64,000 bases of DNA from assembly GCF_020520425.1 (NCBI RefSeq), contig NC_079489.1, positions 22,344,001-22,408,000 of the forward strand, given 5' to 3'. This DNA comes from Spinacia oleracea. Its lineage: Eukaryota > Streptophyta > Magnoliopsida > Caryophyllales > Amaranthaceae. Below the pieces are notes generated by a model, which worked only from the letters and a program-made list of their open reading frames with translations, was not told the DNA's origin and ran no database searches. This document shows, one piece after another, positions 1 to 64,000 of this stretch (the first letter of the stretch is position 1; the number at the start of each line of letters is the position of its first letter). The translations under genes were made by a program, and so were the position numbers.

Positions 1-271
1 TCAAAACCGAGTGGGCTTTGTTTGTTGGGCCTAGAGTGGGCCGCTTCTTTATTTTTGTATTTTGCAAGTACATTTGGTGTTTATTTAGTGTTAGAATAAA
101 AATTTTAGGAGAAATATTACGCCTTTATTGATTCGAAAAGTAAGGAAAACACACTGAACTAAAACTGACCCGTATTTTAAAGGGCCTTAGGACCATCTAA
201 AGTCTCTATTATTTTTTTCTATCAATCTAAAGAACTACTAGGCGCTTTTTACTAATGGTGCTCTATGTGGC

Positions 272-3238
272 TCAAGCCTGGGGTTTAGTCTCATAAAACT
301 TCGGTCCTTCACCGGTACTCATCTTGAATTCCATTCCTTTTGCGTTGACCCACTGATATGTCTTCACCCATCCGTTCTCGACCTCTTCTAGTGTTGATGC
401 AGGAGAGATTAACCGGGTTGGATCGAAACCTTCATATTGTAAAGCTAGGGTAGTCATCACAGTCTCGCCCTTCATAGGCCTCGATTCGTTAAACAATGTC
501 CATAGAGCCTGGTTGTCCAATATTTCAGCTGTTTTAGTCTTGGTGAGGTGGGGTGCCTCATCCAAGGTGTGGCAGTCATGGAAAATTTCAAATCTGGGTT
601 TTAGCAAGCCATCCTGAACGAAGGGTTCAGGGAAATCACAACATGGGTGTTCTTCTCCTTCCCGAACGAACATCCCATTAAGGGTCCTTTGATATGGGGG
701 AAGGAGGGTGGTTTGTTTGTCTTTGTTAAGGCGTAGCCTAGATAGGCGGTCAGCAATATCTTCCTCCGTTGGTTCATAACCTAAGCCAAAGGGAGTAGAT
801 TTGTCGGGAAAAGGATGGAACGTGTATTCCTTCTTCCTTATGCCCAATGGGGTTCCTGGGAAATAACCTTGAGCTAACAGCATTCTAGGGATGACTCGGG
901 ATGCATGCGGGTCTAGGAATGCTGGATCATAATCTTCGATGAACTGGATTGTTTCTTCCATTTGAAACCCATAAAGGTCGTCTGCAGTTTCGGCTGTTCC
1001 AACCATAGTACAACTGACGTCGAGAGGAGGGGCGCGGATTTCTAGTATTACCCCGTTATGGTTAAGTTTAACCATTTGGTGCAAGGTAGAAGCCACACCT
1101 CCTAAGTCATGGAGCCAAGGTCGCCCCAAGAGGAGGTTGAAAGTGGGCTTGATGTCGATTATTTGAAACTCCGTGGTGCGTGCCACAGGCCCGGTTTGTA
1201 TGGTAAGGTTGATTTTCCCCAATACAGGCCTTTGGGAGTTATCATAAGCTCGTACCCCTTGCGTGGAGGTTTGGAAGTCATCGCTTCCTAGCCCCAAGCA
1301 ATGGGCGGTTCGCAATGGGCAGACATTAACCGCCGAACCATTATCTACGAGCGCTAGGGGGATGTTTTGTCCTTTGCATCCAACCACTAGGTAAAGGGCT
1401 TTATTGTGAGCACCCCCCTCTTTGGGTAAGTCTTTATCAGTGAAAACTATGGCCTTTTCTCCGGCATCTCTCGTGACATGGCTAACCAATGAGTCAGGTG
1501 TGATATCTGTAGGTACTGAGATGAGGTCAAGTGAGCGAATAAGCTTTTCGCGATGTTCCTTTGAAGTACACATAAGATCCCAGATGGTAATCTCAGCCTT
1601 GGTTCTTTTTAGTTGTTTCAGGAGAGGATTTTCAATGACTTCCGCGACGGTGGCGTGCCGTCCATTCTCAGGAGTTTGCCTAACCGGGACGTCGTCCATG
1701 GGAGGTGGGTGAATGTCCGGTTGGTATATTCTTCCGGATCGAGTGAGGTTGTCGACCTCGGGCTCCTGAGGGGTGGTGTCAATGAGAGCATACCCGGGCC
1801 AAGTTTCAGTGAAGAAGTCATGGCCCGAGACTTGAGATAGGTAAATATCTTCAGCATCATCGTTCCACACACCGCACACTTCCCTCTCGATTCGATCCAT
1901 AGGGACCACAGCGAGTGGTGCACCTTGAGGTGTAATATACACCGTGGGGTCGAAATTCTCTGGTTGGTCGAGAGAGATGTGACAAGAGCCGAGTGGGCTC
2001 TTGTTGTTGTTGGGTTTGCCAACGTTAGGGAGAGGTATTACTTCATCCTCTATCATGTCCTGGATCGTATGTTTTAGAGTCCAGTAGTTTTTAGTGTCAT
2101 GCCCATTTCCTTGATGGAATTTGCAGTAAGTACCTTCGACCCAATATTTGTTTTTGACAGGAGGGTCACGGGTGGGGCCTATAGGTCTCCACTTTCCTTG
2201 ATTGGTTAGTCTTTCAAAGGCTTGTACCAAAGTTGACCCGAGTGGGGCAAACTTTCGGTCTCGGACCCATCTTACAGGGTTTCTTCGGGCGGGAGCCTCT
2301 TCTACAGCATGGACTTCTTGGGCTTGGGATGTGTTACCCCGATTATAGGTGTTGGTCTTATATGTGGGTTTTCTCTGTATGGTTTTGGCGAGGTCGTCCT
2401 CGATCTTTATTCCCACATCATAAACTCTTTTGAAAGTGTCGAGTCCCAGGTACCTAAGGTGTTGTCTGTAAGCCGGGTCCAGGCTGTCAATGAATTTTTG
2501 GACCAATTCTGTTTCGGGAGGCCTATTGATTAGCTGGGCCGCCTGGTCCCTCCATCTAGCAAAGTAGGTTGTGAAACCCTCATTTTTCTTTTGGAAGAGA
2601 ACTTCCAGCTCGCGCATGGTGACTTGGAAATCCATGTTCGACGAGTATTGCTTGATGAAGACATTGACAAAGTCTTCCCAAGTGGGGAAGAGCTTAGGGT
2701 CCTGGTGATAGTACCATTTGAGCGGCACAGGTTCCAAGGACAAAGGAAAGGCAGGTAAGTACATGGACTTGTCCACGCCTTTCAAGTTCATGGTATTCAC
2801 AAAGCTCAGTAGATGATCACGGGGGTTGTCCGTGGCCTTGAACTTTGGTAAGTCAGATGAACTGAACTTTTCTGGTAATTTTCCAGGAAAAGGTTCAGGA
2901 TCGAGGGAGAAGTATTTGCTCCCCATGTTTTGCTGTAGGACCATTTTTTCAATCCTCTTCTCGTTTTCGAGGTCATTTTTGGCTTGCGCAGCCGCTAAAG
3001 CTTCATTTTCCATTTTCAGCTGGCCCATAAGTTGGGTCATTTGGACCATCTGGTCTCGCAAATCTTCGACGGACATGTTTGAAGGTGCGAATCGAGGTTG
3101 GGGAAGCGGAGATCCTTGAAATGAGGGACGACGGACGGAGCTTGGGGCTACTAAACCTGGTGTTGGTGATGTATCTTCGAGACGCACTAACCGTTGATTC
3201 CCTGATCGGCACCACGTGGCAGGACCAGTCCTAGGCAT
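272..3238 (-). CDS. Retrotransposon gag-protease polyprotein, 988 aa
   Basis: Encodes the capsid/nucleocapsid precursor fused to an aspartic protease, which together form the virus-like particle of an LTR element. An N-terminal coiled-coil stretch lies near residues 55-105. The retrotransposon gag fold follows at about 140-300 (key stretch WEDFVNVFIKQY, then RDQAAQLI). A zinc-knuckle-like segment (YCKFHQGNGHDTKNYW, about 370-385) has a Tyr where the last Cys is usual. The protease shows ALVDNGSAVNVCPL (about 635-650) and the later LLLGRPWL strand. The frame is uninterrupted, so the copy may be fairly young. It ends in a stop before any reverse transcriptase, so pol would be a separate or read-through frame to the left. 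Family assignment is firm; the exact lineage is not. Confidence 0.9.
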   Translation of the reverse strand: MPRTGPATWCRSGNQRLVRLEDTSPTPGLVAPSSVRRPSFQGSPLPQPRFAPSNMSVEDLRDQMVQMTQLMGQLKMENEALAAAQAKNDLENEKRIEKMVLQQNMGSKYFSLDPEPFPGKLPEKFSSSDLPKFKATDNPRDHLLSFVNTMNLKGVDKSMYLPAFPLSLEPVPLKWYYHQDPKLFPTWEDFVNVFIKQYSSNMDFQVTMRELEVLFQKKNEGFTTYFARWRDQAAQLINRPPETELVQKFIDSLDPAYRQHLRYLGLDTFKRVYDVGIKIEDDLAKTIQRKPTYKTNTYNRGNTSQAQEVHAVEEAPARRNPVRWVRDRKFAPLGSTLVQAFERLTNQGKWRPIGPTRDPPVKNKYWVEGTYCKFHQGNGHDTKNYWTLKHTIQDMIEDEVIPLPNVGKPNNNKSPLGSCHISLDQPENFDPTVYITPQGAPLAVVPMDRIEREVCGVWNDDAEDIYLSQVSGHDFFTETWPGYALIDTTPQEPEVDNLTRSGRIYQPDIHPPPMDDVPVRQTPENGRHATVAEVIENPLLKQLKRTKAEITIWDLMCTSKEHREKLIRSLDLISVPTDITPDSLVSHVTRDAGEKAIVFTDKDLPKEGGAHNKALYLVVGCKGQNIPLALVDNGSAVNVCPLRTAHCLGLGSDDFQTSTQGVRAYDNSQRPVLGKINLTIQTGPVARTTEFQIIDIKPTFNLLLGRPWLHDLGGVASTLHQMVKLNHNGVILEIRAPPLDVSCTMVGTAETADDLYGFQMEETIQFIEDYDPAFLDPHASRVIPRMLLAQGYFPGTPLGIRKKEYTFHPFPDKSTPFGLGYEPTEEDIADRLSRLRLNKDKQTTLLPPYQRTLNGMFVREGEEHPCCDFPEPFVQDGLLKPRFEIFHDCHTLDEAPHLTKTKTAEILDNQALWTLFNESRPMKGETVMTTLALQYEGFDPTRLISPASTLEEVENGWVKTYQWVNAKGMEFKMSTGEGPKFYETKPQA

Positions 3239-4440
3239 AAGATAAGCTAAAGTTTAGGTTCCCAAAGTTTCAAGCATTACTTAGCCTAGACTTCGACTCT
3301 CTAAGTTGGTTTTTCACTTTTTCTTTTGTCGGTACACTTTTTGGTTTTTTTTTTATTTTGGTCATTCTTTGGATTTTCGAAACACTTGCCCGTGTGACAT
3401 TCATAGTTGTTAGCATGTTCGGTTTTGGTGCCGAGCATTGCCGTCGTAGGAGGCCCAACAACGACACAAAGAGTTATTAATTTTTTCACGAGTCGCTTTT
3501 TGAAATCGAGTGCTTTTCTTACGCCCTCGTAGCAATTCTTTTGATGAACATTTTTTTTGCGCTACGTATTTTCCTTTCGCTCGGGCACCGAGGCTGCCGC
3601 GCCTGACCAGGAGGCCAAGCAGCAACTTCAGCGCCCAACTAGGGGCGTGAGAAATTCTGGCGCCCAGCCAGGGGCGTTGAAAATGCGTCCCTGGCTGGTT
3701 CTCGTTTTCTGTCTTCTGTTTACGCGACTTCGACTTGCGTGCTTGCCTAATAACGTCCTTTACGCGTAACAGCGTTTGTGGGATTCTTTACAGGCCATCC
3801 CGAGCGTCGCTTATTTTGTGGCGATCATTCGGGCTTGCGGAACACGTGTTTCGGTATAACTCTTTGGCAAATTAGTCTATGAATGTTAGGGCAGTTTTTA
3901 AGGTCGTTGGTTTTCTAGGATAGTTTGTCACACACAATCACATATTTCGCTACACATAACTACATTACAGACATGGATTTGAAAATTAAATATGCCACGT
4001 AGCTTATGATAGTCTTCTATGGGTAGTTTATTTGCGCCTGGCTTGGTACCGCTTCTATCGTAGATCCAACACATGCCCCGGTCGAGGTAGTGTCTTCAAC
4101 AGACGAATTTCGCTCAAGAGGCCAACCCGCAAGTGCAAGCCAAGGGGGCATGCAGGCGAGAGGGACCTAATGGGCGAACGATTGGGTTCGGGATAGGTGT
4201 ACTACCTGCACAAGTACCGAGTGGGAAACATGCGCGGCGTATGCACCCCCCTATTGGCGAAAAAAGGTATCCTTAGTCCCAACTCCCGAGGGAGCCGAGA
4301 TTCGTTATGATGTTCTGCCCGTTCACATTAATATGCTGATTTTCAGGTCGTCCCAACTTGATGGGGAAATAAACGCGGGGTAGGATCGTTTCACCCTTTG
4401 GCTATTTTGATTACCTACAAGCACGAGTATTTCCTTCACT
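3239..4440 (-). other. Retrotransposon leader between PBS and gag
   Basis: About 1.2 kb with no convincing reading frame. It contains GC-richer patches near 3590-3680 that include a repeated motif around CGCCCAGCCAGGGGCGT and its relatives, also seen inside the LTR near 5410-5430. Long untranslated leaders are common in large plant Ty3/gypsy elements. Confidence 0.6.
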
Positions 4441-4459
4441 ATCCCCAGTGGAGTCGCCA
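4441..4459 (-). other. Primer binding site of the younger LTR element
   Basis: On the minus strand it reads TGGCGACTCCACTGGGGAT, one base after the LTR end. It begins with TGG, complementary to a tRNA 3' CCA. I did not assign the tRNA. Confidence 0.75.
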
Positions 4460-4460
4460 C

Positions 4461-5885
4461 TGTGAGGGGGTCGAAAAAGCACGAGGCTAATGCGTGACCT
4501 TGTCCCTCGTGGGTGTGACGATTCTTTTTATTCAATCAAGTGTAATTGGATTTCCTGTGAGTATACACCCAATTGACTAGTAATATAGGAGTCGCCATTC
4601 AGTTTTTAACGACAATGAGAAAAACTGACAAAACCCGGTTATCGTGACATAAAGGGAGTGCAATTATGTTTGACCACGACGGCCGTAGGTTCCCTTGTGA
4701 TCCCTGGTGTGGGGATCTCTCAATATACACCCGCAAGGTAGAGATTGAGGGTTCGGGGGACTGTAACTACCGAGAGGAGTACTTCGCTCGTCGATAACTC
4801 CAGAGGCAGGATATCCTTACTAGCTCAGCATAAATAATTGAAGGGACATGCGTTAACTATTAAACTTAATCTGAGTTGATTTTAGTAATATGCAACATAT
4901 AACACTAATTCGATCGTGATTATCTGATTTAAGTAGCATTAAGGGACCTAGTATGATAATCCGATTTCCCAAAAATATTATATTTGTTAGGCGTGATAGA
5001 ACAATCAGATTAGGTTAGTTTAACAGTTCATAAAAAGGGCGAGGAAAGCAGTTAAATCATCGAAAAGGGACACATTACGACGCACCCTTGAGAGGTGCGT
5101 CACGGTTCTCAGAAAACTAACCACTTTGACTTTGCTATTTCTCCTTTTTATTTAACGAATCTCAATTATGGGACAGGATACGTTCTGTTCGATTTATGGA
5201 TCGATTGCGACAGAACGCGTGAACAGTTTCGCAGCGAGAGGCTTAGGCTAAGGGTTGGAGTCAACACTCTGAATATAATTGTGTGTTGTTGTGTCCTTTC
5301 ACGTCGAATTTAGGGGCCTATTTATAGGGAAGAGTTCGTGGAAAGATAGAATTGCAGGGTTCTAATCCACAAAGAATTAGGAAAAAATACTTACCCAGGT
5401 ATTTTCAGCGCCCAGAGCCAGGCGTTGAAAATAGGGTCTGGGCTGTTTTCTTTAGTCAGATTCGGATTCCTGAAATCCGTAGAGTTTGAGATTAATTCGA
5501 GTCTTTTAGCGCGTATCAATTTTATGACGGAATGCGTCTGGGCCCGTTACGAACTCTAGGCTCGTTAGGATTTTAATTAATACGTAACTCTTATTTCTGA
5601 ATCATATTAGGAATAGGATTCTCGCAGTTTTCTATCTCATTTAGGATTTATGTTGGAATGCAACACCTAATTCTGACAGGTTTCTATCTTTTATGATTTG
5701 CCACTTTTACCTTTTACGACAGTTACTATTTTTAGCAGGTTTCCATAAATAGCAGGTTTCGGGTGAAATGAAATGGGGAACCGAGATTCGTTTATTTTAT
5801 AGGAGATGCGTTGTCAAGTGGAGATTTACGCTTTCATCATCGAACCTTTCCCTTGCGGGAACGGGGAAAAAAGTAGGTGTCTACA
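4461..5885 (-). repeat. 5' LTR of the younger element (1,425 bp)
   Basis: On the minus strand it begins TGTAGACACCTAC at 5885 and ends CCCCTCACA at 4461, directly before the PBS. Its left neighbour is the element interior and its right neighbour is the interrupted gag of an older element. Identity with the 3' LTR cannot be measured because that copy is outside the window. Confidence 0.82.
5318..5327 (-). promoter_or_regulatory. TATA box in the LTR
   Basis: The minus strand reads CTATAAATAG, a consensus plant TATA box in the middle of the LTR, where the U3/R junction promoter of LTR elements lies. Confidence 0.6.
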
Positions 5886-6084
5886 CCTCAGAGTCGTCAG
5901 TCATCTCGAATATCAACTTCTTCGGTTTTGCACCTGGCTTGTAACGCGATTGATACTTGGTACTTTTCACGGATTCGAGCTCCTTCTGGAGGTTTTCAAT
6001 GGAGGCCCTTTCTTGGGCCAACTCTGCTTGGGCCTTCTCGTAGGCCGCTTTCATCTCTGCGAGCGTCATCTCTTCAGTAGTCAT
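5886..6084 (-). pseudogene. gag N-terminus cut off by a nested retrotransposon
   Basis: Begins MTTEEMTLAEMKAAYEKAQ and forms a strongly charged coiled coil (about residues 1-45), followed by a basic KPGAKPKK stretch, as at the start of plant Ty3/gypsy gag proteins. After about 66 codons the frame runs into the younger element's LTR and stops. Position just downstream of a PBS supports gag. Alternatively it could be a short leader ORF. Confidence 0.65.
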
Positions 6085-6120
6085 GGTGTGTAGGGGTATT
6101 TTGTGTGAAACCTAGTTAAT

Positions 6121-6140
6121 GTCCCCACAGACGGCGCCAA
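6121..6140 (-). other. Primer binding site of the older LTR element
   Basis: The minus strand reads TTGGCGCCGTCTGTGGGGAC, a typical plant LTR-element PBS starting with TGG, two bases inside the LTR end at 6143. It differs from the PBS at 4441-4459, which supports two separate elements. Confidence 0.75.
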
Positions 6141-6142
6141 AC

Positions 6143-6784
6143 TGTTTATGCCAAATTTCGTCTAGGGGCGATCTTTGGCTTAGGTCGACACTAACTAAGC
6201 AAGAGTTAAATAAAGGAAGACAAAAAGAGACACGACACAGAGAAGTGTTGACGCGGAAAACCCAGGAATAAGGTAAAAAACCGCGGATAGCTATGAGGCT
6301 ATCAATCCACTAAGTTTCCTATATGATTGTTTGTATATTATTCTAGAAATCAATGTAGCAAAACTAAAGAACGAATACAAGAGTAATATGAATGCTTTAA
6401 TGGCTTGAGAGTATGAGAGCTTGAGTTAACGTCCCTTCGCTTGTCTTCGTCTTCGTCCTTTTATAGGAGATTTCCAACGGTCTAGTTGGTTGAGAGAATT
6501 CCACAAAGATAGGGATATCTTTGTCACACGTCTCTTTGGTCTTCAACTACCTCCATGTTTCTCGCGCATGTCTTGCACTCGTTCCTGCTATCATGACGGC
6601 GCTGCCCATCATGGGCTTTAGGTTAACTTATCTTTATCGGCCTGTCCAGAGATGACGCGTCTCTGTTGCTTGCGCGTTGTCGCATGTCCTTCGTTGTCTA
6701 TGCCTCGTCATACGACGCTACGTCGGATGTATCTCCCTGGAACTATGCTTACCTGCGACACGACAGAACCTGGTTGACACGACA
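6143..6784 (-). repeat. 5' LTR of the older element
   Basis: The minus-strand 3' end is GGCATAAACA at 6143. The 5' end is placed at TGTCGTGTCAACC (6784). A TATA box, CCTATAAAAGG on the minus strand, lies at 6467-6457, about 315 bp into the LTR, as expected. The 5' boundary could be off by tens of bases. Confidence 0.6.
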
Positions 6785-6923
6785 TGATCAAACGTTAGTG
6801 CAGTTATGTCGTTAGTCCAAAAAGTGGGATAACAGTCACTAACACTGTGATAACTTAAGTTACGTTGTTGCATACGAATATTTGTTATTATTATGAAAAT
6901 AAATGAGAAATATAAAGACATAC

Positions 6924-7184
6924 CACTACAAAATTATGCATTAATTAGAGATGGATTTTGAGACGGATTATTAAATTGAGATGGAATTGTATATGGAATT
7001 TCAAAAATTTTGACTCAAATTTATAATGGATTTGCAAAAATTATGTCTCAATTTTTTTTTGAGACGCCCTCTATAGAAAGACCCTATTTATGTCTCAAAT
7101 CCGTCTCTAAGCATCATTTTTAGACGGATTTAGACTATATAAAGACGAAATTCCTCGTCTCTATAAAATGATTATTTTGTAGTG
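6924..7184. mobile_element. CACTA-type MITE, 261 bp
   Basis: Starts CACTACAAAATTATG and ends ATTTTGTAGTG, so the terminal inverted repeats are CACTACAAAAT. The interior has repeats around GAGACGGATT / AATCCGTCTC on both strands, the subterminal-repeat style of CACTA elements. Flanking triplets are TAC and CAC, so the 3-bp target duplication is imperfect. No coding capacity. Confidence 0.75.
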
Positions 7185-7484
7185 CACGCGCTTATAATAA
7201 AGGGAAATTGGAATTTTTCCAAGACAATTTAGGAGGAATAATACTTACGTAGGGCGTCTTCGGCGGTAGCGTTTGAGGTAGCGGGTAGCGTTTTGACCTA
7301 TTCAAGCCGCTACTTGTAAAATTTGTAAGTGTTTGGTAAAGTAGCGATTTAGGTAGCGGTTAGTGGTTGAGGTAGCGGTTGGGTAGCTTTTCTCAAACGT
7401 TAAAATTAGTAGCGTTTAAGGTAGCGGGTAGCGTTTGACAAATTTATAATAAAGTTTTAAATAATATTCTTGCTTTTAATTTTA

Positions 7485-8813
7485 CTAGATTTTAGCCCGT
7501 GCGATGCACGGGTTCTATTAAATTGTTAAGTTAAAATGAAACTCCTATATATGCCAAGTGCCATATTTTATCTATTAGATTAGATCAGGCTTTGATTTTG
7601 GATTGAATTTCATTATAATATTTATTTTTTAATTATTAGAGTGTTTGATTTTGATGAAATTTTATATGTGTAATATTAATAATTAATTAATAAAAATATC
7701 TACGTGGCATTTGACTTTGTTAATTAGAAAATAATGTCGAAATCTTATTTTTCATTGGTCGAAACCATTGAATTTCCTACGTTATCATATTTTACGTGGC
7801 AACTAATATTCACATGACATCTAATTAATTATCCACGTGATTTTTTTAATTCAAAAATAAATGAGGAGTCTTATTTTTCATTGGCCGAAGTCAATACTAA
7901 CCCTAGTTTGGAAAATAAAATCTGAATTTTATTTTCCAATCGTTCCTACTGGAAATTTAAATCATGGATTAAAGAAGTAGTTATTGATAACCAAACTTAA
8001 GAGTGAAAGATGTGATTGTGTATGGGTTATGAATTGAACAATACGATCAATTTATAGGACTTAATCAATTATAAATTTGAATATGATTAGAACTTTCAAT
8101 TCCTATCTTGAAGAGTTATAGTGCATTAGTATAATATGTAACTTGAAATCATTATTTGATTAGAATTTTCAATTTATCTAATTTACATGAGATTCCAACA
8201 TTATAAACATCTTTATCTAATAGGAGTAGTACGTAGTTATATAACAAAAAAGTAATAAAGGAGTAGAAATTAAGGCTGTATCTTACTACTGGTATTAGCT
8301 ATATGTAGATTTGCATAAATACAACTTACGGTTACTGCCTTATGAATTACGGAGTAAAAGTCAAACTTAAGCTAATTAAGAAGTATTTTAAAATTAAAAA
8401 ACTATCAAAATATGAATGTAATCAACACAAAGTTATCAAGAAAACAATCCCTAATAAGTTGAAGTTACTTATGTGACATCTATCATGTAAATAAACTTAA
8501 ATGTATTATAATAAACAAATATTTTTGTTTTATATACTCCGTATTTACCAAACTTAGAAATAGTAGCTGATTATATTTTTATATATCTTTAAGATAACAT
8601 TTGTTAATATATATTTTATATTTATCTTTTTGTAACTATATACTTTATAAATATCAATATCTACGTGGCAACTAATACCCACATGACATCTAAATAATTA
8701 TCTACGTGGCACTCGTTTTTTTAATTCAAAAATAAATTAGAAATCTTATTTTTCATTGGCCGAAACCATTAGTAATCCTAGGTGGCGCTTTAATAGTTCA
8801 GCAAATATGCCTC

Positions 8814-8907
<94 letters not shown>
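7485..8907 (-). mobile_element. Helitron, non-autonomous
   Basis: On the minus strand the 3' end is a hairpin CCCGTGCATCGCACGGG (7512-7496), then CTAAAAT and CTAG (7488-7485) followed by T, the Helitron hairpin-plus-CTRR signature. The 5' TC is placed at 8907, next to the TA microsatellite, where the surrounding hAT-like sequence resumes; this end is less certain. The interior has two diverged direct copies of a stretch with CTACGTGGC...CACATGACATCTAA (about 7700-7900 and 8660-8780). Confidence 0.55.
8817..8903. repeat. (TA)n microsatellite
   Basis: About 43 uninterrupted TA units. Length is probably polymorphic. Confidence 0.97.
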
Positions 8908-9048
8908 TTTTATAATATCAACCGCTACTTTTACCGAACACTCATATTAGTTACCCGCTACTATTCATCGCTACTCGCTACTTTAACCGCTACCCGCTAC
9001 TCAACCGCTAACCGCTACCCGCTACCGCTAATTTTTCCGAACAGGGCC

Positions 9049-10181
9049 GTAGTTTAAGATAATTTAGACAATTTAGGAGGAATATTCCCAAAATTTTTTC
9101 CTCTGGTTCGTTTGTTTTTAGGTTTACAATAACATTTCCTTTTCATGTGGGAAACTTTTCTCTTTTGAAAGACATGGTTTTAATTCTCCTTCCTTTGAGA
9201 GAGACTTTTTTATAACGTTCAGGATCACATATTTAATGAATTATCGTGAAATTGGTTCTTTAATAAAGAATTATGCGGGATCACAAAAATGATTTATTTT
9301 CTGTATGCAATAAGATTATTAGACGAAAACCACCCAAGCACCCACGTGATTACAATAAATCGTCAGATCGTCTTCCCATAAAGACTGTAAATTTCAGCGA
9401 TATGTGCGAGAGATGTTTGTCTCACGGTACAAAATCTACTCATCGATGATCGATCATAGTCTTTTTTGGAGGAAATATTTATTTGATTCGATTTATAACG
9501 TATTTGTTAGATTTAAATTTCTGTTGTAAATGTTATATGACTTTTTGTTAATAAATTGATTTTACGATTAAAAACAATTACTCTGTAATATTCTAGTTAT
9601 AGAATAGAGAAAACATCCAATTTTTTCCGCAAGTTATTGCACAAATGCTAAAACGATCGACACTTATATAATACTAATGAAAGGAGTATGTTATAAATAC
9701 GAGTATATTTCTAATATCTCCGATCTCTAATACTCCGTATTGCGTATGTATTTGTGTACGTGATAATTTAGAATACGGAGTAATACGAGAACTAGTTTTA
9801 TCATTGGGACTTGGGACTTAGGAGGGGGTGTCACGTCTCACGTGGGATCCAAGTTTAATCCTGACGATTCACATCGACATGATATTGAATTATTGATGCA
9901 TGCACGAGGGATAATACAACGTATAAAACGTGTTCATAATTTGAATTGAATTTAATTATATACTACTACAGCTACTATTTGCCCCAATTCTAATTTAACT
10001 ACTAATTAATATATCCAATTTTGTATGTGAACAAATTATAACAAGTTGATATTCTGAAAATGCATACCGAGACCAATCTAACAAGATATTATAACAAGTT
10101 GATATAATAGTGAGAGTTTACGGTCAAAGTTAACTTTCAGCAACGGAGGAAGTATAATTTATCTGCCAACTTACTAAACCC
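9049..10181. other. Intergenic DNA upstream of the chitinase gene
   Basis: AT-rich with no convincing frame. GACAATTTAGGAGGAATA at about 9067-9084 repeats a stretch at about 7222-7239, left of the hAT-like element. The part nearest the gene is the likely promoter, with a TCACGTGGG G-box-like core near 9838-9846. Confidence 0.5.
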
Positions 10182-10188
10182 TATAAAT
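10182..10188 (+). promoter_or_regulatory. TATA box of the chitinase gene
   Basis: TATAAAT lies 62 bp before the start codon, leaving room for a short 5' UTR (AATTCACACC...). A good plant TATA match, at a usual distance. Confidence 0.65.
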
Positions 10189-10249
10189 TCACTCCAATTC
10201 ACACCTTTAGTTTCTCATCATCACAAATAATTTCAACAGAAACCAAAAA

Positions 10250-12283
10250 ATGAAAACAAAAGCTAGATTAGTAGTAATAGGAGTATTAATTTTGACCTTG
10301 GTAGATCAAGGTGAAGCAGAACAATGTGGGTCACAAGTGGATTTCAAGTTGAATTGCACGGAAGGATATTGCTGCAGCACGTCTGGGTGGTGTGGCACTA
10401 GTAATGCTTATTGTGGTGAAGGCAATTGTCAAAGGCAATGTCCCGTTCCTTCACCACCTACGCCACCTCCACCTCCGCCGCCTCCTATGCCGCCCAGTCC
10501 TATTACAGACATATTTTCCGAAGAGTTGTTCGAAGAAATGCTCAAGCGTAGAAATGATCCTCGTTGTAGGGCTAATGGCTTCTTTCATTACTATGACTTC
10601 ATTACTGCCGCTACTTCATTCCCTGCGTTTTGTAATACCGGGGATGTCCAAACTAGGAAGAGGGAACTTGCCGCTTTCTTTGGCCAGACCTCTCAAGAAA
10701 CCAATGGTAATTACTAGTCTTTCAGTTTCTTATTGTTCATTCAGATTTTTTTTTTTTTTTTTAAATAAGAAAAATTACGTTTATTTATAATATTTTCACT
10801 CTTATTAAAATTCTGATATTGGAAAAATGAGAAAATTTTGATGTCCCAATAGAAAAGTGTGAGAAATTAAATAACCCAATGAATTTATTTGGTTAAAATT
10901 ATCATTTACACAAATTTTGATATTTACCACCTTTTAAGTTTCATGTTTGTATTTACCACCTTATAAAATGTTAATTCATATTTACCACCTTAATCTTATG
11001 AAATATTTTAAATTCACCACCTCTTAGCGGTTTTCATCAAATTTTCGGCCCATGTGAACCTTGTTTAACTAACTTCTTCAATTGAAAACCTACTAAAAGA
11101 TGAGGAAAGTTAAAGAAGTTGGTTAAGTGGAGTTCACATGGATGAAAAATCTGATGAAATTCGTTAAAAGTTGGTGAATATGAAACTTTTCATAAAATTA
11201 AGGTGGTAAATATGAAATAACATTTTATAAGGTGGTAAATACAAAAACATGAAACTTAAAAGGTGGTAAATATGAAAAATTCCAAAATATTAAAACATTT
11301 ATGTGATATTATAAGAGGAAATGTAAAAAACATTTTGAGACACCCTTAAAGGAAAACGTAAAGAACAAAAGAAACGAGGGAGTAATTAGTTTGTTCAACT
11401 TCTTTTTTTTTTTTTCTTTTTTTTTTTTTGTACAAATGAAAACTCAGACGAGCCGCCTGAAACCATGCATCCTTTGGGATGATTTAATTCATTGTTCAAC
11501 TTTGTATGATTCCTTTGCATATGCTTGGGTCTTTAATGATCATCGTAAAACTAATTAGTCGATTTAATTAATTTGTGAATGGAAAAAAAGGGGGTTGGCC
11601 AAGTGCAGAAGATGGACCTTATGCATGGGGATACTGCTTCAAGAAAGAAGAAACCACAAATGATTATTGCGTTCACTCCACTGAATGGCCATGTGTTCCT
11701 GGCAAGAAGTACTATGGTCGTGGACCTATTCAGCTTTCCTAGTATGCATGCTTCTCATACCCACAACTACTTTCTTTTTCTTCGACCTCTGAGTAACTAG
11801 CTAGTTCACATCCAATTATCGATCCAACATTAAGTAATGCTTTCTTTTTGTTTTTGTTTTTGTGTGTGCAGCAACTACAATTATGGGCAAGCAGGGGATG
11901 GACTAAAGTTGCCACTACTTTCAGACCCAGATCTAGTTGAAAATGAAGCCATCATTGCGTTCAAGACCGCCATATGGTTTTGGATGACACCACAGTCACC
12001 CAAGCCATCTTGTCATGACGTTGTGACCGGGAAATGGGTACCAACTCCTGGGGATATAGCCGCGGGTCGAGTGCCTGGATACGGTGTAACCATAAATATA
12101 ATTAATGGTGGTCTTGAATGCAACATTCCATCACCAGATACCCGAGTTGAAAATAGAATCGGATATTACAAGCGTTATTGTGACATCCTTAATGTTAGCT
12201 ATGGAGATAACCTTGATTGCTACAATCAAAAACCTTTTAATTGGGGCACTTTCCTTTCCCACCAAGGACCATTTTCAGCCTAG
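10250..12283 (+). CDS. Class I chitinase (GH19) with N-terminal hevein domain, 339 aa, 3 exons
   Basis: Endochitinase hydrolysing beta-1,4-GlcNAc chains in plant defence. Exons 10250-10706, 11591-11741 and 11872-12283; all junctions are GT/AG and the phases add up to 340 codons. A signal peptide (residues 1-23) is followed by a hevein chitin-binding domain (24-64, eight Cys), a proline-rich hinge (65-86) and the GH19 domain (about 87-325). The catalytic pair is visible as Glu150 in QTSQETNGG and Glu172 in GYCFKKEE, 22 residues apart as in the family; GRGPIQLS and NIINGGLEC are intact. Oddities: His before the first catalytic Glu is Gln149, and an aromatic chitin-stacking residue of the hevein site is Ser (CCSTSGWCG). 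No clear C-terminal vacuolar peptide. Intron 1 holds a fold-back element. Confidence 0.95.
10912..11281. repeat. Fold-back element (MITE-like) in chitinase intron 1
   Basis: ATTTACCACCTTTTAAGTTT on the left is mirrored by AAACTTAAAAGGTGGTAAAT on the right, and the arms continue inward for roughly 150 bp with further TTTACCACCTT units. A long imperfect hairpin of about 370 bp with no coding frame. I could not fix the target duplication or superfamily. Confidence 0.75.
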
Positions 12284-13015
12284 ATGTAACCTACTAGTAT
12301 CATAGTATGGTATGACCAGGAAAAAGAATAAGGTGGTGCATTCTCTAGAAGAATTATCCGATCAATGGTCTAGTGTAATTTGTAATGCCCTTCTGGCTTA
12401 TTTGGACAAGAACTATTTATGGTCTAGTTCGAACTCTGTTGTTTGTTTCCTTTTAACACCGGTTGTAGATCTTGTACTGCGTGTAGTGTTGCTCACAAGT
12501 CACAACTACAATATTGAATAAAACTGTCGTTATTACTTCTTTTATTCTACATCTCTAATACATGTTTAGGAATTGTTGACAAGGGCTAGCTCTAGTTGCT
12601 TGGTTGCATAACTATTACCCCTACTCGACTCGAGTATTTAAAAGTCAAAGTCAATATTTCGACCAACGTATGAAGTATCCACTCATAAACCCCACCTCTA
12701 TGACCCAAACAGATTAATAATCCCCCTGCAAAGAAAGTAATTAGGAAAAGGCTCCAACATGAACGTAAACTTTGGGATATTTGCAAGTCAAGTGAACTCA
12801 ATGATCGTGAAAACAATCAGACACAAACATCAACGCAAAATTATTGAACCGATTAGTGGCTCGTCTTCGTAACTCAAAATCAATAGTAATGAGATGCATA
12901 TTGACAAAACATGTACCTGAGTTATTTGCTTCTCCAAAGAGAATTATCATTGTATGTGCCACATGGCATCAAAAATCTTTGAAATTTTAGAGATTTGGAA
13001 TAGCAATAACATAAT
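12284..13015. other. Spacer between convergent chitinase and LPD genes
   Basis: Contains the 3' UTRs of both genes. AATAAA at 12517-12522 (+) is a plausible poly(A) signal for the chitinase, 234 bp after its stop. No other gene seen. Confidence 0.55.
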
Positions 13016-17299
<4,284 letters not shown>

Positions 17300-17475
17300 T
17301 TAGTTCTTACTGAGAAGAAATGAAAATATGAAAGGGTGGAAGGTGTAGTTGTCTTTTAACTTTCGGCGTTTATGTGTGCGAGTTTTTTTGGGGTTATGTA
17401 ATTTTGGAGGAGATGATAAAGTTTCTCATTTTTTGTGACGGCTAACATTTCACAAGGGATTGTCGAAAGAATACA

Positions 17476-17694
17476 AAATATAATGTTTTTTATGTTTATT
17501 TTTACTTATGTATAAATTTAGGGGTGTAGATGAGTCGAGCCGGTCAATAAACAATTTGGGTTCGGGCTCGGGCTCGTTTGAATTCATGTTCAAATATAAT
17601 GTTTTTTATGTTTATTTTTACTTATGTATAAATTTAGGGGTGTAGATGAGTCGAGCCGGTCAATAAACAATTTGGGTTCGGGCTCGGGCTCGTT
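17476..17694. repeat. 116-bp tandem duplication spanning the hAT left end
   Basis: The stretch from AAATATAATGTTTTTTATG through GGTTCGGGCTCGGGCTCGTTT occurs twice, starting at 17476 and 17592, essentially identical. Each copy contains flanking host DNA, the putative target site and the first ~60 bp of the hAT element. Confidence 0.9.
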
Positions 17695-20600
17695 TAAAGC
17701 TTGTTCATGTTCGTTCATTTATTAAACGAGCCGAGCTTGAACAACTTTTGAAGCTCGCTTAATAAACGAGCCGAGCTTGAACAACTTTTGAAGCTCGCTT
17801 AATAAACGAGCTTGAACATGAACATAGGTATGTTCGTTCATTTAAGTTCATGAACAACTCGTTCATTTATGTTCATGAACAACTTGTTCATTTATGTTCG
17901 TGAACAAACTCGTTCATTTATGTTCGTGAACAAGCTCGTAGTTATATTCAAATTTTATATTCTCCATATTTCATACCTTTTTTTTCTTTAAACACCAAAC
18001 TCCAAATTCCAAACGGAGAACTGGAAAAGTGGAAAACTGAAAACCTAAGTGGCGATTCATTATTCCAGAAAATTCATTATTCATTATTCCAATTCCCTAA
18101 AGGCCTAAAGGCGGTTCATTGTTCCAGAAAATTGAGGACTATGAGGAGCCTAAAGGTATGTCTTCAACTTCTCTCTCGTCATTATTTATAATCGGAGCTT
18201 CTTATATCATCGAAAGCTAAGATTCTTCACTAAATCCTTCTCTCACAATTTCTAATCTTTATGAAATTTGAAGTTTTCTGATTTAGGTATGTTCAATTCA
18301 GTTTCTTTTCCTGCAAATATCGTCTTATTTAATTTCTTGATTTGTTTGTTTGAATTCTGTGGATTATTATTTTATTTCGATTAGCGGATTATCTGAATTT
18401 TGTTTATTAATCTGTGTTTTTTTTAATTATTAAGTGTTCAATTTTCTTTCAAGTTGGTGCAAATTGTATTAGAATAATGTCTAATTATGCTAAGTTTGGT
18501 GTAGTACTGCATAATTAGTTTGTACTTCAAATTGTTAAGTTAATCTTATTGTCTTGTTAATAAAAGTCAATTTGCTTGTGAATATATAGGATGGAGAATG
18601 ATCCCCTGTTCACAGGAAACAATCAGGAAGGAGAAGAAGCGATTGATCTTACTGTACCTAGAACAGATGATGAAATAGAGGATGACCCAAATCCTTTTGC
18701 AAAGAAAAAAGACTTCATGGGTATGGAGACACCTTGAATTGGTGACAAATCCAACCGGAATTTCAAAGGTAAAGTGTATTCATGGTAGCACTTTTCTTAA
18801 GTACACAAAGGGTGGTCCTACAACTACATATAAGAGGCATTTGTTGTCTTGTTCTATGCGTAAAGTGAATGGGCAACAAAAATTGGGTTTCCGAATTTCT
18901 ACTCCCCAATCAGAAAATCTACAGAGTCTTGAAAATTGGAAATATGACCATGCTAAAATTAGAAAGCTTATGGCTCACATGGTTGTTGTTCATGAGTTAC
19001 CGTTTATGTTTGCAGAATATGAGATTTTTAATATGTTAATGAAAGCTGCTGCCCCGGAATTTGAAAAGGTCTGCCGTAATACTATAAAAAATGATTGTAT
19101 GACTAGTTATGATATTGAAAAGAAGAGAACTAGGGGATTGTTAAAACAAGCAAATCGGGTTTGTATTACTACTGATATTTGGAGGTCAGATCCACAAAAG
19201 ATAGAGTATATGACAATAACTTGCCACTTCGTCATTGACTATCGATTATACAAAAGTGTCATTAACTTTGTTGATATTCCACCACCTCACTCTAGAGTTA
19301 TTGTTCATGATGCTTTATAGTTTAGTTGAGTGGGGAATCGAGAGTAAAGTAGCTAGTATAACGGTGGATAATGCAACTTATAATGACGTAGTGGTAAGGA
19401 CATTGAAAGACAGCATATCTTGCCAAGCAATTTTACCTTATGGTGGAAAGTTATTTCATGTTCGTTGTTGTGCTCATATCCTTAACATTTTGGTGCATGA
19501 TGGATTAGAAGATATCAAGGGTGTAATTTTTAAGGTGAGGGAAAGTGTTAAGCATGTTACGTTATCCATCGCTCGACTTAACATCTTTAGTGATATATGT
19601 CAACAACTAAAGTTACCTAGTAGAAGACTAGTTCTTGATTGTTGTACTAGGTGGAATGCAACACCTACCACATGTTATCCGTTGCATTAGAGTTTAAGGC
19701 TGCATTTCCAAGGTACAAGAATAGAGAGCCAAGTTACAATCTCCTGCCATCTGAAGAAGAGTGGAAGCAAGTTGAAGCTGTTTGCACTTTCTTATCACTT
19801 TTTAATGAAGCTACAAAAATAATATCAGGTGATACATGTTTTTTTTATCTTATTCTGATTAGAAATCCTATAATATAAATTATCAAAAAAAGAAATCCTA
19901 TAATATATTTATTAACATTACAACTTACAATCTGAATGTAGGTAGTGAGTTTCCAACTTCAAACTTGTTTTTGCCAGAGCTTACCAATATTAAAGAGGCT
20001 TTGGAAAACCAAGTTGCAAGAGACTTTGATTTTATGAGGGAAATGGCTCAAAGAATGAAGGTTAAGTTTGATAAATATTGGGAAAATTGTAATTTGCTTA
20101 TATCTGTTGCTGCTGCTTTGGATCCTAGAAACAAGTTAAAATTGATAGAGTGGTCTTTCTCTACACTTTACTCGAGGATGAGACAGTAATACATACAAAA
20201 TATGTGCGAGACACTTTATATGATATTTACTTGGAGTATGCTGAAGCCCATGCTTTAGACAATGCTCAAAAAGGTGCTCAAGAAAGTGATGAAAATGCTA
20301 TAAAAGTAGGATCTTGTAGCACTGGAAAAAACAAGATTTTCCAAAAGGGTAGGAAGAAATTTGATATCTACATTAGGAGTGGCTATAGCTCATTTGAGAG
20401 CGTAAAATCATAGCTTGATGTCTATTTAGAAGAAGGTGTTGTCATTTGTGAATGTGATGAAGAGTCTGAGGCTTTTGATACATTACAATGGTGGAAGGCT
20501 AACAAATTGAAGTTTCGCATTTTATCAAAGATGGCATGTGACATTCTTGCTATTCCTGTTACGTCGGTTGCTTCTGAAGCCACCTTTAGCGCTGGTGGGC

Positions 20601-21405
20601 GGGTCATAGATTCTTATATAGCATACCTAGGAACATCAACTGTCCAGATGCTAATGTGCACTGAAGATTGGATAAGGAGCTTTTATGGAATCAAAAGGAA
20701 ACAAAAGGTATAGAAGTACTGTAGTTTAAGAAATTAATTTTGTATGATTATATTTTAAAAGCTATAAGGTTGAAATATATAGATCTTATCTTTTTAGGTC
20801 AATGAAGAGATCAAGATTATCGATCTACCTTAGCTTTAGAGTGATTGTTAACAATGGAGGTAATGACTTCATTTTTATTTATACTATTCGATATTGATTA
20901 AGTTTTTCAGTTCAATGTTATTTTGTTACTAACTTTCTTTTAATTACTCTCCAGATTATAAGAAGTAAGGGACGTAGCAATAAAGTTATTACGGAACTAT
21001 GATGTCGCTCGAGGAGCCGAGTATTCTGTAGGACATAATTTAAGTTTTTATAATGTTATTCAAGATTGTTAATTTAAATTATTAGTTTGTTTATCAAATA
21101 AAGTAATGTGCTTTAATCTTTATTATTAGATATGATTTTAATTTGTTAGATTTTCAAGTGGTTATACTCTAAAGCTCGTTTAAGAAAGCCCGTTCATGAA
21201 AAAGCTCGTTTATAAACTCTACTCGATTAATAAATGAGCCGTTCGCGAACAGTTCGCGAACACAAAATCTTTTAAACGAATCGAGCTTGAACAGATTTTT
21301 GAGCTCGGTTAAAAGCTTGGGCTCGGGCTCGAGCTCGCATAAGTTAAATGAACATGAACATGAACAGGGTAAAGCTCGGCTCGGCTCGGCTCGTTTACAC
21401 CCCTA
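17519..21405 (+). mobile_element. hAT transposon (degenerate, once autonomous)
   Basis: The left end TAGGGGTGTAGATGAGTCGAG (twice, 17519 and 17635) matches the right end inverted (CTCGTTTACACCCCTA, ending 21405). The left subterminal region has GAGCCGAGCTTGAACAAC repeats, including a 40-bp direct repeat at about 17740-17820, and the right one has AAGCTCGTTTA / GGCTCGGCTCGG units. Left flank TGTATAAATT and right flank TGTATAAT are compatible with an 8-bp target duplication carrying a small left-side indel. The interior encodes a broken hAT transposase. Confidence 0.82.
18591..20713 (+). pseudogene. hAT transposase (BED zinc finger to hATC domain), disrupted
   Basis: Former transposase of the surrounding element, RICESLEEPER-like. 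Pieces in order: acidic N-terminus from the ATG at 18591; a BED-finger-like region (WVWRHLELVTNPTG to TTYKRHLLSCS, about 18710-18860); the RNase-H-like core with CITTDIWRS and TVDNATYNDV; a cysteine-rich loop FHVRCCAHILNILV; a GT/AG intron near 19827-19941; LISVAAALDPRNK; and the C-terminal hATC dimerisation region with WWKANKLKF and PVTSVASEATFSAGGRV (about 20490-20610). Frame changes occur near 18700, 19310, 19660 and 20160, and an in-frame TAG sits at 20411-20413 where SELDVYLEEG is expected. It cannot make a functional protein. Confidence 0.88.
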
Positions 21406-21412
21406 TGTATAA

Positions 21413-22370
21413 TCGGTTTATTCACTTAGTGGACGGTAAAATTGTTACTCCATAGTCCATACTACAATTATTTCTGTATCTACATTAAACACGAACACAT
21501 GGAAAAAAAAGGGGAAAAAATTCACATATTTCTATATAGATAACGATCTTTATGAAGGAGTGTGTGTAAGAGTAAAGTGGTGATCCACTTTTTTATATGA
21601 AAATCCAAATGGCTTAGTTTCAAAAATCGATCGCTAAGCAAAAAGTGGAACCTAAGGCCGGTTTGTCCAAGAATTATCTTTGTTAAGCGTGATGTAACAT
21701 TTTGTATGTTGTTGAATTTAGCATGTGAGGTGATGAAAGAAATAAACATGTAAAGCATCATCACAAGAAATAAAGGAATTATTGAAATGCGTACAAAACC
21801 ACATCACCTTAAAAAAGGTGAGTAAAGAGTGCGGAATTGAAATTGCAAAAATAAAGGTGCGATATTGAAAGTGCGTTATTGAAAGTGCGGTATTGAAAGT
21901 GCGATGTTGAAATGACATTATTGAAATGACGATATTGAAATTGTATTATTGTACTTGAGATCCGAACTCCAAACAACTACTTAATAGAAAGTGTGCCCGA
22001 CACGGATTCAATTCTCTAAAAATCTCAACTTTAGATAAGTTGCTCATCATAAAGCATCCTTGATTTTGATTATTGAAATAGAACTTAATTGAATATTGAA
22101 CTTGAATATTGAATATTGAAATAAGTAGACTTGGTTCTTAAAGATTAGACCTTTTAATGTTAAAAAGGCTTCACCTTTAATATGCTCCATAACTTGAAAT
22201 TGATTCTAGTTTAAGAAGGAGTTGCTCTCACCTAAACATCATTGAATATTGAAAATAGAACTTGTATTTGAACATAAGAGATGAATGTTCATGTGTTCTG
22301 GTTTGGAGAAGGGTTTTCACTTTTCCAAACATCCTTGAACTTTGAAAAGATTTGTATTTTGTAAAATTGT
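21413..22370. other. Intergenic, no gene seen
   Basis: AT-rich. Includes a run of short TATTGAAAGTGCG / TATTGAAATGACG repeats near 21860-21950. Confidence 0.5.
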
Positions 22371-22378
22371 ATGGTGAT

Positions 22379-23422
22379 TAGGGCTGTTCACTGGACGAAA
22401 ACCGGTCCGGTCCGGACCGGAACCGGTATGGTCCGGAACCGGAATGTAAGATTTTCGGGGTCCAGAGACCGGGCCGGTATAATTCAGGTCAAGACCGGTC
22501 CGGTCCGGTCCGGTTTTGACCGGTAGACCTGTTAGGTTGGTTTCCCCCCCCCAAAAAAAGCTCCTTTTATCAAATTCCTTTCTTATTATACTCAACTTTG
22601 AGAGGACCTTCGAATTCACTAATACAAAGTCTCAGTCATTTCCTCATAAATTACAGAGATCTAATTAAAGTGTTATTCGACATCATTCATCATTCTTTTA
22701 TTCATCAACAGAAAAGATGCCATTTTCGCTTAAGAGTAAAGCCAAAGACGGGAAGGAAGATGAATAAACCCTCATCAATTAACAAAATAATTGAGAAAAT
22801 ATACTCTAGAGTCCAGATCTACTAACAAAAAACCAACCAGATTCTTTAAAAAATAAAACTGCATAATCTGCAAATTCATCCTCCGTCTTCGATGTCGTCG
22901 TTCCTTTTTACCCTTAAAATCGTCCTTAAAATATTTGGTTATGGTTTAGTATTTGTTTAGATCTCTCTTCCATTTTTATGGATATAAATTTGTTAACATA
23001 GGGTAAGAACTAGGAATATAGGATAAGAAGAAGTTGGTAGGAGTAGAGGAAAGAGGACACAGTTACTGGAAATTAAGGAGAGAGAATGAAGGTGGGAGGG
23101 AGATTGGAGCCCTAGAAGGCTAGAATACATACGAAGTATTTGATTAGGTTATATTATTTTGGCTGGGCAAAAAAAGTTAAATATCAGCCCCCAAAATAAA
23201 ACGTATATACAAGGTTCATTTTAACCGGATTTCAGGTCTAAACCGGACTTTTTCCGATTTTTGTCCGGTTTGGACCGGAATCCGGAATCACCTACTTTTA
23301 TGTCCAGTCCTGAATCCACCGATCCGGATCGGACCGGACAATTCAGGTCCGGTTCCGGACCGGACAATTCAGGTCCGGTTCCGGACCGGATTCAGGACCC
23401 GATCAAATTATGCACACCCCTA
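22379..23422. mobile_element. Non-autonomous hAT element, 1,044 bp
   Basis: Bounded by a perfect 8-bp duplication ATGGTGAT (22371-22378 and 23423-23430). Starts TAGGGCTGTTCA and ends TGCACACCCCTA, imperfect inverted repeats of hAT type. Subterminal regions are packed with CCGGTCCGGACCGG-like palindromic units at both ends. No transposase; the middle is unremarkable AT-rich DNA. Confidence 0.85.
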
Positions 23423-23430
23423 ATGGTGAT

Positions 23431-24514
23431 TGTTGTAAAGGAGAAACTTTTCAAGTATGAAAGCTCATCACTTTACTAATCATTTTCGAAAATAAAGCTT
23501 GAATCATGTTGATATTGAAAGTGTGCTTAGAAAATAATTTGGGAAGAGTTTCAAGAGTGAAAACCTCCCCAAAGATGGCACTTTTGAACATATTTCCTAG
23601 TTAGTCATGAGCATGAACTCAAATGACAACATCCTTGGAATTGTATCTCGAGTTTTAGAAATGTAGAAGAGTAGAAAACCTCATAATGATTTGATTAGGG
23701 GTTCGAAATTACCTATTTAGGATTAGGTTAGTTTTCCGATTAGTGCTCCCAATTGCTTAAGTATTTTAGAAATGATAATGGAAATTGTAGATTTGAACTT
23801 GAATTTTGTAATTGATTTTGAGAGGAAAATTTGAGATTACGACGTTATATTAGAAATATTCCCCTCAAAATTCTTAGTAAATGGGGGTTTATATACGGGA
23901 TTAAGCGGTTAAAATCGAAGAACCACCTGCGCCTAGCGCTGGTGACGTGGCCCAGAATCCGCCAAAACAAGGACAATGACACCGTCCTTGGTTTGTTTTG
24001 TATTGTTTTACCTTTGTACGATTTGTACGAATTTGGCACTTAGTGTTTTCTTGGAGGTTAAGGCCTGCGTTTGCGTCTAAAAACAAGCCTTTTTTGAATT
24101 CAGATTTCGTGTTTGGACTCGGTTTTACGGGACGGGGCCTGACATGCTCGGTTTTGTGGGTCGACGCCCGATTTTGGATCACTTAGTGTCATTTCGACTT
24201 GAAAGGGCTTTGTAAAACCAATGGAGAGGTCCATTGGGCAATATTGTGTTTGGATTTTGAAATTGATTTTGGAAATTGAATTTTCTACCGAGTTCCGGAA
24301 TGGGAACGGGTTCGGGAATTGGACTTTGGATATTGGATTTTGGAATACACTTTAGCAATTGGGACTTCCGCCCAGAGTTGCACCAACCACCTAGCAAGGA
24401 TAATAGTATCGTTATCATCCCATTAGGAGAGACACGAATTAGTTGTATACACTATCGCACTCCTTCCGACCCCAACCATACCAAACACCGGTTTGACAAC
24501 TTTCACCTTGACCA
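23431..24514. other. Intergenic, no gene seen
   Basis: AT-rich with a more balanced stretch around 23900-24450; no frame there looks like a protein I recognise. Confidence 0.45.
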
Positions 24515-25330
24515 TCAGGGTTGTTGGGTATACTCCTTACGTATGTCTAGTGAGCATTCTTCTTCCTCCTCGAGCATCAGTAGGCGAATTATTCCAAGTA
24601 GTTCGGGTGCACTCTCCCTTGCATCTTGGAAAGCCACAAGCAACGAAGATGCACTAACAACCACCTTACAATGATGCCACCATGCAAAATCAAAATTCTT
24701 TAATTTCAAATTAACTATGAAATGGTCATGATCAATACATTCTCACTCCTACATAGAATCAAGCACTAACCTACACAATCTACAATGTTTTTAAAGTTTG
24801 AGATAATTACATAATTTAAAGGTTCAAATACCTTCCCACATAGCAACAACGAACTTGCATGACCAAATGGTGTGATATCTCTCTCTTTTCTAGCACCACA
24901 TCTTAGGTGGTATAAAAGGGATATATCCTCAATTCTCCTATGCTTCCCATTATTTGTTGGCAAAGAGCTAAATACCTAGCACAAAATTTCCACATAAACA
25001 TCAGAATTTTACGTGTCATATTTAAATCCCACACCAACCTCCAGAATTTGAACAAGCTAGAGGGATGTATATCATCACATTGCATCCCATTTCAAAAATT
25101 AATGAACTAGCCTAATTTTACCGAATAATGCCCAATCTGGTTGTACTTTTATGGAGAAAATGTCATACAACAAAAGGGTTTTAAGAAGAATATTTAGAAT
25201 TTCATTAACCTCAAATTAAAGGAAAATATATCTTACTGACTCTTCTCGTCAATTGCAATTAAGCTTATCAATCATCTCGCTTACAAACTCACAATTACCA
25301 TCCTCCTTCCGAGCTAAAATAACAAAATGG
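24515..25330 (-). pseudogene. LINE (non-LTR retrotransposon) 3' relic
   Basis: Minus-strand fragments resemble the end of plant L1 ORF2. FWRLVWDLNMTRKILMFMW followed by ARYLALCQQIM (about 25040-24950) fits the zinc-binding domain after reverse transcriptase. A shifted frame continues with RCGARKERDITPFGHASSLL (about 24900-24840), and further on LLVAFQDARESAPELLG recalls the RNase-H-like tail. Several stops and frame changes separate the pieces. No poly(A) tail boundary was fixed. Confidence 0.55.
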
Positions 25331-26640
25331 CGGTCCATTGTGAAAATTTAGTAAGTTAAAAGTGTTCAAAAATATTTTGTCTATATGCGTAATATAATTA
25401 TTATTTTTGAGAAAGAAGCTTTAATTATTTTTCTTATATAATTTTAGCTCATTTTGTAGTAGTTAGTTATTTAAAGTCGTACACAGTTTTTTTTTAAGTC
25501 CCTTGCTAGTCTCTCATCCTTTTTATCTCTCTAGATTTACAAATTTCAAGGTTTTTGAGGTCGGTATATGACATATTTTGTCGTTAGATTCGGTTCGAGT
25601 GTCGTGAGTTCCCTTATGATTGGATTAGTTGTGTATTTTGATTTAGAATAGTTTGGTGAAATATCGTCGTGAATATGGTTTGTTGGATTGTGCATTAGTT
25701 ACATACCTATGGTTGTATAGTTGTGTGTCTGGTTGGACTGGTTGGATACACTTTCATATTGGTAAGGAAGTTTTAATGTTTTTTTTTATTGTTTTGACCG
25801 GATTTTTGGGACAAATTTTCAGCCCTGAAAGCCCCACCTTGGCTGATTGTGGCAGGCCCATATTATTTATTTTTTGGTCAAACTCAACTTAGACAGACAA
25901 GCTATGAGTAAGTCGACCAAATATCCATCTCTACTGTCAAGAATATATATTTATTTGCTCCTTAAAAGTGGTTAAAATTGCTCGTCCTTCATCTAAGTCC
26001 CCCTTACAAGAACACATGTCGTTAATACAAGTACAATTTAAATTAATCTTTAGAGCACAAATGTTACCTTTCATTGCTAGAGTAGGCAAGATTCACAAAA
26101 AATATATTGATATTGAGATACACTACACAAATACCATATTTATAACAATGGATAAAAAAGATGGTAAAAGTAAGAAATGTATGTGTGAAGTCATAGAGAG
26201 AGCGGATTACTTATGGAAAGGACGGTAATATAAAAAAATTACGAGACAGTCAAACTAGAAGAGTAGACATTTGGAGGAAGAAGACGACCAAGATATAGTT
26301 ACATTAATTTAATCATCTTAAGACTTGTACCTCTAAGTTACAACAAAATACCAAGAAACATGGTGAATTTCAAAAGCACAAAAATGTGTAAGTTGCCATT
26401 TAATTTACACCGGAGCTAATATACACAAGGAAGTTTCTCCCAAACATTCAAGAAATTATCCATAAAAGAAATTGTGCTGTAATTTGTCTTATTAAATAAG
26501 AGTTTTTTTCCCTTTTATCATGACACGTTATCAATTATTTGATACTTAAGATTGTAGCTACAAGCTATTTGACAAGACAAACAAAGTAAAAGGGTGGACA
26601 TTTAGAGGAAGAGAGGAGCAAGTCACCATTTTATTAATAC
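25331..26640. other. Intergenic, no gene seen
   Basis: AT-rich DNA without recognisable coding or terminal repeats. Short open stretches at 25650-25890 and 25970-26230 show no family features. Confidence 0.5.
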
Positions 26641-26645
26641 AAAAA

Positions 26646-26647
<2 letters not shown>

Positions 26648-26732
<85 letters not shown>
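26648..26732. repeat. (AT)n microsatellite
   Basis: About 42 uninterrupted AT units. Confidence 0.97.
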
Positions 26733-26734
<2 letters not shown>

Positions 26735-27157
26735 CGGTCCTCATAAGACTAACTTCTTACCAAATAGTTACACATTTTTTTTTGAAGGTATACATTATAG
26801 TCAAATAGTAATGTTAAATAAATTTTAATCAATCAAATAGTTAAATTTGCTAATCAAAAAATTAAACTTTGTCATCATATAGTTATATTTTCTAATGATG
26901 ACATAATTGGTTTTACGTGTATGACGTTCTTAAGAGACCTACTATTTCATTAATTCACACAAAATTATGATATTTATCTCTAAGTGAAAACAAACACCAA
27001 CAAATAGAATAAACTATTAACAAAATACAAAAATACATAACAAATTATCTTTCAATTTATACTAGGAGGCTAAAGCACATAGAGATGACAAATGAACATA
27101 AATGGTGTGACTCCCCCTCCCCGAGGAGTGTCGTTAGTACTCCAACACCTACCTACT

Positions 27158-27266
27158 GGGAAGTGATAAATCCAAGGAAAATTTTACTTCTTCCAAGGAA
27201 ATCAACATTTTTTAAAAAGTTGATTTCCTTGGAAGAAGTGAAACTTTTCCTTGGATTTATCGTTTT
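27158..27266. mobile_element. 109-bp hairpin MITE with 11-bp target duplication
   Basis: Almost the whole unit is a hairpin: GATAAATCCAAGGAAAA...CTTCTTCCAAGGAAATCAAC faces its complement after a loop of about 10 bases (ATTTTTTAAA). It is flanked by ACCTACCTACT on both sides (27147-27157 and 27267-27277). An 11-bp duplication is within the 9-11 bp range of Mutator-like elements, so a MULE-derived MITE is likely. Confidence 0.75.
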
Positions 27267-27769
27267 ACCTACCTACTAGCTATAAAAGTGACTTTTAATA
27301 TTTATACCGTAATAGCGCAGACTACCCAAAATTGTACCCATCTACTATCCCAATAAATTGATTTTGGCACATTTTCTTATAAGTATATTACTATTATATA
27401 ATAGGTGTGCGCCGTGCATTTTAATCAAAATTTGATATACGAAAATCATTTCCCACCATGTAAGATGGTACATACAAAAGACCAAGTGCATCCTTGACCT
27501 TCGGTCAAATGAAAAATAATTTATGTTATCCTTTTCTTTCTTCCAACTCATCTTCCACTAACTTGATATACCTCTTACTTAAATCTTTTCCGTTTCTTCT
27601 ACAATTTTGACTCATTGTCATTAATTTCTCTTGCCTACTTTTTTACTTTTACATATACCCCAATTCAAATTCACCTTCCAAGACAATTATAAATTTAACA
27701 AACTAAAAAATATGAAATAAAATTAACATACATATAAAATGAAAATATAACGGATAATCTTATACATAC

Positions 27770-29040
27770 ATATGTAGAAACAAAATACTCTAAAGTTCCC
27801 CTTAGTTGAAATTTTTTCCATATATGTTCAATCAAATAATTTTTCAATGATTTATGAGCACATATGTCCCGTATTTCATTCCTTTTATCCATGTACCGTA
27901 TTAAGATAGATTCTCCAATAGGGATCGTACTTAGCGGAAAATCTGTATTGAATGATCCTGCTTGATTTATTGGACGATCTTCTACAAATTCACTCACAAG
28001 TCATTATAATCTAGATATGTGTGTTGTTCATCTTCTACTATCATGTTGTATAAGATGATACACGCCATCATTATTTTTCATAATATTTTTGTATCCGAAG
28101 CGAGAGCTTGGATTTCGTATAATTGAGAAACGAGCTTGTAACACCCCAAATGCACGCTCAACATCTTTTATTTTCAACTCTTTTGCTTTGTAGTGAATAA
28201 TTCGTGCTTTGCGATTTGGGAGTTTAATGGCCGGAATAAAAGTTGCCCATTTTGGATAAATACCATATGTGAGATAGTATCCTATATTATATTCATTGTT
28301 GTTGAGAACGAAATTAACCAGAGGAGATTTACCTTGTAAAATGTCGGAGAACACAAGAGAGCTGGCAATAACGTTAATGTCATTGCATGCATGATCCAGG
28401 TGTTTCAAAAAATGCATGCCATATCCATAAATCCCAAGAAACAACCGCTTCCAAAATAACAGTTGTTGTTTTAGATCTTCCTTGATACATTCCTTTCCAA
28501 CCATGTGGACAATTTTCATTCCTAGTGCATGCAATTGATGCTACCCATCATGCCAGGAAAACATCGATTTCGAGCAACATTGAGAAGTTGTTCAACATCT
28601 TCTCCCATTGGATTTCTTAGGTAACGGTCACCACATTTATAAATCACACCTTCAAAAAAGTGGAGAAGACACTCCCTTCCTGTAGAAGCAACAATTTTTA
28701 AATATGTATCTACCGCGTCAGACGATGAACCATAAGCTAACATCCTCATTGTCGCGGTGCATTTTTGATATGGTGAGGCACCAAGTATACCGCATGCATC
28801 ATAGTGTTGTTAAAAAAACTCACTATATTCACTGATGGATTCAACAATAGACACAAATACATGTTTATGCATACAAATTTTTTGGCGGAAAATGTCTTAT
28901 GTGTAAATAGGACTATCGAAGAAATAGTCATTAAACAAACGCAATTCTGCTTCTTCACGATCCCTAGGCACATACCACCTATTATGTATTGGTCTCTCAA
29001 TTTTCGATGTTAATAATGAAACAACATTTGAGGCAAGTGT
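27770..29040 (-). pseudogene. PIF/Harbinger transposase, inactivated
   Basis: DDE-type nuclease that would cut the element's ends. Minus-strand pieces follow the family order: RWYVPRDREEAELRLFNDYF (about 28970), RMLAYGSSSDAVDTYLKI (from 28746), RNPMGEDVEQLL, CFPGMMGSINCMH (about 28550), then in a shifted frame NDINVIASSLVFSDILQG (about 28380), YNIGYYLTYGIYPKWATF, KDVERAFGVLQARF (about 28140) and, after another shift, YLIEHIWKKF (about 27810). The first catalytic Asp (normally GSIDCMHW) is Asn and is soon followed by a stop; the second (normally YYLxDGIYP) is Tyr; the Glu in DVERAFG remains. Several stops and frameshifts. Confidence 0.85.
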
Positions 29041-30262
29041 ATGCCTCAACTTACGATTCCTTTTATTTCTTGCATTCACTCTTTCTGAACTCTCACTGAA
29101 ACTGAGAAGTGATAATGGAACTGAAATTTTCAAAAATGTATTTATTTCTTTTCTAACCGAGTTCCGCACCTGGATCAGAAATACTGGTATTAAGATAATC
29201 AAGGGAATTTGAGCTACTAGAATAGCAATCGTAAGCCATTTTCTGTTTAGGGATAAGAAAATTAAATAACTCAATTTGAGGAGATTTATAGATGAAAGTG
29301 TACATCCTATAGTACTACTTATATTGCGTGAGATATGACGGACGACACACATTTTAATGTATTTGACGGCATAAAGCTTGAATGTTTTATCAGAGTAATG
29401 TCACTTAAAACTGATACTACAAAATATTAAAATGTGTGCCAGCTATATCTCTCGTGAATAATAATAATTAGTCAATAAAAATATTTGTAATAACATATTT
29501 TTAAAAATAAAGGAAGAAGATAGTAGATACAAAAGAATAAAAGTAAATTGATACAAAGATCTATTATAATAGAATTTAACGTTGTGGATAAAAAGTGTAA
29601 CATATGATAAAGCAAACCATACAACACAAGTACGTAATCATAAAACAACTGTAACAATTGACCAAAAAAAACACCTTAACCAAACATATCCTTAAATTCT
29701 TCATACATTTCCACTTCATTTGGAGTTAATCTAACTTTATCCAACAATGTATTGAAAACCTTTAGTTTCATCTATTTCTCCATCATCTGTTTCTTAGCCT
29801 CATGTCTACCCTTTTGAAAATTAAGCTATCTTGTTGCAAGTTTTGTTGAGTTTGAAGTCTTTTTTCTTCAAGATCTGCCTCTCTATTTTGTGTAGCATTC
29901 ATATGGCGTAATTCAGATGTTAAGCTGTCAAATGATGAATAAGAGGTTTGAATTTCTTTACCTCTACATTTGACCATCTTCACGTCATCTGGACGAGCCA
30001 GCGTACCACCCAATGAGGGTTTTGGTTTTGGTTCTGTTCTCTTCGAGCTCCCGCCACTTTCCTTACGCATTTCATATGTAGGCTCTTTCACCTAAGGTAA
30101 TTACTCATCTCTTCCCACAAATGCTCAAATGAAAACTTTATTCCATTACCAAAGAGTGACCAAATTGCATGAGCTTTGTTCAAACATTAGTCGCGTTCGA
30201 TCCACTACCACAAAGGTTTTTGCTTCTTTATATACTTACCAACAAATTCTTTCACATCTTTA

Positions 30263-33200
30263 CACTAGTACATACTTGACATTATGTAACACCATATGGT
30301 AACACTTTATAAGTTTATTTTTTTTTAAAAGTTTTAGTAACACATTTGTAACACTTTGTAAATAAGTAACACTTTCATGTAACACTTTATAATAGGTAAC
30401 ACTTGCATGTAACACTTTAATCCTACCGGTAACACTTTTGTATAACACTTAAAGTTCCCCTTAAAAAAAAAATTTTAAAAAATGATTTTATAGGAAATGA
30501 AGGGGGTCATTTTGGATTTTTGGGAACCATCCACTCCGTCGAGGTCGAAGTCCCAAAGTTATAAAAGAGAGTGGGAATAAGTTGGGCATTTTCACTGCTT
30601 TAGAAACTCCACCCAAATCGCCGCCACATTTCGATTCTGAATGATCTTCTCTCTCTCTCTATTCTCCCTTTGTCTCTTCTCCTATTTCTTCAATCTTATT
30701 TGATTTCTATGATTCACTAATTAATTCTTATCAGATTGCCTCGTTGGTTTTAATTGAAGAACCCTAATTCACATACACAATGATCAGACGACAACGCACC
30801 ACCTTCCAGCGAACAGTCGGTGACGCACCACCACCTAGACAACACGACGTCGCCACACCACCACCTAGACAACGGGGTATATGGGTAGACAAGGGTGGAA
30901 ACCTGGAAGGCCAAAACGAAAAGTGGCTTGACGAGAGTTTAACAAAGACAAAATGAAAAGGAGAGGAGTGTGTTTCATCAGAGAAACCAGCCACAGAGGA
31001 TGACGACAATGGAAAATCAACGACTGTTCCCGATCAATAGATTGATTTTGGCTTTGATCCTCTATCAATCTGTTAATCGATTGTGCACTTCAAATAAGGT
31101 TAATTATCTTCCCCTCCATTTGGTTTATAATTTTTTTCCTTTGATTTTGATATACTTTGGTTTAATTGTGGGATTTTCTTAATTTTTTTATTGATTGAAT
31201 AATTTTATTGATTCTTGAAAGTTCTGGTTATAAATGTTACTAGTTTAGGGTTTTCGGTGAATTTTGTGTGGAAGTTCTCACAATTTAATTCAAATTCGTT
31301 ATTTGTCCATTTAATACTTCATATTTTTGTCCATTTCTTTCTGGATATGAAGTTATAGATTGGTTAGTTTCTTTGGGATAAATTAAACATCGAATTATTT
31401 GTATGTTTTTTGTTGAAAATTGATATGTTCTTTCATATGAGTTCTTCAGTTTTGGATTTAATTGTGCATTTAGGACTTATAGAACTAAAACAGTTTCTTG
31501 AATTTTGAAGAAGCAATTTGAATCAGAAATAAAGAATGGATTTCTTGGAGTGTTTGGGAGCATTGAAGTGGATAACTCGACTGTAACATTCGATTATGAG
31601 TTTTCTGTTTGTCTGAATGTTGATTTAATCCAGCATTATATTATGTTCCTCATACTGTTTCTGAAGTGTGTTATGGTTATCAGCGCAATAGAGGAATTGA
31701 CTCTTCAAACTGTGAAGATTCAGATGGGCGATACCGGTGATAGACGAGGAACGAAGCGAGTGCCAGCTGAGCCACCGCCCTAAATCCTACCAGGACTTCT
31801 TGGATGAAACTCGGAGCCACAAACAAAAGACTGAAAGGCAGGCTTCATATACTTATCTCCTAAGAAAAAATATGTTCTCACTCCTGTCACTGTTTTTAGT
31901 GTAAATATGTATAATTGAATTGGCAAGCCTATCATAGAAATAAGAAGACATTGTTAAGTGGGAATCAAGCCGTAAGAAAAAAGCGATAGTTCTGGACAAG
32001 CTTAAGGTATAACCTTTTACTAGATTACAAAATAAAATGCAAGGATTTTGTTCGGAACAGAAGCACTTAAACTTAGGGTTAGAGATTTTCAATTTAGAAC
32101 AATAATCAGAAGAATTCCTTGAAAATAATGGAGTTGGGTTGTGTCATCACTGTGATTATGCGCATAACTATTTGTTTGGTGATTTTCCTACTACTAGTGA
32201 TATCGATTTGTAGGTAAACACTAAGTTGTCAAAAATGCTAACATTACCAAGTCTTAGGAATTCTTGATTGTTGTTTGCAGTGATGCAGTCTGATCAAGTT
32301 TTGTTTAAACTTTAATTTGCTCGCCAATCTGTTTACAGCTCCTTATTTATTGTATGAATTTCGTTTATCTCTTTTCTGTTCAGGCTACATTCAAGATTAC
32401 CCTGGATGTTCCATCTAATCTTATAGCACTCTCCAACATGCCTGTCATTGAAGAAAAGAAAGAAGGAGATCTTAAGACTGTTTACTTTGAGGAGTCACCA
32501 ATCATGTCGACATACTTGGTTGCTGTAGTTGTGGGTTTGTTTGATTTTGTGGAAAGTAGCACATCTGATGGTATACCTGGAATTCTGCTTGTAGTGCTAC
32601 TCTTTTTTAATGAACTACGCCTCAGGGGATCTTTATATATGACCACATTTCTTTCTTATTGTGCAGGTATTAAAGTTAGATGTTATTGTCAAGTTGGCAA
32701 GTCAGACCAAGGGAAGTTTGCTTTAGAGGTTGCTGTTAAGACCCTTGAATTATATAAAGAGTAACTTGCTCTCACACTGTCTTTTCTTTGTTGATTCCAA
32801 ACTACTACGTATATATTTTCCCATGTTTCTTCTTATCTGTTATTATAATACTGTTCACACTTTTAAAAGGTATTTTGAGGTGCCTTACGCCTTGCCCAAA
32901 TTGGATATGATTGCGATTCCTGATTTTGCTGCTGGTGCCATGGAGAACTATGGTTTGGTCACATATCGTGAGAATGCATTGCTGTATGATGAGAAGCACT
33001 CCGCTGCTGCTAACAAGCAAAGGGTAATTGGTTTGCTTAGCTGGCTGAGGCATCACTAAATTATTTGTTCTGTCTGTTCAATAATGGAATTCTCTTCTGT
33101 TAAGGTTGCTATCGTGGTTGCTCATGAATTAGCTCATCAGTGGTTTGGAAATCTCGTGACTATGGAATGGTGGACTCATTTGTGGTTGAATGAGGGATTT

Positions 33201-34586
33201 GCAACATGGGTAACTTTATATTTACCTCACCCATAGATTATAATAATTTTCCCCCCAAAATTATATTTTTGCAACATGCTGTAGGTAATATTTTAGCCTA
33301 TATTATTTAGATATGTAACATGGAGAAGCTATGTTGTTATTTATTTATAAAACAGATTATGTGTACCTTGAACAGACTCTTTTAAACATATAAAATTATA
33401 GGATTCACGGTCTCTAATTCATGCTTCCCGGGATCGGCTTTTCTGTGTTGTATATATGCTTATTTGGGTCATGGAATGAGCAGCGGAACGAGGATGCATG
33501 CATTGGGTGAACGAGCACATTTATTTTGCTTGGGATTATGCCATGGCTTAAATTTAGAGTACATTGCTTCATAAAGACTTTGAATCTATGGTTGAGGTAA
33601 ATATTTTATCAGAGCTACTGACGTTTCCATAATTCATATTACCATCATGGTTTCGTCCTGGTTATCTGATTTTTATACTTTTTATACATATATTAGGATA
33701 AAATAGATCAAGATAAAATATTGGTTGTGTTGTTGTTTAAAGCTTCTATTTTGGGAGGTGTTGTTGTTGCTTGATCGAGGTGCTGCTGGTGCTTGGAGCG
33801 TAGCTTCGAGGTGATGTACGTCTGCTTGGAGCTGTTTTGGAATTTAGTGGTCTAAAGACCGAAGTTGACTGAAGTTGACTTTCTTTTTTGTTTTGATTAT
33901 TAGATTTCTTAGCCAAACAAAAGTTGGTGTTTGTGAATGTTTTTGTAAGAAACTATGAAATTATATCAATTTAAATTATTGTCTATCGTATATGTTAATT
34001 TCACATTTGTGGTTGTTGTGCATATTAATATTATTTTATATTTTAAAAAATAAAAAATGTTGTATTAAATAATCATAGTAATAATAATAATAATATTTTT
34101 AATAAAAAATGTTACATATTAATTAACCTGTGTTATATTAGTTTACAAAAAATGATACATAATGTCCAATGAAGTGTTCCTAGATGTCAAAAGATGATTG
34201 AAAAATGTTACCCAATAGCAGAAAAGTGTTGCTTAATATAATGTGTTACGTTATATGGTGAAAAGTGATACCTACGATTCAATAAAGTGTTACTGTAAAT
34301 CAAAAGATGATATAAAAAGTGATACTAATGGTTAAAAAGTGTTACCTAAGATGTTACGAGTAACACTTTTAAAGTGCTACAATAGGAATGAAAAAGTGTT
34401 ACATAAATTTATTTTTGGTAACACTAGTAAAAGTGTTATCATATGTAATTAAAAGTGTTACCTAATAGAATAGGTAGCACGAGCAGATGTATCACCCATA
34501 AAGTGTTACTTATAATCTATGGAAACACTTTACCCCCTTTATGTAACAGTTTTTCAGTGTTACCTAAAGTTAAATATGTACTAGTG
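30263..34586. mobile_element. Non-autonomous CACTA transposon carrying an aminopeptidase M1 gene fragment
   Basis: Left end CACTAGTACATACTTGACATT and right end (inverted) CACTAGTACATATTTAACTTT form the terminal repeats; the flanking 3-bp duplication is TTA (30260-30262 and 34587-34589). Subterminal blocks have many AAGTGTTAC / GTAACACTT units on both sides (about 30280-30450 and 34060-34570). No transposase. The interior holds promoter-like DNA (TATAAAAG at 30560-30567), a 5'-UTR-like CT-rich stretch and four exons of a host gene, so it behaves as a Pack-type element. Confidence 0.9.
32384..33209 (+). pseudogene. APM1: Captured fragment of M1 aminopeptidase gene (APM1-like), 4 exons, 180 codons
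   Basis: The parent is a zinc aminopeptidase of the M1 family (puromycin-sensitive type). Exons 32384-32570, 32667-32760, 32870-33023 and 33105-33209 keep GT/AG sites and compatible phases. Visible motifs: ATFKITLDVPSNLIALSNMP, substrate-binding GAMENYGL, and the complete zinc site HELAHQWF with the third ligand in WLNEGFATW. About 120 residues are missing before it (no CWDEPACK block) and all of the protein after the zinc site, roughly 550 residues. No in-frame stop in the retained exons. It cannot encode a complete enzyme, but a spliced chimeric transcript is possible. Confidence 0.9.
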
Positions 34587-35351
34587 TTATTAATTCTTTT
34601 CACCGAATCTGGATAGCATCCGCTGTCCTTTTTGCGAATTCAGGATGATTTTCTAGAGGCATTTCAAACAATTGTACAATTTTAGCCCAAAATCCCTGCC
34701 TGCTTGATCGGTACCTTCGCGTTGATCTCCTCCTGCCTCAATCACTACTACAAAAAAGGGCAAAGAGACCCTTCCAAAATGGCTTAAGAGATCTCCTTTC
34801 AAGGGGTCTCTATCTCACAGGTCTCTTTGATAAAGAGACCTCCTCATCAAGAGGGGGTCTGTTGGTTAAAAGTTAGAGACCTTCCACGTAAGAAAGAGGG
34901 TCTCTTATGTGAACGTTGGTTAAAATATTTTAGAAGGGAAAGAGACCTCTTATTAGAGATGTGAGATTTGTTTGTTAAAATGTTCAGACCCATTAAGTAA
35001 GATAGGAGGTCTCTTTGAATATTTTTATTTTTGTTTATTAAAGCAGTTAAGACCTCATATATAAGATAAGGGGTCTCTTTGTTATTTTTTTTATTATTAT
35101 TTTTTACAAAGTAAAGACCTCATATCTTAGATATGGGGTCTCTTTGAATTTTTTATTATTATAACTAGAGAGCCTTTATTACACCTGACGGGTCTCTTTG
35201 CAACCTTTTTTTTTTTTTAAAAAATATCGATAATAGCAGAATACAAGTAGCTGCGCCAATTCAGAATTAATATACATATATTACACCTGCGTTTACACCA
35301 GCAGGCATCAAATGCACAAAACCACAAAACCACACCTGATATAATACATAA

Positions 35352-35378
35352 CTAGTTTTAAACCCGTGCAACGCACGG
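35352..35378 (-). mobile_element. Helitron 3' terminus
   Basis: On the minus strand a hairpin CCGTGCGTTGCACGG (35378-35364) is followed by GTTTAAAA and CTAG (35355-35352), then T. The same layout occurs at 7485 and 62645. The 5' end, to the right, was not found. Confidence 0.5.
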
Positions 35379-36344
35379 TTTATATTTTGTTTTAAAAATG
35401 ATTTATTTTTTATTTCATCTTCATCAAATGACCAAAATCAGAGAAAAGATGAAAGAAACATAATTCTCCTTTACATATTTGGGAAACCATTATTGGGAAT
35501 ACTCCCACACATCATTTGTAACTTGAGATCTATTTTCCCCTGACTTGAAAAGTAAAATTACACAATAAATGATTAGGTCAAATTGGATTACTAATCTTAT
35601 AAGAAAGTGAGATAATGCCTTTGAATGTCTGGTGTAAGGAAGACGCGTAAACACCATATGCCTGCCAAAAAACGAAAGGCTTATTTTAATTATTGGGAAA
35701 GAAAAACATCTCATCAACGAAAACACTCACAATTATATCCAAGATTAAAAACTACAGGATTTCAAATAAAAAAACCAGCAAAGAACAATCGCGAGGCGTA
35801 GACATAAATGCAACACAACATGTTAGAAGTCTAGCTAGCTATGCTCATTGGGTTATTGTTGAGTTAGCTTCCTTATGTAAGTGATTTATCAACTTATGCA
35901 AATCTAACAATATTTGTATTATCAGGAAAGAGATAACTCCAAATAATTTTCTCGATATGTTAGAGAATAAAGATAAAGTACAATAACAATGTCAATATGG
36001 GAAGAGTACTATTTTCAATTAATGCTAAAGACCATAAAACTGATTGATTAAACTTCACGAAGGTAATGGGAAAAGTTTCTCAACCCAATATAATCAAAAC
36101 CAACACAAATAGAACAACATAAAACACACAGAACCCCGCAGAAATGCATTGCTCAGTAATTAATGGACATCTAACCACCCAAACAACCTTTTAGAACAAT
36201 AGATAATATGTTCGAGTTGGGAAAGTCTAATCATTTACTTTCACTGGAACCCGAGATGTTAAGGAAGGGAGATACATAAATTCAATTATACAGCCAAAGA
36301 GAATGCCAGAGAGAATTATAAACATGTAAGAGGCGTCATCATAC

Positions 36345-36670
36345 CAACAATTTCGCCGAGGTGCATCGATACTGTATTTAGTTGAGCTTTATTCTCATAA
36401 AGACGGTTGACGGTTTTTCTTGACATTATAATTTCCTTCGCAAGTGCCTGGACATGTTATACAGAAGATAGGAAGAAATTCAAAGATATCGTACTAAATT
36501 TATAAATTTCAATTGCCGTCGAACAAAAACCAAACCAAAAAATTCACAAAGAAAGAAACTACAATTTAAAACAAACTTGTTTGATCATGCGAAATACAAT
36601 GACATTGATTATACCTTTGCAGAACCCATGTCATTTCTCTTGGCAGCTTCTGTAATTGCCTTCTATACAG
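36345..36670 (-). pseudogene. VPS24: Captured fragment of VPS24 (ESCRT-III, CHMP3-like), 2 exons
   Basis: VPS24 is a Snf7-family subunit that assembles on endosomes to bud vesicles into multivesicular bodies. The first minus-strand exon (about 36670-36615) reads KAITEAAKRNDMGSAK; after a GT/AG intron the second (36447-36345) reads ALAKEIIMSRKTVNRLYENKAQLNTVSMHLGE in two joined stretches, the helix 2-3 core of the family. Just before KAI the codons read TAG AAG ACT GTA TAG, where the family has Glu-Lys-Thr-Val-Gln, so both stops look like single-base changes of GAG and CAG. The N-terminal and C-terminal exons are absent or unrecognised. Confidence 0.75.
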
Positions 36671-39387
36671 TCTTCTAAAGAGTTCCCATTATTTTCAACT
36701 GCAGGAAGCTTAACAATAAACTAACTAAGTAAGCGAAATATACAATGATCTAAGTACTTCTCAATTAGTTAGGGCACTTAAAAAGCTCAATTGAACAAAA
36801 TCCAATTAAATTCCAAAAAGAATAATTAGTTTGATCAGGGTTCCGATTGAATTGGGGCAATGCAATTTACAATTATAATTGAATTTAATTGAACGAAAAA
36901 ATTAACAACAATCATCGGAAAAACAATAATGAAGCAAAAAGATAAATCTAATTTAATAAACCATTCTAGAAGCATCCATTTTCCACAACCAGGCCATCAC
37001 TAAGGCCATAGTATTACTTTTAGTATAATTTCAAACTACATGATATCAATTTTTTTGGTAAATAACTACATGATATCATTACTCATGAAGCCATGACGTA
37101 CCTTCAAATCTAGAGTTAACCTATGATTTGAATACATACACAATTTCTTGATCAATTCTTAAAGAAATGGACAACATATCTGAATCATCAAGTAATACTT
37201 CGTACAAAATATAAGGTTTAGATCTTACTTGGGAGTAATCACATTTCTAATCAAGGATCTCAAGAACAACAAAATAACTATTTACAACACTCGTAAAAAA
37301 TAGTGCAGTTAGAATTAATCATCCAAACCAAATTAATGTGAGTACTACTAGCTAGTCTACTACACCAACATCCAATATTCCAATCACATCAAGAACACAA
37401 ACAATAATGCATTGACCCATATTGCAAAGGGGATTGCAGAGTGCAAACAACGCCTTAAACCCAAATTAATCCTACATTATTTGCACCATTTCCATTAACA
37501 AATACACACCAAGAAAAAAACTTAAAGCCTGATAGAATCTAGAGCCCACAAAGACACAAAAATAAGAAAAGATATCTTTCTCAAATTAGGGTCTTCGTGA
37601 GTCACATATTTCAATAAACGTTTATCCCAAAACCTAATTCCTAATCATAAATTTAACCAATTAATCCTTTAAAATTAGTGAATAGAAAGAAAAGAAGAAC
37701 GATTCAGCATGAATACGTTTACCTGATTTAATTTTTCAGATATATGTCTTAAATCTCTATCAAAATAACTGTCTCCAAAATAACACACAATAATCATTTT
37801 TGATGAAAGTCATAACCACTTTCCTTGTATTTTCCATAGTGATGTAGAATTAGAAATCCTGCAATTGAACAGTAAGTTCAATAACCAATCGATGTTAATG
37901 ACTTTTTAAAATAAAAAAATTGCAAAAACGAATTGAAAATCTGATTCGAGAGAGGAAATACATAATTTGGATATCCAAGTCCAAAATAATCATTTATGTT
38001 AAACCCAGAAAGAGTATGTTCCTCATTTTGTCATCTATGTTGTAATCAAACATAAATAGAAAAATTTACTGCAACTGACTAAAAGGCGCATGCATACACC
38101 CTTTGCCCAAAAAACCCAGAAATTGTTACCATAGACCAAGCTTCATATTCCAAACTACTTGCAAGTTACAAATTCCAAACTTCACATTTCCTATGGGATA
38201 AATGGCTGAAGAACAAACACAAGGTTATTTCTAAGTTCCTACAATAACTAAGAAGACACTCTCCAAACCAAACCTGCTAAAGCTCAATAAAGCCACATAG
38301 AGAACCTTTCACATTAATTGGAGTTTGAAAACAAGCAATCAACAAGTTAAACAAACAATAATTATCCGAAAAACCAAGAACCGTATCTAATTTAAGCAAA
38401 TTGGAAAATTAGTAAATTACATATTTTCTGTTGTTTATTCCTTTAAAGAACAAAAATTGACAAAAAAAAAAAAAAAACCCATAGCAAACAACACATAAAT
38501 CACGCAGTTCAATTGAAAATGCATTAACCTAAATCTATTAGCAAGAAATATAACATTAGAACTAAAAATATCTGCAACAATCACAAATTAACAGAAATGC
38601 TGAAAAAATGAACAAATTGTTGCCCTAATTAACAAACCTACGCCTTCAACAAATATAAAATACCATCCAATTTTAACCATAAAACCTTAAAATTATGACA
38701 TAACTACAAGAAATCATCAAAAAAGGAGGAGAAACAGAAATACCTGTGATATCTGAAGTTGAAATTTGAGAATGGCGAGGAATTTCTCGATAATTTGCTT
38801 CTATCAATCGCAGATCTGCACCAATATGTTCTCAATCGTTACCGTTTTTAGGGTTTATTTGTTGAAGCTCCATATTTTTTTTAATTTTTTTTTATCGAAG
38901 GTTGTGGAGGAGAGAGAAATTAACCTTAGATTTTGCTGAGAGGGATTGCTCGATTGCGTGTAGAGGGAGGGAGATTGAAATACGGAGTAAGGATGAGGGG
39001 TGTGAAAAAGAGACCCGTGTTTTGTGTGAGAAGGTCTTCTCTTTTCTTTTAAATGGGCCCACGAGATATAAGAGACCCGTGTTTTATCATAGCAGGTCTC
39101 CTCTTTTTCTATAAATGGGGCCACGTGATATGAGAGACCCGTGGTTTGGGATAGGAGGTCTCCTCCATCAAAGAGACCCGCTATTTAAATAAGAGGTCTT
39201 ATTTGAGAGATCTCTTTGCCACTTTTTGTAGTAGTGAATATATGCTCTTAGTAGCGCAAGGTCTTCATCTACAGGCTAAGCACCGCCGATTGTTTCTTTT
39301 GTATGAGATTGATAGTCTATCAATGTGTACCTTTTGTTTGTCTACCTCGTTTTGGCTTATTTTGCTTAACAACTTCATCATTATGTG

Positions 39388-40477
39388 TAGGGTTGGACCC
39401 AAAAAATTCTACCTAGCAACGTGTCATGGCTAACTTTTATTGCTTGAGTAAATCAGGATTGACGTTCTTTTTAAACTATCATAAATGATAAATCGCTTAC
39501 ACATAACTAGACAATAATAGGTCATAATCTACGCAAAAAGTAAATGACTTTGCAAACTAATTAAAAGTTCGCAATCCGATCAATGTAACCGCAATTCGTT
39601 ATTAAACAAACAAAGACGGTGGTTAATGTTGACAAATCATTTTTGCTTGGGCAAATTTCTAAAATTATAATACTACGTGGTTTTAGGTTTTGAAGTGATG
39701 AGTATAATTTTTGGAATTGAATGTATTGATTAAAAATTGGAGGGAGAGAAGAAACACTTTTTAGTAAGCCTAGTAACATACTCCATAGTCTGTACTACTC
39801 TCTTTGTTCCTAAAAAATTATCCCATTGTATTTGAATAAAACCTTTAAAAGTTTGACCACAAATTATCACTAATTTATACTTTAAATAATATAGTCACAT
39901 CACATGGGGTATTTGTAGGTTTACTTTGATGTATATTTTAGAATATGTATTTTTTGTAACTTTTTCCATATAGCATTAGAGATATTTAAGTATTAAGTCA
40001 CATCTTAGATACCATAAAAAGGGAAATGAAACAATATTTAAAGGAAGAAAGGAGTAACATTAACTCATGTAAAAAGAAACTTTTAATGGTAATGGTGGGT
40101 AAAATTAATATAAAGTTCACTCTAAAATGGTTAAAATTGGTGAAATGTGCACTGTACAGTACGAGGAAAATAGTAGCACTACTGTTTTTGAAATATCAAT
40201 AGAGTACTTGAGTAGTGTTTTAGGAGTAGAATTTTAGGAGTACTCGCATGACTTTGTTATTCACCTTTACAGCTCATAGCCTCATATATACTCATTTATT
40301 GAAAAGACATGTGGCTTTACTATTCACCTTTACAAAGTTACCTCTTACATTGTATAATAGAATAATATATTGAACGTTTTGTTTTTGTTTTTTTCTTCCT
40401 TTTGCAGGCTCTAGATTTTTTCTACAAATAATGGGGATCCCTGTAGACCCCATGAGAGTACGGTAGGTCCGCCCCTG
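39388..40477. mobile_element. Non-autonomous hAT-type element, 1,090 bp
   Basis: Flanked by the perfect 8-bp duplication ATTATGTG (39380-39387 and 40478-40485). Left end TAGGGTTGGACCC and right end (inverted) CAGGGGCGGACCTACC are imperfect inverted repeats. No coding frame. It sits in the second gene of the PIF element, whose reading continues across the two sides. Confidence 0.8.
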
Positions 40478-41551
40478 ATTATGTGTTTGAGTTGGTTCAC
40501 CGACATTAACATATGCAACATCCTCTTCACTATTTTGAAAGTGTTGTGATATGTAAAATGTTGAGAGGTTGGTTAAGTGGAAAATAAATTTGGATTTTGA
40601 TATACTAGGAATTTGGTTTGATTTTTGGACGTCGGAAATGTTTGGTTGAGGATTATCTTTGCACCACCTATTAAAATATTATAACTGAGAAGAAGATACC
40701 ATATTTGGATTGAACTGAGAATTATTAGGATTATTGGGATCCGTGCTTTGAACACAGTAAGATTCTGGAGTAATATTTGAGAAATAAAATGGATTGGATA
40801 TATATACAAGCATACTACATTTTTTCTTAATTGTTGGTGCAAGAGCTGACACCATGCATGCATAGCAGTATCTTGCAAGCACAATTAGCACATTGACAGC
40901 AAGATGCTTTGCATGGCAAACATATGTGTCGTGGGAAAGATGCATGAATTACTTCACTATGTGGCAATCTACGAAAACTTTTCTGCTCTTCTTCGCCTCT
41001 TTCCTAATTTTCATACACAATTTTCTAATTATTTTTTTAATATAAAAAATCAGAATATGCAAGATGACAACACATTGTATGATGGAATCAAAATTAAACG
41101 CAACGAATTGTGAATTGTCCCACATGGTCATAAACCCACAATTTTATTAACTTGACCTGCGGTAACATATCCGACCAGAATCAAGTTAATAAAATTTTGA
41201 CCCTTATACACTGTCAACATTTTAGTCATTTTACTCCATCAATTATCACTTGTCCCAAGTCAAGTATCACGGTTGACTTGACGGTTGCGACTTGTGTGTG
41301 CTCGAGGCGTGCTACATCGCTGGTAACCAGCGATCTTTTGGCTCCATACCCAGGGCTAAAGCGTCATTTTACAGGTAATGTTGACAAAGTCAACAAAGTA
41401 ACTTCAAAAGTTACTGCTCTTCATTCCTCATCCCTGAGATCTCAATCTCTCTCTTGCTTATGCTTCTCCGACAAAGCCGTATCCTCTCCGACGAAGCCGT
41501 TTCCTCTCCGACAACCACCATCAAGCCGTTTCCTCTCTTCTCTGTTCAAAA

Positions 41552-44500
41552 ATGAAGTTTTCTTCTCCTTCTCTGTTCAAAAACGAAAGTCGCCTTCAAT
41601 ATATGGCTGGAGGTTAGTAATTCAAATCTAATTTGTTGAGTAATTCAATTTTAATGGGTTGTTGTTGAAGTTCTGTAATTGATTATTGAAATTGTCTTCT
41701 TGACGAAATGAAAATTATCGTCAATTGATGGTTGTTTCTAGGGTTTTAGTAAATTTGGGGGTTTATTCTAGGGTTTTAGTAAAATTATGGTTTTTTTCCT
41801 AGTGTAATCATTAAAATTATGGGTTTATTCTAGGGTTTGTGTTCCTCAATTCATGCAAAAACATCATGGTAATTTTCAATTTAATCAAAATTTACTCTAT
41901 TTAATGTCCAAAATTTGTTGATCGGTTTTGTTTATGGTGCTATGCTATTCTGGAAAGTGAAGTGTCAGTACCAGTTTTGTTGATTTAAAATCTAGGTAAT
42001 TTATGGTATTTAACAGATTCAAAACATCAAACTTTACAAGCTTGATGTAAATTGCGCAAATACAAAGCTAACAAAAGCTACAATAAGAATAGAGAAACAT
42101 GAAAGGTTATACCGTATTAGGTAGACAAATTAATTACCACCCTTGAGAAAGAAATGCAGGCTTTCAACTTAAAGTATCTTTGTATGCAATGTGATTATAT
42201 TAAGCAGAAAGAAAAATTAATAATAATTTGAGTCTCTGATACATGTGAAGCTGGGAAAAATTAATAATAATTTCTCACCCACCTTCTACATTCTGGTTTG
42301 ATCTATGTTACCCATTGGAAAAGCTGGGAGGCCTTCCTTCTCCTGCAATGAGAAGCATAGAGGGTCAACTTGCATATTTTTATTTATAAACGATGAAACT
42401 TAGCAGAACTGCAACCATCATCCTTCCACAATAAGCATGCCTCGGTAGTGGACTAAAAAACATAAAATACTAATACAGAAAATAATCACGCCTTGGAAAG
42501 AACAGTTATATAAAAATGTAATTCAACAAGGACACATGGAAATTTGTTTAGAGAATTGAATTTCAACATCAAAAATCTCAATTTTACAAAACATTCTAAA
42601 TAAAGGTATAGAAAATTTTATGGAGGGGTAATGTAATGTGAATCAATATAATGCGTCGAAAATAAATATAATGCGTCGAAAATTCTGATTACTAACGTTG
42701 AGCCTTATTAATGGGCGTTATGTATTGTATTTCAATTGCTTATTCAATTGCTTCAGTATTTTGTCATTTTTCTTAAAAATCTGTAAGTTGCTTGTCAGAG
42801 ATGTTATTGTATTTTTCTTATTCGATTTTAGTTTCAAATAGTGCCACCCCTAGTAACGTGGTTAAATGATGACTTTTGCATTTTTGTGAGTTGGTTCAGA
42901 TTTAATATACTGTGTTTTGCTTAGTTTATGATTTGTGTAAGTTGTTTGCCGGACAATCAGTTAAATAGTTGAAATGATAACTATAAACACTGCCTAACAC
43001 ATCATTCCACCTGAAGATATCACCTACACTAATTTACTTGAAATATTAGATATCACCTACACTAATTTACTTGAAAATATTTCATTTGAATTTGTTCTGG
43101 ACTGTAGTACTGTACCTAATTAGCTATTGGTTAAAATTGCCCAGATATATGAAGTATAACATGAAATGAGTATGTTTGTGCTTGCATGAGCAGCTTAAGA
43201 TTGTGTACTCTCCCAGGGGAAGAAGCTTTAATCTTCGTGATTTTAACCTTCAGTATAAGGAGTCAACAAAATCATTTTGCATATTGTGAATTGTGAGTCG
43301 TGAATTGTGTGCACCATTTCTTGTGTGTTGGGTGTGTGTCGGGTTGATGAATCAGGAGGGTATCCTATTTCGTTTATTTGGAAGAGTTTATAAACATTAC
43401 AGATACTTTCAAGTTGTCTATTTTCAGATACTTCAATGTATTTCTTTGGTGTTTGAGTGTATCTAAAGAAATAAAACAAGTATAGGAAGGTCTGAAAGTC
43501 AAAGCACCTACTGATAGTCTCAAATGTGATAAATAGGTAGCGTTTCTGTAACTGTATAATGTGTTGTGTAATTGGTGTTTGAGGTTTTCAACTAGGAAGC
43601 TCATGCTGTGATTAATTGGTGTCAGCTAAATACTATCTTGTGGATAAGAGAGCAAGGAAGTTTAAGGAAGTGAATGTTTCACGGCCTTACACCCTTATCT
43701 TTACCTCATAGAGTCATAGCCTTTTTGTGGTCATGTTTTCTTGAGACTACTGTGATGCCTGATAATCTCTTGAGAAATCTATAACTCTGACTATGCTACA
43801 GAAACTTTGCATAGAGTACTGCGATAACTGCACAAATCGTCTCCCTTAGGAATTTTTTTCTCTTTCATGGGCATAACGTGGAAGTTGCAAAATATTAAAC
43901 CACATATGAATGAGGACTTAGCTAAGCATTTGAAAGCTAGTTGATTCAAATTCAGAACTTGCATTTGAGGCTCACCCTGTATCCTTTTCCCTTGTGACCC
44001 TAAGGTGAATGTCTTCTAGGTTGAAAGAAACCTAAAATTCTCTTTCTAAGGGTATGTTCCCTTTGTTGTTGATGGTTCTTTTGTTGCTGTAACAAAGTAG
44101 ATATCATAGTTGGTAAGAAACTTATGCTATTCTCAGTACATCTAATTTTGTACTCTGTATTATTATTAGGTTTATTTGAACGAGGAAGGGGTCGTGGACG
44201 AGGGAGGGTAGAACCACAATTTAGTGCAAGAAAGGTATGTTCCTCCCCTCTCCATCTTCTTTATATGTCAAATGGGTGTTATTTGTGAGTTAATTTTTAT
44301 GTGTTTTATAATAGTTAAACTTCGATAACACCGACTTTGACGAGGAGCCTAGTGGAAGTGATTCTGAATATACCGGTCAAAGTGATGAACATGTAACTTA
44401 ATTCCAAGCATTACCGATTTTTTTACTTGTATAGATCTTATGAAGTTGTTTCATTTATTCTTATTTGGATGCAACCATCCCCCGAGAAAAAAGAGGTTCC

Positions 44501-47500
44501 TAAAAGAGCAAAGATGGTTGCTAATGTGTGTAGAGTAAGTGGTCATTTCCTTGTTGAATATCTAGTGAGTTTACAAGAATTGAAATAATTTAATTTGTGT
44601 TATTTAACTCAGGATAATAGTAGCACTAAGGGGGGTATGATGAAGGCGGCTAACACAGTTATTCAAAAACGCTCTCAGGAGATGAATAAAAAGGTAGGAC
44701 CACTTTGACGACTTCCATTAAATGAATGTCTTAGTGTGAGTGATGTGAAACTGATATTCTTATTTTTGTGTATGCAACCTCCTAATCAGAACTGTGCTGT
44801 TGAGGCCCTTGGAAGAATATTAGGAGCGTTCGATGATAGGAAAAGGAACTTAGTTAATGAGATGGGATTTGCTGGCCTATTTAGTATGATTGATAAAAGG
44901 CTACCGGCAAACCTAACCTATTGGCTATGTACAAGGGTAGATGTGGCTCTCAAGTCTTTTATGTCTCCAGACGGGGTCCAGTTTCCTCTAAACCCCATTC
45001 AAGTCCATTGGGTTCTCGGGATTCCAATGGGACCGAGACCGGTCCCAACTACAACTGTCGATGAGAATCTTGAAAAAGACATTATGAATAAGTTCCGGAC
45101 TGTACACAAGAAAGGTGGTGGCATAACCAAAAAGACTTTGATGGAATATGTGGAGGGTCCTTGTGAAGATGATAACGAGTTCAAGAGACTCTTTTTGCTG
45201 CTTGCTTTAGACTCGGTACTTACCCCCACCACATGTCATCGACTGAGTATGAAATTTTTCCACTGTGTTGCTGTTGCACATGAAGCCTCCGAGTATGACT
45301 GGTGTAGTCTTGTCCTTGACCAATTGTTGCATGCTGTTGGAAGCTTCAGTACACGGTTCTACGCAGATGGTTATGCTAGAGGATGTGGTGGATGCTTAAT
45401 ATTTCTAGCAGTAAGTTTTTAATCCTTATGAATCATGTCTTATCATTGCATTTAATATCTTTATACCACTTTATCATATATTTTTATATGATTGCATTAA
45501 AAATTGGGTTCTTTGTAAAGTAAAGTTGGAAAGTAACGTTTATGCGTTGACATATTTTCTACCTAGATCGACTTAAGAGACCGCCTGTTGATTGAGGTGT
45601 ATTTCCGGGAATGAGGGTATGGACAATAGAAGAGATGAATAAGGCACAGAATCTGGATCGTCTTCCATCCCGGGATTATGGGTGTGTAGGGGTAAGTAAT
45701 ATTCATTGAAATGTCTAGTTATTCGTAACGTACTTATAATATTTATCTTGTATTAAAATATTTATAATGTATGTGCCTAGTGTGTTGATGTCGCTTACGG
45801 CCATACCCATCCAATGATGAAGGATATTATGCCCGGGAAGAGGATAACCTCGACTGAGGTTGATAAGGTGATTTTATGGAGTTTATTGAATTTATTATTA
45901 ATAACTGCTAACTTTATATTTACAATAAGTAGATTCTCAAACTTTACCCAAGTGTGATACCAAGTGAAGTGTGAACTCAAACTTTACTAAGTGTGATACT
46001 ATATAAACATATATGACAGTATATTATTGTTTTTGACAGTATATACACCTATGTGACTGTATTTAACTAATATGACAAAATTTGTGCTTAGTGACAGTAT
46101 ACATCTACATTGTGACAGTATACATCTACATTGTGACATTATACATCTACTATTTGACAGAATATGGCAAAGTTGAAAATTTGTTGGTGTTGTGATGTAA
46201 TTATGTAGCTGAAAATTCCCATGAGACTGAGGTTGTGGTCATTGTCTTGTATAATTAAAACATGCCAAGAACTCTGTTGTACTTGTTTGTTTTAAAACAT
46301 GCTAAAACTTAGTCATTATGTTACATTAAGGAACTTTACACGTATAGTAGACTTCTTGTTTTAAAGACCTTATCTTGAATCATTAATCTTATATTTGATA
46401 CATATCTATTTTGACAGTATATAATTTATTTTTGACAGTATATAATTCATATATGACAGTATATAAATTCATTTTTGATAGTATATATGACAGTATATAA
46501 GTTCATTTTTGACAGTATATAATTCATGTATGACAGTATATAAATTCATTTTTGATAGTATATATGACAGTATATAAATTCATTTTTGACAGTATATAAT
46601 TCATATATGACAGTATATAATTCATATATGACAGTATATAAATTCATTTTTGATAGTATATATGACAGTATATAAATTCATTTTTGACAGTATATAATTC
46701 ATATATGACAGTAAATGTTTGGATTAAATTTAAATTTGAAGATGCACCTTGATGTTTTGTAGTTAATGAATGCCGTGAAAGCTGCATTGGACACCAATGA
46801 CGTGGATGAGTATGACGTTTCTGTTTTGATAAATGTCACGGGCAAAAATAAACGAAGACGTGGTGGGTCATCAAAATCCATTCCACAAAAGGTCAAAGGA
46901 AAGTCCAAAGCACAAGGTACAGTCCTGTTATTTGGTATTTTTGTTCATATTTTTTTGCACAGTACAATAAACTAACTGATGTACAACAACCACTACAGGA
47001 AAATGATACACATGAAGACGGAATAATTGTGACGGTGTAACAAAGGGTCGCAAAGGTGTTGGGGGCGCGAATACTACTTTGCAAATTGCGGCGGTTTAGA
47101 GGGTCGCAATATATTACGACACACTAAAGCGTCGCTATTTACCAGAAAAGACACGTGAAACCCACGTATTAATATTTTGCCAAAAGATATCCCGCCTGCT
47201 CCCACACCCTGCTCCACGATTTTCTCCCTCAAACAACCGACTCAACCCTCACTCTCAACAATCAACTTCTCTCTCTCTTCCTCTCTCCTCAAGATTGATT
47301 TCACTCATCGGTCTTTCAAACCCTAATTCCTGAATTCATTCCGTTTCTTGTTCTTCGCTTTAATTTTGTGTTGATTTTCGTTCATTTTCTTAATTTTTTT
47401 GATTCAATTGATCTGAAAGTCTCGGACTTTTTGTTTTTTAGGTTTTAATTAGGCACAATGTCGCGTGTATTGCCGGCCAGCCACAGACCACCGCCGCCAA

Positions 47501-50500
47501 CTAGCCATAGACTCACCACAACAACGGCCTGCACGGTTTCACCTAGCTACCTCAGAATTTCTGAAACATCACCACAAAACTCCACGGAGACGCCGACTAG
47601 TACGAAGAGAAGTTCCGGAGACTCGTCGCCTTACGCGTCGACGCTCACGGGGAAGAAGTTCAGCCGTTCAACCTTAGGGGTATATACATTTCTTCCAAAT
47701 TGAATTTTAATTTCTTATCCATGATTGATTATCTACGTGCTTTAAATCTTTAATTGCTGGTCAATTGATGAATTTCGTGTTTATAAATCATGATTTGGTG
47801 ATACTGTATGTCTATATTAGCTTGACATTTCTTGTCTCGCACCAAATTATGATTAAGCTTAATTTGATAGGGAGTAATTATGCAAGTGGTTTATGTTGAA
47901 GATAATGCTAAGTCATACTTTGTGTGGATGAGTTTGAGATTGAGCTGTACAGATACTCGATGAAGTGCTAAATCTGACATAAAAGCATTGGCATATTGAG
48001 TTGTCTGAAATATTTACCTGTACAAATGAAAATAAGCTCATGCCACAGGCAACCCAATCAAACAGGATATGACCCATGTATAATGAAGTCTTCTTGCAAG
48101 ACTATCTAACACTATTTTTACCAATTGCCTTTGGCAATAACCAATTGCAGAAATCAAACAGCTTCAGATTCCACTTACAAAAATAGGTATTTGCTTGTTT
48201 ATAGGAACTACTCTAGCACGTTGCAAATTCTATTAGGCCTTCTCTTATTTAGACTAGTATAGCTGGAAGATGTAGCTCGAGAGTGTGCAATAACAGTAGC
48301 TCCAATAAATAAAAATACAAGCAGAAGATCAAAGATAAGATCTTGAAAAGCAAGTAAAAAACCATAAGATTGAGATCCAAAGGAAGGAGTGTTTTATTGG
48401 CTAGGTATAAGGCTAATTTTCTTTTTGTGTACTGTAAAAATCATAGTATTTGTGGCTTTTTATAAGGTTAGTTTTGTTCTTTTGTGGAACACTTCTTTAC
48501 ATCCTTAAATTCCTAGGTCTTTTAGTACTTTCCAGTCCTACATCAGATTTTCTAGAGCTTATCTTGATTCCTGATTGAGTTAGGTTTCATGTTACTTCAT
48601 TTTTCTACAACTTTTTTTGTTCTAAAATAATAATTTCTCAGTTTTCAACATTTAAATCGGCTAACCCTAGTTCTGAACGCAGTCTTTTGACGCCTTCAAT
48701 TTTTCGGTGATTCAATCTATTTTCTTTATCAATTTCTCTCATCTTCAATTTCAATTTTCTGTATTTTCTTGTTGCAGTTTAAGTTGTTTTTTCATGTCAT
48801 GCTGTCTTAGTCATTTTTAGTACTTCAATTAACATGGAGGTTGTGTCCCTTGCTTCTTTTAGGATTGGGTTATTGGATTGATATCCTTCTTTCGTGATTA
48901 AGGAAACTGAGTTGGGGAGGCAGGCTCAGTAATTTAAGCACAAAGGATTTCCAATCGACTACAGTCAAATTTGTTCAGGTAAAACCAATTTATAATAACT
49001 TAAGTTGATACTAGCTTAAATGAATATTATTAGTAGGTGATGGATTATTCATTGGATCAACAATCTGATTATATTGTTATCTAAAGTTGTGATTTATGAT
49101 GCTTTAATGTCGTATAATTGAATGAGATTCACTTTTCTAAATGATTCACTTTTCTAAATGCAGAGGGTTGAGTGTGGTTTATTTTTGGAAAGGGTTTGGT
49201 CTTAAGCTGTAACTTCAACTCTTTGTGGTATTTTTTACTTTTTTGTCCGGTTTTTTCTCTCCATGATCCTGTTTATCTTGCTTGTACATCAGGTGTGGTT
49301 AATTATTTAATAGCATATGCCGTCTTGATATGTTTGAGACTTTTTAGGAATTTATTCTTCCTGTTTTAGTTACCATTCATATCGGCCCTCTTTTGGCTTT
49401 AGCTGTTCTCGCTCGGTACTCTCATGTAGATTCTTTGTGCCACTAAGGTTTAGTGGTGCTGATGATTAATTTGTGAGAACTCTGACCACTTTCCCAATGT
49501 TATTGTTTTCTTTCTTTATACTTCTAACCTTTTCAAATCTATCAAACTTCTTTCTAAGTTGACCAGTTTATGATCTTAATACGAATTATTAATGCCTCTA
49601 GTTTGCTTGGTGTGTATCCTTAAGTTTTCCTGTATGGGATCAATCTATCAAGTATTACGTGCAGTTTTCTCTCAGTTAAACGCCATTGTGATCTGAACTC
49701 TTGTGACATGATGGTTGATGCGGGACCCAGGGAATCTTGGCACATTTCTTAGATCGGCCCTGGCTTTCGAATGGGTAAGGAAGTTTTGATCCTTTAGTGC
49801 TTCTCGCTTTACATCATATTTGTGAAAAAGTTAATCGTTGTAAAGAATAAGTGTCTACTGCACAGTGCACACTGTCATTATTAACATCTTTTGCACGCTT
49901 TTAGTAGTTGCTAGTCATGAATAATTTTCATCGTTGGTCTGCCAAAAGAATGAAATTGAAGAATCAACCTGGTTCTATCATTTTAAGATTTCCAATTTAC
50001 CTGAACATATATGCAGTATACAGATTCTTATTCTTTGATTAGATTGTAGAGATGTACTTTTAAATGACTACGTACAACATTATTATGTTTAACAAAATGG
50101 TGTTTTCCTGCTTCCTGGATGCTGTGATCCTTTCAATGAGAAGGCACTCAGGGCAAGCAGAGGTGCTCTGTTTCAGCTTCCTCTTGTTTCTGGAAATTGG
50201 GCACATTTTGAAGCTTTTTGCAATAAAGTTAAAGTGAAGATGTTTGCTGGTCATCCTGATAGTAGCAACGGACTCAAACCTGTTCATAAGTTGTCCCCGA
50301 AACTTGCACAATCTCTTGATGATACACCATTATGTTTGTTTTTAGGTAGCGAGGGTAGCGGCCTTACAGAGAAAGCGAGACAGTTCTGTCTGGTAAGCAT
50401 ACCGATGGCTACTAACTTTGAGTCTCTTAATGTTGCAGTGGCAGGTGGACTATTTATGTTTATGCTGCTATCATAATAAGGTTTTATGCTGATATTAGCT

Positions 50501-53500
50501 GAAACACGAGTTGGTGTTAGGTGGCCTGGGTTGTTAACAAACTATGGTTTCTATTAGTTAATTTATGACGCTCCTGTAACTCTAAAAAGAAGCCAGATAA
50601 GAACCTGGTGTCTCAATGTACAACAGGTTTAGAACCTGCAAGCTTACTATACACATGTTTCACAGAGTAATGCACCATACTACACAACTCAGCCTTACTA
50701 TATATCTTCTTTAATGATTCTTTAGTATCCCAAATCTTCTTTCGTGCGGAACTGTACTAAAAAAAACATTGTGCTAATACATTCAAAGTTACCGTTGATC
50801 CAATGCTTTGGTGGTTGAAAGTGAAAAGCAGTTCTATGAACACGATCAATCTCAACCTGGTTGGCTATAAGACACTGCAAACATGGATTCCCTTGGTAAT
50901 TAAACACAAAAAAACAGTTTCTCAAAACCACCACCTCCCCTGAAGCCTTTCCGAAACCCATCCATCCAACATAAGAGTAACCATAAACTAATTACTTTTT
51001 TCTAGTAAGCAGGACAACAAGCAAACATCACGGCCAACATGTCACAGAATTTCATTGCTCAATATCAGCAAGTACCAATCATAACCAAGCATTACCAGTT
51101 ATCAGTCTTGTTATTCTTGTAAACTAAGGTTCTGAAACCTGAAAACTTGGATCAAGTTCCGAATTCTAGAAAACTAAATGAACATTTATTTCGTAAATAA
51201 AGTTCTGGAACTAAAACCACTTGTTCGTACATATAAGAATTTAAGTCAAACAAAATACAACTTGGACAAATAGTACCGTTTAGAGTCATACTTGCTTGCA
51301 AAGCCTTAAATCCTCTCTATATTATAGGAAACTATTTTGTTTTGACATATAGTATGCGTAAGAGTAATTAACTGATAATATTAGCTTGGAAATTTGAAAA
51401 AGAAGGCAGCAACAAAGCTCCTAGTGTTATTACAAGTCATCGAGGCATCAATGTTATATTTATATTAGCATTATAGCATATCAAATTGGTTTCACAACTT
51501 CCAAAAATTTCATAAAAAATAAGGAAATGCACAAAAGTACCAATATATGACTAAAAACAAGAAGCCAATTGAAGAATTCCACCATTTATAAATTCATCTA
51601 TGCAAGAAAGAATATCATCAAGGAGGAAATAAGTGATACATGATAAATGCACGGTTCTGTAATAAAAATTAGACAAGCATAAAAATTACAAATTTAAGCA
51701 TATCGAAGCAGACAACTATGACAAAGGATATTGTAGTCAGTGCCTTAGTCCATTTTCCCTCATATGTTTTCTTATCTCCTAGTCAATTTCATGATATGAC
51801 ACTAAAAACCTCCTACCTCAAAGTAATCTCTCGTAGTGGACATTCAGAATCTGCTGCTGTGCTGAGTCCTAGTGTTGATAGTTTTGCAGGTTTGCAGTCA
51901 GTCAGGCATGTTGTTCTGCTCAGGCTGGCTTGCTGTTGTGCAGTTTATTTTTCAGCTTGTTGTTGTGCAGTTCTTTTATACAAGCCTTGTGCTGTTCAGT
52001 CTGGTTCTGCTGTGTAGCTTGTTTGGCTGGTGTCTTGTTTTTTTTTTTTGGTTTTCAAATGGGCAAGCCTGCTAATTAAAGAAAGTCACAGTTTAAGCAG
52101 CAAGTTAATGAACATCAGTTTGGCTGGTGTCTTTGTAGAATATTTTAGTGTTTTTGCTTGGGTGCGGGCTGTGCTCCCTTAGCTTTTGTTTCCCTTGTTG
52201 TTTTGTGTTGGTTGTTGTTTGGGTTTCTACCTTTGGTAATTAAGTTAACTAATTTACCATATATATATATATATTCATTGTTCATGTCTATATTTCTAAT
52301 AGTCATGCATTTTTCCCTTGATTTTTCCCTTGATTAATAGTTGGTATTACTTTGAGAAGACCACTAGTAGTTAGGATCAAGCTGGTTAGGATTACTGTTG
52401 ATTTTCCCTTGATTTCATGGAATGTTTATCATACTTCATATATATTTGACATTAATTTTTCTTTGCAGATTATTGATGATTCAAGTGGTAATAGTAAAAT
52501 GTAGATCAAGAGATGAACAAGTTATCTTGAAGCTAAGCTAGCATAAGGATAGGTTTACTTGGTAATTAGTTTGTTCGTAGCCAGGAAGTTGTTTTTATTT
52601 TGTTTTGGACTATCTTGTAGAAAAAATGATAATACTAGTTAGAAAGTTATTTTCGTTTTAAAATATCGCTTTTATTTCAGTTTGACTAGACTCTGCGAAT
52701 TAATTTAATGTATAGATGATTTTTATCACTTTTTCTAAATTAACTACGTTATCGCTAAGTATATATGAATCATATATAGCATGACGTTAGATATATGTTG
52801 CTTTAAGATAGTGTACGTACGTAGTAAGTTAATACTTGTATTTGATTATGATTAATGATCTATGGTTGATATATATTTTTATAGATAATTCATGATTTTA
52901 GATTAATTGATATATGAAAACAAATATGATGCAAATTGTGACGCTCCAAAGTGTCTAAATTATTATGTATATATGAAAAATAATATGATGCAAATTGTGA
53001 CGCTCCAAAGGGTCTAAATTATTTTGGAGGGAATGAGGGGAACTCACGAAAGTAAACATATAGTGACTCTAATAAGAGTCTATATATTTCGGGTGTCTAA
53101 AGCGTCTCTATATGGTTTATAGTGGCATAGAAATGTGTCTATAAGCGTGCAAATAGTGACGCTTTATACAGTCTAAATATTGCGACTCCCTATAGAGTCC
53201 CTATATCCCAAATAGCGACGGGGAAATACATCGATATTTTGCAAATTGTGACGCTCTAAAGCGTCGGTAAATAACGGCAATAAAAATAGCGACCCTCTCC
53301 CAAAGCGTCGCTATGTGAAATAGAGACACTCTATACCGTCGCAATTTGTCCCAAAAAGCGTCACAATGTGCCGCGTTTTTTTGTAGTGAACCACTAGCAG
53401 AACCTGATATACCATCTGAGAGAATAAGTGTTATTGAGAAGTCCATCTCGATGAACCAGTACACCAGGAAGAATAGAAGGACAAAGAATTCTGAAGATGC

Positions 53501-55495
53501 ACTGCACCTTGATGAGCCACTGCACCTTGAAGAATCAGCTCAGATTGGGACAAATAAATCTGGAGTGGCACTAAATGAGACCGAGCCGAACCAATCTGAT
53601 GACGCACTGCACCTTGATCCAGGTAAACCACACTATGCAGCGATATTCTGAAATTTGGTTCTTCAAACTTGTAGATATTATTGAATGCAGTACATATTGA
53701 ATTAAGACAATGACAGCATGCATATACTATATATATATTAAACCACCTTAAATCTGAAACTAATATCTTTATCTAGGTAATAGCGTTCCAACCCACAATG
53801 ACGAGAGTTTTGTAGCAAGTCCTGAAGTAAGTGAAAAGGTGGGCACATTTGATTCGGAAAATGAAATAGAGTACTCCTCCCGTCCCATCACCCTAGTTTT
53901 GAAGAAAGAGCGGTTTCGTATGAGAAAAAAGTTTTGTGAAATGAAGGAAAGTCGCAAGAAGAGGACGATGGGACCCTCCCCGACGATCACTGAGTCGTAC
54001 ATTCAGATTTGGCGGCCGAAAAAAATCCGTGCCTACGTTGATATGATAGCCCAGTTCGTTATGGACAACAGTAGTGGGTCATCTAGAAATCTGAATGGAA
54101 ATTAAGTTACTTTATTTCTTATGGTTTGTTGTTTCATGGGTTATGTTTTATGCTATACTAATTATTCATTGGATGTGCTTGAAGGGTCGGACCTAAAGTG
54201 TTGGAGTTCGATGGAGATTTTGTGAACGCAAACCTGAGTATAGGTGTTGTAAGAAGTAATAGTGAAGTTACTGACCAGGTATGCATTGTGTACTAGCTTG
54301 CAAGACAGATCTATTATTCATTATGTTCTTTTAACTAATTTAATATGTTTCCACAATACATTTCAACATAGTATGTGAGGGTTGCAAGACAGATCTATGA
54401 GGAAACATGGAAATTACAATTTCCAAACCGGAGTAGGCGGTTCATGTTGGATCCTGCATTTGGGGTGAGGCATATGTCAAATTGCTTTGTCTTCCCCCCC
54501 CCCCCTCCCCCCATCCCTCCCCTATAATTTCAACATTCACTGATATTCTTACTTGTGTGGGACAGACATTAGTTGTGGGTGCCAAAGGTGATTCTGATAA
54601 AATTAATAGCCTTGCGCAACGGTACACTAAATACGTGAGTGGAACACCTCTCACTAGAATAAATGTGGTTAGTATTAGTGCTTGTAAATTATTATTTGTT
54701 ATAAACACTATAATATGGTGTTTTATTTTAATAGAAAACTGTCTGATGACTAAGTTTTGTTTTTAAAGGTGTTTGTGCCCGTTCTAATCAAATGGCACTG
54801 GTGGTGTGTTGCATTCTCAATGAATAGACAAGAGATCCTAGTAATGGACTCACTCAGCACCACCGATGCGGCGAATGTTCACTCATTAGAGGTCACCCAA
54901 TTGGTATGCAAAAACTTACCTAAGGATCTTTCTAGTACAATGTCACAACACCACCGATCCAGTAATAGATTTCTTTCTAGTAAAATGTCCTCATCGTATG
55001 CTAAGTATTTTCAACAATATACAGGCCTATGCGATAGACACTGCATTTTCATTGATAGATCCGGAGTGGGTTACTGATACAATCACAAGTGAATGGCGTA
55101 GAACATCATTGGCCATGGAGAAACAAGAGGACGGGTTAGTATTTCATCCGAACATGACTAACCGTGTTCATATGGTGTTATATGTTTTTACAGTGTTCTT
55201 ATATTGTAAGTATTTATTATCCAGGCACAGCTGTGGTGTGTGGATGCTACTTTGTATTAAACGGAATGCGGATAGGATAAGAACTCGCCTGGATCCGGTA
55301 ATTTTTTTTTTTCTTATATGACATGACAAATCAATCACTATGTTTTCCCGGTTAAATATCGTGTGACTTGGATTATTATAGGTACCCAGATTTCCAGAAG
55401 AAAGGAAATGGCTATTATGTGAAGACATTATGTCTGATTTCAACGACGCCAAGAAAGACGTGCTTAAACGGATTCATGACGCCTGGATAGACTGA
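41552..55495 (+). CDS. Ulp1/SENP-like cysteine protease (C48) gene, 18 exons, one in-frame stop
   Basis: Would cleave SUMO or a SUMO-like protein. Exons: 41552-41612, 44170-44234, 44315-44392, ~44469-44534, 44613-44693, 44790-45410, ~45560-45691, 45781-45867, 46763-46916, 53401-53622, 53777-54077, 54185-54278, 54372-54464, 54566-54667, 54769-54903, 55025-55134, 55225-55297, 55382-55495; phases agree from exon 8 on. Order: RG-rich start (FERGRGRGRGRVE), acidic linker, a conserved N-terminal domain of TE-associated Ulp1 proteins (GFAGLFSMIDKRLP, VHWVLGIPMGP), a basic linker, then the peptidase. Catalytic residues: His in WHWWCVAFS, Asp in LVMDSLS, Gln and Cys in KQEDGHSCGVW. TGA at 45593-45595 replaces an expected Trp (KRPPVD*GVFPGMRVW). 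Acceptors of exons 4 and 7 are unclear. Intron 9 holds a CACTA element; intron 8 a minisatellite. Either recently dead or mis-spliced. Confidence 0.8.
46010..46720. repeat. Minisatellite of TGACAGTATATA-type units in a protease intron
   Basis: Irregular units of about 24-25 bp built on TTTTTGACAGTATATAATTCA and ATATGACAGTATATAAATTCA, densest at 46405-46715, with scattered relatives from 46010. Higher-order repeats of several units are visible. The same core recurs outside the array at about 55610, 55985-56030, 56825 and 61255-61305. Confidence 0.85.
47458..47703 (+). pseudogene. Possible captured first exon of an unidentified gene
   Basis: A CT-rich 5'-UTR-like stretch (TCTCTCTCTTCCTCTCTCC near 47270) precedes ATG at 47458. 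The frame is Pro/Ser/Thr-rich (VLPASHRPPPPTSH...), of low complexity, and runs into a probable intron near 47680. Base composition is far richer in G+C than the surroundings. I recognise no family; it may not be coding. Confidence 0.3.
49715..50476 (+). pseudogene. Captured fragment of a SpoU/TrmH-family RNA 2'-O-methyltransferase gene
   Basis: SpoU enzymes methylate ribose in rRNA or tRNA using a knotted SAM fold. Piece 1 (to 49774) reads MRDPGNLGTFLRSALAFEW, the motif 1 region; piece 2 (about 50099-50476) reads FLLPGCCDPFNEKALRASRG, then LFLGSEGSGLTEKA (motif 2) and VSIPMATNFESLNVAVAGG (motif 3), ending in a stop at the natural C-terminus. The three signature motifs are intact, but most of the N-terminal half is missing and the second acceptor is not clear. 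It looks like a fragment of a nuclear gene for an organellar or cytosolic methyltransferase. Confidence 0.8.
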
Positions 55496-56191
55496 CAAAC
55501 CTTTTTGTAAACCCTCGTTCCTGACACATTTTGCAGAGTATCGACACATTTATTTTGAAAGAACGGAACGATTCATGACAACACTAATCCAAATTGTGAC
55601 AATAATTATCTATCATGTGACAGTATAGGCCAACACTTGCTAATTCATATGACATATTAATAGGATGTTAGAGTAAAGTTTGGGCTGTTAGGCTAATTAA
55701 TTATTGGCTCCACTTTGTAAATTATTGGCAATTCGTTTCATTTTGTAGATAAAGGTCATTTTGTAAGGTATTAAACTAAAGGCCCTCCATTCGTATAAGC
55801 ATGGGGAAAATATAGGCCATTTTGTAAATGTGTTGGTTACTAGACGCATTGTTTTTGAAAAACAACCATCTAATTCGTTGACATTTTATATCTATGACTG
55901 TAAATACTTTACGTAAATAAGTAGGTGACTAAAATTTGATTATTCATATTTTTGATAATTATTTGCAAGACTATAAGGTAACAAATGACAGAATAGATCC
56001 CAGATATGACAGTATGTACGTCATTGGTGACATATAAAAAATAAATAGAGTTATTCACTTTATTAAATCTCAATCTTAATTTAATCCTACCACCCACCCT
56101 CCTTAATAAATACCACCCCGCTTCTGCATTTATTTTTCATCTCCTCTCTATCTCCCTCTTCATTCCTCCTTAAATCCGAATCTTCAATATT
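55496..56191. other. Spacer between the Ulp1 and GRF genes
   Basis: AT-rich. Contains TGACAGTATAGG, TGACAGAATAG and TGACAGTATG motifs related to the intron minisatellite. A CT-rich stretch (TCTCCTCTCTATCTCCCTC, about 56139-56157) just before the next ATG resembles a plant 5' UTR. No gene seen. Confidence 0.5.
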
Positions 56192-56746
56192 ATGTCAAAT
56201 GAGTCGCGGTCTGGTTCAGTTTCACGAAAGGGTTGTAGGGGAATGGTGAAATGTTATCATAACTTGGAATCTCCTCTCCAAACTTACAAGCGAGGTGCAA
56301 ATATTGGCAAGAATTTTTATGCATGTCCTTTATGGCCCGTAAGTTTATAGTTAAGTTCTTGAAATTTAAAAATTATACTTTTATCATATCGTTAATACTA
56401 ATTATTGTTCTAATATTTTTTCAATTAGAATTCTCCATGCAATTTTTTTAGGTGGGAAGGTGACAATAGTGTGCCGTTAAAGGAAATAGAAGATTTGCGT
56501 TACCAACTTTTTGAGAAGGATCATATTGTAGCTGAAATGGAAGCTCAAAAGAAGATTGTGGAGGCAACATATCAAAAGTTGAAGATGAGAAAGGAGGATC
56601 TTGAAAGTGATGTGCAACAGATGAGGGATGAACTTTGTCAAATGCGAGTTGAATTGCTCAATACGAAAAGAAAAGAAAAAACATTTACAATTGGTTTGCT
56701 TGTTTCATGGCTTATCTTTGCCATTGTAATAACGTTGTTAAAATGA
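56192..56746 (+). CDS. GRF-type zinc-finger protein with coiled coil and C-terminal membrane segment, 154 aa, 2 exons
   Basis: Exons 56192-56338 and 56429-56746 with GT/AG sites and matching phase. Residues about 17-60 form a GRF-like finger: KCYHNLESPLQTYK, then GKNFYACPLW and SPCNFFRWEGD, where GRF domains bind single-stranded nucleic acid in other proteins. The first ligand pair is Cys-x-His rather than the usual Cys-x-Cys. Residues about 65-128 are a heptad-rich coiled coil, and the last 22 residues (TFTIGLLVSWLIFAIVITLL) are a membrane helix, suggesting a tail-anchored protein. Small GRF proteins of this build are frequent in plant genomes, often near transposons. The reading frame is intact. 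Confidence 0.75.
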
Positions 56747-57022
56747 TGTAATTTATATTACGTTCCTTTTAACGTTACTTAGTCACCTACGACCCCATGT
56801 GAGTAGATTTCAACTTAGTCAACTGTCACAGTATTTTATACTAATATGACAAATGCTGAATAATAAATGGCAAAAACACACACAAACATAGATTAAGCTT
56901 ACTTGTCACGATAATATTACAACATAGACAAATGCCAATTCCAGATAGAAAAAATGGCATTAATAGATAATAATATAACATTAATAGATAATATGGCATT
57001 CATAGATAATATTATAACATAA

Positions 57023-57884
57023 TTAGTACTCCTCATCGTCGCTTGATTCCCCCTCCTCACGATCCGAAGAAGATGATCCCCTAATACCATCATACATCCT
57101 TTCACCAAAAGTAACAGCTGCATTGCAATGGTTCTCCCTATAGTTAACCGGGTAGCTAGTCGTCAAACACCAATCGGTTAGATGTGACCAAGTCTCGGTG
57201 CTTAGTTGAGTCAAATCCATTTACTTCAAGCATCCTAATCTTGAAGTCCTTGAACGCGTGCTGGTTGGTCTTGATGTCCTCGCAAATTTCAGTTGAACCA
57301 AATTTTATCCAGTTGATAGTTTTATATACCTCACCGTTGGTTAGGCCCCCGCAAAAGTCCCTCCTTAGAATTACCATTCCCCAACAGTCACCATGGGTTA
57401 GTATAAGTTCATCTACCATCCCAACCCACTTGGGGATTGTGGATGTCAGATGGAAAAAATTAACTAATGGTCGATACCTCCTTTCATCATTAACACACAG
57501 GCGGAGATAACCACGGAGTTGAATTAGGTTGAAGGAGAAACAAATATTGTACATATCTAATAGATAGTACATAAGACAATAAGCTTCACGGCGAAACCGT
57601 AGTGGATTGCTAAGCTTGAAAGGTTCAATAAAGGGATACTCAGGGTGAAACACTATACCGTTCACTACATCATAACCACTCCTAGCAACGGTAGCCAGCT
57701 GGTGTGCAAACATCTTTGTTCTGTTTCGCGCCTTCAGCGTGTGGTACCCCAACTTTGCTCTCAGTTCCGATGGGCCATCCATGATGGCATTCATCAGGAC
57801 CGCACAATTTTTCTCAGGGCTGGTGTTTTTCTTGCTAGGAGGACAGCAAAAAATGTAGGTGCTACTCCCAACCGGATTTTCCAT
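57023..57884 (-). CDS. Unidentified protein, about 280 aa, with an apparent frameshift near its C-terminus
   Basis: Convergent with the GRF gene. From ATG at 57884, directly after a TTGTAG acceptor-like sequence, the frame runs 242 codons to a stop at 57156. A second minus-strand frame overlaps at 57220 and continues to 57023 with WSHLTDWCLTTSYPVNYREN and an acidic tail SSSSDREEGESSDDEEY. The second tail looks more protein-like, so a single-base shift near 57220 is likely. Conserved-looking blocks include GYHTLKARNRTKMFAHQLA, GIVFHPEYPFIEPFKLSNP, RFRREAYCLMYYLLDMY and ELILTHGDCWGMVILRRDF. I recognise no family and assign no function. Its place in the Ulp1/SUMO-like cluster is the only context. 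Confidence 0.5.
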
Positions 57885-58406
57885 CTACAAATCAGTTAAA
57901 CAAAAAGTAAACATGCCTTTTATCAATGCTTGATGGTGTTACAACAATAGATCTTAGTAATAATAAGGTAAATAAGAGGAGCTTTACATACCTTTACGAC
58001 AATAATTAGCAATACTTGATGGTGTTCTTTCAAACCAAAGGACATCTTCCATTTTATAATTTGGATAGTAGTAGTAGATTAATGCTCGTAGAGGAATCCT
58101 AGAGTCAGCAGGATATGTGATAGTATTTGCAGGAGATGTGACAACACACTATCTGACAATGACCTACAACTCTAGTGCTCCAGAATATGACAGCTAAAAA
58201 ACAGTGGAATCTAATCAGAAGGAAATGAAAATTGGACCATGACCATCAATTTTCAGCTACCATATTATAAAACCGTACGATATCATCAGGTTTACTAGTC
58301 CAACTACAAAACTAGTTGAACTAGTCCAATTACAAAACAAAACGTGATAACATAAAGAACAAAGTTTAAATATAAAATAAATAACTCGTAAAATGAGTTG
58401 TTGTGC
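57885..58406. other. Spacer, no gene seen
   Basis: May contain an upstream exon or 5' UTR of the unidentified minus-strand gene (ACAAATCAGT... precedes its ATG). A short repeat CTAGTTGAACTAGTCCAATTAC lies near 58310. Confidence 0.4.
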
Positions 58407-58931
58407 TTAAGCGACATGAATAATCCCCATCCATTTATTAGTGGAAACCTTAAAAGACTTGGCTAAAACATTGTTAGACAATCCTATTACCGTAATCCCT
58501 CCCGACAAACCTTGCGGTTCTGCAACCTTTGCAAATGTGGATGGATAATCCTTCATTATCCACTTACACATAGTTTTTGTTACCCTTGTTTCTCCGATAA
58601 TCAGCAGGTCGGGTTGAACTGCGTTGATAAGTTGTTTCATTCGTGTAGGAAAACATTCCAATGTCATCCCTTTACAATTCCAAATCAAAACATCAGTTGT
58701 CTGTTTCCTGAATTCACATTTGGCTCGCTGTTCTGATCTCACATCCACATCAACCTCTAAGCGCCTCCCATCCCGAAGATCAGCGGTGATAGACTTGGAC
58801 CTTGCCTTAATATGAATGTTGTGCAACTGCCTCAAATCAAGCTTCATTATTTTCAGAAAATCCGATAAACTGGACATATCAAAATGGTACGAATCTTTGG
58901 ATAGTATCACTGTCTCGTAAGTGAGCGGCAA
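58407..58931 (-). pseudogene. LINE-like endonuclease fragment, or fusion to an unknown segment
   Basis: The minus-strand frame is open from a stop at 58943 to 58407. Its second half has the signature of the start of a plant LINE ORF2 apurinic-type endonuclease: DVLIWNCKGMTLECFPTRMK, LINAVQPDLLIIGETRV, and LSGGITVIG. It stops soon after, lacking the rest of the endonuclease and all of the reverse transcriptase. The first half (YETVILSKDSYHF to RRLEVDVDVRSEQ) is not LINE-like to me and has no ATG. It may be unrelated sequence or an upstream exon. Confidence 0.5.
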
Positions 58932-60208
58932 TTGTGGATATCACATTGACATAATTGTATCAATTCTCGTTAATATGTCAATAGCCTTTGACTCTTTAAT
59001 ATACCAAGTGTAGAAAATCTTCAACGGGGTTGGCAATAAAGCTAGATCGGATAAATCCGGCAAATGGAATGGTTTAATAATCCCCGTGGTAGAAATCTGC
59101 ACTACATTGGTGAATTGTGGGTCAATCTCAGATGGATTTAGAATGAAATCTACGCACTGTTTTTTTGATAAGTACGTGACTTTGAGGAGGTTTGTAGAAG
59201 AGCTTGGTTGACTAACAACAACTATTGATTTTGAATCAAGGTTCGGGAAAAACTTGCCGTATTACTATTTTTGACTCGCTTAATTGTAATGTATCAGTTG
59301 GTTTAAGCATAACTTCTACATGCTCAACATTTTTTTCTTTGTGGTTCTCCATTGACGAGCTCTACATTATAATACCATCCATTTCTCTTTAGGAATTCCA
59401 AAAAACTTGTGCTGAATAAATATAACATGTGATGTGGTTTAGGTGGAAAATTTATTAGCAAAGCTGCCAAATTGTGGGAAATTAATTAGCAAATCTGCCA
59501 AATGAAACACGTTACATTTGTGGGGCCAAATTATTATTCTCCAAACATATTGTTCTCTGTGATACTTTATGAGATATTCTCTGTCATACATATTCTCTAT
59601 GATATAATTATTCTCTGTCATAATTAATTGTTATTAGATATTCTCTTGTCCTTTATAATGAATCAATGTACGTACGAAATATGTTAAAGCCTATCTATAT
59701 ATTGTCATATATATTCTGTCATATATATTCTCTGTCATATAAGTTATGAGATATTCTTTAAAAGGAATCGAATCAAAATTTCTTAGATATTCTTCTTTCT
59801 GAGATATTCTTTCCCAGATACAGCTTTATCTGAAATTTTCCTTTCCAACACAAAGGAAAACTTCACTGACTTTACAATTAGAAAACAACGTCCTTAGTTG
59901 CACTGTTTCAGTTCGGTTACAAACGGATCGTGTCATTGAATTCGTTAACTATTTCGTTAACAAAGTATAAACCGTTTGATGCGTATCATGTTATTACCAA
60001 ACCCGGAACATGTCATGATCTGTACATACATATGATCTGTAGTTTTACAATATATATGATCTGTATTTTTACAATACATATGATCTGAACTTTTACAATA
60101 TATATGTCATGAACGTTAACAACTTGGACTTTGTTTTCTATTTTATACAATGAATATAGATCATACGGTACGTATATCCTGTCATTTTACAATATATATG
60201 TACTCATA
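58932..60208. other. Spacer upstream of the SUMO-like gene
   Basis: No gene recognised. Around 59560-59770 many ATTCTCTGTCATA / GATATTCTCTG units occur, and around 60020-60190 ACAATATATATGATCTGTA-type units, both loose repeats with the GTCAT/ATGAC core seen elsewhere in this cluster. Confidence 0.5.
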
Positions 60209-60209
60209 C

Positions 60210-60217
60210 TATAAATA
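60210..60217 (+). promoter_or_regulatory. TATA box of the SUMO-like gene
   Basis: TATAAATA lies 70 bp before the start codon at 60280, at a normal plant distance for a transcription start near 60240. Confidence 0.6.
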
Positions 60218-60279
60218 GAACTGTATTGTATTACAAGTAGGTGGACAACACATTCCTTGTTTTTGGCATCAATTATTAA

Positions 60280-61039
60280 ATGTCTTCAAACTCTTCCTCC
60301 AACCATTCTGCAAATGACTCAGACTCATCAGCTGAGAGTTGTGTGATTCTTGGGAAATCACTAACCACGACCATTGGCGTTCTCGTCAAGGGTGGGCACG
60401 TGGACGACAAAGGAGCAAGGTACATAATGAACTTTGACGGGCCATTCAATAGTATTTACAAGGACCACGCTAGAAAAGTGGAAATAAGCACGGATGACTT
60501 GAGGTTATACCATAGGGGACAACTAATTACTCCGACCGATACCCCGATGAGGAGTGGTTTCCATGGCAATGAAATCTTATTAGCACTGCATAAGGTAACA
60601 AAACGAACAAGAATTAATTATATACTCTCCATATTGTTTAACTCAAAATTAATGCTTTGTTTCATTTACTTTATAACACTCCTGATGTATATTTAAAGAT
60701 TCACTCAAATTGTTTATGGTTTGGCAGGATGGTAGTGGACTACCGGTGGACGTAATTAGGTCATATAGTCCAGAGCATGTAATGTTCACCGTGTCAGATT
60801 GTCGCACCAATCCGATAACTGAGCAATATAGATTTAAAAAGCAGGACAATACGGCAAAAATATTCAAAAAGGTCGCGGCCACCTTTCAAGTTGCAGAGAA
60901 TAGGGTACGCCTTATTTTGGACAACAAGAATATTGACGACCGGCAAACGATCGAGGAGTCACCTATTTACGACGGGGCAGCCATTCAATTAGTTCGGGAA
61001 GGAATTTCCTACGATAGATCCAACCATTATCAGGATTAA
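60280..61039 (+). CDS. SUMO/ubiquitin-like protein, probably two Rad60-type SUMO-like domains, 208 aa, 2 exons
   Basis: Exons 60280-60594 (105 codons) and 60728-61039 (103 codons plus stop), joined in phase 0 at AAG|GTAACA and GGCAG|GAT. A Ser-rich acidic N-terminus (residues 1-25) is followed by a first possible ubiquitin-like unit (VEISTDDLRLYHRGQLITP, ending EILLALHK), and exon 2 holds a clearer SUMO-like fold: YRFKKQDNTAKIFKKVAATF, VRLILDNKNIDDRQTIEESP, YDGAAIQLVREG, matching the strand-helix-strand pattern and the SUMO 'D.d.I.v' end. There is no C-terminal Gly-Gly; it ends GISYDRSNHYQD, so it is unlikely to be conjugated as encoded and more resembles Rad60/NIP45/ESC2 SUMO-like domains. 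It lies 4.8 kb from the Ulp1 gene on the same strand. Frame intact. Family by fold pattern only. Confidence 0.65.
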
Positions 61040-61386
61040 ATGGAGCTTGGAGAAGGTAAATTGGTTCTGTCATCCATTATATCATTTTTTATACAAATAT
61101 ATCATGTTTCTTTTAGCACATTATATATTTTGGTATCCATTATATACAAAAATATTCCACGGGTCATGATAACCATAAACTAAATTGTGACAATAGGTCA
61201 TTTGCTAAATTATATGAGTGGATTAAAGTAAAAAACAAATATTATCTGTTCATATTGACAGACAATATATTAATGATGACAGCATATACCGACAAAAGAC
61301 AGTAAACCTTTGCAAATAGACTTGTAATATATAGGCGGAATTTAATTTCCAATTCATTTCCAATTTCCTCTTCAATCCCACACAGC
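61040..61386. other. Spacer after the SUMO-like gene
   Basis: AT-rich with TGACAGACAATAT, TGACAGCATATA and AGACAGTAAACC motifs, variants of the cluster's recurrent core. A short pyrimidine-rich stretch precedes the next ATG at 61387. Confidence 0.5.
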
Positions 61387-61493
61387 ATGAGCCGGTTCCG
61401 CCCACCTACCAGATTTTCTTATTCAGAATCCCTTAGCTCATATTTTTACGAAGACCCTCCACCACCACGACATCCAGAATTAGATTTTAACAA
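61387..61493 (+). pseudogene. Start of an unidentified gene, cut by a CACTA insertion
   Basis: ATG at 61387 opens a frame MSRFRPPTRFSYSESLSSY followed by EDPPPPRHPELDF, which runs straight into the CACTA terminus at 61494. The upstream context (CT-rich leader after AT-rich spacer) resembles the other gene starts in this cluster. About 35 codons only; no family recognised. The rest should lie on the far side of the CACTA element. Confidence 0.4.
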
Positions 61494-61964
61494 CACTACA
61501 AAAAAACGCGGCACATTGTGACGCTTTTTGGGACAAATTGCGACGGTATAGAGTGTCGCTATTTCACATAGCGACGCTTTGGGAGAGGGTCACTATTTTC
61601 ATTGCCGCTATTTACCGACGCTTTAGAGCGTCACAATTTGCAAAATATCGATGTATGTTGCCGCCGCTATTTGGAATATGGGGACTCTATAGATAGTCGC
61701 AATATTTAGACTGTAAAAAGCGTCACTATTTGCACGCTTATAGACACATTTCTCCGCCACTATAAACCATATAGAGACGCTTTAGACACCCAAAATATAT
61801 AGACTCTTATTAGAGTCCCTATATGTTTACTTTCGTGCGAGTTCCCTCTTTCCCTCCAAAATAATTTAGACCCTTTGGAACGTCACAATTTGCATCATAT
61901 TATTTTTCATATATACATGATAATTTAGACACTTTGGAGCGTCACAATTTGCATCATATTTTTG

Positions 61965-62003
<39 letters not shown>

Positions 62004-62644
62004 TATCATGAAAAATAATATGAAAAATTAATCTAAAATCATGAACTATCTATAAAAATATATATCAACCATAGATAATCATAATCAAATACAAGTATTA
62101 ACTTACTACGTACATTATCTTAAAGCAATATATATAAAAGTCATGCTATGATTCATATATACTTAGCGATAACGTAGTAAATTTAGAAAAAGTGATAAAA
62201 AATCATTTATACATTAAATTAATTCGCAGAGTTTAGTCAAACTGAAATAAAAGCGATATTTTAAAACAAAAATAACTTTCTAACTAGCATTATCATTTTT
62301 TCTACAAGATAATCCAAAACTAAATAAAAACAACTTTCTGGCTACGAACAAACTAATTACCAAGTAAACCTATCTTTATGCTAGCTTAGCTTCAAGATAA
62401 CTTGTTCATCTCTTGATCTACATTTTACTATTACCACTTGAATCATCAATAATCTGCAAAGAAAATTCAATGTCAAATATATATGAAGTATGATGAACAT
62501 TCCATAAAATCAAGGGAAAATTAACAGTAATCCTAACTAGCTTGATCCTAACTACTAGTGGTCTTCTCAAAATAATACCAACTATTAATCAAGGGAAAAA
62601 TGCATGACTATTAGAAATATAGACATGAACAATGAATATATATA

Positions 62645-64000
62645 CTAGTCTTATATGCACGCGATGCGTGCGGGATTATATAAAAACTTTAAATTATTCC
62701 TGGTGATTTAGAGACACGGTATCGTAAGAAAAGATACGCATTAAACCAATTTCCACGTGCATTGTATAACCATTATCACTAAGGTCAGCTAAAATAATGA
62801 CCCGATGGGGTTTGGGTTTCGATTCTCTTACTTATAATCACTAAGGTCAACTTGTTACAATTCTTCTGGATTTTCAAGTATACTATAGATTCTACTTCCA
62901 TGAATTTAACAACAAATAAAAAGCTTGAAAAATTCCACTAAAATGATTACAGTAATCAGACAAATAAATTAGAAAAACACGGTTACTGATCAGAACAACA
63001 CACATACCACAGTAGCACTGGCAACAACAGAAGCCATTACTGCAGCTTTAAATCCAGCTATGGTTGCCTCTGTCAATATTTACCAATCAAAATTAGCAAA
63101 ATTCAATCATCCGACGAAAATAATAAAATTCAATCATGAAATCACAAAATGATAAACCCAAATCTGAAAGAAGAAAAGATGAACAATGAGAGATCCCAGA
63201 ATACCTCGAGCGCAATCAGCTTTGATTTTTTGAGCTTCAAGAGGAGCATGAATCAAGAAAGACGACATGTTGGTGGTGGTGGCGTTGTTTTTAAATTACA
63301 GCATACGGCGACCTGGGAACAGCATATTGCTGGTGATTTTCCTATTGTGCATAATGTTGCCAAGACTTATTCGTTACCAACATGCCAAACAGGCTTGGCC
63401 CTCTCCGAGAGTTAATCTGGTTTTCTTTCATTGTCGCCACAATAGCTTCCGTATCTCCCCACTTGCAATCTGCTGCGCGCGCCATCCCTGCATTCAAATC
63501 AACAGTTTAGCTTGACATTATTACACATCATACCACCATAATCAGAGAACTGCTAACATTTACCTCAATCTCTCGTTGTCTCTTCTTTTAAAGAATTTCT
63601 AACAGAGTTTTACATTACTCTTTCTCCTCTTTTGCAGCTTTCCACTGATAAATGAAATAAAAACAACATTATGGATTCATTATCTTCATCTATGATTGTA
63701 TTAAGTTACCTTTGTCCACCAAACCAGATACTTTCCTGTTAGACCTTAATGAAGAAGTCACATACACCTCTGGCTTTTTCATTCGCGAATCTGCAATTGG
63801 GAAAAAATAAAGTGCGACTATATCTCCAAGCATTGTGTACTATATATCCAAGCATGACATGTAGACATGAATATAATATATCAATCAGTTTGGATTTCTT
63901 GGTATGAACAAATATTAGTGGAGGTTTCCTGACAAAATCAGTCCCAGCTTTTCTGTAGAATTTCTGGTTTGGTATGGTTAGCTACTTAGGTGTACATTGA
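62645..64000 (-). mobile_element. Helitron terminus and interior, inserted in the CACTA element
   Basis: On the minus strand a hairpin GCACGCATCGCGTGC (62671-62657) is followed by ATATAAGA and CTAG (62648-62645), then T. It sits exactly where similarity to the sister CACTA copy ends, inside a TA run, an A/T insertion site as Helitrons prefer. The interior to the right contains the ENOD93-like exons; 63270-64000 shows no further gene I can assign. The 5' end was not found, so the extent is provisional. Confidence 0.55.
63008..63268 (-). pseudogene. ENOD93: Captured 5' exons of an ENOD93-like gene
   Basis: Early nodulin 93 proteins are small membrane proteins, likely mitochondrial. Minus-strand exon 1 (63268-63205) reads MSSFLIHAPLEAQKIKADCAR and exon 2 (63069-63008) EATIAGFKAAVMASVVASATV, with GT/AG sites and matching phase 1. 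The KADCARE...AGFKAA pattern fits the N-terminal half of the family. The following membrane exon (normally starting around PT(L/V)..VR and PWAKANLN) is absent before the Helitron/CACTA junction at 62645. The fragment is in frame but incomplete. Confidence 0.65.

Follow-up and report, generated by a model that had tools for sequence, protein, structure and literature searches.

Gene Content of the Locus

The window (the whole stretch of Spinacia oleracea DNA analysed, 64,000 nucleotides) contains a cluster of genes for a Ulp1-type protease, a GRF zinc finger protein, a SUMO-like protein and three further proteins, and this cluster belongs to a single large Jittery-like (FAR1-type) Mutator-like DNA transposon (MULE) that has moved as a unit. 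The features are given below for the copy in the window (C3 copy), and its genes are compared with those of copy C, the C1 copy, which is 20,073 bp long and likewise carries a 10-bp target duplication.

41294..41303, left 10-bp target site duplication GTGTGTGCTC; right counterpart at C3:22425254-22425263, outside the window
41304..64000, in-window part of the MULE; whole C3 copy at C3:22385304-22425253, 39,950 bp including two CACTA insertions
41304..41353, plus strand, left terminal inverted repeat (TIR)
41552..55495, plus strand, Ulp1/C48 protease gene, 18 exons, modelled by eye
46014..46693, plus strand, array of 16 copies of the 9-mer TGACAGTAT in a Ulp1 intron, spacings mostly 20-22 or 34 bp
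46991..53388, CACTA insertion 1, in a Ulp1 intron, duplication AAC
55618..56015, plus strand, two TGACAGTAT sites (at 55618 and 56007) between the Ulp1 and GRF genes
56192..56746, plus strand, protein of 154 aa with GRF zinc finger, coiled coil and C-terminal membrane helix
57021..57884, minus strand, ORF285, unrecognised protein, frameshifted here, open over 285 aa in copy C
58407..59352, minus strand, EN1, protein of ~320 aa, stop and frameshift here, open in copy C
60280..61039, plus strand, SUMO-A, tandem SUMO-like protein of 208 aa, exons 60280-60594 and 60728-61039
61388..61493, plus strand, start of EN2, protein of 276 aa, interrupted by CACTA insertion 2 and resuming at about C3:22417313; open in copy C
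61494..64000, on to about C3:22417312, CACTA insertion 2, splitting EN2

The Ulp1 protein has been assigned to Peptidase_C48 by Pfam (7e-8), and the catalytic His (KWHWW), Asp (VMDSL), Gln and Cys (QEDGHSCG) have been recognised by eye from the C48 motifs, which agrees with the C48 protease with all catalytic residues of the first-pass annotation. Its N-terminal region is PMD-like, scoring below the Pfam cut-off; DUF1985 has not been detected in the protein by Pfam, and the element copies are not among 149 DUF1985 matches in the genome (150 of 893 candidates scored). Sequence searches of the PDB have returned 0 matches for the PMD-like part and weak matches only for the protease part, the best real relative being Ulp2 (5lnb, E 1.3). 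In the C3 copy, a CAG to CAT change has removed the splice acceptor of the exon at 45557-45691, which also contains TGA in frame in place of the TGG of the C1 copy; copy C carries one stop and an ACG at the modelled start codon, and in copy B two exons each show a one-base gap. Present Ulp1 activity is doubtful, because the gene is damaged in all three copies in which the protease part has been read (C3, B and C).

The GRF protein, with Zn_ribbon_GRF at 6.7e-10 (Pfam) and the membrane helix recognised by eye, has proved to be as first described. The same applies to the protein of about 280 residues, which is the open frame of ORF285 in copy C though broken in the C3 copy, and to the truncated further gene, which is EN2, cut at 61494 by the CACTA element. 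The C-terminal part of EN1 includes a weakly supported partial endonuclease/exonuclease/phosphatase-like segment, for which no PDB match has been obtained. EN1 and EN2 as complete endonucleases have been rejected, since the matches suggest no more than the first part of the domain (E 0.0019 and 0.031). CACTA insertion 1 carries a SpoU methylase exon, and its right end is ~95% identical, in inverted orientation, to the left end of CACTA insertion 2; neither insertion is found in copies B and C. Two features are new relative to the first-pass annotation, namely CACTA insertion 1 (46991-53388) and the gene on the minus strand at 58407-59352.

SUMO-A (Pfam ubiquitin 1.2e-7, Rad60-SLD 6e-6) and SUMO-B, a second SUMO-like protein encoded beyond the window, each consist of two SUMO-type domains in tandem and are ~51% identical to one another. 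Both are devoid of the C-terminal Gly-Gly, ending in HYQD and HYDD, respectively. The SUMO-like protein without Gly-Gly noted earlier is real and has a tandem structure. In the PDB, domain 1 has matched poly-SUMO (4bkg, 2.4e-7) and then mostly SUMO chains among the best 60 of 150 matches, and domain 2 has matched polyubiquitin, trypanosome SUMO (2k8h, 0.0036) and SUMO and NEDD8 (~0.04); a single-sequence model of domain 2, made to look for the beta-grasp fold, has a mean pLDDT of 52.5.

Ends, Target Duplications and Copies of the Element

A one-transposon origin had been proposed for 41552..61493, with terminal repeats and transposase not found. The cluster is real, but the element is larger, reaching from 41304 to its right end ~17 kb past the window; the transposase does lie outside the window, and both it and the TIRs have now been identified. 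Queried as copy C segments joined with X, the transposase has given MULE (3.5e-29), FAR1 (6.8e-7) and SWIM (3.5e-5), all above the Pfam cut-off. By this predicted FAR1 DNA-binding domain, MULE domain and SWIM finger, the element is classed as a Jittery/FAR1-type MULE. The Ulp1 gene is on the strand opposite to the transposase.

The TIRs are imperfect, the ends of copy C being identical at 44 of 50 positions, and the right TIR of the C3 copy, which ends at C3:22425253, is missing an internal stretch of the palindrome. They are much shorter than those of maize Jittery/TED, given as ~200 bp in PMC9569675. The alignment of copies has yielded common ends, and a 10-bp target duplication is present in both long copies with both ends read (2/2), the MULE norm being about 9 bp. 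From 45 end matches, 20 loci have been extracted, among which twelve MITE-size copies have been delimited; when an end shift of up to 3 is allowed, eight of them have an exact repeat of at least 9 bp, three have one mismatch, and for one a target repeat has not been found. For MITE-2, the duplications are an exact 10 bp (L069) and 9/10 (L068). These short nonautonomous relatives retain the element ends and motif-bearing noncoding stretches: in a comparison of one MITE per type with copy C, the matches fall at the ends and in noncoding places that carry the motif, and none falls in coding parts.

SUMO-like gene pairs occur in 5/9 close family members, and the Ulp1 gene adjoins the SUMO-like genes in the three copies in which this adjacency has been read (C3 copy, B and C; the Ulp1 stretch of D and E lies outside the comparison). 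The pairing first noted is thus real, and in fact consists of Ulp1 and two SUMO-like genes. Gene order is conserved among the copies as far as they have been read, and neither of the outcomes named beforehand as refuting (SUMO-like copies only as single-copy host genes without Ulp1 neighbours, or no second cluster) has occurred. Together with the ends, the 10-bp duplications and the transposase, these further copies substantiate the origin from one transposon. The remaining 4/9 close members are without a SUMO-like match, so not every copy requires the SUMO-like genes. Element F (C4:57332606) has been rejected as a SUMO-free ancestor, as copy-C positions 5582-16470 are missing; it is a deletion derivative, because its break points fall within the Ulp1 and transposase genes. 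At the distant locus C4:128682701, a SUMO-like gene with an adjoining EN1-like segment has been observed.

Relative to the older copy D, nonsynonymous change is depressed in SUMO-A and SUMO-B (one-sided Fisher p = 0.0067) and in GRF, ORF285 and EN1 (p = 1.1e-10). Among young copies, significant constraint on the SUMO genes has not been found (p = 0.27); in SUMO-A, B and C differ by 5 nonsynonymous and 0 synonymous changes, and copy B has stops in SUMO-A and EN2. EN2 of the C3 copy has been left out of the copy comparison, which is void for a gene split by a CACTA insertion.

A 9-mer Concentrated in the Element

The core that had been reported to recur in introns and spacers is the 9-mer TGACAGTAT, and this recurrence holds: in a 104-kb stretch, 28/28 sites fall inside the element, with 0 in the CACTA insertions and 0 in 64,050 bp outside the element. 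Copy C has 27 noncoding and 0 coding sites, which begin 3,706 bp inside the left end and stop ~550 bp short of the right end. Two 8-mers inside TGACAGTAT rank at the top, also when the intron array is excluded (14 against 0.32 expected). The 12 MITE-size copies hold 52 sites, 3-6 apiece, with 1 site in 27.8 kb of flanks of 11 of them, and genome-wide 437 close TGACAGTAT pairs have been counted, compared with 13 for the reversed pattern. The VANC21 motif YAGTATTAY has 0 occurrences in 41001-46996 and 0 in 53389-61492; classical VANDAL membership has been rejected on the different motif and on DUF1985 not being detected.

Relation to Known Transposons and SUMO-like Loci

Jittery-like MULEs with ULP1 are known from the grapevine Jitvine families, melon and rice, and share with the spinach element a FAR1-type/Jittery-like MULE combined with a ULP/C48 gene; the spinach element adds two SUMO-like genes, GRF, EN1/EN2 and a family-wide 9-mer, which are unmentioned in the available portion of that source (PMC2528002). 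Arabidopsis Kaonashi/KIU elements likewise have a C48 gene opposite to the transposase, but Kaonashi is described there as non-TIR with mudrA, whereas the spinach element possesses TIRs, a FAR1/SWIM transposase and SUMO-like genes (PMC2528002, PMC6117577, PMC13317346). According to a review (PMC13317346), the Ulp1-bearing VANC genes, called KIU, act upon particular motifs in the elements that carry them. In VANDAL21/VANDAL6, VANC motifs sit in noncoding tandem repeats, including the VANC21 and VANB21 introns (PMC5735166), so that both systems share a short motif repeated in tandem outside coding sequence, introns of element genes included; the motifs differ, TGACAGTAT in spinach and YAGTATTAY or AGTTGTCC/AC in VANDALs, and DUF1985 has not been detected in the spinach element. 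The way in which TGACAGTAT is laid out is nevertheless similar to the self-marking of VANC-type anti-silencing.

SUMO-like domains arranged head to tail, in some cases lacking diGly, are also known from grass DSUL/GSUL2, described at a multigene locus for which a transposon or Ulp1 link is unmentioned in the text consulted (PMC6680281). A SUMO-like domain (PF11976) occurs as well in a transposable element, the giant Gypsy-like planarian retrotransposon Burro, but within its polyprotein and in an animal host, with Ulp1 pairing unmentioned in the passages available (PMC6431247). The earlier statement that no described element encodes a SUMO-like protein therefore has to be restricted: it stands for MULEs, for which no SUMO-like gene has been found in the literature searched (most subscription papers lying outside this search), and fails for transposable elements at large in view of Burro. 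Ulp1 in Jittery-like MULEs being already known, what appears to be new here, as far as that search goes, is a MULE combining Ulp1 with SUMO-like genes.

Possible Function of the Gene Set and the 9-mer

We give roughly even odds to the reading that this MULE, with its transposase, Ulp1, two tandem SUMO-like proteins, GRF and three further proteins, exerts an anti-silencing activity addressed by TGACAGTAT. The tag would be bound by an element-encoded protein, for which the transposase, through its FAR1 domain, and the Ulp1 protein, through its PMD-like N-terminal part, are the candidates, and the bound tag would direct anti-silencing to members of the family in the manner of VANC proteins in VANDAL elements. 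At these members, Ulp1 may strip silencing factors of SUMO or of another ubiquitin-like protein, and the non-conjugatable di-SUMO-like proteins may either mislead SUMO readers as decoys or regulate Ulp1, so that any weakening of host silencing would be limited to copies of the element and would not be genome-wide. As proposed in the first-pass annotation, Ulp1 and the SUMO-like proteins may disturb SUMO-dependent host silencing. The complete version, an address-guided SUMO interference kit in which the tag marks the noncoding parts and the short relatives, Ulp1 is brought to the tag, two non-conjugatable di-SUMO mimics block or redirect SUMO-dependent silencing and silencing is lifted only on the family, we regard as unlikely. 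Against an anti-silencing reading stand the undetected DUF1985, the sub-cut-off PMD score, the damaged Ulp1 copies, the young SUMO genes without significant constraint and the 4/9 close members without a SUMO-like match.

In other plant superfamilies, transposases are known to bind subterminal repeats, and TGACAGTAT could be such a site for the FAR1-domain transposase, needed in cis for mobilisation only, with Ulp1 and the SUMO-like genes having other roles or no role in silencing. The transposase does possess a FAR1 DNA-binding domain, and its binding would equally explain the clusters shared with MITEs that retain ends and motif-bearing stretches; as the sites of the 20-kb copy are distributed across introns and the spacers between genes, and a Ulp1 intron holds a large array of them, TGACAGTAT looks more like a VANC target than like subterminal repeats, and we consider the cis-site reading somewhat unlikely. 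It is quite unlikely, in our estimation, that the gene set, with Ulp1 and the SUMO-like genes, consists of captured (transduplicated) passengers of no benefit to the element. Gene capture is frequent in MULEs (PMC2528002 and PMC6431247), stops or frame breaks occur in the copies read, 4/9 close members are without a SUMO-like match (F among them by deletion) and the SUMO genes are without significant constraint among young copies; yet the genes are complete, including introns, and not fragments, nonsynonymous change is depressed relative to copy D, both SUMO-like paralogues have been retained, and the SUMO-like gene at C4:128682701 has an EN1-like segment alongside. A host gene cluster hit by chance transposon insertions, to which introns with mostly standard splice sites would conform, can practically be dismissed, given gene order repeated at several loci, TIRs, 10-bp duplications in 2/2 long copies, MITEs with the same ends and a transposase inside; chance neighbourhood of host genes has been rejected on the copies, ends and target duplications.

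Returning to the TGACAGTAT-addressed reading, the SUMO-cutting enzyme, the two SUMO-like proteins and the 9-letter tag shared by the element and its short derivatives together suggest that the element may interfere with host silencing of jumping genes. With a protease, two candidate SUMO-like partners and a countable tag at hand, the question of why plant MULEs repeatedly carry Ulp1 becomes testable in terms of the substrates and binding partners of the protease and of its guidance by the tag, and the hundreds of genomic motif pairs represent ready reporters. If the proposed mechanism is true, SUMO would be a target of plant transposon counter-defence.

Gene Content of the Element

The five genes that the first-pass annotation had grouped as a Ulp1 and SUMO-like cluster, possibly a single large transposon, have all been recovered, and two further features, EN1 and a first CACTA insertion, had been overlooked. 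They lie in a Mutator-like element (MULE) that is split by two CACTA insertions and extends beyond the window. The window corresponds to C3:22344001-22408000, and "ext" denotes window numbering carried on into the right flank.

Features of the window and its right flank (those between 1 and 41000 identified by eye from open frames)
272-3253, minus, LTR retrotransposon gag
10211-12283, chitinase-like exons
13016-17355, minus, dihydrolipoamide dehydrogenase
18679-20713, hAT transposase-like
28028-29400, minus, Harbinger-like
32309-33059, M1 aminopeptidase exons
41552-55495, Ulp1, 18-exon model by eye, C-terminal part matching Peptidase_C48 (7e-8)
46991-53388, CACTA insertion 1, AAC flanking both sides
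56192-56746, GRF gene (Zn_ribbon_GRF 6.7e-10)
57021-57884, minus, ORF285, unrecognised gene
58407-59352, minus, EN1
60280-61039, SUMO-A (Pfam ubiquitin 1.2e-7, Rad60-SLD 6e-6)
from 61388, EN2, truncated gene
61494 to about ext 73312, CACTA insertion 2 in our copy

The splice sites of the Ulp1 model are standard, one acceptor excepted. Within CACTA insertion 1, an exon of a SpoU rRNA methylase is open (50093-50461; Pfam 2e-19) and was probably captured from a host gene. The proposed single-element origin has been corroborated by a transposase, not found in the first reading, which is encoded inside copy C, the copy on C1; this copy carries Ulp1, GRF, SUMO-A, EN2 and SUMO-B on its plus strand and ORF285, EN1 and the transposase on its minus strand. 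The transposase segments match Pfam MULE (3.5e-29), FAR1 (6.8e-7) and SWIM (3.5e-5), and judged by this domain make-up the element is Jittery-like; MULEs with ULP genes, including Jittery-like ones, are already known (PMC2528002). Family searches have given no credible family for ORF285. Short C-terminal segments of EN1 (0.0019) and EN2 (0.031) weakly resemble the start of the endonuclease/exonuclease/phosphatase domain, and since the segment is short and confined to the domain start, whole enzymes of this kind have been ruled out. The two proteins differ in their N-termini, both end in the partial endonuclease-like segment, and one lies beside each SUMO-like gene.

Copies, Ends and Family

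A search of the assembly (894,210,420 bases, 242 contigs) for the SUMO-like protein, as suggested by the earlier reading, has revealed further copies, with blocks in common order in copy C and in copy B on C5. The 24 exon matches (34/34 candidates scored) comprise five close copies of SUMO-A (exon matches 71-95% identical) and five of SUMO-B (46-51% identical), every one downstream of a SUMO-A; besides these, a SUMO-B stands by itself at C2:62830206, and a single distant SUMO-like relative lies at C4:128682701. The gap from SUMO-A to SUMO-B measures 0.9-2.3 kb in three copies, about 26 kb in a copy at C5:51.9M and 14.5 kb in ours, the last mainly because of CACTA insertion 2. Both insertions are absent from B and C, with which our copy shares collinear blocks, mostly 95-98% identical (93.6% at the left end), interrupted by additional gaps, the largest of about 2 kb; the comparison with B covers the intron array rightward, its left end lying outside the fetched DNA.

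Alignment of copies, likewise proposed earlier, has disclosed both common ends and target duplications. The left end at 41304 and the right end at ext 81253 are common to ours and copy C (20,073 bp), and 10-bp target duplications occur in 2/2 long copies with both ends read: GTGTGTGCTC at 41294-41303 and ext 81254-81263 in ours, GTTATGGGCT in C. The ends are imperfect inverted repeats (44/50 in copy C), and the inner palindrome is partly lost at our right end. The genome holds at least 45 right-end matches, a lower bound because 40 of 89 candidates were scored. MITE-size elements, short nonautonomous relatives of 562-657 bp with both ends, have been found in 12 of the 20 loci cut out, flanked by exact direct repeats of at least 9 bp in eight, with one mismatch in three, and with none found in one. 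A second MITE type, of which two 516-bp examples have been examined, shows about 71% identity to the first along its whole length; the 10-bp duplication is exact in L069 and matches at 9/10 positions in L068. This type has related ends and bears two motif pairs, separated by about 186 bp, whose paired words turn up many times among the genome motif pairs listed. Immediately beside its right end, copy B has a 573-bp MITE of this family (C5:47497704), and at C4:55504801 another end match adjoins a right end. The transposase search (123/1528 candidates scored) has identified 9 close members (at least 88%), among them all five copies with SUMO-like genes, and a further 114 at 51-61%. Of the members without these genes, the one at C4:57332606, read from end to end, has arisen by deletion.

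SUMO-Like Proteins

SUMO-A is 208 aa long and SUMO-B 213 aa; 108 residues are identical between them, and both lack Gly-Gly at the C-terminal end. A single-sequence search of the PDB has found nothing better than E 0.19. With a profile of domain 1, SUMO chains come out on top (poly-SUMO 4bkg, 2.4e-7 over two domains), followed by SUMO 5xqm (8e-4); SUMO1 and SMT3 make up most of the remainder within the best 60 of 150 matches. Domain 2 matches polyubiquitin chains, whose scores add up across their repeats, as well as trypanosome SUMO 2k8h (0.0036), and SUMO and NEDD8 near 0.04, and is therefore less clearly SUMO rather than ubiquitin; its single-sequence structure model is of too low confidence (pLDDT 52.5) to serve as evidence. 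The gene at C4:128682701 is 34% identical and adjoins a segment that is EN1-like by eye, which suggests that the EN/SUMO pair may predate the present MULE family; the locus, without the 9-mer TGACAGTAT in 3.2 kb, is perhaps a second element family bearing the same gene pair.

The earlier statement that no described element encodes a SUMO-like protein holds for MULEs within our literature searches, but a SUMO-like domain is reported from the planarian element Burro (PMC6431247). Nor have these searches found a described DNA transposon combining two SUMO-like genes, a protease and a self-tag. Di-SUMO-like genes are reported from grasses (PMC6680281).

A Noncoding Motif Common to the Family

The recurring core TGACAGTATATA noticed in the first reading is real, and its full form is the 9-mer TGACAGTAT. 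Under our gene models, the noncoding part of copy C (10,427 bases) has 27 sites and the coding part (9,646 bases) has 0. The two 8-mers inside the motif rank first among all 8-mers of this copy, and still do with the intron array excluded (14 observed vs 0.32 expected). Around our copy, 28/28 sites of a 104-kb stretch fall inside the element, with 0 in 64,050 bp outside and 0 in both CACTA insertions. Across the 12 MITE-size copies there are 52 sites, and one in the 27.8 kb flanking 11 of them (the twelfth, at the end of copy B, being excluded). Compared with copy C, one MITE per type matches the ends and motif-bearing noncoding places, and no coding part. Across the genome there are 437 pairs with a separation of 6-20 bases, vs 13 for the reversed pattern; listed places matched to fetched loci are copy C and the MITEs L051, L055, L057, L060, L068 and L069. 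In both copy C and our copy, most spacings below 60 bp are 20-22, 34 or 41-43 bp.

State of the Copies and Selection

In our copy, Ulp1 is broken by loss of a splice acceptor and a TGA, ORF285 is frameshifted, EN1 has stops and EN2 is split; SUMO-A, SUMO-B, GRF and the transposase segments are free of stops. Ulp1 of copy C has one stop, and ACG where the model places the start codon; in copy B two Ulp1 exons have a one-base gap each, and SUMO-A and EN2 carry stops; in the older copy D, partly read, every gene compared has stops, and the copy at C4:57332606 carries its deletion. With 0/5 copies, read wholly or in part, fully intact, present activity of the complete gene set is doubtful. The lesions differ among ours, B and C, so the genes were probably intact when the ancestor of these copies moved.

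Against copy D, whose own decay pushes the ratios towards 1, dN/dS is 0.52 for SUMO-A, 0.46 for SUMO-B, 0.25 for GRF, 0.18 for ORF285, 0.35 for EN1, and 0.42, 0.72 and 1.23 for the transposase segments. Constraint reaches p = 1.1e-10 for GRF, ORF285 and EN1 pooled and p = 0.0067 for the pooled SUMO genes; among young copies the latter give p = 0.27, and SUMO-A of B and C differs by 5 nonsynonymous and 0 synonymous changes. The genes have probably been under constraint while the family spread, with modest evidence for the SUMO pair.

Proposed Mechanism

In Arabidopsis, VANC21 has been reported to bind YAGTATTAY, and motifs of this type form noncoding tandem repeats, including in the introns of VANC21 and VANB21 (PMC5735166). 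For Ulp1-bearing VANC genes (KIU), a review describes motif-directed hypomethylation of KIU-carrying elements and calls the exact role of Ulp1 unknown (PMC13317346). Our element, with its gene content and family-wide tag, has the same motif layout as the VANC21 system, and the main array sits in an intron of its own Ulp1 gene. The motif might instead be a transposase site, which would account for the MITEs equally well. Against anti-silencing stand the damaged Ulp1 genes and the lack of DUF1985, which has not been found in the element's Ulp1 protein, nor are element copies among the at least 149 DUF1985 matches in the genome (150/893 candidates scored); the Ulp1 damage in copy B would lower present activity and not a past role. 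Many of the DUF1985 matches lie in open frames, and VANC-like genes may thus be common in the genome outside the element. Given the VANC-like layout and the array within Ulp1, we consider sequence-addressed anti-silencing the most likely reading: the motif would be bound and the DNA demethylated at tagged copies, and Ulp1 and the SUMO-like proteins would act, through putative SUMO targets, on the SUMO side of silencing.
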